DNA from: a virus
Direction: 5' to 3' (one strand)
IMG/VR virus record: IMGVR_UViG_3300033141_002059
Span: 1 to 43,666 of that record
DNA length: 43,666 nt
Below, one piece after another: positions 1 to 43,666 of the stretch. Each line of letters begins with the position of its first letter. Positions within the stretch are counted from its first letter, which is position 1. A program made the translations under genes and the position numbers. A model generated the notes under the pieces. The model worked only from the letters and a program-made list of their open reading frames with translations. It had not been told where the DNA came from and ran no database searches.

Positions 1-114
1 GCTAAAAGGAATTAAATTAGCTAAAGAAAAAACTCGGTGGGGAAGAATTAAATATGGTATGAAGAAATATTACTGGAAGAATATTCGACCAGAAAGAATT
101 TTAGAAAAGCTTGA
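1..114. repeat. Terminal direct repeat, left copy
   Basis: These 114 bases are identical to 43553-43666. They lie inside a protein-coding gene whose frame continues across the junction, so the repeat most simply reflects a circular or circularly permuted molecule written with overlapping ends. A true packaging-site repeat would more usually lie between genes, but it is not excluded. Confidence 0.95.
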
Positions 115-2035
115 CGGATATAAAGAATTCGGCGAATGGTGGAAAACTTTCTATGAACCAATCAACAAAGCAACAAATCAAGAAGTAACCGAATATCATC
201 AAAAAGAAGAAGAACTAGTCAAGGTATTTAAAGATTTAAAAATCAATACAAAAAAACTCTTCACTACTAAAAGAGAAAAGATAAATGAAAGAATAGGAAA
301 AGCTGGCGGATTAACCCCAATTGAAAAAATAGGAGTATACCTTGGATCGCTGGATGAAGACAAAACAAGATATTTAATATTAAAAAAGAATTTTACAGAG
401 CAAGATATTCGAGATGTAGTAGATGCTCTTACTCCCAAAGAAAAAGCATTAGGAGACTGGCTTTTGTCTAAATACAACGACCCCAAGGAATGGGAAGAAA
501 TAAACAAGGTCCATGTAGAATTGTTTGGATTTGACATGGGGCGAGTTAAAAATTATTCGAGAATATTTACAAAGGCTTTGCCGGGAGAGATAGATCAAGA
601 TTTAGCAAATGAAATGCTTGAAAGATATAGATTAAGACGAGCCTTTGTAGAAAGAGGATTCACATATGAAAGAACTAAAACGGCCCTAAAAGATATTTCT
701 TTGGATGCGATAGGAGATTATATAAAACATATTCAGCAGGTTGCTCACTTTAAGGCATTTGCCCCAATTATCAGAGACTATAACAGATTATTACTAGACT
801 CGGACTTTAGAGAGAAAATGATTGAATTAATAGGAGAAGAACCATATGTAGAATTAGTCAACTATATAAAAGATATTGCTTCAAAGAAACAAGGAAGAAA
901 TTGGACCAGTACAGAGAAGTTTTTGTTGAAGCGACGAGCCAAGGCAGCTCCGGCCATGATAGGATTTAATATTTTAAGCTGGACAAGGCAGCCAGTTTCT
1001 GTATTAACGGCTATGGCCGAAGGGCCAGTTCATACACAATATATTATTAAAGGAATGGAGCAATTTTCAGTTAATCCTAAAAAAATTACAAAATTTGTAG
1101 AAGAACGATCACCACAAGTAAAATACAGATTTGTAGAAAGAGTTATTCGAGAAATGGAAGAAATAAAATCGGTCAGGCAAATAGTAGAAGGGAAAAGGTC
1201 GTTCAGTGAAAAGACAGTTAGTGGGGTAAGGCTGACCGATAAGGCAACCGTAGTAGCAATTTGGAAAGGAATGTACGATATGGTAAAAATGGACAAAGTC
1301 AAAGGAATTGCTCCAACCGAAGAAAGTGCTATTCGATACGCAGATTATATAATTAGAAAAACACAGCCAATGGGATACACAAAAGATTTGCCGGCATATT
1401 TTAGAGGAGGGCCAACAGAAAAACTATTTACAATGTTTATGAATATGGCAAATCAATCAGTGAATTATCAAACTCATGATATCATAGGAAAAGTAAAGGC
1501 TGGACAAAGAGGATTGGCTAGTGCGGCATGGGCCACAATATTTTCAGTAATTATTACCGCACTTATTCTGGGAATGATTGAAAGAGGAAGATTGCCAAGA
1601 GACTGGAAGGAATTGGCTAGAGATTTGGCAGCATATCCATTGGGCGGATGGTTTATTGTAGGTGGAATATTAAGAGCTGGACTTAGCGGATATACCGAAT
1701 ATGGAGTAGCTCCATTAGAATTTTTGAATTCGGCAACTAGAGCACTCGGGAATCTGCAAAAAGGAAAATGGGAAAAAACACTATATGCGATTGGGCAAAC
1801 TACAGCGATGTGGAGCGGAATCCCGTGGAACCAACCATATAGAACAATTAGAGGAGCGCTCGACTGGATAAAGGGAGAAACCACCGATTTAAGACGTTTA
1901 ATATGGAGTGAGTGGACGTTAAAAGAAAAGGATAAATCCACAAAGAGCAAAGGATTTATTCTCAAAGTAAAACGTCCATCTCTTCAAAAAAGGTCGACCA
2001 TAATTAAAAAACGTAGAATAAAGCTTAAAAAATAA
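1..2035 (+). CDS. Large polyvalent protein, C-terminal part (continues from 37629-43552)
   Basis: This frame is open from base 2 with no start of its own. It is the last ~678 residues of the 2,652-residue protein that begins at 37629; joining 43552 to base 1 keeps the frame exactly. This part is mostly long charged helices, followed by a helical block with the motif RGGPTEKLFTMF near 1408-1443, a hydrophobic segment (IFSVIITALILGMI, about 1540-1581) that could cross or insert into a membrane, and a very basic C-terminus. Such helical C-terminal blocks are typical of phage large polyvalent proteins, thought to be packed in the virion and ejected with the DNA. That location is inferred. The Met at 59 is internal (about residue 1995), not a start. 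Confidence 0.85.
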   Translation, partial: LKGIKLAKEKTRWGRIKYGMKKYYWKNIRPERILEKLDGYKEFGEWWKTFYEPINKATNQEVTEYHQKEEELVKVFKDLKINTKKLFTTKREKINERIGKAGGLTPIEKIGVYLGSLDEDKTRYLILKKNFTEQDIRDVVDALTPKEKALGDWLLSKYNDPKEWEEINKVHVELFGFDMGRVKNYSRIFTKALPGEIDQDLANEMLERYRLRRAFVERGFTYERTKTALKDISLDAIGDYIKHIQQVAHFKAFAPIIRDYNRLLLDSDFREKMIELIGEEPYVELVNYIKDIASKKQGRNWTSTEKFLLKRRAKAAPAMIGFNILSWTRQPVSVLTAMAEGPVHTQYIIKGMEQFSVNPKKITKFVEERSPQVKYRFVERVIREMEEIKSVRQIVEGKRSFSEKTVSGVRLTDKATVVAIWKGMYDMVKMDKVKGIAPTEESAIRYADYIIRKTQPMGYTKDLPAYFRGGPTEKLFTMFMNMANQSVNYQTHDIIGKVKAGQRGLASAAWATIFSVIITALILGMIERGRLPRDWKELARDLAAYPLGGWFIVGGILRAGLSGYTEYGVAPLEFLNSATRALGNLQKGKWEKTLYAIGQTTAMWSGIPWNQPYRTIRGALDWIKGETTDLRRLIWSEWTLKEKDKSTKSKGFILKVKRPSLQKRSTIIKKRRIKLKK

Positions 2036-2036
2036 C

Positions 2037-2129
2037 ATGTCAGTAGAAACTTTTATATGGATCTTAACCGCTATGGTTGGATATGGTATTATAAGATACA
2101 CTTTAGAAAAAGACGATTATAGCTTATGA
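2037..2129 (+). CDS. 30-residue membrane peptide, lysis cassette
   Basis: A short frame starts one base after the stop of the polyvalent protein and ends by overlapping the next start codon as ATGA. The peptide is mainly one hydrophobic segment (FIWILTAMVGYGII) followed by a charged tail. No family is recognised. Its position directly before a predicted holin-like gene and the lysis peptidase, and the stop/start overlap, argue that it is translated and acts in lysis or at the membrane. Its small size is the main reason for doubt. Confidence 0.6.
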   Translation: MSVETFIWILTAMVGYGIIRYTLEKDDYSL

Positions 2130-2374
2130 AAAACAATAACAAAATAAGACCACAATGTGCTAAAACATTTGGCGAGCTGTTAGAGTTCAAAAAAAACATC
2201 GAAGAAGACATCGATGAAATAAAAGAAACTCTAACAAACCATATTCCTTCAGAGCTTAAAGAAATAAAAGAGAAATTAAGCAATAGGCCATCTTGGTCGG
2301 TGCTTAAAATTATCACTCTTTTGTCGTCTTTGGTAATGTTTTTATTGGGCCTAATAGCAAGCAAATTCTTATGA
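2126..2374 (+). CDS. Small coiled-coil protein with C-terminal membrane anchor, holin-like
   Basis: 82 residues. Residues about 15-50 form a charged helix likely to be a coiled coil; residues about 57-80 (IITLLSSLVMFLLGLIASKF) are a single C-terminal transmembrane segment. This plan resembles phage XhlA-type lysis accessory proteins, which pair with a holin and an endolysin, but only the architecture supports that. It is coupled by ATGA overlaps to the peptide before it and to the peptidase after it (2371-2374), so the three are probably translated together. Confidence 0.65.
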   Translation: MKNNNKIRPQCAKTFGELLEFKKNIEEDIDEIKETLTNHIPSELKEIKEKLSNRPSWSVLKIITLLSSLVMFLLGLIASKFL

Positions 2375-4428
2375 AAAAAATTATAAAAAATCCCGGCTTA
2401 GTCATACATAAACGGGATTACAGGGACATTACTTTCGGAGACGCTTTGAGAAGGGTAGATTTGCCTAAGGCATATATAACAAAGAAACTACTACCGGATT
2501 ACCAAAATGGCGTTCCGAAGTGCTTCCCGGCTAACGCTAGAGTATTAACAGAAGATTTTTCATTTAAGGAAATCTCTAAAATAAGAAAAGGAGAGTATGT
2601 ATATACTCATGCAGGAAGATCAAAAAAAGTCACAGAAACGTTTAAAAGGAAATGGCAAGGATATATTTATAAAATCAGAGTTGCGGGAATATATAAAGAA
2701 CTTGAATTAACAGCTGAACATCCAGTTCTGGTTTTAAGAAATGGAAAAACAAAATGGATTGAGGCAAAGGATATTATAAAAGAGACTGATAAAATTGCTA
2801 TTTTAGCTCCCTTAATAACAAAGGATAAAACTATTTGGTCGTTTGAAAAAGATAAAGAATTTTTATGGCTTTTAGGATTATATTTAGCAGAAGGATATTT
2901 TGGAAAAAGAAAAAGAGGAAAAAGAATTATTTTTGGGTTAAATTGGAAAGAACAGGAAATAGCAGAAAAAATTAAAAAAATTATTAAAAGACTATTTGAT
3001 TATGATGTTCAAATAAGAAAAGAAAAAAATCACTCGTTAGTAGTAGAGGTTAATAATACCCAAATTGCCGAGATCTTTAAAGAATTAGGAAATGAAAAGT
3101 GTCAAACAAAAAAAATAGATAAAAGATTGTTATTTCTTGATCCTCAACTACAATTAGAAATCATAAAAGGTTGGTTTGATGGAGATGGTCATTATCGAAA
3201 AGATAAAGATGGAGACAAGTTAGTAGGAATTACGACATCGCGGGATTTAGCATGGCAGATTTATCTGATAGCCATGAGAAATAAAATCAATATTAATCTC
3301 AGTAAAAGAAAAAAGAGAGATAACCGCAAAGACGTATATGTTCTTACTGTTAATAATAATGAAATTTTAAAAATTTACTCTAACCTAAATATTCAAAGAA
3401 AAGAATTTAAACGAAAGACTTGGAATAATGATTATCTTTTTAGCCAAATAATTTCTGTAAAGAAAGAAATTTATCGTGGCGGACACGTATATAATTTAGA
3501 AGTTAAGGACGATAATAGTTATTTAGTTAACTCTATTGTTGTTCATAATTGTGTGGCAGAAGCCTATTCGTATCTGGCCAGAAAGCAAGACTTTAAAGAA
3601 ACGGGCAAGGACTTTGCTCTATCAGCCGATGCTTTATATTCTTGGATTAAAAATTTTGTCGACAAAAATCGAGAATATGGCACTTCTTTGTTGAGCGGAG
3701 CAAAGGCCATTTGTAGCTTTGGAATACCGACAGAAGATGTCTATCCAGACGATGAAGAAAGATGGAAAGATAGAGATGATTATTTTGATCCGATACACTT
3801 TACTCAAGAAGTTATTAGAAGCGCGTCAATTTTTAAAAAGAAAACTTATATCAGGGCAAGCGGATACGGATGGGGTATGGTAAACCCAGAAGAAACAAAA
3901 CAAATGATATTTCAAAGAGAAGCAGTAGTCATAGGATTGAGATTTGACAATAATTGGTTTGCAGGAAGGAAATATCCTAAACCGCCGACAAGGCCAAAAT
4001 ATTATCATGCAGTATGTTTAGACAGCTGGAAGTATATCAATAATAATTTATTTTTTAGGGTAGTTAATTCTTTTGAGTCGGACCCTAAAAAAAGATTAGA
4101 AGAAAATGGGAGAGCATTTGGCTGGCTAAGGTGGGATTGGTGGCGACCGCATATCGTGGGAGCTTATACCACAATAGATCAACCGAATGTTTACCCAAAA
4201 ACAAAAATGATAAGAACAATTCGGGCAAAAGGAGATATTAAAGTTTATGCAGTAATCAACGGACATAGGTATTGGATAAGGCAACCAAAAATGTTTGAAG
4301 ACTTTAAAGAAGAAAAAATTATAGGAGACTGGAATGATGTGCAAGTGCTAAGCAAAGAAGAAGTAGAAAAATATCCATTGGAAAAAATAAGCTTTAAAGA
4401 TTTTCTAACAAATTATTTAGATAAATAA
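2371..4428 (+). CDS. Papain-like (C1-type) cysteine peptidase endolysin interrupted by an intein
   Basis: The 685-residue precursor contains exteins 1-50 and 394-685 around an intein (51-393). Joined, the exteins read QNGVPK|CVAEA, matching the papain arrangement of the oxyanion glutamine (Q45) six residues before the catalytic Cys (C394). The catalytic His is H546 in YYHAVC and the Asn is N566 in VVNSFE. The last ~70 residues hold a domain with the core NGHRYWI, a type often attached to secreted wall-associated proteins and, from memory, common in Patescibacteria. The mature protein would be about 342 residues. Its place among membrane proteins suggests it degrades host wall peptides or surface protein at lysis. 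No signal peptide is visible, so it would need a holin or another route out. Confidence 0.85.
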   Translation: MKKIIKNPGLVIHKRDYRDITFGDALRRVDLPKAYITKKLLPDYQNGVPKCFPANARVLTEDFSFKEISKIRKGEYVYTHAGRSKKVTETFKRKWQGYIYKIRVAGIYKELELTAEHPVLVLRNGKTKWIEAKDIIKETDKIAILAPLITKDKTIWSFEKDKEFLWLLGLYLAEGYFGKRKRGKRIIFGLNWKEQEIAEKIKKIIKRLFDYDVQIRKEKNHSLVVEVNNTQIAEIFKELGNEKCQTKKIDKRLLFLDPQLQLEIIKGWFDGDGHYRKDKDGDKLVGITTSRDLAWQIYLIAMRNKININLSKRKKRDNRKDVYVLTVNNNEILKIYSNLNIQRKEFKRKTWNNDYLFSQIISVKKEIYRGGHVYNLEVKDDNSYLVNSIVVHNCVAEAYSYLARKQDFKETGKDFALSADALYSWIKNFVDKNREYGTSLLSGAKAICSFGIPTEDVYPDDEERWKDRDDYFDPIHFTQEVIRSASIFKKKTYIRASGYGWGMVNPEETKQMIFQREAVVIGLRFDNNWFAGRKYPKPPTRPKYYHAVCLDSWKYINNNLFFRVVNSFESDPKKRLEENGRAFGWLRWDWWRPHIVGAYTTIDQPNVYPKTKMIRTIRAKGDIKVYAVINGHRYWIRQPKMFEDFKEEKIIGDWNDVQVLSKEEVEKYPLEKISFKDFLTNYLDK
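2521..3549 (+). other. Intein with LAGLIDADG homing endonuclease
   Basis: In-frame insertion of 343 residues. Splicing block A begins with Cys (CFPANARVLTEDF). Block B has the TxxH motif in LTAEHPVLV. Two LAGLIDADG-type motifs are present, LLGLYLAEGYF and IIKGWFDGDGHY, each with its acidic residue. The C-terminal blocks end in VVHN, giving the penultimate His and terminal Asn, followed by Cys as the +1 residue. Every residue needed for standard protein splicing is visible. The insertion lies immediately before the peptidase's catalytic cysteine, so the same residue serves as splicing nucleophile and later as protease nucleophile. Confidence 0.92.
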
Positions 4429-4435
4429 AGGTCGA
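4426..4435 (+). repeat. TAAAGGTCGA intergenic motif, copy 1
   Basis: Exact copy of a 10-base motif also found at 5670-5679, 22316-22325 and 26531-26540. Here it starts with the stop codon of the peptidase gene and precedes the hairpin at 4455-4477. All four copies sit between genes next to predicted RNA structure. The function is unknown. Confidence 0.55.
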
Positions 4436-4454
4436 TTAATAACCAATTAAAAGG

Positions 4455-4477
4455 ATCTGCCCAAATGCCGGGTAGAT
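4455..4477 (+). other. Hairpin upstream of holin-like gene
   Basis: ATCTGCCC (4455-4462) pairs with GGGTAGAT (4470-4477), eight pairs including one G-T, around a 7-base loop. There is no T run after it, so it is not a classic terminator. It lies 12 bases before the next start codon and may affect translation or mRNA stability. Confidence 0.5.
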
Positions 4478-4489
4478 AAAGTTAAAATT

Positions 4490-4708
4490 ATGGAAATTGG
4501 AAGCGAATCACCAAAATATAAATTAGATACAATTGATTGGATCAAGATAGGGAAAGGATTATTGGTAGCGGTAATTGGTGCTATTATCACCTATCTAACT
4601 GATTTAATCCCCAGCATTGATTGGGGTATGTGGACGCCATTTGTAGTAAGTGGTTTTTCGGTTTTAGTCAATATTGTTAGAAAGTGGTTAACTGATTATT
4701 CTAAATAA
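4490..4708 (+). CDS. Holin-like membrane protein
   Basis: 72 residues with two hydrophobic segments, about 22-41 (GLLVAVIGAIITYLTDLI) and 48-62 (WTPFVVSGFSVLVNIV), and a short charged C-terminus. Size, two-helix topology and position directly after the lysis peptidase fit a class II-type holin that would open the membrane for the peptidase. No specific family is recognised. It ends the late transcription direction before the large non-coding region. Confidence 0.65.
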   Translation: MEIGSESPKYKLDTIDWIKIGKGLLVAVIGAIITYLTDLIPSIDWGMWTPFVVSGFSVLVNIVRKWLTDYSK

Positions 4709-4915
4709 GTAATTAGAAATTATAGTATAGTATTCGTACTACTGCTTATAAGAAATAAGCAAGGAAATTTTGATATTTTAGTAAAATGCCACAAGGAAAG
4801 AAAGTGATTAATATAGGAATAGTATACTAGTAATATACCAGTAGCATAGAAGTAGACTACCTTTAATTTTAAAACAAAAAAGAAAGAAAAAAATAGTTTT
4901 GCGACGAGATCATGC

Positions 4916-4953
4916 TTCTTAATTATAAATTATTTATAATTTATAATTAAGAA
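4916..4953. repeat. 18-bp perfect inverted repeat
   Basis: TTCTTAATTATAAATTAT (4916-4933) is followed after two T by its exact reverse complement (4936-4953). It is purely AT except for one pair near the base. It could be a cruciform or unwinding element of an origin, a bidirectional terminator for the late genes, or a protein-binding site. Confidence 0.85.
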
Positions 4954-4966
4954 TATACATACTGTA

Positions 4967-4987
4967 TATAACGTACTATACGTTATA
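4967..4987. repeat. 9-bp inverted repeat
   Basis: TATAACGTA (4967-4975) and TACGTTATA (4979-4987) are perfect reverse complements separated by CTA. The spacing and symmetry suit a dimeric DNA-binding protein. It lies 14 bases after the larger palindrome. Confidence 0.7.
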
Positions 4988-5083
4988 CTACACAAGATAG
5001 AAGAAAAAGAAAAGAAAGAAATATATAAAGAAAGAAAAGAAAAAGAAAAAAAATAAAAAGAGGCGCGAAAAATTAAATTTTGA

Positions 5084-5131
5084 GTTACCAACAGGTGAGG
5101 GACTTGACAAAATTTTAAAAGGCGTTATTGT
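5084..5131 (+). promoter_or_regulatory. Promoter P1 with DnaA-box-like upstream element
   Basis: GTTACCAACAG (5084-5094) precedes a consensus -35 box TTGACA (5104-5109) by 9 bases. A weaker -10 box TATTGT (5126-5131) follows after 16 bases. The same three-part arrangement recurs at 5512-5557 and 15031-15079. A 12-bp palindrome, AAAGTTAACTTT (5145-5156), lies just past the expected start of transcription and could be an operator. It would drive the genes from 5188. Confidence 0.65.
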
Positions 5132-5187
5132 AAAGTTGAAATTAAAAGTTAACTTTAAAAAACTTGAACACTTTTAAAAAAATTTTT

Positions 5188-5358
5188 ATGAGAAAACAAA
5201 AACCTCAATATTTGGCCTGTATTTGGTGCGGGAAAGACATTCCTAAAAATAAACCATTTGCAAAATATTGTTCTAAAAAATGTAAAAAGGAAGCATTAGG
5301 CCAAAGAAGTTCAAAAAGAATTCAAAGGTCGAAAGATAAAATAGGTTCAGGTTTATAG
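5188..5358 (+). CDS. Small zinc-finger protein
   Basis: 56 residues from the ATG at 5188; a TTG eight codons upstream is in frame but less likely. CIWCGKD and YCSKKCKK form a CxxC...CxxxC zinc-binding pattern with a basic tail, as in small nucleic-acid-binding zinc ribbons. It is the first gene after promoter P1, a position typical of phage regulators or host-takeover proteins. The target is unknown. Confidence 0.65.
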   Translation: MRKQKPQYLACIWCGKDIPKNKPFAKYCSKKCKKEALGQRSSKRIQRSKDKIGSGL

Positions 5359-5367
5359 TAAACAATT

Positions 5368-5511
5368 ATGAACAACTTAACCAAAATCGGATGGCAAAAC
5401 TTTTTTAAGGAGGTAGAATATAAAAAGGGCCCGGACAGGGAAACAGGATGGCACATTATTTTAGGAATATTAATTTTAATCATAATCGCATTGGCAGCGA
5501 CGCCAAGATGA
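5368..5511 (+). CDS. 47-residue single-pass membrane protein
   Basis: Starts at an ATG behind the A-rich leader AAACAATT, which also precedes several other small genes here. The first 28 residues are charged and polar; about 29-44 (WHIILGILILIIIALA) is one strong transmembrane segment at the C-terminus. No family recognised. Promoter P2 begins one base after its stop. An overlapping longer frame (5448-5672) is rejected because it crosses P2 and the structured RNA. Confidence 0.6.
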   Translation: MNNLTKIGWQNFFKEVEYKKGPDRETGWHIILGILILIIIALAATPR

Positions 5512-5557
5512 GTTATCAACAGTTTGGACTTGACAAATTTTTTGAGTGCGTTACTAT
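5512..5557 (+). promoter_or_regulatory. Promoter P2 with DnaA-box-like upstream element
   Basis: GTTATCAACAG (5512-5522), then TTGACA (5530-5535), 16 bases, and TACTAT (5552-5557). This aligns with P1 base for base over GACTTGACAA and has the same 16-base spacing. Transcription should start near 5564, about 33 bases before the structured RNA at 5597. Confidence 0.7.
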
Positions 5558-5596
5558 TAAAGTAGGATTAAAAGGCTGTGGAAAACTAAATAAAGA

Positions 5597-5668
5597 CATC
5601 CGCCGTCGGAAGCTCGGTACATACAGTTCTCTAACGAGGGCGGCGGATGCACCGAGCTTTCGGCTTTT
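5597..5668 (+). ncRNA. RNA with two perfect 9-bp crossing helices (switch or pseudoknot)
   Basis: Helix 1 pairs CATCCGCCG (5597-5605) with CGGCGGATG (5641-5649). Helix 2 pairs AAGCTCGGT (5610-5618), which lies in the loop of helix 1, with ACCGAGCTT (5651-5659), which lies after it. The helices cross. Only one base separates 5649 from 5651, so both full helices are hard to form at once; they may be alternatives. A third option, CCGA-GCTT-TCGG followed by CTTTT (5652-5668), looks like a weak terminator that uses part of helix 2. The element sits just behind promoter P2 and is far more GC-rich than its surroundings. It could be a small RNA or a regulatory leader for 5711. It matches no family I recognise. 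Confidence 0.7.
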
Positions 5669-5669
5669 A

Positions 5670-5679
5670 TAAAGGTCGA
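5670..5679 (+). repeat. TAAAGGTCGA intergenic motif, copy 2
   Basis: Exact copy of the 10-base motif, immediately after the crossing-helix RNA. Confidence 0.55.
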
Positions 5680-5710
5680 GGTGGAATAATAAAAATAAAT
5701 AAACAAAACT

Positions 5711-6130
5711 ATGATTAAAAAACTTTTAAATCAATATACGAAATTAAGCATCGAAATAGAAGACGAAAAGAAAAGACTGGGAATTAAAGCAAAGGAAAGA
5801 GAATTAGAAAAGGTCACTGATAAAATCAAAGAAATAGCTAGACAACTTGATGAAAGAGAAATAAATAAAGCAAAGAATGATTTTCACTATCTGCGAGTAG
5901 ATCGGCCATATAAAAAAGAATATAACTGGGAAGTCATCCAGCGATACGCCACCGAAGAAGAAAAAGAAATCATAGAAAAGAAGGCATTAAAGACAGAAAT
6001 AATATTTAACAAGTTTAATCAATTGGTAGAAGAAGGCTTGGTCTCAAGAGAATTGAGAACCAAACGAGGAGCGTTTAAGGAAAAAGCCTTGACTCCTCGA
6101 GTCGTAATTGTACCAATTAAAGAGAAATGA
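5711..6130 (+). CDS. Coiled-coil early protein of unknown function
   Basis: 139 residues. The first ~60 residues are a charged helix with heptad-like spacing; the C-terminal part is mixed and ends in a short hydrophobic strand (RVVIVPI). It overlaps the next gene by ATGA (6127-6130), so it is likely translated with the probable annealing protein and nuclease that follow. Position before a recombination pair recalls Gam-like nuclease inhibitors, which are also coiled coils, but I see no diagnostic motif. Confidence 0.6.
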   Translation: MIKKLLNQYTKLSIEIEDEKKRLGIKAKERELEKVTDKIKEIARQLDEREINKAKNDFHYLRVDRPYKKEYNWEVIQRYATEEEKEIIEKKALKTEIIFNKFNQLVEEGLVSRELRTKRGAFKEKALTPRVVIVPIKEK

Positions 6131-6954
6131 CAAAAAAATCCCAAAACAAAACAAAGGCTTTGACTAAAAGAAAAAAGGAAAAAGAATTGATTTGGGCCGG
6201 TGCACAAACTTTATTGGGAAAACCAGCAAATCAGAAAGAGATAAGAGAAAGAGCATTAATTATGAAAACCGCCGAGATCTTAGAGGTAGTTCCGCTGGGA
6301 GTAAATATTTTGGGGAGTATGCCATATATCAACAATATTGGACTAAGAGAATTACTAGAACAATTTGAAAAGGAAAAAAAGATAAAAACAAGAATTGAAT
6401 TTAGATGGGCACAAAGATCTTTGACAGACACAGACAAGGCAGTTTGTGAGGCAAGAATAGTTGATACAACAAAAATAGATAAGGCAGATAGAATTTTAGT
6501 AGATTGGATCACCGGCGAAGCATCACCAGCAACAATCAAAATGGGCACTCTGAAAGGCTATCAAAATCATTTAGCTCAAATCAGAGCAGAGAATAGGGCA
6601 ATCAGACACTTGCTTGGAAGATACGCAATTAAGAAAATAGTTAGAAATATCGCCAAAAAGAGAACCAAGGATGATCCGGAAATAATAGAAAAAGCAGCAA
6701 ATGTTATGGCAACATCAGCAGAAGAAATTAGCAAGGAAAAAGTAGAAAAAACAAAACCACATCCCGTCATAGAAACAAGAAAGGTAGATCCAGTAATGAT
6801 TGCTGCCAACTATATCAAGGGAGTAAAATCAGAAAAGATGCTAAAAGCGTGCGAGAAGAACATCAAGCAGAATGATGAATTTACTGAAGAAAATAAAGTA
6901 TACTTACTTAATTTAATTGAAAGACAAAGAAAGAAATATGCCGACACAAAATAA
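6127..6954 (+). CDS. Probable single-strand annealing/recombination protein
   Basis: 275 residues. The segment GEASPATIKMGTLKGYQNH followed by a stretch with RAENRAIRHLLG resembles the GEA(S/N)P...RAxxRAxR signature seen in many phage annealing proteins and related ssDNA-binding proteins. The C-terminal third is charged and probably flexible. The next gene, overlapping its end by 17 bases, encodes a PD-(D/E)XK nuclease, reproducing the common exonuclease plus annealing protein pairing of phage recombination systems. The family assignment (RecT, Erf or another) cannot be made by eye. Confidence 0.5.
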   Translation: MTKKSQNKTKALTKRKKEKELIWAGAQTLLGKPANQKEIRERALIMKTAEILEVVPLGVNILGSMPYINNIGLRELLEQFEKEKKIKTRIEFRWAQRSLTDTDKAVCEARIVDTTKIDKADRILVDWITGEASPATIKMGTLKGYQNHLAQIRAENRAIRHLLGRYAIKKIVRNIAKKRTKDDPEIIEKAANVMATSAEEISKEKVEKTKPHPVIETRKVDPVMIAANYIKGVKSEKMLKACEKNIKQNDEFTEENKVYLLNLIERQRKKYADTK

Positions 6955-7609
6955 ACAACTTGATTTTGAGATAAAGCTTCCGCAAGGATACTTGTCTTAT
7001 TCGCAACTTAGAACTTATCTTTACGATCCAAGAGAGTACTACGAAATATACTATTTAGGGAAAGACATAATGGAAGAACTAAAAAGGACAAATATCCGGC
7101 GATGGGAGAAAATAAAACTAGGCAGCATTTTTCAAGACGCGTGGTATAATCCGATGATTAACTGGCGAAAGATTTTAAAAAAAGAAGGATTTACTCCAGA
7201 CAAAGAAAGAATCATAGAAACCGCCCTAAAGGATCCGCAAATAATTAAAATGCCAATGAAGAATTGTGAACAAAAGTACACGACAGATATTTATGGAATC
7301 AGGATACTGATTAAACCAGATGGATTTGATAAAGGAAAAAGGCTCTTGATAGAAAATAAATTCGGAGCTACAAGAACTCAAGATTATGTAGACAATGATT
7401 TGCAGTTAAGTTTTTATAGCTTGGCAATTAAAAAAATATTCAATTTTATTCCAAAGATAATCCTGCAATCCATCAACGATAAAAACGGTAGAGTGAAATT
7501 GATCGAAACAAAAAGAGACAAATCAGACCTAGATTTTGTTGCCGAACAAATCGTGAACGTAGCCAGAGGAATAAGCCGGGGCGAATGGCAAAAAGAAGAA
7601 GAACATTAA
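6938..7609 (+). CDS. PD-(D/E)XK nuclease, RecB/Cas4-like
   Basis: 223 residues from the ATG at 6938; a TTG at 6917 is also in frame. The N-terminus has LSYSQLRTYLYDPREYYE, typical of PDDEXK_1 nucleases. D128 in IKPDGF, E139 and K141 in IENKFG and the QxxxY motif (Q156, Y160 in QLSFY) supply the remaining catalytic signature. No four-cysteine iron-sulfur cluster is visible. It probably acts as the exonuclease partner of the preceding protein in recombination or DNA-end processing. Confidence 0.8.
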   Translation: MPTQNKQLDFEIKLPQGYLSYSQLRTYLYDPREYYEIYYLGKDIMEELKRTNIRRWEKIKLGSIFQDAWYNPMINWRKILKKEGFTPDKERIIETALKDPQIIKMPMKNCEQKYTTDIYGIRILIKPDGFDKGKRLLIENKFGATRTQDYVDNDLQLSFYSLAIKKIFNFIPKIILQSINDKNGRVKLIETKRDKSDLDFVAEQIVNVARGISRGEWQKEEEH

Positions 7610-7612
7610 AAT

Positions 7613-7684
7613 TGAGTTTTGACGGGACCATCCAGAGGCGGGTTATCCTCTGGAGGTCCGGCTAAAATTTAATTTTAAAACTCA
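7613..7684 (+). promoter_or_regulatory. Multi-part hairpin enclosing the next start codon
   Basis: An inner hairpin pairs GGACC (7625-7629) and CCAGAGG (7632-7638) with CCTCTGG (7647-7653) and GGTCC (7655-7659). An outer helix pairs TGAGTTTT (7613-7620) with AAAACTCA (7677-7684), whose last base is the A of the next ATG. This could mask the start codon and regulate translation of the gene at 7684. Confidence 0.6.
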
Positions 7685-8058
7685 TGAAAGAAAGGTTGTC
7701 TCAAAACATTCCAGATCATTTAAGACAAAGAAATTATCAGACAAGATATGGAAAATGGCATTGGGAAAATCTACCGAAGGATTGCTACATGATGGATCTG
7801 GATAGCATGGAGATAAGAAAAGACAGAGGGATAGTGGCCTTGATAGAGTTTAGAGAAACTTCTACTATGTTGAATGAATGGCAATGTGAGATAATAAGAG
7901 AAATTAGTGAGAAATTAAAAGTTCCGGCCTATTTTGTAAGAAGTTCAAATTTTAAAACATTTTTAGTAACATCATTAAATTTTAAAAACGAGGAAGGTTT
8001 GTATATTACAAAAAGTTTTAGCGAGGAAGAGTATAAAAAATTTTTAAAGAAACTATAA
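7684..8058 (+). CDS. Unknown early protein, possibly nuclease-fold
   Basis: 124 residues. The middle reads MDLDSMEIRKDRG...IEFRE, then a Q in a helix, which resembles the D...ExK pattern of restriction-endonuclease-like folds. The expected Lys is replaced by Arg and I see no second confirming motif, so activity is doubtful. It lies between the nuclease and the replisome-organiser-like gene and starts inside the outer helix of the hairpin before it. Confidence 0.55.
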   Translation: MKERLSQNIPDHLRQRNYQTRYGKWHWENLPKDCYMMDLDSMEIRKDRGIVALIEFRETSTMLNEWQCEIIREISEKLKVPAYFVRSSNFKTFLVTSLNFKNEEGLYITKSFSEEEYKKFLKKL

Positions 8059-8062
8059 AACC

Positions 8063-8827
8063 ATGGCAAGAATAAGAACAATTAATACAGACGAATTATT
8101 CTTTGATGATGAAATGACAAGCAATTACTCGGCGGCAGAGATCTTGGTTTATATTAGATTGTGGTGCATAGCAGAAGATTGGGGTGGATTTGATTGGGAT
8201 CCGAACAGCATAAAACTTAAAATGGGAGGGATTAAAATAACCACGGCACAAATAAAAAACTTTTTAGACAAAATGGTTGCCATGAAAAAAATAATTCTCT
8301 ACAAAAAAAATGGAAAAACAATTGGTTGGCTGAAAAACTTTTTAAAGCATCAGAGAATTACAAATCCTTCTTCGCCACAATTACCATTACCAGAATGGAT
8401 TAAGTTCAAAAAGAAAAAATATCCCAATGGAAAAAGTTATGCCGAATACGAAATCATTGAAAGTAAACTACCAGTAGACTACTACTATCTTAATAACGGT
8501 ACAAACAATAAAAAAGAAAAGAATAATAATAGCAAACCCAACAATACAACACCATTTTTTGCTCCTATTAAAGATTACTTTATAGAGGCTTATAGGAAAA
8601 AGTTTAATTCGGATCCGGCAATTTCCTTCGGAGCAGAGGGCAGGCTAATAAACAATAAAAGAGGTCTCTTCACCGGAGTTAAAGAAGCTTATAAATTAAT
8701 AGACGATTTTCTTGTAAGTGCGAAAGCAGAAGAATGCGGTTATACGCTTTCAGTTTGCTTTTCGGCCCATACAATAAATCTTTGGAAAGCGGGCAAGCTA
8801 AGAAGAAAATCGTTCGAAATAAAATGA
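8063..8827 (+). CDS. Phage replisome-organiser-like replication protein
   Basis: 254 residues. The N-terminus MARIRTINTDELFFDD and the following block with IRLWCIAEDWGGFDWDP match the winged-helix N-terminal domain of phage replication initiators and replisome organisers, which begin MARIRTIKPEF and carry LWxxADxxGR-like text. A low-complexity Asn/Lys linker (about 148-165) leads to a C-terminal helical domain that may contact a host helicase or loader. No phage helicase or polymerase was found, so it would recruit host machinery to the origin. It overlaps the next gene by ATGA. Confidence 0.75.
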   Translation: MARIRTINTDELFFDDEMTSNYSAAEILVYIRLWCIAEDWGGFDWDPNSIKLKMGGIKITTAQIKNFLDKMVAMKKIILYKKNGKTIGWLKNFLKHQRITNPSSPQLPLPEWIKFKKKKYPNGKSYAEYEIIESKLPVDYYYLNNGTNNKKEKNNNSKPNNTTPFFAPIKDYFIEAYRKKFNSDPAISFGAEGRLINNKRGLFTGVKEAYKLIDDFLVSAKAEECGYTLSVCFSAHTINLWKAGKLRRKSFEIK

Positions 8828-9468
8828 CAAAGGTTTTATATTATAAAGAAGAAAGATACCCGCTTACTGACGAAGAAGCCAAAGAGTTGAGCGATTATCT
8901 TTCAGAGGCTAAACGAGATGACCACTTTACTTTTAAGGGTCAAAGTTTAATAGTAAGGCATGCTGAAATCAGAGACGGGGCAGAAAAAAAAGAAAGAAGA
9001 TTTTATAGTTTGAATAACCCCGAAGACAAAAAAATCATCAAAGAGTTTGAACAGGAACTTTTAGATGCCAGAGATTGGGAGTTAGACCGAGAACTTGAAT
9101 ACTATGGCGAGCCGATTAAAACAATTAAAGCTGTTGGTAAAGCACCAGAAAAAGAATTGCCCGATGGTTTTGTTAGAAATCCCATTCTCGGTTTGTGCCA
9201 CTGGTCAAAGGTCCAGTATTGCTTGAAAAATTGCATAATTTCTCGCAAAGACGGAAAATGGTTTATCGCCGATGCCAATAACTACACGGACTGGTTAGAA
9301 AAAAACAACGCCTTACACGATTTAAAGCTCCGCAGAGAATTCGCTGAAAATAAAAACAAAGAAGAAACAGATGAATTTCTAAAATCTCTTGAACCGGCAA
9401 AGGTCGCAAAACCAATACCAGAAGTAGAAATAGAAATTCCCGATGATAACCCATTAAAGTGGATGTGA
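8824..9468 (+). CDS. Unknown early protein
   Basis: 214 residues from the ATG that overlaps the previous stop (8824-8827). A frame open further upstream to 8734 lies wholly inside the previous gene and is not used here. The protein is charged, with an aromatic-rich middle (ILGLCHWSKVQYCLKNC, near 140) and a disordered, Pro/Glu-rich C-terminus. No family recognised. Its coupling to the replication protein suggests a role in replication or its control. Confidence 0.65.
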   Translation: MTKVLYYKEERYPLTDEEAKELSDYLSEAKRDDHFTFKGQSLIVRHAEIRDGAEKKERRFYSLNNPEDKKIIKEFEQELLDARDWELDRELEYYGEPIKTIKAVGKAPEKELPDGFVRNPILGLCHWSKVQYCLKNCIISRKDGKWFIADANNYTDWLEKNNALHDLKLRREFAENKNKEETDEFLKSLEPAKVAKPIPEVEIEIPDDNPLKWM

Positions 9469-9469
9469 T

Positions 9470-9919
9470 ATGAGCAAGAGAATTAGACCAATTTTTTACG
9501 GACACGTTAAAAATGGAAAGCTGGAAATCTATGATAAGCAAAAATTTAGAATGTGGTTGAGAGAACTGAATGAGAAAGAAGTTGAAATAAGAGTAAATAA
9601 ATATAAAGACAAAAGAACAAATAGTCAAAATAGGTATTATTGGGGAGTGGTGTTAGAAATTTTATCAGATTATACTGGCCATGAACCAGAAGAACTACAT
9701 GAAGTTTTAAAAGAAATAATGCTCCCCAAAAAAGAAGTTAAGTTTAAATTAAGTGACGGAAAGGAAGTCATACGGAAAATCTCAATCAGCACTGCCGAAT
9801 TATCTACCGGAGCATTCGAAACATATCTGCAAAAGATTAGAGAATGGGCCCAGAAAAGATTAAATTGTTTTATTCCTCTTCCTAACGAGTTTGAACCAGA
9901 GCCAATAACTTATTATTAA
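9470..9919 (+). CDS. NinB/Orf-like recombination protein
   Basis: 149 residues. The pattern KRTNSQNRYYWGVVLEIL, then ELHEVLKEIMLP, then a serine-rich strand and a final helix with WAQKRLNCFIPLP, fits the NinB family (lambda Orf), a recombination mediator that acts with ssDNA-binding protein. It begins two bases after the preceding stop, in the same early cluster as the annealing protein and nuclease, which supports a recombination role. The assignment rests on remembered pattern only. Confidence 0.6.
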   Translation: MSKRIRPIFYGHVKNGKLEIYDKQKFRMWLRELNEKEVEIRVNKYKDKRTNSQNRYYWGVVLEILSDYTGHEPEELHEVLKEIMLPKKEVKFKLSDGKEVIRKISISTAELSTGAFETYLQKIREWAQKRLNCFIPLPNEFEPEPITYY

Positions 9920-9928
9920 AACAAAAAA

Positions 9929-10699
9929 ATGAAACAATACAACATAGTTTCAGGATGGAATAGAGGTGGAACTTCTTGCCTTATGGCTCTTTTAAGGGAA
10001 GCCGGTGTTCCAATCGTAGGATTTAAATATCCGTTTGAATTTGAAACAGTCGAGATAGAAGATGGGAAAATTAAGGGTCAGAAAAAAATAGATACTGGGC
10101 TGTATTTGCCATATAAAAAAGAAACAAAAAATATAAATCCAAGTGGATTTTGGGAAATTCCCTCGATCTGCCTAGGAGAAGGATTGCAAGAGAGACACGG
10201 GGAAATCGGGGAAAATGGAGATTTAATAAAAGTTCCATTGGGAGTTTTGCCCTCTTCTAATCCCGATTTGGTAAACAAGGTAATAATTATTTTGAGAGAT
10301 CCTTTAAAAGTAATTAAGAGTCAATTAAAGACAAATAAGCCAAAAAATGAAGAAGAATGGATCCGGGTTGCAAGTATTGGACTTATTTATAATTTATTGG
10401 TATCATTAAAATGGATTGGAAAAAATAAAAAGGAAGGATGGCTTTTATACTATGAAGATTTATTAAAAGACCCCGAGCAAGAATTATTGGATATAGGTGC
10501 TTTTTTGGGAAGGCCAGTATATCTGCCGGCTACGAAAATAATTAATAAAGAACTTGATAGATCAGAAAAAATTAGGGCGAAATATAAAGAAACCAAGCAA
10601 TTAGTAAAATTTTACAAGGAAAAAGATTTTAATTGGACTCATTATAATTTAGAAAAAATGAAGAAAGAAATAGATAAAATTAAGAAACAATACTTATGA
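9929..10699 (+). CDS. Sulfotransferase-family protein
   Basis: 256 residues. The N-terminal VSGWNRGGTSCLMALL is a sulfotransferase P-loop of the SGxxRxGTS type that binds the 5'-phosphosulfate of PAPS. RDP (123-125) followed by Ser131 matches the 3'-phosphate-binding motif. YEDLLKDPEQELLDIGAFLG is the usual C-terminal signature. It would transfer sulfate to an unknown acceptor: a glycan, small molecule or protein. It is unusual among replication genes and may change the host surface or the phage's own components. It overlaps the next small gene by ATGA. Confidence 0.82.
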   Translation: MKQYNIVSGWNRGGTSCLMALLREAGVPIVGFKYPFEFETVEIEDGKIKGQKKIDTGLYLPYKKETKNINPSGFWEIPSICLGEGLQERHGEIGENGDLIKVPLGVLPSSNPDLVNKVIIILRDPLKVIKSQLKTNKPKNEEEWIRVASIGLIYNLLVSLKWIGKNKKEGWLLYYEDLLKDPEQELLDIGAFLGRPVYLPATKIINKELDRSEKIRAKYKETKQLVKFYKEKDFNWTHYNLEKMKKEIDKIKKQYL

Positions 10700-10818
10700 A
10701 AGGAGAAAAATTGTACAAAATCTTTCACTTTATTTTAGATTTAATTGGATTGCTTTTTATAGTAACTTTGATTGTTCTTTTTATCTGGCTAATGATGGAA
10801 AAAATATGGTCAGTATGA
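10696..10818 (+). CDS. 40-residue single-pass membrane protein
   Basis: Starts inside the stop of the sulfotransferase gene (ATGA). About residues 12-33 (FILDLIGLLFIVTLIVLFIW) are one long hydrophobic segment. Its stop codon overlaps the first bases of the tRNA-like gene at 10817. No family recognised. Translational coupling suggests it works with, or tethers, the sulfotransferase. Confidence 0.55.
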   Translation: MKGEKLYKIFHFILDLIGLLFIVTLIVLFIWLMMEKIWSV

Positions 10819-10906
10819 GGCGGTGGCGAAAAGGTAGCCGACCTACTTTTTAAAAAGTAGAGCCAAAATAATTTGGAGTATCGGGTTCGACTCCCGATCC
10901 GCCTCT
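10817..10906 (+). tRNA. Class II tRNA-like gene, probably Leu(TAA), with unusual arms
   Basis: The acceptor stem GAGGCGG (10817-10823) pairs perfectly with CCGCCTC (10899-10905). T8/G9, a GGC/GCC D stem with GG in the loop, a long variable arm CCAAA-ATAA-TTTGG and a T arm with TTCGACT are all present. Two things are irregular. The anticodon arm CTACT-TTTTAAAA-AGTAG has an 8-base loop (or 6 pairs with a 6-base loop). The T stem can form 6 pairs (ATCGGG/CCCGAT), making a 13-pair acceptor-T stack. The loop can be read as TAA (Leu) or, shifted by one base, TTA (would read the TAA stop). No CCA is encoded. Confidence 0.65.
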
Positions 10907-10915
10907 TGTAAACAT

Positions 10916-11473
10916 ATGAGCATATTCCAAGAAAGTAAAATAATTGGCAAACTATCAAACATAAGCGGTTTATTAAAAGAACAAAACCAGATTTTAAGGC
11001 ACAATACTCGTTGGACTTTCTGGGCGATGATATTTACTTTTCTTTCAGTTTTAATTGCGATTTTAATGGCTTATTTAGCTCTTAAACAGGTTAATGAAAT
11101 TAGAATTGAAGGAGCGGGGACAGCCCCCGAGCAGGAGGTTGCCCACCTTAAAGCTTCGCCTGTAGTCTTACCTCTATATGAGGACTTAGACAGGGATACA
11201 ACAACTTTACATAGGGCTAACCCGCTCCAAATTGTTCAACTCGCTTATAAAATAATAGAGTGCGAAAGCAACTGGCGACCTAATGTATATGGGGATGGAG
11301 GCAAAGCATACGGATTGGCTCAATTCCATAAACCTACTTGGAACTGGCTCTGTGGACTTTATGGCGTAGATTTGGATTACTATAATTCGCAAGACCAAAT
11401 AACGCTTCTAATAATGGCTTTAGAAGATGGTCGGGGATATTTGTGGACTTGTTATAATAAATTAACCAACTAA
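10916..11473 (+). CDS. Membrane-anchored lytic transglycosylase (SLT-like)
   Basis: 185 residues. A polar N-terminus is followed by a transmembrane segment (about 35-56, FWAMIFTFLSVLIAILMAYL) and a linker. The C-terminal domain carries IIECESNW, with the probable catalytic Glu, then AYGLAQFHKPTWNWL, the usual SLT Gly-Leu-x-Gln pattern. It would cleave peptidoglycan at the membrane face. Its place in the early region, away from the lysis cassette, suggests local wall opening, superinfection effects or assembly rather than final lysis. The topology is inferred. Confidence 0.78.
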   Translation: MSIFQESKIIGKLSNISGLLKEQNQILRHNTRWTFWAMIFTFLSVLIAILMAYLALKQVNEIRIEGAGTAPEQEVAHLKASPVVLPLYEDLDRDTTTLHRANPLQIVQLAYKIIECESNWRPNVYGDGGKAYGLAQFHKPTWNWLCGLYGVDLDYYNSQDQITLLIMALEDGRGYLWTCYNKLTN

Positions 11474-11517
11474 ACTAAAAACAATAATTAACTAATTAAT
11501 AATTAACTAATAGAAAT

Positions 11518-12252
11518 ATGAGAAAAATAAAGGAATTCGTCAAACTCTATACAGAATATCGTAAACGAGGATATCCAAATTCTGTCCCCAAGTTTTTGGA
11601 ATGGGTAGAAAATTTAGGAAATAAAATTTATGCGTGGAAGACTATTGGTGGTTATGTTTATAAACTTCAAAGACAAAACAATGAGAAGTATTGTTGGGTT
11701 GGATTAGAAAATGCAGAACAGATATGGGGTGGTAAAGAATATAATAGTATTATAGAAGCATTACACGACCACGTCGGTTCTGGTATTAGTCGTTTAAAAG
11801 AGTTTGATAATTATGACCAGTTTATTGAGTGGGCTAAATCTGGTAGGGAACAAAGAGAATTGAAATTTAGAGCTTGGGACAAGAAAAACAAAATGTGGTG
11901 TGGTGAACATTTAGCCATTACGATTGATGGCAAAAAAATGTATTGGTCGGATAGTGGTGAGGAAGTTAACAAAGAAAAATTGGATATAGTTTTAATGGCT
12001 TATACTGGTCTTCAAGACAAAAACGGAAAAGAAATCTACGAAGGAGATATAGTGGAAGATCCAAAACTTGGAAAAGCAGAAATTAGATTTTTGAATGCCA
12101 GTTTTGTCGTTTGGGCTAAAGGAACACAACATTGGGTATTGGGACAGAAACGAGCATTTAATTCTAAAGTAATCGGCAATATCTATGAAAACCCCGAACT
12201 CCTTACCAATCAATCTAAAAAAACTTATGAAAAAAGAAAAGAAAAAAAGTAA
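11518..12252 (+). CDS. YopX-like protein with extra N-terminal domain
   Basis: 244 residues. The C-terminal half is YopX-like: RELKFRAWDKKNKMW, then LMAYTGLQDKNGKEIYEGDI, and finally KVIGNIYENPELL, in the family's usual order. YopX proteins are common in phages and prophages; their function is unknown. The N-terminal ~110 residues (with KTIGGYVYKLQRQ and WAKSG) are not part of the usual family and look like a separate small domain. A leader with TAATTAACTAA precedes the start. Confidence 0.8.
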   Translation: MRKIKEFVKLYTEYRKRGYPNSVPKFLEWVENLGNKIYAWKTIGGYVYKLQRQNNEKYCWVGLENAEQIWGGKEYNSIIEALHDHVGSGISRLKEFDNYDQFIEWAKSGREQRELKFRAWDKKNKMWCGEHLAITIDGKKMYWSDSGEEVNKEKLDIVLMAYTGLQDKNGKEIYEGDIVEDPKLGKAEIRFLNASFVVWAKGTQHWVLGQKRAFNSKVIGNIYENPELLTNQSKKTYEKRKEKK

Positions 12253-12400
12253 ATACTTTACTAAAAAATTTAAAACTGCTTATAGGGAGATAGAAAAAAT
12301 ACCCCAGTTGTCTTGGCTTCAGAAAAAAGCCCTTCAACATCAGTTAATACATAATTGCAAATTTAGATATAATTTTTATAAATCTTTTAAAAACCTATGA
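12227..12400 (+). CDS. Small basic protein, unknown
   Basis: 57 residues from the ATG at 12227, overlapping the end of the YopX-like gene by 26 bases; a start at 12185 is possible. It is strongly basic (MKKEKKKSKYFTKKF) with a helical C-terminus. It overlaps the next gene by ATGA. Its charge suits nucleic-acid binding but no motif is seen. Confidence 0.5.
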   Translation: MKKEKKKSKYFTKKFKTAYREIEKIPQLSWLQKKALQHQLIHNCKFRYNFYKSFKNL

Positions 12401-12522
12401 CCAAAAACCAAATAAATAAACTTTTAATCCTTCTACTAATTATATTTTGTCCTCATATTTGGATAATACTTCTTTATTATCGTAAAAAAAGTCAATTTTG
12501 GAAAACTATAAATAATCTATGA
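12397..12522 (+). CDS. 41-residue membrane protein
   Basis: Begins at an ATGA overlap with the gene before it. Residues about 9-28 (LLILLLIIFCPHIWIILLYY) are a hydrophobic segment followed by a basic tail, implying one membrane pass with the tail inside. No family recognised. Confidence 0.5.
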   Translation: MTKNQINKLLILLLIIFCPHIWIILLYYRKKSQFWKTINNL

Positions 12523-12550
12523 CCAAAACCCAACTAAACTAAAAACAATT

Positions 12551-12772
12551 ATGAAGAAAGAGAATTGGCAAAAACAACTTAAAGAAGAGTTTGGAATTCA
12601 TTTTAAAGATAGCCCCGATGAATTAAAATTCTTAGAGGCGTTTATTGAGGATTTATTGAATAAGCAAAGAGAAGGAATTAAAGAAGCGATTTTAGATAGA
12701 ATAGATAAAGATTATAAGGGACGAGACATAACTATTTATGAGTTAGCGAATTGGATAGATAAAAATCTATAA
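12551..12772 (+). CDS. Small acidic helical protein, unknown
   Basis: 73 residues, predicted mostly helical (FLEAFIEDLLNKQ, YELANWIDKNL). The start codon follows the leader CTAAAAACAATT, nearly identical to the leader of the gene at 12795, and the first residues (MKKE) also match. No family recognised. Confidence 0.55.
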   Translation: MKKENWQKQLKEEFGIHFKDSPDELKFLEAFIEDLLNKQREGIKEAILDRIDKDYKGRDITIYELANWIDKNL

Positions 12773-12794
12773 CCCAACCAACCTAAAAACAATT

Positions 12795-12956
12795 ATGAAG
12801 AAAGAAAAGAAAAAGTTCAAATTATGGAGTGAATTACATCCAGAAGTTGAACCCAAAATTAAAAGAGCGTTATTTTGGTTTAATCTACGGAGACATCCAG
12901 TTGTTTTTATTAAAAGTATAGTATGGGGATTGTTCCACCTCACCAAAAAAGATTAA
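12795..12956 (+). CDS. Small basic protein, unknown
   Basis: 53 residues, very basic at the start (MKKEKKKFK), with a more hydrophobic middle (PVVFIKSIVWGLFHL). It shares its leader and first codons with the genes at 12551 and 13211, suggesting duplicated gene starts. It ends just before the structured RNA region. Confidence 0.5.
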   Translation: MKKEKKKFKLWSELHPEVEPKIKRALFWFNLRRHPVVFIKSIVWGLFHLTKKD

Positions 12957-12982
12957 GAGATAATAACAAAAACAGGAATTAG

Positions 12983-13144
12983 TTTACTAAAAGCTGGTAA
13001 AATGTGCATAAACCAGAAAAGGTGAAAAGGGCAGGTGTTTGTAGGTTAAAGGTTAAACTATTAACCACCGAAACCAAAAAACCCTTGATTCAGACTGACG
13101 AGTCTGTTATATCAGAAAATCAAACACCACCAGCTTTTAGTAAA
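12983..13144 (+). ncRNA. Structured RNA closed by a 16-bp perfect helix
   Basis: The non-coding interval 12957-13210 contains this element. TTTACTAAAAGCTGGT (12983-12998) is the exact reverse complement of 13129-13144. Directly inside, GGTGTTTG (13034-13041) pairs with CAAACACC (13121-13128). Within that lie two hairpins: GGTTAA-ACTA-TTAACC (13051-13066) and CAGACT-GACG-AGTCTG (13091-13106), the second extended by TGAT/ATCA (13086-13089 with 13111-13114). AAGGG (13027-13031) could pair with CCCTT (13082-13086), crossing the inner helix. The nested helices strongly suggest a folded RNA of about 160 bases; orientation is assumed from the neighbours. No known family was recognised. A further hairpin lies at about 13152-13178. 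Confidence 0.75.
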
Positions 13145-13210
13145 TAAATTCTTGTAAGCAATTTCTTGCCAAACAAGATTAAAAGCTAATAATTAACTAA
13201 TAAAACAATT

Positions 13211-13291
13211 ATGAAGAAAGAAAAAGAAAAACATGGTTCTTTGATAAGTGGAGTCAAGTCCGAGTCAAAGTCAAAAAGTTATGTCAAGTGA
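13211..13291 (+). CDS. Possible 26-residue peptide
   Basis: Short frame with the same AAAACAATTATGAAGAAAGA start as its neighbours, ending just inside the next gene. It is Lys/Ser-rich with no recognisable domain. It may be a leader peptide, a decayed copy of a duplicated small gene, or chance. Confidence 0.3.
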   Translation: MKKEKEKHGSLISGVKSESKSKSYVK

Positions 13292-13586
13292 AAAACATCC
13301 TACCACTGTAGGTGGAGAAACAATTAGAATAGATATTCCAAAAATTCCATTAGCGGATTTGCCAAGCAGTGTTATTAAGCTATGCTCTTATGCTGATATT
13401 CAGCATTTAGAGGGCAAACTAAAAACTTGGGCAGATAGTGCTTTCACAGATGACATTCAAAGAAAAGCGGTAAAAGATATTCTACAAGATATAGCGAGAG
13501 ATTTCTGGCAATGGTTAGATTTTTCTACCGATGGGACAATCTATAAAAAGGTCCGCTATTTATTAATTGAAAAAGCAAGAAGTTGA
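13281..13586 (+). CDS. Unknown small protein
   Basis: 101 residues from the ATG at 13281 (a GTG at 13248 is in frame). The first ~40 residues are polar with a short strand (ETIRIDIPKIP); the rest is helical (DIQRKAVKDILQDIARDFWQWL). No family recognised. It is followed by a short spacer with a GTTCTT/AAGAAC hairpin. Confidence 0.55.
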   Translation: MSSEKHPTTVGGETIRIDIPKIPLADLPSSVIKLCSYADIQHLEGKLKTWADSAFTDDIQRKAVKDILQDIARDFWQWLDFSTDGTIYKKVRYLLIEKARS

Positions 13587-13642
13587 GTAATTAAGACGGT
13601 GGCGAAGTTCTTGACTCCACTTATTAAAGAATTAAAGAACCT

Positions 13643-14017
13643 ATGACTAATCAAAAGAAAAAAGAAAATAAAATAATCTGTAAAACTTGCTTTTGGAAGT
13701 GGACAGACGCTTATTATAAAGAAGATTATTGTGGACTTATAGAAAATGAATATGGCGGAAATATAGAGGCAACTGAAACAGAATGTAAATTCTATTTGAA
13801 AAAAGGAACAGAGCCAAAATGGCCATGTGCTATTTGTGGAAAAAATACTTATGGTCGATCTGCAGTTGGTGAAGGTGAAAAATGGTATTGTAGTAGTTGT
13901 CATTGGAAAAAAGAAAGAGAAAAAGCTGAAAAAGAACGTGCCATTAAAATTAAGAAACTTAATGAGTTGGTAGGCAAAAAGAAAGCGAAAGATATTATAA
14001 AGCTATTTAATTTATAA
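13643..14017 (+). CDS. Zinc-ribbon protein
   Basis: 124 residues with eight clustered cysteines: CKTCFW near residue 13 and a Cys about 17 residues on, then CAICGK and CSSCHW (about 70-90), forming at least one CxxC...CxxC zinc ribbon. A basic helix follows. The fold suits nucleic-acid or protein binding. It is one of five small Cys-rich proteins in the genome. No specific family. Confidence 0.6.
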   Translation: MTNQKKKENKIICKTCFWKWTDAYYKEDYCGLIENEYGGNIEATETECKFYLKKGTEPKWPCAICGKNTYGRSAVGEGEKWYCSSCHWKKEREKAEKERAIKIKKLNELVGKKKAKDIIKLFNL

Positions 14018-14021
14018 TTAT

Positions 14022-14156
14022 ATGAATTTAGAAGATTATAAAAAAGAATTGGTGAGAAGCTGGAAATTTAGATTTTGGTACTATACCTATGGTTGGCTAT
14101 GGGGCTGGGGTAAATGGAAAAAGAAATATAAGTTAAAAAAACTAACTAAGAAATAA
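14022..14156 (+). CDS. 44-residue aromatic-rich small protein
   Basis: Starts four bases after the preceding stop. The middle is strikingly rich in Trp and Tyr (FRFWYYTYGWLWGWGKW), flanked by Lys, as in amphipathic membrane-surface peptides. No family recognised. Confidence 0.45.
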   Translation: MNLEDYKKELVRSWKFRFWYYTYGWLWGWGKWKKKYKLKKLTKK

Positions 14157-14163
14157 AACAATT

Positions 14164-14352
14164 ATGGTTAAATTTTATCAAGCTCGCAAGAAAATAGAAC
14201 TTAAATGCATCAGATGTAAAAAAAACTATTTAGGCCACGTTCGGACTAGAAAATATTGTTTTGATTGTAGAATGGAGATTAAAAGAGAAAGAGCAAGAAA
14301 TAAAAAATATGGGATTAAAAAACACAAGACAAAAAGGGAGAAAGTTAGTTAA
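14164..14352 (+). CDS. Small zinc-finger protein
   Basis: 62 residues behind the leader AAAACAATT. CIRCKK and YCFDCR give a CxxC...CxxC zinc site within a Lys/Arg-rich chain. Its last 44 bases overlap the start of the next gene. It probably binds nucleic acid. Confidence 0.6.
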   Translation: MVKFYQARKKIELKCIRCKKNYLGHVRTRKYCFDCRMEIKRERARNKKYGIKKHKTKREKVS

Positions 14353-14740
14353 AATAATTTTAGGCATTTTGAGACGAGAATTAGATGGATCAAGCTACGA
14401 GGTTGTAGGTTCTGGTATGGGAAAAGATAAGGGCGATATACGAGTGCCAAGATTGGATTTAGTAATTGAAGTTAAGAACCAACAAACAATAAGAATGGCT
14501 GAATGGGTCAAGCAAGCAGAAAAAGAGGGCCTAGGATATAGCGAGGCAGTAGTAATGTGGAGACACCCCGAAAGCCCACAGGAAAGACCAGATATCCGGG
14601 TAGATATGAGCCTTGATTATTTTATAGAATTGGCTCAAAGATTTGCCGAGCCGATCACAAAAGAACCAAGCAGGGAATTAAAATATAAACTTGAAAGGCT
14701 TAAAAACGATTGCCATCAAGTAATTAAATTAATTAAATAA
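14309..14740 (+). CDS. PD-(D/E)XK endonuclease, Holliday-junction-resolvase-like
   Basis: 143 residues from the ATG at 14309; an in-frame ATG at 14261 lies deeper inside the previous gene. After a helix (ILGILRREL) the core reads GKDKGDIRVPRLDLVIEVKNQ: Asp of GDI and the ExK of IEVKNQ are the catalytic pattern of resolvase-like nucleases. The chain continues with a helix, WVKQAEKE, and the strand EAVVMWRHP. It probably resolves branched phage DNA before packaging or acts in recombination. Confidence 0.72.
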   Translation: MGLKNTRQKGRKLVKIILGILRRELDGSSYEVVGSGMGKDKGDIRVPRLDLVIEVKNQQTIRMAEWVKQAEKEGLGYSEAVVMWRHPESPQERPDIRVDMSLDYFIELAQRFAEPITKEPSRELKYKLERLKNDCHQVIKLIK

Positions 14741-14745
14741 TAAAT

Positions 14746-15060
14746 ATGCCAAAGAGAAAAAAAATCACCCCAGAAGAAATGTTAAAAATGGTAGAGAGGA
14801 GCCTAAAAAACCACATGCAAGAAGTAAATGAAAAAATTAGCCAGATTCAGCAGAAAGAATCAATTCCAATAAAAAAACCAAGGAATCCTTCAATAAATAA
14901 TTCATTCATTCATTGCGAGTTTATCAGGCCCGCTCAATTCAGGGAAGATGAAGTAGAAAGATTTAAAAAAGAGTTAGAAGAATTAATGAAGCGATATGAG
15001 ATCAATTATCTTCGAGCCATGATTTTAGCAGTTATCCACAGAAAAGACCTTGACAAATAA
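14746..15060 (+). CDS. Unknown protein
   Basis: 104 residues: a helical N-terminus with possible coiled coil (MLKMVERSLKNHMQEVNEKISQ is interrupted here only for brevity), a Pro/Lys linker, and a C-terminal two-helix unit. No family recognised. Promoter P3 lies across its 3' end. Confidence 0.55.
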   Translation: MPKRKKITPEEMLKMVERSLKNHMQEVNEKISQIQQKESIPIKKPRNPSINNSFIHCEFIRPAQFREDEVERFKKELEELMKRYEINYLRAMILAVIHRKDLDK

Positions 15061-15079
15061 ATTAAAATCAGTATATACT
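15031..15079 (+). promoter_or_regulatory. Promoter P3 with perfect DnaA box
   Basis: GTTATCCACAG (15031-15041) contains the DnaA-box consensus TTATCCACA. Eight bases later is TTGACA (15050-15055), then 18 bases and TATACT (15074-15079). This is the best -35/-10 pair in the window and repeats the P1/P2 arrangement. It would drive the leader at 15094 and the ParB-methyltransferase gene. It overlaps the last codons of the preceding gene. Confidence 0.75.
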
Positions 15080-15093
15080 TAGTAATAGAAGAA

Positions 15094-15127
15094 CAACTTT
15101 GAGGTAAATTTGCTCAGCTAAAAGTTG
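15094..15127 (+). promoter_or_regulatory. Leader stem-loop after P3
   Basis: CAACTT (15094-15099) pairs with AAGTTG (15122-15127), with an inner TGAG/CTCA helix. It starts about 8 bases after the expected transcription start. Further along, at 15177-15197, a six-codon frame (MNKVLF) ends right before the terminator hairpin, as in attenuation leaders. That role is speculative. Confidence 0.5.
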
Positions 15128-15196
15128 AAGTATTAATTTCACACACCAAAAAGAAATGCATTTTTTTCTATTAAAAATGAATAAAGTTTTATTTTA

Positions 15197-15230
15197 AAAG
15201 CTTCACCTAAGAAAGCAGGGTGGAGTTTTT
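15197..15230 (+). terminator. Intrinsic terminator or attenuator before the methyltransferase
   Basis: CTTCACC (15201-15207) pairs with GGTGGAG (15219-15225, one G-T pair), and flanking AAAAG pairs with the following TTTTT (15226-15230). The stem followed by a T run is a standard rho-independent terminator. It lies between P3 and the gene it should drive, so it may set a regulated read-through level, or end a small RNA of about 145 bases. Confidence 0.7.
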
Positions 15231-15250
15231 AAATTCAAAATAATAGGAAA

Positions 15251-16761
15251 TTGAAAGCAGAATCACAACTAAAAATAGAATACGTTGACTTGGAACAACT
15301 TAGACCGAACGAGTATAACCCGAAGTCAATGACAGAAAAAGCAGAAAAAGATTTGACAAATTCTATCAAAAAGTTCGGCGTTGTAGATCCGCTAATCGTA
15401 AACAAGGCAAAGGGAAGAAAGGGAGTTATTATAGGCGGACATCAAAGATATAAAATTTATAAAAAATTAAATTTTAAAAAAGTTCCGATTATTTGGATAA
15501 ACATCTCTGATCTTGAAAAAGAAAGAGAGCTATGTTTGCGTTTATCAAAAAATATAGGAGAATGGGATTATGAATTGCTGGCAAACTTTGACGAGGATAT
15601 GCTGTTAGATGTCGGGTTCGAGGCAGAGGAATTAGATACTATTTTTGGGTTAGAAATAGATGATAGTTTTGATGTAGAGAAAGAAGTTGAAAAAGTATTA
15701 AAAGATAAAAAAAGAAGATGTAAAGAAGGAGATTTGTGGCAATTAGGAGATCATAAATTAATTGTAGGAGACGCAACAGATAGAAAGGCTTGGGAGAAAC
15801 TATTAGGAGAAGAAAGGTTTGATTTTATGTTTACGGATCCGCCTTATAAGATCGCTTACACACAAAGAGCACGCAAAGTAACCACAAAGGACGGGAAATC
15901 AAAACTAAAAAAAGACAAAGTATATGAGAGCGTAGGAAAAACAGACTCAAAAGGAAGATTTAAAGGATATGTAAAAACCAAAAAAGGATTTGGCTATAGG
16001 AGTCAAAGAACTTATTTAGGTGTAGAAAAAAGAGGAGGTGTTCCAGAATATGATGAATGGTTATCAATAGCAAACGATTTTCAAAATCCGGTAGGAGCAA
16101 ATGTAATGATTTTCGAAAACTGGCGAAACACGAGGGAATTATGGGATGCAATAGAGAAATACTGGAAGGTAAAGAATATGATAATTTGGCATTTGCCAAA
16201 TCGTCATCAAGGTTTTAGTCGTCCTTATTTCTTCTTTAATAAAAAGGTTATGATATTGCACCTTTAGCAGGCGAAGGAATTTTAAATGAAGAATACGAAC
16301 AAGAATTAGATGATTATTTAAAAGAGAAAGGACAGAAATTATTAGACACCTATGAAGTTACGCTTTATGGTCAGAAAGAAGATAGTAATTGGTTTGGATA
16401 TAATACTCCTGAAGAGAAACAAAAGAAAGGATATTACAAAAGAGTAAAAGGAACGCCATGGGCTAAAATATCAGATCATATAACTTGGACAGCTCAAACA
16501 GAAAAATCAAGCGGACAAAACGTAATTTTTGGAACAAAGCCAATTCAAATTTTAGTTCCCTATATTAAAATACTAAGTCCAAGATATGGAATAGTAATGG
16601 AACCATTTGCCGGCTCCGGCTCAACTATAATTGCTTCTGAAGTAATGCATAGAAAATGTCGGGCAATAGAATTAGAACCATTGTATGCAGAAGTAATATT
16701 AAGTCGTTGGGAGAAGTTTGTAAACAAGAAAGCTAAAAAACTAACAAATAAGGGAAAATAG
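15251..16761 (+). pseudogene. ParB-like nuclease domain fused to DNA methyltransferase, frameshifted
   Basis: The first frame (15251-16267, from a TTG start) has a ParB/sulfiredoxin-like domain (LRPNEYNPK, VIIGGHQRYK) then the methyltransferase motif IV, TDPPY. The sequence then continues in the -1 frame from about 16249 to 16761, giving YDIAPLAGEGIL and the SAM-binding motif EPFAGSGSTIIASE. The order DPPY before FAGSGS is that of beta-class N6-adenine/N4-cytosine methyltransferases. The frame change occurs at a run of five A (16241-16245); one more A would restore a single ~503-residue protein. It may be a real mutation, a sequencing error or recoding. An intact enzyme would mask phage DNA from restriction or regulate its expression. 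Confidence 0.8.
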
Positions 16762-16877
16762 GGAAAAAACGACGCAACCAGTGGACCCGTGTGAGCTTTT
16801 GTAAGAAGGGCTAAGGGTTTGGATCACGATTAAGCATTATAAAACAAAGGAAGAACAAGACAAACCTAAAAAGAAAA

Positions 16878-16897
16878 ACCACTTTTATATAAGTGGT
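16878..16897 (-). terminator. Terminator of the minus-strand operon
   Basis: ACCACTT (16878-16884) and AAGTGGT (16891-16897) form a 7-bp hairpin with a 6-base loop. Read on the minus strand it is followed by TTTTTC and then TTTTT, a good intrinsic terminator. It lies between the end of the methyltransferase gene and the convergent minus-strand genes. Confidence 0.7.
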
Positions 16898-16932
16898 CTA
16901 AAGATAAAGTTCTTTGATTAAACTTCTTATTA

Positions 16933-16982
16933 CTTCCGCCTATTGCTTCCAGTTAGAGCCGAAGCCCTACAATAAGCGGAAG
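16933..16982 (-). other. Long intergenic hairpin, minus operon 3' end
   Basis: CTTCCGC/GCGGAAG (16933-16939 with 16976-16982), TATTG/CAATA and GCTTC/GAAGC stack into one long interrupted stem. It lies just downstream of the minus-strand gene ending at 16993. Similar hairpins follow the other two minus-strand genes, so it may be a processing or stability element. Confidence 0.6.
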
Positions 16983-16992
16983 AGTAAAAAGT

Positions 16993-17184
16993 TTAGTTGT
17001 TTATATAAATTCTTTTAAGGTATTGGTTCAGAGACTTAATCTTTCTTATTTTGGCATCAGGACGATATTTATCCTTGTAGTATTTGGCGCCCTTAAAGGT
17101 TTTGAAGTATATCTGCCCTTTTCGGCAAAATCCTTGCGGTGTAGTAATAGAGTCTGTAATCACATAAATAGGATGTTTCAACAT
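16993..17184 (-). CDS. Small basic protein, minus operon
   Basis: 63 residues. A short beta-like N-terminus (HPIYVITDSITT) precedes a basic region (FKTFKGAKYYKDKY) and a helical end. No family recognised. It is the third gene of the minus-strand operon, with strong hairpins on either side. Confidence 0.5.
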   Translation of the reverse strand: MLKHPIYVITDSITTPQGFCRKGQIYFKTFKGAKYYKDKYRPDAKIRKIKSLNQYLKRIYINN

Positions 17185-17232
17185 TTTAATTGTTAAGGCA
17201 CTGGAAGAAACCTCTGATTAATTTCCTCTATT

Positions 17233-17268
17233 GCTCCAACCAATTAGCTACTGATAACTGATTGGAGC
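17233..17268 (-). other. Intergenic hairpin, minus operon
   Basis: GCTCCAA (17233-17239) pairs with TTGGAGC (17262-17268), seven perfect pairs; CCAAT and ATTGG offer an alternative register. It lies between the genes at 17279-17512 and 16993-17184. Confidence 0.55.
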
Positions 17269-17278
17269 TAAAAAGAAA

Positions 17279-17512
17279 CTATTGTATGTTTTTCTCCATT
17301 TTTCTTGGAACTTGAAGCCAAGTTTCGCATTCTGGACATATCCAACACTCAATTTCTTCACCCACTTCACATTTTCGCTCCCAGCCATCGTGAAAATCAT
17401 ACTCATAACATACCAAATTAGTTTGCCACTGAAGAATTGAAGTTTGTTTTTTGCCACAACTTGGACAAATAAAATAGTTTTTGGTGAATTTTTTAATTCT
17501 TTTTCTTTTCAT
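17279..17512 (-). CDS. Zinc-ribbon protein, minus operon
   Basis: 77 residues. CPSCGKK and CPECETW give a CxxC...CxxC pair about 43 residues apart, with two further cysteines between. The N-terminus is very basic (MKRKRIKKFTK). It is probably a nucleic-acid-binding or regulatory protein. A second frame at 17248-17457 on the same strand lacks such a pattern and is taken as a shadow. Confidence 0.6.
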   Translation of the reverse strand: MKRKRIKKFTKNYFICPSCGKKQTSILQWQTNLVCYEYDFHDGWERKCEVGEEIECWICPECETWLQVPRKMEKNIQ

Positions 17513-17568
17513 TTTTTCAAAGAGCCAGCCAGTAGCTCTGGCAAGATTAATTTTTAATTCCCTTTGTC

Positions 17569-17600
17569 CTACCTCCTATAGTTGCGGCTATAAGAGGTAG
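17569..17600 (-). other. Intergenic hairpin, minus operon
   Basis: CTACCTC/GAGGTAG (17569-17575 with 17594-17600) and TATAG/CTATA form a 12-pair stem with loop TTGCGG. The loop and its flank (GTTGCGG) are exactly complementary to CCGCAAC upstream of the first minus-strand gene, about 17795-17801, which might allow a long-range contact. It lies between two minus-strand genes. Confidence 0.6.
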
Positions 17601-17610
17601 AGAAAAGAAA

Positions 17611-17778
17611 CTAAACAATTGAAATTCTGGACTGGAGCTTTGCATTTCTTTTAAAAAATTCTTTTTCTACTTTATCATACCATTTTTGAACATTTTTGGG
17701 GGCTTTTTCGGGAAAAACATTTTGAATTATACTCCATAATGCTTCGGTTGATAATTTTTTGGGGCTTGTTAGTTTCAT
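17611..17778 (-). CDS. Small protein, first gene of minus operon
   Basis: 55 residues from the ATG at 17778; a TTG five codons upstream (17793) is possible. The chain is basic and helical (TEALWSIIQNVFPEKAP, KWYDKVEKEFFKR). No family recognised. It is nearest the minus-strand promoter. Confidence 0.5.
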   Translation of the reverse strand: MKLTSPKKLSTEALWSIIQNVFPEKAPKNVQKWYDKVEKEFFKRNAKLQSRISIV

Positions 17779-17816
17779 ATTTTTAATGAGCAATCCGCAA
17801 CTTGCTTGATTATAAA

Positions 17817-17879
17817 GAGACGACTCTTAACCGTCAGGTATTAAGAGCCGTCTCAAAAATCTTAATAAAAATCCTGACG
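17817..17879 (-). promoter_or_regulatory. H-type pseudoknot-capable leader of the minus operon
   Basis: A 14-base stem pairs GAGACGACTCTTAA (17817-17830) with 17841-17854, with a single mismatch. Its 10-base loop contains CGTCAGG (17832-17838), exactly complementary to CCTGACG at 17873-17879. The 18-base A/T-rich linker is long enough to span the stem. The element lies between the minus promoter (17921-17949) and the first minus gene, so it should be in that leader RNA. Inverting the strand preserves the topology. Confidence 0.65.
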
Positions 17880-17920
17880 ATTAAAATAAACTTTTATATT
17901 TTCAAACTTCTATATTATTA

Positions 17921-17959
17921 ATGATAACATACTAAAAATAAAAAGTCAAGTGTGGACAA
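17921..17959 (-). promoter_or_regulatory. Minus-strand promoter
   Basis: On the minus strand TTGACT (17949-17944) is followed after 17 bases by TATCAT (17926-17921). Immediately upstream of the -35 box is TTGTCCACA (17959-17951), one mismatch from a DnaA box. It is the only good promoter facing the minus-strand genes. Confidence 0.6.
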
Positions 17960-17976
17960 AAAAAATATAAGATCCT

Positions 17977-18474
17977 ATGCCAAAATATGCCAAAAAAAAG
18001 AACAAATTAGCTTCAAACAAACCAAAATTTAGCAAAGAAGATTTTATAGTTTGGTTATCATTACCAAAACCTTTGAAAAAACCACAAACTCAAGGAGAGA
18101 TTGCAGAAAAATACGGAATAGCCCAATCTACTTTAAGTCGTTGGAAAAGAGATAATGCCCTTTGGGAAGAAGTAAAAAAACTTAGAGAATATAGATTAAG
18201 AGAAAAAGCTCCAAATGTTGATCAAGCATTTTATCAGAGGTTATTAAAAGGAATAGCCACAGCCCAAGACTACAAACTATTTTATCAAAGATTTGAAGGA
18301 TGGAGCGAGAAGCAAATTTTAGAACATGAAGTGGGAGATTCTTTATCAGAGCTTCTGCTTCAAATACAAAATGAGAAACAACCACTTGTCAAAAAAGGAA
18401 GTAGTCGTCCATTCCGGGAAAATTACCCTACAGGAACTAAAGGAGAAGATAAAGGACAGGGAATGGAGACTTAA
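17977..18474 (+). CDS. terS: Terminase small subunit
   Basis: 165 residues. Residues about 37-56 (TQGEIAEKYGIAQSTLSRW) form a helix-turn-helix typical of phage small terminases that recognise the packaging site. The remainder is helical, as expected for an oligomeric subunit, with a disordered basic tail. It lies directly before, and overlaps, the large terminase gene. It opens the packaging and virion gene block. Confidence 0.8.
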   Translation: MPKYAKKKNKLASNKPKFSKEDFIVWLSLPKPLKKPQTQGEIAEKYGIAQSTLSRWKRDNALWEEVKKLREYRLREKAPNVDQAFYQRLLKGIATAQDYKLFYQRFEGWSEKQILEHEVGDSLSELLLQIQNEKQPLVKKGSSRPFRENYPTGTKGEDKGQGMET

Positions 18475-19975
18475 TAATTTATATTGGATAAAAGACGATC
18501 AAGGAAATAGAATTCCTTTTAGATTAAACTGGGCTCAAAAAATATTATTAGACAATTTATGGTTTCTTAATGTAATTTTAAAAGTCCGGCAGTTGGGCGT
18601 AACAACTTTCATTTGCCTATTATATACAGACGACGTTCTTTTTAATGGATATGACGCGGGTCTAATTGCTCATACTTTACAAGACGCAACAAAAATTTTT
18701 GATACTAAAATAAATTATGCTTGGGAAAACCTGCCCCCCGCAATAAAGAATCGGTTCATCGTAGACACCGAAACAAAAAGAGAATTAAAATTTAAATTAA
18801 AAAACAGCAAAATAGAATCTTCAATTTATGTAGGAACTTCTTTGAGGTCCGGAACAGTACAACGATTACATATTAGTGAGTTGGGAACAATAGATCAACG
18901 ATATCCTCAAAAAGCGGAAGAAATAAAATCAGGAGCACTCAACACAGTTCACGCTGGACAGATAATTACAATCGAATCTACGGCCAAAGGGCAATCAGGA
19001 GTTTTCTATGATATTTGTAAAAGGGCAATGGAGAATGAAAAAAGCGGCAAGGACTTGACACCGATGGACTGGAAATTTTTCTTCCTTCCATGGTGGAGGC
19101 ATCCCCAATACTGCTTAAAAGGAGATATAATTCTACCAACAGAAATTCAGGATTATTTCAAAGAATTAGAAGAAAGACATGGCATCTATCTGAGCCAAGA
19201 ACAAAAGAATTGGTATTACAAAAAGAAGCAGACGCAGAAAGAATCAATGAAAAGCGAATATCCCAGCACGCCAGAAGAAGCATTCTTCTTGAATATAGAA
19301 GGATCATACTTCGGAAAACAGATGGATAGAGTTCTTAGTGAAAAAAGAATCACAAAAGTGCCTTGGGAACCAACTCTGCCCGTCCACACAGCTTGGGATT
19401 TAGGATTAGAAAAAAGCAAGAAAGATTCAATGTCGATTGTTTTTTGGCAAGACTTGGGCTTGGAGATTAGAATAATAGATTTTTATGGGAACACTGGCGA
19501 AGGACTTCAACACTACATAAAAGTTTTGAGAGACAAGCCCTATACTTATGGCCGGCATTATGCTCCCCACGATATTGAAGTAAAAGAACTTGGCACGGGC
19601 AAAACAAGATACGAGATAGCTCAAAAATTAGGATTAAATTTTGAAATACTGCCGCGACTTCCATTCGCAGACGGAATAGAAACGGCAAGAAATATTTTAA
19701 ATAAATGCTGGTTCGACGAAGAAAGAACCCAGCGATTAGTTAAAGCCCTGATGTCATTTAGAAAAGAATGGGATGATAAGCTTGGAAAATTTAAAGATAC
19801 GCCATTAAAAGACTGGGCTTCAGATCCGGCAGATGCATTTAGAATGATGGCAATAGCCCACCAAGATCACAGGAAGTTAGGAGAATACGACCCAGAAGAA
19901 GAAGAATTAAGAAGAATAAAGGAAAGAGAAAAAGAATTAAGCAACTTTGACCCGTTAAATCCATTTGGATTATGA
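18371..19975 (+). CDS. terL: Terminase large subunit
   Basis: 534 residues from the ATG at 18371 (an in-frame ATG at 18326 lies further inside terS). The ATPase domain has VRQLGVTTFI in place of a standard Walker A, a variant common in phage terminases, and HISELGT as the Walker B region. The nuclease domain begins at HTAWDLGLEKSKKDS, with its catalytic Asp, and ends near DPADAFRMM. It cuts the DNA concatemer and pumps it into the capsid through the portal. It overlaps the portal gene by ATGA. Confidence 0.92.
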   Translation: MRNNHLSKKEVVVHSGKITLQELKEKIKDREWRLNNLYWIKDDQGNRIPFRLNWAQKILLDNLWFLNVILKVRQLGVTTFICLLYTDDVLFNGYDAGLIAHTLQDATKIFDTKINYAWENLPPAIKNRFIVDTETKRELKFKLKNSKIESSIYVGTSLRSGTVQRLHISELGTIDQRYPQKAEEIKSGALNTVHAGQIITIESTAKGQSGVFYDICKRAMENEKSGKDLTPMDWKFFFLPWWRHPQYCLKGDIILPTEIQDYFKELEERHGIYLSQEQKNWYYKKKQTQKESMKSEYPSTPEEAFFLNIEGSYFGKQMDRVLSEKRITKVPWEPTLPVHTAWDLGLEKSKKDSMSIVFWQDLGLEIRIIDFYGNTGEGLQHYIKVLRDKPYTYGRHYAPHDIEVKELGTGKTRYEIAQKLGLNFEILPRLPFADGIETARNILNKCWFDEERTQRLVKALMSFRKEWDDKLGKFKDTPLKDWASDPADAFRMMAIAHQDHRKLGEYDPEEEELRRIKEREKELSNFDPLNPFGL

Positions 19976-21951
19976 GTTTAGAGATCGTAAAAAGTATATT
20001 AGTGGCCAAAGAGCCAGAAGACCAAACCCCAATTCCAGAATACACAGACGAAGAAAGGGATTATTTGAGGAATCTTCAAAAAAGGTTGGAGACGGCGGCC
20101 ACGCAAAGAAATCAAACCCATGAGGAGTTTGATAATTTAGATTATATATCTTATTGGTGGGCTTGCGAGAGAGGAGCAAATACAACTATAAAAGCAGCCA
20201 AAGAAAAGGGAGAACCAGATTTTAGATCAGGCACAATTAGAACAAAACTATTTGCCTTTTTATCGGCTTTTCAAAGTTTAAATCTTGGGCCAGACATTGT
20301 AGCTTTTGACAAAAGAAATATCCCAGTCCAGAAATTGGGAGACGGAATGGAAACAATACTTTGGAAAACAAAAGAAAACGAAAACGACGAAGAATGGAAA
20401 ATGATAAGGCAATACGAACTTTTAAAACACGGCTATGTATTTGTAGAAGAAGTATGGGAAGAAAAGTATAAAATAATAAAGAATATTAAAAAGGGTTTCT
20501 TCGGCCAGAAAAAAGGAGTGAAATGGGAAACGAAAATTCTCAAAGGAATGGGAAACCCGAAAAGAACAATTATCCCGGGGCCAGCAGTTTATTTGGGAGA
20601 TTTAACCAAATACCTAATCGAGGATCAACCTTATATTTTCACAGTAGAAATAAAGGATTATGAAGAAGCAAAGAAAATCTATGGCGATTGGGAGATGTGG
20701 ACATACGTCTCCAAAAAGAAAAGATCCTTTTCAGGAGAAAAAGGCGATCGAATGGTCAAAAACGCATGGAGATTAACTCAGGAAGCAAAAGAAAACAAGT
20801 GCGAAATCATAAAATATCAAGACAAGCCCAATAACGAATATCAGATCATTATAAACGGAGTTCCGATGTTGCCGATTGGCTATCCATTTCCATGGGGACA
20901 CGGAGAATATTCCATAGTACAACAAAACCTTGAACCGATTAGAGCAGACTTTGCTTATGGAAAATCATTTGTGTTTAAAAACAAAAACATCGTGGCTATT
21001 TTAGACACGATGATGAAGCTTGGAGTATTAAAAACTTATAAATCATTTTTGCCGCCATTACTTAATTTGAGCGACAGGGTCATATCTAAAAAAGTTTTGA
21101 TGCCGGCTCAAATCACTAGAGGCATACCAAAAGGATCACTAGTCCCAGTTACTGATTATACGGATCAAGGGATGAACAATTCAGAACTTAATATGGTAGA
21201 ACTGGTAAAAAGGTATATTGATGAAAATACAGTATCACCGACCTTTACAGGAACAAAAGAAGCCGGAGGAGAGGTTACAGCGACGCAAATCATTCAGCTT
21301 CAGAGACAAGCAAGGATGATGATGGCTTTATTCCTTCTGGCAGTTAGTTTATTAGAAAAGAAATTAGACATGAAAAGATTGATGATTTTACTTGAGAAAT
21401 GGTTTGATCCAGTAGATGAAGTTTTAGACGAGGCAAGGCAGGAATTAGTAAATGTTTATAGGGTAATCAGCAAAGAGAAAGTAATTGGAAAAGAAGGAAC
21501 TGGGGTAGAATTAGTAATTCCAGTAGAGCCATTGCCAAGCGCAGAACAACTAAAAGAAGTAGAAGATAATCTTAAAGAGGAGATTGGTCGACCAGTTAGA
21601 ATTATTGCTATCAGCCCCAAAGAAATAAAGAAAGCAAAATACACTTGGACAATTATCACCAAAGCCAAAGAAAAGAAGACTAGCGAATACTCAAAGATAT
21701 TATTCGGGGCCATGGTCCAAGATGCTCTTGCCTTAGGATTAAGACTAAAGACAGATTGGGTCGAAGAAAAATTTGCTGAAGTATGGGAAGAAGATCCGAA
21801 TAAGCTTTTCGAAAGAGGACCAGCGCCTCCTCCAGTTGCAACCCCAGCAACAGAATTTAAAGCACCAACTCCGGTCCCTGTCGGGCTAAAAATACCACCA
21901 GCAGTGGAAGGTGGTGGGATAAAGCCACCAGTGCCGGAGGCGGCAGTATAA
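19972..21951 (+). CDS. Portal protein
   Basis: 659 residues, starting in an ATGA overlap with terL. The size, position after the large terminase, an N-terminal helical region, a middle alpha/beta region and a long C-terminal helix block (TATQIIQLQRQARMMMALF and after) fit phage portals, the 12-subunit ring at the capsid vertex. The C-terminus is Pro/Ala/Val-rich (GLKIPPAVEGGGIKPP), probably disordered. The identity rests on context more than on a motif. Confidence 0.82.
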   Translation: MSLEIVKSILVAKEPEDQTPIPEYTDEERDYLRNLQKRLETAATQRNQTHEEFDNLDYISYWWACERGANTTIKAAKEKGEPDFRSGTIRTKLFAFLSAFQSLNLGPDIVAFDKRNIPVQKLGDGMETILWKTKENENDEEWKMIRQYELLKHGYVFVEEVWEEKYKIIKNIKKGFFGQKKGVKWETKILKGMGNPKRTIIPGPAVYLGDLTKYLIEDQPYIFTVEIKDYEEAKKIYGDWEMWTYVSKKKRSFSGEKGDRMVKNAWRLTQEAKENKCEIIKYQDKPNNEYQIIINGVPMLPIGYPFPWGHGEYSIVQQNLEPIRADFAYGKSFVFKNKNIVAILDTMMKLGVLKTYKSFLPPLLNLSDRVISKKVLMPAQITRGIPKGSLVPVTDYTDQGMNNSELNMVELVKRYIDENTVSPTFTGTKEAGGEVTATQIIQLQRQARMMMALFLLAVSLLEKKLDMKRLMILLEKWFDPVDEVLDEARQELVNVYRVISKEKVIGKEGTGVELVIPVEPLPSAEQLKEVEDNLKEEIGRPVRIIAISPKEIKKAKYTWTIITKAKEKKTSEYSKILFGAMVQDALALGLRLKTDWVEEKFAEVWEEDPNKLFERGPAPPPVATPATEFKAPTPVPVGLKIPPAVEGGGIKPPVPEAAV

Positions 21952-21952
21952 A

Positions 21953-22318
21953 ATGAAAGAAGAATTAAAAAATTCAGCTGCTTTATTGCGGCATCAATTA
22001 GCTTCGATAGACATTTCAGATTTAATAAGAGCAAAGAAATTTTATGAAGAAATGGACGAGGAAACAAGCAAAGACTTGGCCTCACAGTGCGAAACTTTTT
22101 ATAAGCAATATTTCAAACCAAAACTTCTTTATATGCAGTTGCTTCAACAAGAATTTATAGCCAAAGAAGCAATAAGCGATTTGCAATTACAATTCGGGAG
22201 AGGAACATTTAATGGTTTGCAATTAGTAAAGGAGTGGTTAGAATTGCAGGTCGGAAAATCCTTGTCGAGATTTGATAAAACGCAGATCGACCTGCAAGAA
22301 GAATTCGGCAAGGTGTAA
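21953..22318 (+). CDS. Unknown helical virion-region protein
   Basis: 121 residues, almost wholly helical, beginning one base after the portal stop. No family recognised. Between portal and scaffold it may be a head-completion or assembly factor. Confidence 0.6.
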   Translation: MKEELKNSAALLRHQLASIDISDLIRAKKFYEEMDEETSKDLASQCETFYKQYFKPKLLYMQLLQQEFIAKEAISDLQLQFGRGTFNGLQLVKEWLELQVGKSLSRFDKTQIDLQEEFGKV

Positions 22319-22359
22319 AGGTCGACCCCCCGGATCGCTCACCGGAGTTAAAAAATGAG
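22316..22359 (+). promoter_or_regulatory. TAAAGGTCGA motif copy 3 with a small possible pseudoknot
   Basis: The motif (22316-22325) begins at the stop codon. CCGG (22330-22333) pairs with CCGG (22342-22345), and CTCA (22338-22341) in its loop can pair with TGAG (22356-22359) across an A-rich linker. The helices are only four pairs each, so this is weak on its own. It precedes the scaffold gene. Confidence 0.4.
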
Positions 22360-22416
22360 TTGTTAAGTCGAAAATTAATTGGCTTAAAATAATAAACTAA
22401 AAATTAAAAACTAAAT

Positions 22417-23118
22417 ATGGGAGAATTTTATGACGAAAACGGCAATCCAGTCGAAGCTTATACGCCTGAAGAAGTAGAAGAAAAAGTATCGGAACTCAAA
22501 GAAGAAATCAAAGAGGAGGTATTAAGCGAGCAGGAAGAAAAGGTTGAAGAATTAAAATCACAAATAGAAGAAAAAGACAAGCTAATTAAGACCTTAGAAG
22601 AAGATATAGAGAAAGCGGCTGATAAAAACCATAACTTTAAAAGCTTGAGAGAGAAGCTGGAAAAGACAGAAGAAGAGAAAAAAGAATTAGAAGAAAAATT
22701 GTCTGGGGTAGAAAAAACCATTGATGAAAAAGTAAAGGGCTTAAAGGAAGAATTAACCCAGAAAGAGATTGATGAAAAGGTTAAAAAATTAGCTGGCGGA
22801 GATGAAGAACTGGAAAAGAAAATCAAATTTCACCTTCAGAACTTCAAAGAGCCAGCAGAAGAAGATCCGACCAAGAGACGAGAGCAGATAGAAAAACAGA
22901 TTGAAAATGCCTTCATCTTAGCTAGTGGCGGAAAGAAGTCAACCGATATTTTGAGCAAAGAAGGCGTAGCAGGAACATCGGGTGGATTTGTGCCTAAATC
23001 TCCATCTTCAACTGGCTCGGTAAAAGACGTAAGCGAAGAAGCCAAAGAGTTGGCTAAAAAGCATTTAGGTCTAACAGATGAAGATTTTCAGGCAGCCGAG
23101 AACGCCCTATCTCCCTAA
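22417..23118 (+). CDS. Scaffolding-like protein
   Basis: 233 residues, very acidic and helical, with a long coiled coil (about 18-120) and a Gly/Ser-rich stretch before a C-terminal helix. This composition and its place between portal and capsid genes match phage scaffolding proteins, which shape the procapsid and leave it or are degraded. No protease gene was seen in this block. Confidence 0.7.
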   Translation: MGEFYDENGNPVEAYTPEEVEEKVSELKEEIKEEVLSEQEEKVEELKSQIEEKDKLIKTLEEDIEKAADKNHNFKSLREKLEKTEEEKKELEEKLSGVEKTIDEKVKGLKEELTQKEIDEKVKKLAGGDEELEKKIKFHLQNFKEPAEEDPTKRREQIEKQIENAFILASGGKKSTDILSKEGVAGTSGGFVPKSPSSTGSVKDVSEEAKELAKKHLGLTDEDFQAAENALSP

Positions 23119-23124
23119 TCAATC

Positions 23125-23664
23125 ATGACAAAAAAAGAAAAAGAGAAGATTAAAGGCAAAGTCATCAAAGAAGTAGATTTCGGTGAACCAGAAGGATTGC
23201 CCAGCGAAAAGAAAGAAGATGATGGAATGATTAAAATTTCAAAGGAAGCACTGGTAGAACTTAAAAGCGTAGTAGATCAATTAAAAAAAGACAATGAGTT
23301 GCTCTTTCAGATAGCCGATAAAAGACAAATGGCGAGACTTCAGGCCCAGAGAAGGGCAAAAATGCCAGACTATATTAACCTTCGACAGCTAAACGGAAAA
23401 ATAGTAGTCGGCTGGGCAATGAGCGAAGACAAAGTAGAATACGACAGCGCAAGAAAGGTTTGGTTAGAAAGCCAGAAAGTATTAGTTATCTACGAAGATG
23501 GCACAAAAGAAGAAATGTATTTGAGAGAGTTTGAATTGAAGCACACGAAAGTTCGATGCCAAAAGATTGGGGAGGTAATAGATAACAGCGGAAGAAAAGC
23601 ATTTAAACTGGTAAGACTAGACAACGGAAAAGAATATACCATTGACGAGACATTCGTTAATTAA
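23125..23664 (+). CDS. Unknown virion-region protein
   Basis: 179 residues: a basic disordered start, a coiled-coil segment (about 36-75), and a beta-rich C-terminal domain (KIVVGWAM, KVLVIYEDGT, YTIDETF). No family recognised. It may be a capsid-associated or assembly protein. Confidence 0.6.
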   Translation: MTKKEKEKIKGKVIKEVDFGEPEGLPSEKKEDDGMIKISKEALVELKSVVDQLKKDNELLFQIADKRQMARLQAQRRAKMPDYINLRQLNGKIVVGWAMSEDKVEYDSARKVWLESQKVLVIYEDGTKEEMYLREFELKHTKVRCQKIGEVIDNSGRKAFKLVRLDNGKEYTIDETFVN

Positions 23665-23670
23665 TTGGAC

Positions 23671-23701
23671 TGGGGGATCGATTATCCTTGGCGGTCCCCC
23701 A
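23671..23701 (+). other. GC-rich intergenic hairpin
   Basis: TGGGGGA (23671-23677) pairs with TCCCCCA (23695-23701) around a 17-base loop. It is flanked by TTAATTAATT repeats that could extend the fold. There is no T run, so processing or mRNA stability is likelier than termination. Confidence 0.6.
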
Positions 23702-23728
23702 CCCAAAACCTTAATTAATTAATTAATT

Positions 23729-23896
23729 ATGCCATTCAGCAAAGAACAAAAAGTAGCAGCTTGTATTGCTTATAACGCCAAGAAGGGCAAAATCCCAAAG
23801 TCAAAGCTTAAAGGAACATCATTGGAGATGTTTAAAACTATGAGCTTGGCTCAATTAGAGGATTTTTGTAAGGGCAAAATCAAGCAAGCAAGCTAA
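23729..23896 (+). CDS. Small basic protein, unknown
   Basis: 55 residues beginning MPFSKEQKVAACIAYNAK, with a Lys-rich middle and a C-terminal helix. Such MPF-starting small basic proteins are frequent in phage head regions; their function is unknown. Confidence 0.6.
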   Translation: MPFSKEQKVAACIAYNAKKGKIPKSKLKGTSLEMFKTMSLAQLEDFCKGKIKQAS

Positions 23897-23902
23897 AATA
23901 TC

Positions 23903-24352
23903 ATGGATTACAAGAACTTTATTGGAAAGTATATAGGCCCTAAAAAAATAAAGGACATAGTTTTGCTTAAAAATGAAAAAACATATTTAGAGAAAAACAA
24001 AGTAAAGGTTATTTTTGACGACGATAAAACTTATGTCTATCCGGAAGAAGCACTAAAAGACATCGTGACCGAAAATGAACAAGACGCTTCAGAACTTAGA
24101 GAATTAAGAACAAAAGCGGTCGTAGAGAAAATTCTAACTATTTTAGTAGATTCAGAATTAACATTGCCAGAAATAAATTATGCGATTGGTCCTAAGTTAA
24201 CCGCTTCAATACAAGACGCCCAGAAAAGAGCAAATAAAATCTTATTAGGCAAAGAGGAATACGAAGTTAACTTGATGGACATAGAGAAGATATTAAGAAG
24301 TGCTAATAAAACAATGAAGAAAAAACATGGAAATAAAGCCAAAACACAATAG
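23903..24352 (+). CDS. Unknown virion-region protein
   Basis: 149 residues. A beta-rich N-terminal half (KVKVIFDDDKTYVYP) is followed by a helical half. It overlaps the next gene by 26 bases. No family recognised. Confidence 0.6.
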   Translation: MDYKNFIGKYIGPKKIKDIVLLKNEKTYLEKNKVKVIFDDDKTYVYPEEALKDIVTENEQDASELRELRTKAVVEKILTILVDSELTLPEINYAIGPKLTASIQDAQKRANKILLGKEEYEVNLMDIEKILRSANKTMKKKHGNKAKTQ

Positions 24353-24734
24353 AAAAATCATTCAATTAAAAAAAGAAGAAGCTTATCAAATAAAGAAAGG
24401 GTTATTCGGCAAGACCAAAAAAAGAATCATAAAAGATAAAAAAGGAAATGTTCAATACTTCAGACATGATTTTACTGGCCTGATGTTGTTATTAGATAGA
24501 TTTAGATCGGCTTTACACGACATAAACGATTTAAAAACATGGGTAAAAGTGAAAAACAGATTAAGAAAAGCGTACTTTGAGGAAAAGAACGAATTAGAGT
24601 TGACTTCAGATGAGGTAAATTTTCTAAAAGATTATTTAGAAAACTTCCAAAAAAGAGATGGAAAAGATGTAAATCTACAAGAGTTTGAAAGCAAAACTTT
24701 AATTGGAGTTTTAGAACAATTAAAAGCGGAGTAG
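24327..24734 (+). CDS. Unknown virion-region protein
   Basis: 135 residues, basic start, then helices (TGLMLLLDRFRSALHDIND). Its last three codons (GCG GAG TAG) form part of the 5' acceptor strand and position 8 of the tRNA at 24725, so gene and tRNA share 10 bases. No family recognised. Confidence 0.6.
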   Translation: MEIKPKHNRKIIQLKKEEAYQIKKGLFGKTKKRIIKDKKGNVQYFRHDFTGLMLLLDRFRSALHDINDLKTWVKVKNRLRKAYFEEKNELELTSDEVNFLKDYLENFQKRDGKDVNLQEFESKTLIGVLEQLKAE

Positions 24735-24796
24735 TGAAATGGAATCACGACTGGCTCATAACCAGTAGAATGCGGGTTCGAATCCCGCCTCCGCAA
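24725..24796 (+). tRNA. tRNA with CAT anticodon (Met, or Ile2)
   Basis: Acceptor AGCGGAG pairs with CTCCGCA except for an A-A mismatch at the first position. D arm is GTGA-AATGGAA-TCAC, anticodon arm ACTGG-CTCATAA-CCAGT, T arm GCGGG-TTCGAAT-CCCGC, discriminator A, no encoded CCA. The absent first pair recalls initiator tRNAs, but the T11-A24 pair and the incomplete GGG run of the anticodon stem are elongator-like, so the class is open. It overlaps the end of the preceding gene. Confidence 0.87.
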
Positions 24797-24797
24797 T

Positions 24798-24868
24798 GCG
24801 AGGAGGTCGCCCTGCGTAAGTGGAGCGAGACACCAACGTCAGAGAAGACGTAAATCACGGTGTGGCTC
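24798..24868 (+). other. Folded leader between tRNA and decoration gene
   Basis: GCGA-GGAGG-TCGC (24798-24810) is a small hairpin. GAGC, ACACC and ACGTC (24823-24840) pair with GACGT, GGTGT and GCTC (24847-24868) in one interrupted long stem with loop AGAGAA. It begins right behind the tRNA, so it could guide tRNA 3' processing or lead the capsid mRNA. Confidence 0.6.
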
Positions 24869-24927
24869 TTTAAGAGGAAATGGTCGTAAGTACTCTGAGC
24901 CTTATAATTAAGTATAACTTAATTAAA

Positions 24928-25386
24928 ATGGCACAGAATTCTTTTAGGCCTTATAGAGGAAAATGGATATTGAAGGAGCATGTTTTAAAAGCTAGTGCAG
25001 GAGCGGTAGAAAAGGGAGACATGATTATGGTTACCAGTGGTGGGGTTACTGTTGAACTTGCAACCAGTGCAGCAACTGCCTTAATTGGTATTGCTGCCGA
25101 AGATCTTGACAACAGCACCGCTACTCAAACCATTCGTGTCTGGGAACCGGCCGAGAGACGAGCTGAATTAATCGGTAAAGTTACCGATGGTGCCATTGCC
25201 GCTGGTTACACAGATTCTGGGCGAACTTGTGACCTTGAAGATCACGAGGGAGCTGATACCGACACAGACACTCATCACCACTTGATTATTGTCAAAGGGA
25301 CAGTAGCAAGCACTGATGGGTCAAGCACTGCCGGTGAAGCTATTTTTAGAATCGCACAGGATCTCGAGAACCTAAATGCATTCTAA
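24928..25386 (+). CDS. Head decoration-like protein
   Basis: 152 residues from the ATG at 24928. An upstream in-frame ATG at 24880 would add 16 hydrophobic residues and has an SD-like GAGG only two bases away, so it is less likely. The chain is beta-rich with DMIMVTSGGVTVELAT and many small residues, like capsid decoration proteins that sit directly before the major capsid gene. Function is by context. Confidence 0.65.
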   Translation: MAQNSFRPYRGKWILKEHVLKASAGAVEKGDMIMVTSGGVTVELATSAATALIGIAAEDLDNSTATQTIRVWEPAERRAELIGKVTDGAIAAGYTDSGRTCDLEDHEGADTDTDTHHHLIIVKGTVASTDGSSTAGEAIFRIAQDLENLNAF

Positions 25387-25394
25387 TCTGACTT

Positions 25395-26405
25395 ATGGCT
25401 GAATTAAGTACAGTTTCATTTGGCGATTTCGTCAAACTGGCAACGGTTATCTGGTTTAAAGGTGTTCAATCTGTAAAGAATTACATGATTGATTCTGGGA
25501 TGGTCAAAGTAATGAGAATTCCAGAAAACACTGGCAATACCAGAGAGTTTTCAGAAATTGAAACAAACGAGTATTTGACTTATAAGGCAGAAGGAGATCA
25601 GGCGGCACGCGGACAAATTCAGCAAGGATACAGCAAGACGATGACAAAATATCGTGTTGCTGAGAATATCGGTATCACCTACGAGATGAGAAAAGAGAAC
25701 AAATATCCTCAGGTAGTGAACGCTTTGCTATCTGGTGGAAAGAAAGGTTGGAAAACAATCGATCTTGATCTATCTCATCGATTAGGATTCGGTACCGCTA
25801 CCAGTTATACCGACCGCGACGGTAGAACAATCGATATCTCTACTGGAGATGGCTACGCATTGTTCTATTCGGCTCATACTCTGAAAGGTTCAAGCACCAC
25901 CTACCGAAACAGGCTGGCTAATAACCCCAAACTCTCAAAGGGAGCTTTGGAATCAATGGAACGATTGGTCACAGAGGAAACCTATAACCACTTGGGAGAG
26001 AAAATGACTGTTAATTTTGACATTTTATGGACTACAGATGATCCCAATACTGTTAATACAGCAAGGGAATATCTGAAATCTACTGCCAGTCCTGAAGCAG
26101 GACACGCGGGAGTAGTGAACGTCTATAATGGCAAATACAAACACGTCATTCTTCCAAGAGTCGCTACCACTGCGGCCGGAGCACCAGATTCAGACAAGAG
26201 ATATTATTGGGGTATTGCTTCTTCGGAGGCATCCTGCTTCTATTTGGGTTTGTGGGAAGAACCGCACCTGATTTCTCCAACTGCAGGCTCGAATGCTGAA
26301 GATATTCAAACCGACGATTGGGAGTTCAGAACTCGAGCTGGTTACGGAATTGTAATTCCGGGTGCTCGTTGGATAAAATTCAGTTCAGGAGACGGAACTG
26401 CCTAA
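25395..26405 (+). CDS. Major capsid protein
   Basis: 336 residues. The layout and motifs recall Mu-type/HK97-fold capsid proteins: an N-terminal region without a long coiled coil, a central block with LFYSAHTLKGSSTTYRNRL then LSKGALESMERLV, and a C-terminal end with DDWEFRTRAGYGI. Its position after scaffold-like and decoration-like genes agrees. Several hundred copies would form the shell. A pseudoknot-hairpin element follows the gene. Confidence 0.85.
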   Translation: MAELSTVSFGDFVKLATVIWFKGVQSVKNYMIDSGMVKVMRIPENTGNTREFSEIETNEYLTYKAEGDQAARGQIQQGYSKTMTKYRVAENIGITYEMRKENKYPQVVNALLSGGKKGWKTIDLDLSHRLGFGTATSYTDRDGRTIDISTGDGYALFYSAHTLKGSSTTYRNRLANNPKLSKGALESMERLVTEETYNHLGEKMTVNFDILWTTDDPNTVNTAREYLKSTASPEAGHAGVVNVYNGKYKHVILPRVATTAAGAPDSDKRYYWGIASSEASCFYLGLWEEPHLISPTAGSNAEDIQTDDWEFRTRAGYGIVIPGARWIKFSSGDGTA

Positions 26406-26439
26406 TTCTAAAAACAACTTATAGCGCGAATTACCTTGT

Positions 26440-26519
26440 AGGTGGTTTGAGGAGTACCACCTCGCAGAAACTCCTCCCTTTTGGCCCGGGTTCATTTCTT
26501 ATGAATTTGGGCCAAAGGG
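26440..26519 (+). promoter_or_regulatory. H-type pseudoknot and long hairpin after the capsid gene
   Basis: AGGTGGT (26440-26446) pairs with ACCACCT (26456-26462). GAGGAGT (26449-26455) between them pairs with ACTCCTC (26470-26476). Linkers of 2, 0 and 7 bases match a classic H-type pseudoknot. A hairpin follows at once: CCCTTTTGGCCC (26476-26487, one bulge) with GGGCCAAAGGG (26509-26519), and TTCAT/ATGAA inside. It lies 35 bases beyond the capsid stop. A role in protecting the capsid mRNA end is the simplest guess. Confidence 0.7.
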
Positions 26520-26530
26520 CAGAGAAATTA

Positions 26531-26540
26531 TAAAGGTCGA
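26531..26540 (+). repeat. TAAAGGTCGA intergenic motif, copy 4
   Basis: Exact copy of the 10-base motif, 11 bases after the hairpin following the capsid gene. The remaining ~100 bases up to 26640 contain a small CGAG-GAGGAT-CTCG hairpin whose loop holds a purine-rich, SD-like sequence. Confidence 0.55.
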
Positions 26541-26640
26541 CTCTGTCAAACCTAAGGATAATAAATTATAGTTTGTTTACGAGATTATAACTTGTTTTCT
26601 AAACGAGTTTAGGAGCGAGGAGGATCTCGAACAACAAATA

Positions 26641-27645
26641 ATGACTTTGAATCAAAATTCAGGTTATGGACGAGCTATCTTCAACGCCATACACGCAGCA
26701 GTTGGCGCGCCTTTCGGGAATATCCATATTGTTATGAATTCCTCGGATTCAGATGAAAAGAATTACCAGCATTTGCAGGAACTTTTCATCAATGATTTTG
26801 AGGGAAACGTTAGGTTCTTTACAAGCTTGGCGGAAGCCTATAATGCTTGTGAGAGCAATAACAATGATGTGATTATTCTCGATGGAAATTCTACGCATAC
26901 TCTGACTTCTATGTTAACAGTCGCTAAGAACAGAGTTCACTTTATTGGACTTGACTGGCTGTTAGGAATTCGCAGGAGATATGGGCAAAGCACCAAAATC
27001 AGCGCGACCATCACTTCAGGAGCAACTAACATCGCTACTATTAAAGTAACCGGTGTCAGATGTTCATTTAGAGGTATTAAGTTCATAAATAGCTCTACTG
27101 TAGATGAGGGTCTTTATTGTTTTGCTGATGGAGGTGAATTTACTTATGTAGAGAATTGCGAGATATATAAGTCAACTGATTTGGATCAGGCAGCAGCGGC
27201 AGAGCTTTTAGCCAATGGAGACGGTTCTTATTATAAGAATTGTTATATTGGTTCAACCGCAAACGCTGTTACTGCTAATGGAGCAAGGCCATGCGTATTA
27301 ATGAGTAGAGAAACTATCACCGGAAAAGTGGCCCGAGATGTGACTTTTGAAGGATGTATTTTTGCACGAAAGTGTGGAGATACAGACAATAGGTTCATCT
27401 ACGGAGCCAACGCTACCGACGTTGAGAGAATGTGTATTGTAAAGGATTGTATATTTGTGAACAGTATTGAAGCTTCACAAGATCCTGCACAAGCTATTGC
27501 ATTCGGATCAGCACAAACTTCCGGAGCTATGCTTCTGAAGAACTGTGCAGCGGTGAAAGTTTCGAACATCTCTGCTACTACTGGCGTGTTCACTTCTGAT
27601 CCACAGGCTAATGCGGCTGGAGGAGAAGCTGTTCAATATACCTAA
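26641..27645 (+). CDS. Right-handed beta-helix virion protein
   Basis: 334 residues. After ~80 residues the chain shows repeating short strands of pectate-lyase-type (VHFIGLDW, IKVTGVRCSFRGIKFINSS, FTYVENCEIY, VTFEGCIF, MCIVKDCIFVN), about one turn each 20-25 residues. Phage beta-helices are usually trimeric spikes, decoration or enzymes. Its place right after the capsid gene suggests a capsid fibre. No catalytic residues were identified. Confidence 0.7.
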   Translation: MTLNQNSGYGRAIFNAIHAAVGAPFGNIHIVMNSSDSDEKNYQHLQELFINDFEGNVRFFTSLAEAYNACESNNNDVIILDGNSTHTLTSMLTVAKNRVHFIGLDWLLGIRRRYGQSTKISATITSGATNIATIKVTGVRCSFRGIKFINSSTVDEGLYCFADGGEFTYVENCEIYKSTDLDQAAAAELLANGDGSYYKNCYIGSTANAVTANGARPCVLMSRETITGKVARDVTFEGCIFARKCGDTDNRFIYGANATDVERMCIVKDCIFVNSIEASQDPAQAIAFGSAQTSGAMLLKNCAAVKVSNISATTGVFTSDPQANAAGGEAVQYT

Positions 27646-27660
27646 TGATTCTTCTTAAAT

Positions 27661-27825
27661 ATGCCAAGAAAAAAAGCAAAAAAATCAGAAGGACCAGTTT
27701 ATACCGATATTGTTATTAATGTTCTCTCGAAAAAGGATGAGAATGGAAATGAGCTATTTGAGAAGATCTATAAAAATGGTAAAAAGACCGTAAAGAAGGA
27801 GATCGTTACAGAAAAGGACTTATAA
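27661..27825 (+). CDS. Small basic protein, unknown
   Basis: 54 residues, very basic at the start (MPRKKAKKSE), with a strand (YTDIVINVLS) and a charged end. No family recognised. It resembles other short proteins of phage head regions. Confidence 0.5.
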   Translation: MPRKKAKKSEGPVYTDIVINVLSKKDENGNELFEKIYKNGKKTVKKEIVTEKDL

Positions 27826-27906
27826 GGTTTTATTCCTGATTAACTGAATCACTTCTGATGATACCAAGTTTATATGAATTCCTTGTAGGATTAATTAGGC
27901 ACGCAA

Positions 27907-27941
27907 GCTGGTATGGGCAGGCCTAGGACTGCCCTGCCAGC
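27907..27941 (+). other. GC-rich intergenic hairpin
   Basis: GCTGG and GGGCAG (27907-27920) pair with CTGCCC and CCAGC (27929-27941), with loop GCCTAGGA. It lies in the 130-base gap before the gene at 27956; the rest of the gap shows nothing else clear. Confidence 0.6.
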
Positions 27942-27955
27942 GTAGCCGTAAAAAC

Positions 27956-28267
27956 ATGACTAAACAAGAAATTATAAATCAGCTTAAAAAACTTAAAATT
28001 GAATTTGATCAAAAAGAGCTTAAAGCAAAATTAGAATCTCGACTCAAGAGAGTCCTAAAAAAGGCAGAGAAAGAGAAAGAGGCAACTAAGAAAGAGAGAA
28101 AACCTAAACCTAAATTCGAGACCTATTACAATGGCAAATTGGTATTAAAAGAAGGAACTACTTCAAGTTTAGGCAATGATAAAGTGGTTTATCTGATTGA
28201 TGGAACAGTCGAGATTTGCACGCTGGCTGAATACAAAGCCAGAACAGAGAAAAAAATAAAAAAATAA
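27956..28267 (+). CDS. Small protein with HeH/SAP-like N-terminus
   Basis: 103 residues. The start MTKQEIINQLKKLKIEFD followed by KAKLESRL matches the helix-extended-helix pattern of HeH/SAP-like domains, often found in small phage head or tail proteins. A Lys/Glu linker leads to a short beta-rich end. The role is unknown. Confidence 0.6.
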   Translation: MTKQEIINQLKKLKIEFDQKELKAKLESRLKRVLKKAEKEKEATKKERKPKPKFETYYNGKLVLKEGTTSSLGNDKVVYLIDGTVEICTLAEYKARTEKKIKK

Positions 28268-28280
28268 CTAATTAAAAACC

Positions 28281-28694
28281 ATGAGAGATGTTCAAGAATA
28301 TACAATTTTAGATGCCAAGGCGGCTACTGGTGAGGGCAAATCAATTTATTGTGGCGATCACCGCCATGCCATAATTACAATTGATACGGATGGTGGCGGG
28401 AATGCCAACATGACTGTTAAAATTCAAGGATCGGACGGAAAATCGGTCGATGATCCTTATTCCGCCCCAGACTTTGGATCTGCCCAATCAGTAACAAATC
28501 AGTGGGATTACTTGCAGATAGTCGATCAGAATACCGGAGTAGCGATTGATGGAGATACGGGTTGGTCTGTTTCAGGAGCGGATGATCACCGAAGATTTGC
28601 CGTAAACGTAGACGGAGTAAAGTGGATTACAGCAAATGTGACAGCTCGCAGTGCCGGTGCGGTAACAGTAAGAATTACACTATTTAACGACTAA
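28281..28694 (+). CDS. Beta-rich structural protein
   Basis: 137 residues with alternating strands (HAIITIDTDGGGNANMTVKI, RFAVNVDGVKWITANV, VTVRITLFND), like small virion beta-sandwich proteins. No family recognised. It is probably a head or tail decoration protein. Confidence 0.6.
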   Translation: MRDVQEYTILDAKAATGEGKSIYCGDHRHAIITIDTDGGGNANMTVKIQGSDGKSVDDPYSAPDFGSAQSVTNQWDYLQIVDQNTGVAIDGDTGWSVSGADDHRRFAVNVDGVKWITANVTARSAGAVTVRITLFND

Positions 28695-28700
28695 AGAGAT

Positions 28701-28826
28701 ATGAAGAAAGACACGGGGCCATATAGAAATGGAATAAGCCATCCAGATCTCTTGCAAAAGTTAAAGAGAAAGGGCTTTTATTCCGTTGTTAAAAACCTAA
28801 ATAAAAAGGTCGGAATAATAAAGTAA
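28701..28826 (+). CDS. Small basic protein, unknown
   Basis: 41 residues, basic (HPDLLQKLKRKGFYSVVKNL). Starts six bases after the preceding stop. Near its end it contains AAAAGGTCGG, close to the repeated intergenic motif. No family recognised. Confidence 0.45.
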   Translation: MKKDTGPYRNGISHPDLLQKLKRKGFYSVVKNLNKKVGIIK

Positions 28827-28841
28827 AAATTAATTAAAATT

Positions 28842-31004
28842 ATGAAAAAAGAAAAGTATATCATAATTGGTTTAATCGGAATAATTATAGCTGGGTTTTT
28901 AGCTATAGGAAATATTCCTCTTGGCGGAGAAGAAGATGATATAAGTTTTGGGGCCAGAGTAAGTCCTCTCTACTTGAGAAAAAGTGGTAGTTTAATTTAT
29001 ATCACTAATTCAAACTGGGACTTTTCAGTTGGTGGCACCGCTACTTCTTCTGCTGACTTTTATGTAGATACTTCTGGAAATAAAGTATGGCTAAATGGAG
29101 ATTTAGAAATCAGTGGAAGTTGTATAGGATGTGGCGGGATTACTTCTAATTCAATTGATTTTGACGAAATAGTAGATAATGCCACATTAGACGCCGACTT
29201 TGCTATTGCTTCAGCTGGTTATAGCTGGGATTTCGGAAATACTTATATTACCCTAAATAAAGATTTTAGTGATTTTTCTGCTCTATACGAAATGGTAAAT
29301 AAGGAGTATGTAGATACAGCAGTTACCGCACTCGGAGCTTCGTATTATATGACTGACGACGCTTCTGGGATTAGCGATTATAAGTTATGTTCGCTAACTC
29401 CAGCGAGTGCAAGCGAAAGCTATATTGAATCTCTTGACTTAACAAATGATGAATATATAGGCGGTTGGATTTCTGCTTCAGGTGAGACACCAGCTAAATT
29501 GCTAAAAGGAATTTATAACTGGTTTGTATTCGCCGAAAAAACAGACGGGAATAAAACCTTACGGCTTTATTGGAAACTTTTTGAAAGAAAAGCTGATACA
29601 AGCGAGGTTGAAATAGCAACCTCTTCCGATAGCAATGTAATAGACGGCAAATCCTCTTATATTATTCCATTGATATTAGCGAGCGATTATGAACCAGCTT
29701 CTGATTCAAGAATAGTTGGCAAGCTATACGCTGATGTTTCTGGGTCTGGAGGAGATCCAGATGTCAAGATTTATTACCTTGGGACTTCTGGTTCGCGCTG
29801 GGAAATACCAGCGAATACAGAAGTATTCCAAGGTTTTTTCGTTCCTTATAGCGGAGCAGTAAAGGATTTAGATTTAGGTTCTCATAGTTTGTCATTGGAT
29901 GGAAACCTTGACGTGACAGCAACCGCTTCTTTTGGAGATGACGTGATAATTGGTGGCATAGCTTCAATAAGCAATGGGCTTTATTTTAGCACCAATGTTC
30001 AGGTAGCGGGGTCGGTATTGAGGATGAAAGGAACTAGTGCAAACGAAGATGTCCGTATTGCATTTTGGGATAGCTCAACAGATATTTCATCAAACGCATC
30101 TCTCGGCGATGCTCCCGTGGCAATTGATTATGATACGGGCGATGGTTGGGGATTTGGAGCACATAGTGGTATATTTTCAGTAAATGAAAATACAAATACA
30201 ACAGCTAAAGCTGTTCTTATGTCGGCAAATAATGGAATGGCTCTCGGAGCTGATGGAACAAATGCCCGAGTATTTATTGGAAACGACGATTGGGATGCAT
30301 TGTATGCTTATTTAAAAACAACCAATTTAACCGCTGATAGAACCTTTCAATTTCCTGATATTGATGGAACACTAGTTACAACCGCAGGAGCAGGTAGTGA
30401 TATTGATTTGGGTTCTTATGATTTAACCCTAACTGGCGGATTGTTCGGAGCGACTGCTTCTATTTCTGGCAACCTTGACTTGTCAGGCAGATTTGTAGCC
30501 GATACAGCGGCAAGTCATAGCTTTGCTGGTGATTTAACTATTGGAGACGACTTAACCATAACTGGAAACTTATCTTGGGGTTCACTTGGAAGCACAATAG
30601 ATATATCAGATGATACAAATCTAACAGGAGGTAGAAGTTTGACAATGAACGGGGATGCTATTGATGCCGACGCAGAGCTTTATACCGACACAAAATGTAT
30701 CTGGTTTGAAGAGCCGACTGCCGATGATGACTTCAAGAGTATTTGGAGAAGCTCACAGGCAATAACCTTTACAAAGGTATGGGCAGAATCAGACCAGTCA
30801 GTCACCTTTAATTTACAGGAAGACGACGGAACTCCAGCCAACATATTGTCATCAAGTTTGAATCCAAACGCAGGAGAGGCATCAACAACTTCATTTGCCG
30901 ACGCTTCATTTGCCGCAGACAGCGAACTTGACTTGGTGATAGATTCAGTTGCTAACACACCGACGTGGCTGTCTATTTGCTGGACATATACCAAAGACGA
31001 TTAA
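28842..31004 (+). CDS. Long fibre-like protein with N-terminal membrane anchor
   Basis: 720 residues. Residues about 5-24 (YIIIGLIGIIIAGFLAIGNI) are a signal anchor. The rest is beta-rich and Ser/Thr/Asp/Gly-rich, with repeated units such as DLGSYDLTLTGGLFGATASI and DLGSHSLSLDGNLDVTATAS, and the phrase DRTFQFPDIDGTLVTTAG, typical of tail-fibre and surface proteins. A membrane anchor is unusual in a virion fibre. It could be displayed on the infected cell, or be captured at the membrane during assembly. Confidence 0.7.
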   Translation: MKKEKYIIIGLIGIIIAGFLAIGNIPLGGEEDDISFGARVSPLYLRKSGSLIYITNSNWDFSVGGTATSSADFYVDTSGNKVWLNGDLEISGSCIGCGGITSNSIDFDEIVDNATLDADFAIASAGYSWDFGNTYITLNKDFSDFSALYEMVNKEYVDTAVTALGASYYMTDDASGISDYKLCSLTPASASESYIESLDLTNDEYIGGWISASGETPAKLLKGIYNWFVFAEKTDGNKTLRLYWKLFERKADTSEVEIATSSDSNVIDGKSSYIIPLILASDYEPASDSRIVGKLYADVSGSGGDPDVKIYYLGTSGSRWEIPANTEVFQGFFVPYSGAVKDLDLGSHSLSLDGNLDVTATASFGDDVIIGGIASISNGLYFSTNVQVAGSVLRMKGTSANEDVRIAFWDSSTDISSNASLGDAPVAIDYDTGDGWGFGAHSGIFSVNENTNTTAKAVLMSANNGMALGADGTNARVFIGNDDWDALYAYLKTTNLTADRTFQFPDIDGTLVTTAGAGSDIDLGSYDLTLTGGLFGATASISGNLDLSGRFVADTAASHSFAGDLTIGDDLTITGNLSWGSLGSTIDISDDTNLTGGRSLTMNGDAIDADAELYTDTKCIWFEEPTADDDFKSIWRSSQAITFTKVWAESDQSVTFNLQEDDGTPANILSSSLNPNAGEASTTSFADASFAADSELDLVIDSVANTPTWLSICWTYTKDD

Positions 31005-31019
31005 ACCTAAAAAACAAAT

Positions 31020-31871
31020 ATGAAGAAAATAATCATACCAATTATTATTTTATTGGCTATTGGAGCGATAGGTTGGTTTGTTATACCAAAAGAGCAATCA
31101 GTTGACGATGAGGTAGTATTTGATTCAACTCCTCAATATCCTTGGGAGGAGTATGTTGGAGTGGAAGATATTTCTAAACGAACTGCCTATACCAGAGATT
31201 ATGCCCACCCAACCGATCCAAATAAAAGAGTAATGGTTCAAACCTTAAGTAATGAACCTTTAAATCCAGAAGAAGTAGTATTTGGTGACACCGATACCAG
31301 TTCTACGAATAATAAGGATGTCTATATTAGCGAGGCTAATCCTAATGGTAACTATTATGATGCTGGTGCAATTTTCTTAAAAGGTGATTATGGCGAGGCG
31401 GTTAGAACTTTAATACATTTTACTCTTCCTTCGGGAAGCGGGACGATTTCTGATGTAAAATTATATTTGTATATACAGAGCAAGGGCAATTATGCAGACC
31501 AACTTGTAGGAGAAATACACGAACTAAGTAGAACAAATTGGGTAGAAACTGAAGTGACTTGGAATGAATATAGTTCTGGTAATTCTTGGACTTCAGCAGG
31601 AGGTGATTATGTGGCGACTATAATAGATAGCAATTCAGATTTAAATGTTGAGGATGTGTGGAGAAGTTGGGTTTTGATGGGAACTGGAGCAAGTAATCCT
31701 CTAACATTAGATTGGGAAGATGATGTTCACCTTCTTTTAAAAGACGATGGCGAGGATGATTCATCGGGTTCTTTTGTGTCAATAGATGATGAGGATTATG
31801 GTTCAAATAAACCCTACCTTGAGATTACTTATGAGCCAACAGCCGCCAGAAGAATAATAATAACTCAATAA
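31020..31871 (+). CDS. Anchored DNRLRE-like beta-sandwich protein
   Basis: 283 residues. Residues about 3-22 (KIIIPIIILLAIGAIGWFVI) are a signal anchor. From about residue 95 the pattern DVYISEANPNGNYYDAG, then RTLIHFTLPSG, VKLYLYI, WVETEVTWNEY and KPYLEITYEP follows DNRLRE domains, a carbohydrate-binding-like sandwich found in surface proteins. Like the gene before it, it combines a membrane anchor with an extracellular-type domain inside the virion block. The two may work together at the cell surface. Confidence 0.7.
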   Translation: MKKIIIPIIILLAIGAIGWFVIPKEQSVDDEVVFDSTPQYPWEEYVGVEDISKRTAYTRDYAHPTDPNKRVMVQTLSNEPLNPEEVVFGDTDTSSTNNKDVYISEANPNGNYYDAGAIFLKGDYGEAVRTLIHFTLPSGSGTISDVKLYLYIQSKGNYADQLVGEIHELSRTNWVETEVTWNEYSSGNSWTSAGGDYVATIIDSNSDLNVEDVWRSWVLMGTGASNPLTLDWEDDVHLLLKDDGEDDSSGSFVSIDDEDYGSNKPYLEITYEPTAARRIIITQ

Positions 31872-31880
31872 ATAATAAAT

Positions 31881-33098
31881 ATGCCAAGCTTTACATATAC
31901 AGAATTTAAAGCAGAAGTAGAAGCTCAAATAAAAGGTGATTTAACTTCTGCTAATATGAGAGTGCTTCTAAATAAGTCAGTTAGAGAAGTTGTAAGCAAA
32001 GTTGATCTTAGGAGTACTATTAGAAAATCGGCCCTAACACCGAATTTATTCGATGATATTTTTCAATATACCTGCCCCACCGATTTAAAAGGAAATGCGG
32101 TCATTGACGTTAAACCACAATCAGGAAATAGAAGCCGAACCGATATTTGGAGATTAGTTTCGCAAGAGGAATTTGACAGATATAAACAAGACCTCCGTCT
32201 TGATAAATGGGGAGATCCGATTACTCTAAATAGGTCAAGCTGGCAGGGAGAAAATTTAATATCGTTTCAGGAAGACGATATGGTGAGAAAACTTTTAATA
32301 TCGAAAGTAGTAGATGACGATTCTTCGACTATTAGCACTTTAGATTCGTTAACTGCCGGTGGCGGAACTTGGGAGGCCTTCGGAGATGGAACTAATCTAA
32401 CAAAAGATTCAGACAACTATATAAAAGGAAGTGCTTCAATCAATTGGGATATAGACGATAGCGGTGGAACAACCGCTGGAATTTATAACGATGATTTAGA
32501 TGAGTTTGATATAACCGACTATAAGACAACGGGGTCGGTTTTTGTTTGGGCCTATATCTCAAGTGCAACCGACTTAACAAACTTTATTTTAAGAATAGGA
32601 AGCGATGCCAGTAATTATTACTCAATAACCATAACAACCAATAATGAAGGAAATTCTTTTGAGGATGGTTGGAATCTGCTTCGATTTGATTTTGTAAATA
32701 AATCTACTACCGGCACTCCAGACGATGATGCTTGTAAATATGTGGCTCTTTATATGACCAAAGATGCTGGCAAGACAGATGAAACCGATTATAGGTTCGA
32801 CCACATAATATTAAAAAGAGGAAAGCACCACGACTTAATCTACTATTCGAAATATGGTTGGCAGAACAATTCCGGAACATGGATCGAAGATTCAACAGCA
32901 GACACAGATGTTTTGAACGCAGACACAGACGAATACCAACTCTTTATAGCCAGAGGAATCTATAACGTTTCTAAATTTTTGCCGGAATATAATGATGTGA
33001 CGCTGGCTTTAAACGATTACAAAGAGGCAGAAGAAAAATACAAATTAGAGAATCCATCGCAAAGATTAACTCTTATTCAAAAATATTACGATTTATAA
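31881..33098 (+). CDS. Head-tail adaptor-like protein with inserted beta domain
   Basis: 405 residues. The ends look like a short-tail adaptor of the P22 gp4/T7 gp11 kind: the N-terminus FTYTEFKAEVEAQIKGDL with NKSVREV, and a C-terminus with helices (DEYQLFIARGIYNVSKFL, LALNDYKEAEEKYK). Between them, about 150-310, is an apparent jelly-roll domain (SINWDIDDSG, SVFVWAYISSATDL, LLRFDF) resembling carbohydrate-binding modules. The domain call is by eye. Confidence 0.6.
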   Translation: MPSFTYTEFKAEVEAQIKGDLTSANMRVLLNKSVREVVSKVDLRSTIRKSALTPNLFDDIFQYTCPTDLKGNAVIDVKPQSGNRSRTDIWRLVSQEEFDRYKQDLRLDKWGDPITLNRSSWQGENLISFQEDDMVRKLLISKVVDDDSSTISTLDSLTAGGGTWEAFGDGTNLTKDSDNYIKGSASINWDIDDSGGTTAGIYNDDLDEFDITDYKTTGSVFVWAYISSATDLTNFILRIGSDASNYYSITITTNNEGNSFEDGWNLLRFDFVNKSTTGTPDDDACKYVALYMTKDAGKTDETDYRFDHIILKRGKHHDLIYYSKYGWQNNSGTWIEDSTADTDVLNADTDEYQLFIARGIYNVSKFLPEYNDVTLALNDYKEAEEKYKLENPSQRLTLIQKYYDL

Positions 33099-33099
33099 A

Positions 33100-34575
33100 A
33101 TGCAATACGTTATTGACCACAAAGATTTTATAAAAGGATTGGCCCTTTCACGACAAACAGGAGGGTTTTGGGACGATATGAGAGGAATAGAGATATATGG
33201 AAAAGGAAATTGGGCTTCTTCAATTGGAATTCTGAAACCGGGATTTGAATTGACAGAATTATCGTTAGGAGACAATCCAACTTTAATAACTAAATGGGCA
33301 AAGTATGCTGGTAGTAGTTATCAATATAATTTTGGAGTCGGTGGAAGCAAAGCTTATAGAATAAAAAACCCGGGACTCTCTGTAACAGCCCTTGATACTG
33401 AACAGGATGCAGACCATGGAATAGAAAGATGTGTAATAAATGGAGCAGACTATATTTATGTAGCCACAGCGCTTAAATTGGGAAGGATAAAAACATTAGA
33501 AGGAACAATGGCATGGGAGAATAATAGTGGCTCCTATTACGGAACCTTTAATCATGGTGGGAAGCATCCAGCTCATACTATGTATGATATAACTTGGTGG
33601 GGAGATGGAAACGAGATAGCTAAGTTAGAAGCTGACGGTACATTTACAACAAACGCACTAGATCTCCCAAAAGACTTTACAATAGTAGATATTTCAGAGT
33701 ATGGACCATATTTAGCGATATTAGCTAATCGAGGAACATACCTCGCAACCCAAGAATCAAGAGTTTTCTTTTGGGATATGGCAAGTGCAACTTGGAATTT
33801 TGATAGAAAAATATCGAGAATAGTAACTCACCTAGATAATAACAAAGGAATCTTGAAAGCTTTTTCTCCGTTTGCAGATTTTACTATTTTCTATTATACG
33901 GGCAGTATATTTAGAAACATGATTCATAGAAGTGGAATAGATATTACATTTCCTAGCACCGACAATGATATTTTTGATTCAAATGGAGAGGCAACCTATT
34001 TTATTGGAAAAATTGGAGCATCTGGAAGTGAAAGTGGAGCCATCGATGTATATGAATATGGAAATAATTTTATAGAGCTTCCAAATGTTATAAATAAAAA
34101 AATAATGGTTTGCAAAGGAGAGAATTATACTCCGGCAAGTATTAGTACTTCTTATCGGGATTATATTTTAGTAGCATACAATGATGGAGATAATAAATTG
34201 GGAGCGTATTATTCGGGGAATCAGGCAGGTGCATGGGCCAACACAATAGATCTTGATAGTTACTTTGGAGGAATAGGAAGAAAAAAGGTTATCAATTGGA
34301 TAAGAGTAGACTTTGAACCGTTGGAAAACGGAGACAAAATGACTTTAAAATTTGCCAAAGATTATTCGAGAAGTTTTTCTAATATTTGCAAAACAGCAGC
34401 TGGATCGGCGATTGACTATTCGGCTGATGGAGCAGTTGCCAGCAAGACATTTAATTCCAATTTACAAATAGGAAATTTTAGACAATTACAACTTCAGTTC
34501 TATTTTAATTCTGGTGAAGTAAGAATTCACCGGGTTATCATAGATTGGAAATATGCAGATACTACAGCACGATAA
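33100..34575 (+). CDS. Tail nozzle/hub-like beta-propeller protein
   Basis: 491 residues, starting one base after the adaptor-like gene. It begins MQYVIDHKDFIKGLALS and then shows repeated beta-blades (DYIYVATALKLGRIK, YDITWWGDGNEIAKL, PYLAILANRGTYLA, FTIFYYTGSIF, DYILVAYNDGDNKLGAYY), similar in plan to podovirus nozzle proteins that extend the tail tip. Context between adaptor and fibre genes supports this. Confidence 0.6.
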   Translation: MQYVIDHKDFIKGLALSRQTGGFWDDMRGIEIYGKGNWASSIGILKPGFELTELSLGDNPTLITKWAKYAGSSYQYNFGVGGSKAYRIKNPGLSVTALDTEQDADHGIERCVINGADYIYVATALKLGRIKTLEGTMAWENNSGSYYGTFNHGGKHPAHTMYDITWWGDGNEIAKLEADGTFTTNALDLPKDFTIVDISEYGPYLAILANRGTYLATQESRVFFWDMASATWNFDRKISRIVTHLDNNKGILKAFSPFADFTIFYYTGSIFRNMIHRSGIDITFPSTDNDIFDSNGEATYFIGKIGASGSESGAIDVYEYGNNFIELPNVINKKIMVCKGENYTPASISTSYRDYILVAYNDGDNKLGAYYSGNQAGAWANTIDLDSYFGGIGRKKVINWIRVDFEPLENGDKMTLKFAKDYSRSFSNICKTAAGSAIDYSADGAVASKTFNSNLQIGNFRQLQLQFYFNSGEVRIHRVIIDWKYADTTAR

Positions 34576-34786
34576 AACTTGCCCAAAATGTAAAAGGCAA
34601 AAATTAAAAATAATAGACAAAGAAAACTGGTACGAAGAAAAATGTCAGTACTGTGGATTTGGAATAGGAAAACCCCAGAGTAAAAAGGGAGAAATGAAAG
34701 AATTTGTAAAAGAAAAAATGAAAATAGAAGAAAAAAGATTTAGAGAAAGAATTCGACCTACTATTCCTAAAATAGAAAAAATATGA
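34553..34786 (+). CDS. Small zinc-ribbon protein
   Basis: 77 residues from an ATG 23 bases inside the previous gene. CPKCKRQ and CQYCGFG give a rubredoxin-like CxxC...CxxC zinc site; the rest is a charged helix. It overlaps the next gene by ATGA. A Cys-rich protein in the tail block could be an assembly factor or a small tail component. Confidence 0.6.
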   Translation: MQILQHDKTCPKCKRQKLKIIDKENWYEEKCQYCGFGIGKPQSKKGEMKEFVKEKMKIEEKRFRERIRPTIPKIEKI

Positions 34787-35898
34787 TAGAAGACAACGAA
34801 CAAACAAAAGACAAAGAAATAGAAATACCAATCGAAGAGGGTGGTGCTAAGATCGAGATGGGACATTTTCATAAAGGTGGGCCAGATGATCAACCACGAA
34901 TTGATCATAGAGATTTGACATTCAAAGATGCAGATGATCACCCACAATACGTTAAAGCCGATGGAACGCGTGCTTATACGGGAACAGGAGATGGATTTAA
35001 AGACGAAGATGACATGGCCTCTAATTCGCCAACAGCTGCTGCAAGCCAGCAGTCGATTAAGGCCTATGTAGATAATGCAATAGGTAGTTTAGATCTGAAT
35101 CCTTCATTGGCAGTAGTTTCTGATAATTTACAATTAAGCGATGACGATGCTGAAGAAAGTGACGTTGAATCGTGGACAGAAAAAAAAGCACTTACAATTG
35201 AGAATGGTGGATATGTCAGGGTAAAATTTGATATGCGGAGAACCACAAACCCATACGGAACTCAAAAGGGAAGAATTTACATAAACGATGTTGCTGTTGG
35301 AACTATACAGGAAACCACAAGTGAGAATTGGACAACCTATGCGGAAGATTTTGAGGTAGAAGAAAACGATGAAATAGAATTATATGTTTTAGCCGCAAGT
35401 CCCGGCAGAGTAGAGGTTAGAAATTTTAGAATATATTTTGATAAGAACACCAAGAAATACGTTGATGATGAAGATGATGCCGGGAAAACCTACACGGATC
35501 AACAAGTTCAAAAAGCTGTTAAATTAACTCCCTCCGATAATTTACAGGCAAGTGCGGTAAATGTAAGAAATGGAACTAATTCAGGTTATCACAAAGAAAA
35601 AGAAATTGAGGTTAAACATTGGGGAAAGATAAGAGTAAAGTTTGATATTAAATCAGAAGCAGGAGGAACTGCTTATGGAAGGATTTACGTTAATGGAGTG
35701 GCAGTAGGAACAGAAAGAACAACTACGGAAACAACTTATCAAACTTATAGTGAAGATATTGCTGTTGAGCACGGAGATTTAGTTCAATTATATATGAAGA
35801 TAATTGGGGGTGGAGGAGAGAATTGGTATGCCAGAAATTTCAGATTATATTGGGATAAAACCCTTGAGGATGCTGACTATAGTATTAATTTAAACTAA
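34783..35898 (+). CDS. Tail-fibre-like protein with duplicated beta domain
   Basis: 371 residues. The N-terminus has HPQYVKADGTRAYTGTGDGF and then SPTAAASQQSIKAYVDNA, phrases usual in phage tail fibres. Two related domains follow, about residues 105-225 and 245-365, each with VRVKFDM or IRVKFDI, GRIYINDVAVGT or GRIYVNGVAVGT, and VRNFRIYFDK or ARNFRLYWDK. This is an internal duplication of about 115 residues. It probably binds the host surface. Confidence 0.75.
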   Translation: MIEDNEQTKDKEIEIPIEEGGAKIEMGHFHKGGPDDQPRIDHRDLTFKDADDHPQYVKADGTRAYTGTGDGFKDEDDMASNSPTAAASQQSIKAYVDNAIGSLDLNPSLAVVSDNLQLSDDDAEESDVESWTEKKALTIENGGYVRVKFDMRRTTNPYGTQKGRIYINDVAVGTIQETTSENWTTYAEDFEVEENDEIELYVLAASPGRVEVRNFRIYFDKNTKKYVDDEDDAGKTYTDQQVQKAVKLTPSDNLQASAVNVRNGTNSGYHKEKEIEVKHWGKIRVKFDIKSEAGGTAYGRIYVNGVAVGTERTTTETTYQTYSEDIAVEHGDLVQLYMKIIGGGGENWYARNFRLYWDKTLEDADYSINLN

Positions 35899-35922
35899 AT
35901 AATTAACTAACTAAAAAACAAT

Positions 35923-37623
35923 ATGCCATCACCAATCGAATCAATCAGAAAAGTTTTTGGGCCTACATGGCAACCAGCACCTGCTTTTAAGAAATTACAA
36001 AGCAAGGGAATTTATGGTGCAGTAAGAGTTAAAGGAACGCCCATGGTTTATACTATTGGACCGGGCGGTGGACCAATTAGCGAGGCAGAAGCCAAAAAAA
36101 GAGGATATAAAAGTGCTCCAGAATATTATAAAAGCATATTCGGAACTCTTGAACAAAGAGGAATCGTGGGAGAAGTAACTCCAGAACAGGCTTGGTTGCT
36201 TGGTATTCGGGGCCCAGAGGCAAAACAACCGCTTCCACGTGGTTTGGATCAAATAACCAAGAAAGACGAAGCTGTGGTCACCACAGAAGGCGTCAGAGAG
36301 GATAAAGAAGAAGAAGAGATTAAAGATCAGGAAGAAGCTCAAAAAGATCAACAAACCATAGATAAGTTGTCAAGAAAGAAACAAATAGAACAACTAAAGC
36401 AAGATTTAAGAGAATTTGGCATAGAAATCCCAGAAGATGATGAGACTGTGGCCAAGCCAGCTTTGCCTAAATTTGAATCGGTGGCAAAGTCCTTATTATC
36501 AAAATATGGAATAAATAAATTACAAAGCGATATAAATGCAATCTCCAAACAAGAAAGAGAATTGGAAGAAAGCTTCAAAAGAGGAATAGAAAAATCAGAA
36601 GCTCGATTAGCTCCTATGGGAGTATTAAGCAGCGAACAAAGAGAAATAGAAAAACAATACAGACAAAAAGCGGCAGAATTAAGATTACAAAAACAAACCT
36701 TAATAGACGAATACAATACAAAAATATCTTTGGTTAATACGTTGATGGAATATAAAGCATTAGACTATCAGGCCGCCGTAGATGATTATAATACAAGCTA
36801 TAATCGAGCAATTAATTTAATCAATTACTTAGAGAAAAAAGAAGCAGCAGAAAAAGAAGATGAAGAAGCAATCAAAGATTCGGCAAGAGCAGATCTTCAA
36901 GTTATTCTTGACATGATGAATGAAACAAATAAAAAATGGGAAGACTTGGAACCAGAAATGCAGGCACAAATTAAAGCCCTTGAATTAAAAGGTGGATTAC
37001 CGCAGGGATTAACACAATCACTTTATGAAAACATTAATCCTGAAAAAGAAATGGCTTTTCATGTAGTTTCAGAAGATAAAAGCCAAGCGTCTATAATTTA
37101 CAAAGATGGCACCGTAGAAACTTTTAGTACTGGAATTGCAGCAACTGGTGGAGTTGGCGGATATTGGGGTATAGCAGAACAAGTAGTTAGAGAAATGCCA
37201 ACAGCTACCTTTGAGGAATTATTAGAAGAAATTAGAAAGAGAACAAATGGAAAATTATCACAGACTGATATTAAAACATTTTTACAAAATCGAGGATATA
37301 AACCGGGAATAGAAAAAGAAATAAAATTAGACGACGATGACATGAGAAGTATTGTTTTTTCTACAATTTTAGAAGAACCCGGTAAAGAAGAAGAATTAAT
37401 TAGAGAATTAGAAAATACTGGTCTTCAAGTTGAAGATAAGGACACTGGGGAAGTAACGACATATCAAGTAACTACTAGTCAAATCAATAGAATGTTGGAA
37501 ATTTTAAGGGAAGATAGAACAGCGAAAGACTTAAGAGAAAATCCAGACAAATACATACTAGAAGAAGATGGTATTTATAAAAAGAGATGGCTAGGAGAGC
37601 CAAAGAAAATATATAGCTTTTAA
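35923..37623 (+). CDS. Internal coiled-coil virion protein
   Basis: 566 residues. A Pro/Gly-rich N-terminus leads to a highly charged linker (about 115-150) and long helices with coiled-coil character (about 150-330), then smaller helical domains. Its place between the tail proteins and the polyvalent protein suits an internal core or ejection protein, as in other podoviruses. No family recognised. Confidence 0.6.
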   Translation: MPSPIESIRKVFGPTWQPAPAFKKLQSKGIYGAVRVKGTPMVYTIGPGGGPISEAEAKKRGYKSAPEYYKSIFGTLEQRGIVGEVTPEQAWLLGIRGPEAKQPLPRGLDQITKKDEAVVTTEGVREDKEEEEIKDQEEAQKDQQTIDKLSRKKQIEQLKQDLREFGIEIPEDDETVAKPALPKFESVAKSLLSKYGINKLQSDINAISKQERELEESFKRGIEKSEARLAPMGVLSSEQREIEKQYRQKAAELRLQKQTLIDEYNTKISLVNTLMEYKALDYQAAVDDYNTSYNRAINLINYLEKKEAAEKEDEEAIKDSARADLQVILDMMNETNKKWEDLEPEMQAQIKALELKGGLPQGLTQSLYENINPEKEMAFHVVSEDKSQASIIYKDGTVETFSTGIAATGGVGGYWGIAEQVVREMPTATFEELLEEIRKRTNGKLSQTDIKTFLQNRGYKPGIEKEIKLDDDDMRSIVFSTILEEPGKEEELIRELENTGLQVEDKDTGEVTTYQVTTSQINRMLEILREDRTAKDLRENPDKYILEEDGIYKKRWLGEPKKIYSF

Positions 37624-37628
37624 TCTTG

Positions 37629-40600
37629 ATGATAAAATTTGAGAATGGAAAACTGGTTTTAGTTAAAAAAATTGTAGAACCAAAACCTTTTACTAAGATA
37701 TCAAAAAAGGGAGATTTTATATTCCCAAAACCAGTTCCTACAAGGCAGTATAGAGTTCCTATTGGGCCCCAACCAAAAGAAAAAGCATTAACCTACGAAA
37801 CAAAAAAATACTTTGCAGTAGCAGAAGTTCCAAACAAAGAGCCGGTTGGAGACTGGCTGCAACTGACAGAAAAACCTTTGATAGATATGAAAAAGAAATA
37901 CGGAGTAGATAAAAGCTTAACGTTAGATCAGATTAAAGCAGATCCTCAATTATATGAACAGGTAGCAAATATTTTTGTGAATAAATACTTAGAGGATTGT
38001 GGACTAAAAACTTGGAAAGATAAAGCGATTTGGTCTTGGAGGCCAAACTGGTATAAAAAATATGGCGGAGATATAAATAAAGTTCCGAATGTTCTGGTAG
38101 AGGTTGCAAAGGGACAATGGAGAAGGGCAAGAGATGTATTAAGGCAAAGAAAAAGAAGGGTAGAGGAATACGAAAGACAGTTAACAATACCGAAGCCCTC
38201 TGTTTTAAGTTTAAGAAAAGAAAAACCTAAAGAAATGAAGGGAGCAGAACGAATAATACCCCCCCAGAAATATAATGTTGTGCTAACAGATGATTTAAAG
38301 GGATTAAAAGTAGTAGAAACAAATGAAATTATTCCAAGAGAAGAATTGAGTCCGGAAGCACATGAAATATATCGTGAATTATTAAAACGAGAGGCAGGTA
38401 GAAAAACTCCATTAGAAAAAAGATTAGAGGCACTAGATGTTGAGAAAAATGTTCCCTTAACCTTAACAGAGAAATTACTTGGGCCTTTTATAAGAACAAT
38501 CTACCCGACTAGAATTCCTTTAGCAATTGCTGAAAAAATAGCAGGAAAAAAATTAGCAGTTACTTATAAAGAATTGTCGCAAAAATCTCCAGTCTCTACT
38601 GCGATTAGCGGGATATTGGGAGATTTATATAATTTAGTAGCACTAGGAAGAATTTTTGGGCCTCTTCAATACATAGTCAAGCTTCCGCGAGATATTGGAT
38701 TTGCTTGGCCTTATTTAAATAGATTAATTCCGGAAGCGATTCGGTTAGCAGCAACTTTTGGGACTAAAGGTCTTTTAGATGAAACTATCACCCAATTTCA
38801 AAGTGGAAAATTTGATCCAGAAAGATTAGCAACCGAAACAGGAAAAGAGGCAGTTTTTGGATCATTGCTAGCGGGAACGGGGGTAATTAAACCTACAGTT
38901 CCTAGAATTTTAGCAACTGGTGGAATGTTCGGCGGATGGACAACCTTGGCTAAGTATATTAAAAATGGAAAAATAGATAAAAAAGATTTGTTAGATATTG
39001 GCTCCAATATTCTATTGGGTATTATGTTTGAAACGATTAATGCAAGAGGAGTTACAGCAAGGTTAAAGCAGACTGATTTCGACAGTTTTCTAAGAAATGA
39101 AATGATTTCGAGGCTAGTAATGCGGGGAGCATCAGAAAAAGAAGCAATTCAGATAGTAAAGACTATAGAATATCTTGGTGGATTAAAAAGAGAAATTCCG
39201 GGGATAGAGCAAAGGATACCAAGAAAATTTAAAGATATTGGATTATTATCAAAAGAAGAACAGTATAAAATAGCAGATCAGTTGGCAAAGGACATAAAAG
39301 AATCAGTTGTAAAAGAGGGAAAAAGACCATCAGAAGCTATTTCAGAAGCATTAGAAAAACGTGGATTTTATAAAATAGAAATAGAAAAACCCCGGGTGAC
39401 AGAATTAAAAAAGGCTGGACCTGTTTTTAAAATAAAAAAAATAACTCCCATAACAGAAAAAGAAACTAAAGTTAGAGATATAAAGAAAGTAGTTCTTGAA
39501 TACATGGGACACATTGAACCAACAGAAGAAGATATTAAAGCTTTTGAAGAAATGTATGGGCATTTAGAAAGACCGGAAATAACAGACATTTTAAGAAGAA
39601 GCGAGCGAAAAGATTTAATTCCTTATATCAAAGAAATGAAAAAGATTAAAATTCCGAGAAAGCAAGTAACACTAACAAAAGTAATGGACGAGATATATGA
39701 GAAACTTAAAGAAGAAAAAGGCGAAGTATATATCAAAGATGAAATAGAAGAATTCAATAGCAGAAACTATACAATAGGAAATTTTCTAAAAATGCTTCCT
39801 CCGGAGTTTAAGGAGATTGCTGATACAAAAGTTAAATTAGGAGAAAGTGGACGGTATGAGATACATAAAAATACTATTTATTTGCCGGCAGTAGAGGCGA
39901 GGTATGCAGATAAAACACTAATTCACGAAGCTCAACATGCCCTAGAAACAGTTAGAGGAGAATACACAAGAGAAGTACATCCGATGAGAAGAACTTTAAT
40001 TGAGATGATTAGAAAAACACCTTGGACCTTTACTAGAGAAGAAATCATAAAAAAAGTAGAGGGATACACAAGACTACCCGAACCTCATAAATTTACTAAA
40101 AAAGAAGCAGAGGAATTAATTGAAAGAGCCATAAGGGTTTGGGAAAAAGAAATGGAAGAAGTAAAAACAATGAGAAGAAGATGGCGAGCACTGGATCGGG
40201 AACAAAAAAAGATTTATAGAGAGGAAATGAAACGAAGACGAGAGATGGGTTTTTATGGCAAAAAAGAAGAATTAGAAGCCATAGAATTGGCCGAAAAGAG
40301 AAAGAAGCCAAAGGAATATAAATACAAAGTGGCTATACCAAAAGGATTGCCTGCATTTAAAGGAGCTAAAAAGTTAACAACAAAAGTATTAGAAGAACTA
40401 AAAGGAAAGACAATAGTATCAAAACGATTTATTTTTGATCAATTAAATCGAGAAGGGATCAAGCAGGCAGAAAAGGATATCATAATCAGATTATTACAAG
40501 AATATCCAGAAGGGAAGAAAGTGCCAGTGAAAGAATTTGCCGAGAAGGTTGAAATGGAATTATTACCTTTAAAAGTAGGAGACGCAGGAATGGAAGTACA

Positions 40601-43600
40601 TGGCCTTCCGGGAAAAATAGAATATAGGTACCCTACTTATGTATTACCAGAAGAAAAGAGAGGAATGGAGGAATATAATTATCTTATTGTCTATCGAGAA
40701 ATTATTTATCAAAGCCCAATCAAAAATAATGCTTCTGAAATTCATTGGATGGGTGATTTCCCTAACTATTTTGCTCACGTAAGATATGAGAACATAGCTC
40801 CAGCAAATATCCGTCGAATACTAGAGATTCAATCTGACCTATTTCAAAAAGGAAGAATAGAAAGAGAATTAGAAATAATGAGACAATTCAAAACTGGAAC
40901 AGAAGTAATATATAAAGGGAAAAAAACAACAGTTAGAGGAGCTCCATATAAGGGCAAGGTTTATTTAACAGGATACAAAAAAGCAATTCCAGTTGAAAAA
41001 GTAGAAACCATAAAAGAATATATCGATAAACTCCAACCCTACCGTAATACTTGGCATGAACGAATAATTCGTGAAGAAATAAGGCGTGCAGCAGAAGAAG
41101 GATTTAAAAAACTAAGATTTCCTACTGGAGAAACGGCAATGATAATCGAGGGACTGGGAGAACCTCAAAGATGGCTATTTGCAAGACCCGTAACAGTAGA
41201 AGGAGTGGAGACAAAAGAAATGAGACCATTAAAAGAAAGAGACCTTAAAGTTGGATTGGAAGTTACTCAAGATGAATTATATGAAGATATGTGGATAGTC
41301 ACCGATGTTCTCGGAGAAGGAAAATTTAAGGCAGTGCCGAAAGAGGCTATAAATAAATATAACGAAGAATACTGGGAAGATTACTTAATATACAAAGAAA
41401 GCAAAAAAGAGTTTGTTGAGAATTGGATGGATGCAGGACTTAGTCGTTCAGAAGCAGAAGGAAGATTAAAAGAAGTTTTGGAAGTTGTCAATAATGAAAT
41501 ATTAAATAGGGCAGAAACCTTTGACATCTCCGGCAAAATAGACACCTCAAACCCAATCTACCGTTTCTACGAATCAGAAGTTCAGAAATATCTTAAAAAG
41601 ATAAAACCAGAAATGAAACGAATTAAGGACAAACAAGGAGTGGAATGGTTTGAAATACCAATTGAGTGGGAAGATAAAACAAAACCAATTTATGCGTTCA
41701 AAGCCGGCGATGTTGTAGCAGAGCCAGCTTATAACATTTCTATAAAAGAAGCCAAGAAAATCTGGAGTAAATTTTTCAATGAAAATGAAGTTAAGTTTAT
41801 CGCTAAAAAACAATTACCACCGGATCCTCAAGGGAGAGTAGTATATGGCAGGTATGCAGACGCCTTGGTAGAAGTTGTAGAAAAGAACGGAAAGATTGAT
41901 GACAAAGTTCTTTACCACGAAGCTTTTCACGCTTATGTAGATTTATTCGTAGACGAAAAGACCAAGAAAGAATTATTTACTGAATATTCAGAAGAAGAAC
42001 TGGCAGATGGTTTTGCTGATTATGTTGCAACTAAAAAAGCCCCAACTACAAAAATTAAATCATTTTTCAAGAAATTATTAGCTTTTATTAAAAAATTAAT
42101 ATCCAAACAAAATAAAGTCGAAACATTATTTGACGATATTATTACAAGAAAAAGGGCAAGAAGGATAAAAAAACCAACCCCAATTGAAAGGTTTAAGGCA
42201 AAAAGAATAAGATCCTTGGATAAAATAATAGAAGAAGAAGCGAAATATTTGAAAGAAATAGAGCCAAAGCCAACAAGGGAAGAAATGATGATCAAGCAGC
42301 CAAAAGGAGTATTGGGAGAAAAGATTAAAGTCGCGAAAGAAGAATACAGAAGGATTTCGCCACATAGTTCTGGATATAGAAGATTTTATAAAAAACACAA
42401 AAGAGCTCCTAGATCATTAAATGATTGGAAAGAAATAGCTAGAGAAGAATTAGAAGCCGGAAGAAGCGAACTGGGATTAGCTGAAGAATACGCAGCAGCA
42501 GTAGAAAAAATAGAAGCAAAAAAACCGACAGAAGAAATAGATGTCGAGGCTATGTTCGAGGAATTAGAAAAAGCTGATTTAGAAAAAGCAGAAAAAGAAA
42601 GAATAGAAAGAGAGGCAAGGGCGGCCCTAATTTCTGAAAGAGAGAAAGAAGAATTCTTGGAAAGTTTATCAGAAGAATTACAGACAAAAATTAGATTAAA
42701 TAGAAGACTTACGCCAAAAGAAGCTACGCGAGTAGGAAAAGCTTTAATAGAATTTATAAAAACTGGTGGAAAGAAAGAAAAAGTAATTGGAGTACCCGAA
42801 TCAAAACTTTTAAAACTAAGACTAAGAGCCGAAGCAAGAGGAGCAAGGTGGGGACTAGAAGCGGCCAGAGAAAAAATAACAGCAATTAGAGAAGAATACA
42901 GAAAGAAGATAAAAGACTATGATAAAACCAGAGAAAGACTATATAAATACATTAAAAAGAACTTGCCACCTTCGGAAAGAGGAAAGGCACTGGCAAGATT
43001 AAAATCAGTAAAAACAGAAATAGGATTAAAAAGAGCAATTACTTATACGCAAAATGTTTTAGAAAGATATCTGGCCAAGAAAGAAATGAAGAAAATGATA
43101 AAAGAAATAAAGAAAATTCCTACTAGCGGAATGAGTTACGATTACAGAAAAAAAATTGAAGGAATTAAGGAAATGTTTGATCTTAAAAGAAGAACAGAAA
43201 GAACATTAAAAAGACGAGAAAAACTATTAGAATTTGTTTTAAGGGAAACAACTTTGCCGATGTCGAGAGAGGAATTTGAGACCGCGATGAAAGAAAAGAA
43301 AGAAGTCCCACTTTCAATTTCAACTCCAGTCCCGAGAGAACTAATCATGGAAGCACTTAGGAAACCTCTCAATCAATTAAATATTGAGGAAGTTCGGACA
43401 TTGCATAAAACCTTGATGAACTTGGCTCACTTGGGAAGAACCAAGCATCGGCTTTTAAAGGTTTCAGAAAAAAGAGAAATAAAAAAACAACAAAAAGTTT
43501 TATTAGAATTGGCGGATAAGAATAAGAAAAAATTAGAAGAAATAGAAGAAAAGCTAAAAGGAATTAAATTAGCTAAAGAAAAAACTCGGTGGGGAAGAAT

Positions 43601-43666
43601 TAAATATGGTATGAAGAAATATTACTGGAAGAATATTCGACCAGAAAGAATTTTAGAAAAGCTTGA
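37629..43666 (+). CDS. Large polyvalent protein with two metallopeptidase motifs (N-terminal part)
   Basis: The frame opens with ATG at 37629 and has no stop to the window end; it continues at base 2 to 2035, giving 2,652 residues. An N-terminal domain (about 80-180, with SWRPNWYKKYGG) is followed by a hydrophobic, Gly-rich region. Two zincin motifs appear: HEAQH (766-770) and HEAFH (1430-1434), the second followed by EELADGFADY, which can give the third zinc ligand. Between them, PNYFAHVRYE, EIQSDLF (1066-1072) and NTWHERIIREEIRRAAE form a block typical of phage large polyvalent proteins. Long helices follow. Such proteins are thought to enter the host with the DNA. Their substrates here are unknown. 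Confidence 0.87.
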   Translation, partial: MIKFENGKLVLVKKIVEPKPFTKISKKGDFIFPKPVPTRQYRVPIGPQPKEKALTYETKKYFAVAEVPNKEPVGDWLQLTEKPLIDMKKKYGVDKSLTLDQIKADPQLYEQVANIFVNKYLEDCGLKTWKDKAIWSWRPNWYKKYGGDINKVPNVLVEVAKGQWRRARDVLRQRKRRVEEYERQLTIPKPSVLSLRKEKPKEMKGAERIIPPQKYNVVLTDDLKGLKVVETNEIIPREELSPEAHEIYRELLKREAGRKTPLEKRLEALDVEKNVPLTLTEKLLGPFIRTIYPTRIPLAIAEKIAGKKLAVTYKELSQKSPVSTAISGILGDLYNLVALGRIFGPLQYIVKLPRDIGFAWPYLNRLIPEAIRLAATFGTKGLLDETITQFQSGKFDPERLATETGKEAVFGSLLAGTGVIKPTVPRILATGGMFGGWTTLAKYIKNGKIDKKDLLDIGSNILLGIMFETINARGVTARLKQTDFDSFLRNEMISRLVMRGASEKEAIQIVKTIEYLGGLKREIPGIEQRIPRKFKDIGLLSKEEQYKIADQLAKDIKESVVKEGKRPSEAISEALEKRGFYKIEIEKPRVTELKKAGPVFKIKKITPITEKETKVRDIKKVVLEYMGHIEPTEEDIKAFEEMYGHLERPEITDILRRSERKDLIPYIKEMKKIKIPRKQVTLTKVMDEIYEKLKEEKGEVYIKDEIEEFNSRNYTIGNFLKMLPPEFKEIADTKVKLGESGRYEIHKNTIYLPAVEARYADKTLIHEAQHALETVRGEYTREVHPMRRTLIEMIRKTPWTFTREEIIKKVEGYTRLPEPHKFTKKEAEELIERAIRVWEKEMEEVKTMRRRWRALDREQKKIYREEMKRRREMGFYGKKEELEAIELAEKRKKPKEYKYKVAIPKGLPAFKGAKKLTTKVLEELKGKTIVSKRFIFDQLNREGIKQAEKDIIIRLLQEYPEGKKVPVKEFAEKVEMELLPLKVGDAGMEVHGLPGKIEYRYPTYVLPEEKRGMEEYNYLIVYREIIYQSPIKNNASEIHWMGDFPNYFAHVRYENIAPANIRRILEIQSDLFQKGRIERELEIMRQFKTGTEVIYKGKKTTVRGAPYKGKVYLTGYKKAIPVEKVETIKEYIDKLQPYRNTWHERIIREEIRRAAEEGFKKLRFPTGETAMIIEGLGEPQRWLFARPVTVEGVETKEMRPLKERDLKVGLEVTQDELYEDMWIVTDVLGEGKFKAVPKEAINKYNEEYWEDYLIYKESKKEFVENWMDAGLSRSEAEGRLKEVLEVVNNEILNRAETFDISGKIDTSNPIYRFYESEVQKYLKKIKPEMKRIKDKQGVEWFEIPIEWEDKTKPIYAFKAGDVVAEPAYNISIKEAKKIWSKFFNENEVKFIAKKQLPPDPQGRVVYGRYADALVEVVEKNGKIDDKVLYHEAFHAYVDLFVDEKTKKELFTEYSEEELADGFADYVATKKAPTTKIKSFFKKLLAFIKKLISKQNKVETLFDDIITRKRARRIKKPTPIERFKAKRIRSLDKIIEEEAKYLKEIEPKPTREEMMIKQPKGVLGEKIKVAKEEYRRISPHSSGYRRFYKKHKRAPRSLNDWKEIAREELEAGRSELGLAEEYAAAVEKIEAKKPTEEIDVEAMFEELEKADLEKAEKERIEREARAALISEREKEEFLESLSEELQTKIRLNRRLTPKEATRVGKALIEFIKTGGKKEKVIGVPESKLLKLRLRAEARGARWGLEAAREKITAIREEYRKKIKDYDKTRERLYKYIKKNLPPSERGKALARLKSVKTEIGLKRAITYTQNVLERYLAKKEMKKMIKEIKKIPTSGMSYDYRKKIEGIKEMFDLKRRTERTLKRREKLLEFVLRETTLPMSREEFETAMKEKKEVPLSISTPVPRELIMEALRKPLNQLNIEEVRTLHKTLMNLAHLGRTKHRLLKVSEKREIKKQQKVLLELADKNKKKLEEIEEKLKGIKLAKEKTRWGRIKYGMKKYYWKNIRPERILEKL
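43553..43666. repeat. Terminal direct repeat, right copy
   Basis: Identical to 1-114 over all 114 bases. It marks the overlap that closes the genome into a circle of 43,552 bp. Confidence 0.95.

Follow-up and report, generated by a model that had tools for sequence, protein, structure and literature searches.

What is the function of the short GC-rich stretch that separates a consensus promoter from the first gene of an early operon in this phage? The window, by which we mean the whole stretch of DNA analysed, is a 43,666-base IMG/VR record of a phage with a direct terminal repeat of 114 bp (1-114 = 43553-43666), a GC content of 35.3%, and nearly all of its genes on the plus strand. Genes for terminase, portal, major capsid, a replication initiation protein (8063-8827), NinB (9470-9919), and a RusA-like resolvase (14261-14740) are present. 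A peptidase-like gene (2371-4428) contains an intein that bears a LAGLIDADG endonuclease domain, the early region includes a sulfotransferase-domain gene (9929-10699; Pfam Sulfotransfer_1, E 1.3e-9), and a ParB-like/DNA-methylase gene (15251-16761) is apparently split into an ORF at 15251-16267 and a methylase-like piece at 16597-16761. Our preferred reading, which we hold with middling confidence, is that the region serves as the 5' leader to an early phage operon, acting as a promoter-proximal bistable attenuator. The parts of this leader are as follows:

5513-5521, plus strand: DnaA-box-like sequence TTATCAACA, 5' of the promoter.
5530-5557, plus strand: sigma70-type promoter TTGACA-N16-TACTAT, matching the consensus at 10 of 12 positions; expected transcription start near 5564-5565.
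5597-5607, plus strand: 5' arm of helix S1, directly 5' of hairpin S2; perfect over 9 bp, 11 bp with a U.G and a C-G pair added.
5605-5618, plus strand: 5' arm of S2, a 14-bp terminator-like hairpin that includes a perfect 9 bp and two G.U pairs.
5639-5649, plus strand: 3' arm of S1, within the apical loop of S2.
5651-5664, plus strand: 3' arm of S2, pairing with 5605-5618.
5665-5671, plus strand: U tract UUUUAUA following S2; short, a weak to moderate intrinsic-terminator tail.
5660-5683, plus strand: third hairpin S3 (5660-5667/5672-5679, plus 5650-5653/5680-5683), appearing in a constrained fold with S1 imposed and S2 absent.
5711-6130, plus strand: first gene of the downstream early operon, 139 aa, with weak, sub-threshold matches only.

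The first-pass annotation of this DNA had described two perfect 9-bp helices (5597-5605/5641-5649 and 5610-5618/5651-5659) that cross each other, separated by linkers of 4 (5606-5609), 22 (5619-5640), and 1 (5650) bases; helices and linkers are exact in the sequence. Both helices proved longer than first noted, at 11 bp for S1 (one G.U) and 14 bp for S2 (two G.U), and their full-length arms overlap at 5605-5607. Stacking energies are -27.9 kcal/mol for S2 and -24.3 kcal/mol for S1. The annotation was also right that the region is GC-rich in an AT-rich genome (0.56 over 5601-5675 vs 0.353 overall) and that a promoter lies upstream, S1 beginning about 33 nt past the expected transcription start. 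Its embedded terminator-like hairpin required revision: a terminator-like fold is present, but the 4-bp CCGA/TCGG hairpin that had been proposed is only a minor sub-fold, and the real structure is the whole of S2, since TTTT (5665-5668) directly follows the full 14-bp stem. Our terminator scan missed S2 because its loop limit was 8 nt. The sole ORF passing through the region (5448-5672) overlaps the promoter and has no match in Pfam or PHROGs, and the conserved protein frame that the annotation had named as counterevidence was thus rejected.

A second promoter, at 5104-5131, resembles the one at 5530-5557; the two share a 49-nt block in tandem (5100-5148 vs 5526-5574, 73% identity, 426 bp apart). 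Upstream of these tandem promoters lies GAGTTAYCAACAG, and upstream of the late promoter at 15050 lies CAGTTATCCACAG. Across the phage group, DnaA-box-like sequences (TTATCCACA and near variants) occur no more than 45 nt upstream of 8 of 102 TTGACA promoters, against 0.67 expected (window 5513-5521 and 15032-15040; L127:5482, L139:3289, L126:16971, L119:1429, L154:1006, and L205:975). Judging from these sites, the promoters of these phages may respond to host DnaA.

The same layout, a promoter-near hairpin S2 of 14-21 bp in which the apical loop, in some cases together with the adjoining arm, is complementary to the stretch immediately 5' of the hairpin, was found in about six relatives and at a second site in the window, on the minus strand, in each case with unrelated sequence. 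Three examples were seen on reading 3' of strong promoters in relatives: G028 (L127:4713, plus), G033 (L139:3902, minus), and G027 (L125:5109, minus). Systematic scans added G026 (L121:6167, minus), G430 (L215:16510, plus), the window's minus strand (17884-17817), and G002 (L070:4314, minus), the last with a promoter consisting of an extended -10 only. The architecture was defined after the examples in the window, G028, G033, and G027 had been seen, and those in G026, G430, and the window's minus strand came from the scan. About half of the complete relatives do not have the element. The G033 element is syntenic with that of the window, lying in both phages between a holin gene and a replication gene, and G033 alone carries a replication protein related to the window's. 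The genes directly behind the elements appear unrelated to one another and differ every time. The second window element and the late leader are composed as follows:

17921-17949, minus strand: promoter TTGACT-N17-TATCAT of the second element, with TG preceding the -10.
17817-17884, minus strand: second element; S1 17884-17873/17838-17827 (TTAATCGTCAGG/CCTGACGGTTAA), S2 17854-17841/17830-17817, then TTTATAAT; MFE z-score -3.4.
16993-17793, minus strand: small-gene operon behind the second element, with ORFs 17793-17611, 17512-17279, and 17184-16993.
15050-15233, plus strand: probable late promoter and leader, ending in an ordinary 16-bp hairpin (15193-15208/15218-15233); the same principle without the crossing helix.

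Throughout the minus-strand operon (16925-17793) a long hairpin stands behind each of the three small ORFs, including a 20-bp one around 16990-16925. In G033 (L138:16925-16990), a terminator (AAAGAGAACG/CGTTCTCTTTTTTT) and a second strong hairpin that it crosses (AACGAGAGGAAG/CTTCCTCTCGTT) make up a further interleaved pair, with no clear promoter.

Capsid relatives of the window phage comprised 22, later 39, viral contigs and one Candidatus Woesebacteria (CPR) assembly contig; because of the latter, a CPR host is likely for this phage and its relatives. In G028, a group I intron (L127:15311-15503; Rfam RF00028, 82 bits) lies at the 3' end of the recognizable capsid gene match, which ends at residue 311. 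Sequence homologues of the leader region itself were not recovered by an exact-pattern search of viral contigs, by a distant DNA search of phages and plasmids, by a protein search with the upstream late gene, or by searching the replication protein against viral contigs and 379 CPR-phylum genomes; the two downstream early genes likewise had no relatives in protein searches. Rfam at gathering score matched only a tRNA over the whole window. In the relatives, only a tRNA and a group I intron matched; at E<10 nothing relevant was returned for the leader region.

The next question is whether S1 and S2 form together or in turn. A stable H-type or HDV-like pseudoknot would hold both at once, its tertiary fold serving, for example, to bind a protein or obstruct an enzyme. 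In the window the linkers may leave room for both helices, both are strong, and with linkers of 4, 22, and 1 the two 9-bp helices could lie next to each other; long L2 linkers are also found in G027 and G430. Elsewhere, the linkers are 8, 1, and -3 in G028 (L1, L2, L3, the last an overlap by 3), S1b overlaps the upper S2 stem in G033, and S1b extends 4 nt into S2b in the window's minus-strand element. From known pseudoknot geometry or from shared bases, full S1 and full S2 could not exist together in these three, and it is on this ground that alternative folds are favored over a stable pseudoknot. A binding surface would also have to be maintained without conserved sequence. We regard the pseudoknot as unlikely.

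Constrained folds of the window leader gave -34.9 kcal/mol with S1 forced and -40.2 with S2 forced; the corresponding values were -30.7 and -34.7 for the minus-strand element and -39.2 and -38.0 for G028. S2 is better than S1 by 15 kcal/mol or more in G033, G026, G027, G002, and G430. By these energies, thermodynamic bistability would be limited to the two window elements and G028, and S1 would be transient in the others. When nascent prefixes of the window leader were folded, S1 was the MFE structure with the 3' end at about 5647-5655 and S2 from about 5659 onward. Among the eight elements, S1 was best for roughly ten nucleotides and then gave way to S2 in five; it remained best in G028 and was never the MFE of any prefix in G027 or G002. 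S1 is thus predicted to precede S2 in most elements, with near balance in three only. The U tract after S2 is fair in the window's minus-strand element and in G033, with little or none in G027, G002, and G430. In G026 a hairpin with a U tract shares an arm with S2 and competes with it, such that S2 in that phage may be an antiterminator, and the sign of the switch may differ among members.

If the elements are folding switches in some form, do they act on the transcript that carries them? The first-pass annotation had proposed a small RNA or switch of no known family. Much of that stands, in that the RNA is predicted to be structured with mutually exclusive helices, has no Rfam match, and has a layout that recurs in relatives; a cis-acting leader switch is favored over a free small RNA because the element heads an operon in several phages. 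A terminated small RNA of roughly 100 nt, ending near 5670 and acting in trans, would account for the promoter, the compact stable fold, and the U tract, which stand in the correct order. In the relatives examined, however, the elements head an operon, each with a start codon close behind it (about 5 to 46 nt away), and their sequences are not conserved as would be expected for a target in trans. We consider a small RNA doubtful.

A switch at the level of translation, with S2 masking or exposing the ribosome-binding region of the first gene, draws support from G033, where the start codon is about 5 nt past S2 and GGTGAGG falls within S2b. Similarly, GGGGAG falls within S2b in G002, and S3 in the window would mask GAGGTGG. 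The window start codon is nevertheless 46 nt downstream, with about 23 nt separating it from the purine-rich stretch, and most genes in these phages are A-rich at their starts without a Shine-Dalgarno sequence, making this reading quite improbable. A short recurring hairpin, AAGAG..GCCAG..CTCTT, which precedes an A run and a start codon (L127:5126-5153, L138 near 7953, and window near 17548-17512 on the minus strand), is possibly a start-site element in these phages.

Could the crossing have arisen by chance, as a terminator-like hairpin beside an accidentally complementary flank? Intergenic hairpins are common in these phages, and some crossing pair, AT-rich in composition, appeared in 22% of 150 whole-window dinucleotide shuffles. 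None of the 150, however, contained a crossing pair with at least 5 G/C per helix, none of 3000 local shuffles contained a crossing 9-bp pair, and the pair at 5597-5659 is the only crossing of perfect 9-bp helices in the whole window. The leader (5565-5710) has an MFE of -40.2 kcal/mol and a z-score of -4.3. We also surveyed 197 long intergenic hairpins in the relatives, 22 of them behind a promoter scoring at least 10.5, taking S1 as complementarity between flank and loop and the expectation from shuffled flanks. Six of the 22 had an S1 of -16 kcal/mol or lower (one of them, G423 on L204, is a weaker case), against 0.16 expected, or about 35 times expectation; at -13 kcal/mol there were eight, against 1.07. 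For hairpins with a promoter score below 9 in the same phages, the counts were 8 vs 8.0 expected at -13 and 5 vs 1.56 at -16 (Fisher p about 0.0006). Of 8 promoter-linked hairpins in unrelated phages (613 kb in all; terminase relatives, lambda, TP901-1, and Sfi21), none qualified. A separate test of 135 promoter leaders yielded 5 compact crossings at -13, one of which (G021) is an ordinary terminator paired in a slipped register, against 0.13 expected. Chance alone is very unlikely. A role at the DNA level, as operator or origin, is less likely given arms 22-35 nt apart and internal mismatches in the transcribed sense of 7 G.U vs 2 A.C, an excess that weakly favors a role in RNA and is only suggestive.

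We return to the leader attenuator, the best single account of the element. Its computed basis consists of the two helices, the order and energies predicted for them, and the reappearance of the architecture behind promoters in related phages; in the window a promoter (5530-5557) is followed by a leader before the gene start at 5711, with S1 as a competing upstream helix. Support for a transcriptional role is positional and contextual: the elements stand at the heads of operons whose downstream genes differ in every case, for which reason operon-level control fits, and ordinary hairpins, several with U tracts, stand between the probable late promoters and the late genes in the window (15050), G028, G033, and G021, which makes promoter-proximal termination control plausible for the group. 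This account is weakest at the U tract, which is short here and missing from some members. The leader is probably a folding switch that decides transcription of the operon behind it. The proposed order of events is as follows: RNA polymerase would make S1a, S2a, and then S1b, allowing the S1 hairpin to form first. Within about ten more nucleotides S2b would emerge, and the more stable S2 with its U tract could replace S1, the two excluding each other by topology and by their small overlap. Where S1 persisted, alone or with S3 downstream, the polymerase would read through, or access to the message would be changed; where S2 formed, the polymerase would be stopped or slowed. The balance would be set by some factor, perhaps a phage protein, an RNA acting in trans, or the speed of elongation. 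Mutual exclusivity in vivo, termination at S2, and the factor that sets the balance are what we infer.

Among known systems, the element appears to be a variant of leader attenuation that would work most like the pT181-type attenuators, without being a member of that group or of the HK022 putRNAs. In the pT181-type repC leader, an anti-terminator sequence located upstream competes with a terminator hairpin, giving two folds of the 5' leader (PMC4878617). The leader described here is likewise predicted to fold two ways, with an upstream sequence competing against a terminator-like hairpin. In pT181, however, the anti-terminator pairs with the terminator's 5' arm, an antisense RNA being the trigger, whereas in the present leader most of the flank's pairing is with the apical loop, making the helices cross, and no strong antisense promoter opposes the element (best score 8.5; a weak one is possible). 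The HK022 putRNA is a structured RNA of about 70 nt just past an early phage promoter; it consists of two side-by-side stem-loops, occurs as putL and putR copies with shared sequence, and binds RNA polymerase (PMC9378689). Both systems thus place a structured RNA close behind an early phage promoter, but a put element was rejected on anatomy, given crossing helices and elements without shared sequence.

In the lambda pR'-tR' late leader, the promoter is closely trailed by a terminator-like hairpin before the operon, and Q provides antitermination. The window's late leader at 15050 is similar in placing a hairpin after the promoter; the lambda leader has no counterpart to the crossing S1 helix, and no Q homologue was found among the small ORFs tested. 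H-type pseudoknots, of which the T4 gene 32 leader is one, share the pairing topology of the element but differ from it in that the linkers of several members here are too short for both complete helices and there is no conserved loop sequence. An HDV-like ribozyme, in which P1 and P2 cross and a joining strand with the catalytic C, usually with P4, lies between P1' and P2', was rejected on anatomy: a single base (5650) separates the 3' arms, and there is no Rfam match.

Perhaps the broadest implication concerns whether these leaders constitute a class defined by architecture alone: a hairpin that lies some tens of nucleotides past a promoter, has a loop complementary to the segment on its 5' side, and is reused at several operons of CPR phages. 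We offer this tentatively, as possible rather than probable. If true, a folding race would time or gate transcription without an aptamer or conserved sequence. The means by which phages of CPR (Patescibacteria) bacteria regulate their operons have hardly been explored, and elements that preserve pairing topology but not sequence escape covariance searches. Such a class, if real, would offer a sequence-independent route to leader switches and a testable natural case of regulation by the order of co-transcriptional folding.

What the first reader, a model, noticed from the sequence alone, without database searches (positions are those of the whole stretch)
12983..13144. About 160-nt multi-branched RNA closed by a 16-bp perfect helix
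Nested perfect helices (16 bp, then 8 bp, then two hairpins of 6 bp) occupy a non-coding gap among tiny early genes, and AAGGG/CCCTT offers a crossing contact. The size and closed-end plan are similar in outline to phage packaging RNA, but there is no sequence evidence for that. It could also be a host-directed RNA or a decoy.
Basis: partly seen in the sequence, partly recalled or inferred. Interest (0 to 1): 0.75.

Follow-up and report, generated by a model that had tools for sequence, protein, structure and literature searches.

The report
Orphan stem-closed RNA in phage operon
A phage genome carries, between two tiny genes, a 184-base stretch that can fold into a strongly closed branched RNA; the fold is real by statistics but has no known relatives, and it is most simply read as a structured, probably nuclease-trimmed RNA segment of an early message rather than a packaging RNA.

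Summary
The closing helix is 26 bp (12972-12998 / 13129-13155, one A.A mismatch, two G.U), not 16 bp. It is followed by an 8-bp helix and two 6-bp hairpins. The segment is the second most stable 190-nt window of the genome on either strand after composition correction. Its z is -7.3 on the + strand and -5.0 on the - strand. The inside folds better than shuffles even without the closing helix (9 of 1000). A second long inverted repeat (25 bp, encloses ORF 13281-13586) starts 79 nt downstream; the two are the best stems of the genome, each with chance about 0.0016. No Rfam family matches. No relative was found in phages, plasmids, fetched viral contigs, or 21 whole viral records searched with a covariance model, so there is no covariation evidence. 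'Non-coding' is not certain: a 47-codon GTG frame (13004-13147) runs through the core with gene-like codon usage. The packaging-RNA idea is not supported. Best reading: a + strand structured RNA within the early mRNA, closed by an RNase III-type stem. An inserted inverted-repeat element is the main rival.

The parts
12972..12998 (+). 5' arm of the closing helix P1 (26 pairs with 13129-13155)
   Evidence: stem score 53, genome-wide chance about 0.0016
12999..13033 (+). 35-nt 5' insertion between P1 and P2, with a weak 3-bp hairpin and AAGGG (13028-13032), the possible 5' side of a pseudoknot
   Evidence: its own fold is not better than chance (137 of 1000 shuffles)
13034..13041 (+). 5' arm of P2 (GGTGTTTG)
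   Evidence: pairing probability 0.97 or more
13044..13075 (+). Hairpin with 6-bp GGUUAA/UUAACC and a less certain outer 4-bp GGUU/AACC
13082..13086 (+). CCCUU, possible 3' side of the crossing contact with AAGGG 13028-13032
   Evidence: sequence only; not tested by covariation
13085..13115 (+). Hairpin: 6-bp CAGACU-GACG-AGUCUG on a 5-bp base
   Evidence: pairing probability 0.98 or more for the 6-bp part
13121..13128 (+). 3' arm of P2 (CAAACACC), directly abutting the 3' arm of P1 so that P1 and P2 can stack
13129..13155 (+). 3' arm of the closing helix P1
13004..13147 (+). 47-codon open frame with GTG start through the core; possible small gene
   Evidence: codon score 0.13, 12th percentile of real gene segments, reached by 2% of stop-free wrong frames; no family or phage match
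13156..13190 (+). Small hairpin just downstream of P1
   Evidence: 26 of 1000 shuffles as stable for 13150-13190
13234..13258 (+). 5' arm of a second long inverted repeat (25 pairs with 13610-13634, including G.U), enclosing ORF 13281-13586
   Evidence: stem score 52.5, chance about 0.0016
13281..13586 (+). ORF of 101 aa enclosed by the second stem; gene-like codon usage, no known relatives
13610..13634 (+). 3' arm of the second long inverted repeat

Best explanation
The segment is transcribed on the + strand as part of the polycistronic early/replication mRNA and folds into a branched core closed by a 26-bp helix. The closing helix is long and regular enough to be a substrate of host RNase III, which would cut both strands of the stem, trim or release the core (about 130-180 nt), and divide the mRNA at this point. 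The second 25-bp stem that starts 79 nt downstream and encloses ORF 13281-13586 would act in the same way on the next gene. Shown here: the inverted repeats, the significance of the fold, the + strand bias, the position between co-directed tiny genes. Inferred: transcription, RNase III cleavage, and any function of the released core.
For: Fold significance and rank. + strand better than - strand (z -7.3 against -5.0), and the G.U pairs of both stems are on the + strand (few events, weak). Inside structure beyond the inverted repeat (9 of 1000 and 7 of 1000 shuffles on +, 45 and 92 on -). Two independent long stems within 660 nt, the best two of the genome. No terminator-like site on + in 9000-19000. 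Genes on both sides co-directed; 22-nt spacing before the preceding tiny gene against 254 nt here. Precedent: RNase III cuts the T7 early polycistronic mRNA at five sites and the rRNA precursor (PMC4858673).
Against: No homologue, hence no covariation. No transcript data; host unknown, so presence of RNase III is assumed. A possible small ORF runs through the core. A simple inserted inverted repeat would give most of the same signal. The interior significance is moderate (p about 0.01).
Confidence: 0.4

Rival explanations
1. An inserted inverted-repeat DNA element (MITE-like cassette or a scar of replication template switching); the 27-nt arms are terminal or duplicated repeats and the RNA fold is a by-product.
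For: The gap is about 230 nt longer than the spacing before the preceding tiny gene, which shares the same leader. A second, unrelated inverted repeat surrounds the next ORF. The element is absent from partly syntenic relatives.
Against: No other copy in the genome, and no match in phages, plasmids or fetched viral loci. No target-site duplication seen. The 80 viral contigs with the 16-mer have a single match each, mostly in coding frames reading LLKAG, not paired arms. The interior is also structured on +.
Confidence: 0.3
2. A small protein gene (GTG 13004-13147, 47 aa) with flanking inverted repeats that form a regulatory or processing stem, like the neighbouring ORF 13281-13586 inside its own stem.
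For: Stop-free 47-codon frame with codon score inside the range of the phage's genes and above 98% of stop-free wrong frames. Parallel arrangement of stem plus ORF next door.
Against: GTG start without Shine-Dalgarno, where almost all genes here start with ATG after an A-rich leader. The start lies just inside a very stable helix. No relatives.
Confidence: 0.15
3. A nascent-RNA element acting on host RNA polymerase in cis, in the manner of HK022 put (antipausing/antitermination).
For: A structured RNA in an early operon with no terminator nearby. put is an RNA-only precedent in early phage transcripts (PMC9378689).
Against: put is about 70 nt, two stem-loops, downstream of early promoters (PMC9378689); this one is a 184-nt closed branched fold in mid-operon. 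No Rfam match.
Confidence: 0.06
4. A packaging RNA analogue of phi29 pRNA.
For: Only size and closed ends.
Against: Canonical TerL, 43.7-kb genome, no Rfam hit; pRNA is described as unique to phi29 and a number of related phages (PMC11476376).
Confidence: 0.01

Closest known systems
RNase III processing stems of phage T7 early mRNA and of rRNA precursors
   Same: Long double-helical stems within co-directed polycistronic transcripts; the rRNA stems also enclose the released RNA (own knowledge; PMC4858673 for the substrates)
   Different: T7 sites are local hairpins (own knowledge), whereas here the stem closes a branched core and a second stem encloses a gene; cleavage not shown
HK022 put RNA
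   Same: Structured RNA segment in an early phage transcript (PMC9378689)
   Different: About 70 nt, two stem-loops, downstream of early promoters; the fold here is larger, closed and mid-operon
phi29 pRNA
   Same: Similar total size (174 nt, PMC11476376)
   Different: No phi29-type packaging system seen, no Rfam match, mid-operon position
Candidate structured RNAs from comparative genomics of bacteria and metagenomes (PMC2864571)
   Same: Unknown structured intergenic RNA
   Different: Those rest on comparison of homologues; none was found here

Membership tests
RNase III-processed phage early mRNA element | Double-helical stem of about two helical turns within the transcript | tested here: met
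   26 pairs with one mismatch
RNase III-processed phage early mRNA element | Cleavage by RNase III in the stem | not testable with these tools
   needs RNA ends or an in-vitro assay
phi29 packaging RNA | Match to a curated RNA family model | tested here: not met
   whole-window Rfam scan gives only a tRNA; permissive scan of 12900-13700 gives only chance hits
phi29 packaging RNA | phi29-type genome (small, protein-primed, phi29-like terminase) | tested here: not met
   43.7-kb record; TerL matches phrog_2 and isolates such as Erwinia and Klebsiella phages; no terminal protein or phi29-type polymerase among the proteins scanned, which are not all proteins of the window
Hammerhead ribozyme (CUGACGAG and GAAA present) | G10.1-C11.1-closed stem II between CUGANGA and GAAA; stem I adjacent to the cleavage site and to CUGANGA | tested here: not met
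   CUGACGAG is part of a perfect 6-bp hairpin; the required stems I and II cannot form; no Rfam hit at E up to 10
Inverted-repeat transposable element (MITE) | Multiple copies | tested here: not met
   single copy in the genome, no matches elsewhere
Inverted-repeat transposable element (MITE) | Target-site duplication | tested here: not met
   no direct repeat flanking 12972/13155 beyond two A, by eye
Structured RNA family | Covariation among homologues | tested here: inconclusive
   no homologue in 51 loci or 21 whole records
HK022 put RNA | RNA-dependent antitermination | not testable with these tools
   needs a transcription assay

The most novel reading that the evidence does not exclude
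A new class of phage non-coding RNA: a discrete, stem-closed, pseudoknotted branched RNA excised from the early transcript that acts in trans on the host or the virion.
Probability: 0.1. Interest if true: 0.75.

Novelty: new member of a known kind. Interest (0 to 1): 0.35.

Why it matters
If a discrete RNA is made, it would be a phage RNA with no described family in an uncultured phage, with two long stems that suggest that the host's double-strand nuclease divides this operon into parts. If it is only an inserted inverted repeat, it is a record of how tiny-gene regions of phages are rearranged. Either way it cannot be called a family until a relative is found.

Tried and rejected
Hammerhead ribozyme: CUGACGAG and GAAA stand in a suggestive order inside P2, but stems I and II cannot form and Rfam gives nothing. 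Packaging RNA: see membership test. Intrinsic terminator: none found on + here. The 16-mer arm in 80 viral contigs: one match per contig, mostly coding LLKAG, so no relatives. Searches with the proteins of ORFs 13248-13586 and 13643-14017 gave no relatives. The terminase, the ParB/methyltransferase, the YopX-like protein and the protein after terminase gave relatives, but only the records of L170 and L165 show partial synteny over this region and neither holds the element. A loop-region pattern found nothing in viral contigs. A first codon-score run on the 47-aa frame was off by one base and was redone.

Full report
Setting. The window is the whole of one virus record of 43666 bases. The genes around the finding are on the + strand: a replication-initiation-like protein (8063-8827), a NinB-like protein (9470-9919), a YopX-family protein (11518-12252), a run of tiny genes, a RusA-like resolvase (14261-14740), a ParB-domain/DNA-methyltransferase-like protein (15251-16267), and then terminase (18326-19975). 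The segment lies between a 53-aa ORF ending at 12956 and the next ATG at 13211. The two preceding tiny genes share the leader AACCCAAC..CTAAAAACAATTATGAAGAAAGA, and part of it recurs before 13211. The spacing before the second of them is 22 nt, whereas the gap here is 254 nt.

Observation. Every helix in the finding is present. The 16-bp helix is the inner part of a longer one: 12972-12998 pairs with 13129-13155 in 26 pairs with one A.A mismatch and two G.U pairs. P2 (8 bp) abuts the 3' arm of P1, and a 35-nt insertion separates them on the 5' side. Two 6-bp hairpins lie inside P2. The AAGGG/CCCUU contact would cross P2 as a pseudoknot; it is 5 bp and cannot be tested without relatives.

Chance. 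The gap folds at -68.2 kcal/mol on +, against a shuffled mean of -37.6 (z -7.3); on - z is -5.0. Without P1, 9 of 1000 shuffles match the + strand core and 45 of 1000 the - strand; inside P2 the numbers are 7 and 92. This suggests that the interior is structured beyond what an inverted repeat alone would give, and more so on +. Across the genome 12969-13158 + is the second-ranked locus among 14492 windows after composition correction. The stem scores of P1 and of a second inverted repeat, 13234-13258/13610-13634, are 53 and 52.5, the two best in the genome; the chance of one such in a shuffled genome is about 0.0016. The second stem encloses ORF 13281-13586, which has gene-like codon usage but no known relatives.

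Strand. Differences from perfect pairing in the cores of the two stems are two G.U pairs and one A.A in the first, and one G.U in the second, all G.U on +. They would be A.C on -. With so few events this is only weak support, and the search that extended the second stem to 25 pairs allowed G.U on + only.

Coding. 'Non-coding' should be qualified. GTG 13004 to TAA 13147 is a 47-codon frame through the core. Its codon score, 0.13, lies at the 12th percentile of real gene segments and above 98% of stop-free wrong frames. Against it: GTG, no ribosome-binding site, and a start just inside a very stable helix, whereas nearly all genes of this phage start at ATG behind an A-rich leader, only 4 of 35 inspected starts having a loose Shine-Dalgarno-like motif (I chose that list, and one of its entries, 14024, is not at a start codon). 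No family or phage match.

Relatives. DNA searches of phages and plasmids gave only short chance matches. Terminase relatives: the best is a 4.7-kb contig (82% aa) that does not reach this region; the next are 52% or less. ParB/methyltransferase relatives reach 74% over most of the protein. Tblastn of the window's proteins shows partial synteny only with L170 and L165. A single-sequence covariance model of the segment finds nothing convincing in 51 loci or in 21 whole records; such a model has limited reach. Rfam has no match. The element is therefore an orphan and no covariation test is possible. Absence from L170 and L165 is weak evidence, as their tiny-gene regions share almost nothing with this one.

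Mechanism. The simplest account of two long, near-perfect, + strand-compatible stems in a co-directed operon is processing of the transcript by a double-strand nuclease. [quoted passage not shown] Cleavage in P1 would trim or free the branched core and divide the message; cleavage in the second stem would free the mRNA of ORF 13281-13586. None of these steps is shown. The main rival is an inserted or duplicated inverted repeat without RNA function; it has no second copy, no target-site duplication and a structured interior against it, but it cannot be excluded. A small gene with flanking stems, and a put-like element (PMC9378689), are less likely. A packaging RNA is very unlikely: the phage has a canonical terminase, and pRNA is described as unique to phi29 and a number of related phages (PMC11476376).

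Verdict. A real, statistically strong, single-copy structured segment of unknown function, with a modest case for an RNA and no case for the packaging analogy.

Noticed in passing
window 5597-5675: Very stable intergenic structure: ATCCGCCG/CGGCGGAT and AAGCTCGGT/ACCGAGCTT can pair in a crossing (pseudoknot) order; nested fold z -5.0. No Rfam match.
   Followed up: partly
window 7606-7678: Long stem-loop GGGACCATCCAGAGG.../CCTCTGGAGGTCC in a gap, flanked by GAGTTTT/AAAACTC.
   Followed up: no
window 26445-26634: The most stable 190-nt window of the genome after composition correction; 22-nt-arm near-perfect hairpin 26474-26522 between ORFs 25395-26405 and 26641-27645.
   Followed up: no
window 2371-4428: ORF with an intein (splicing and LAGLIDADG domains).
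   Followed up: partly
window 10817-10906: tRNA-like gene with an odd 4-base anticodon call (ttaa) by ARAGORN; not reported by Rfam's tRNA model at its gathering score.
   Followed up: no
window 15251-16762: ParB-domain/methyltransferase-like gene appears split: the ORF ends at 16267, while relatives' homology continues through 16270-16762 in another frame; possible frameshift or sequencing error.
   Followed up: no
L154:1184, L159:4472, L160:4193, L164:4297, L178:1547: A conserved hairpin with a T tail and some paired changes (AATGRCCTAAGCTCTT...GGGYTTAGGYCATTTTTT), probably an intrinsic terminator, upstream of the ParB/methyltransferase gene in several related phages.
   Followed up: partly
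L170:3700-3890: A gap of about 200 nt with several strong hairpins in a partly syntenic relative, possibly another structured RNA; no Rfam match.
   Followed up: no
window gene starts: Almost no Shine-Dalgarno-like motifs before start codons (4 of 35), which hints at a host with non-Shine-Dalgarno initiation.
   Followed up: partly
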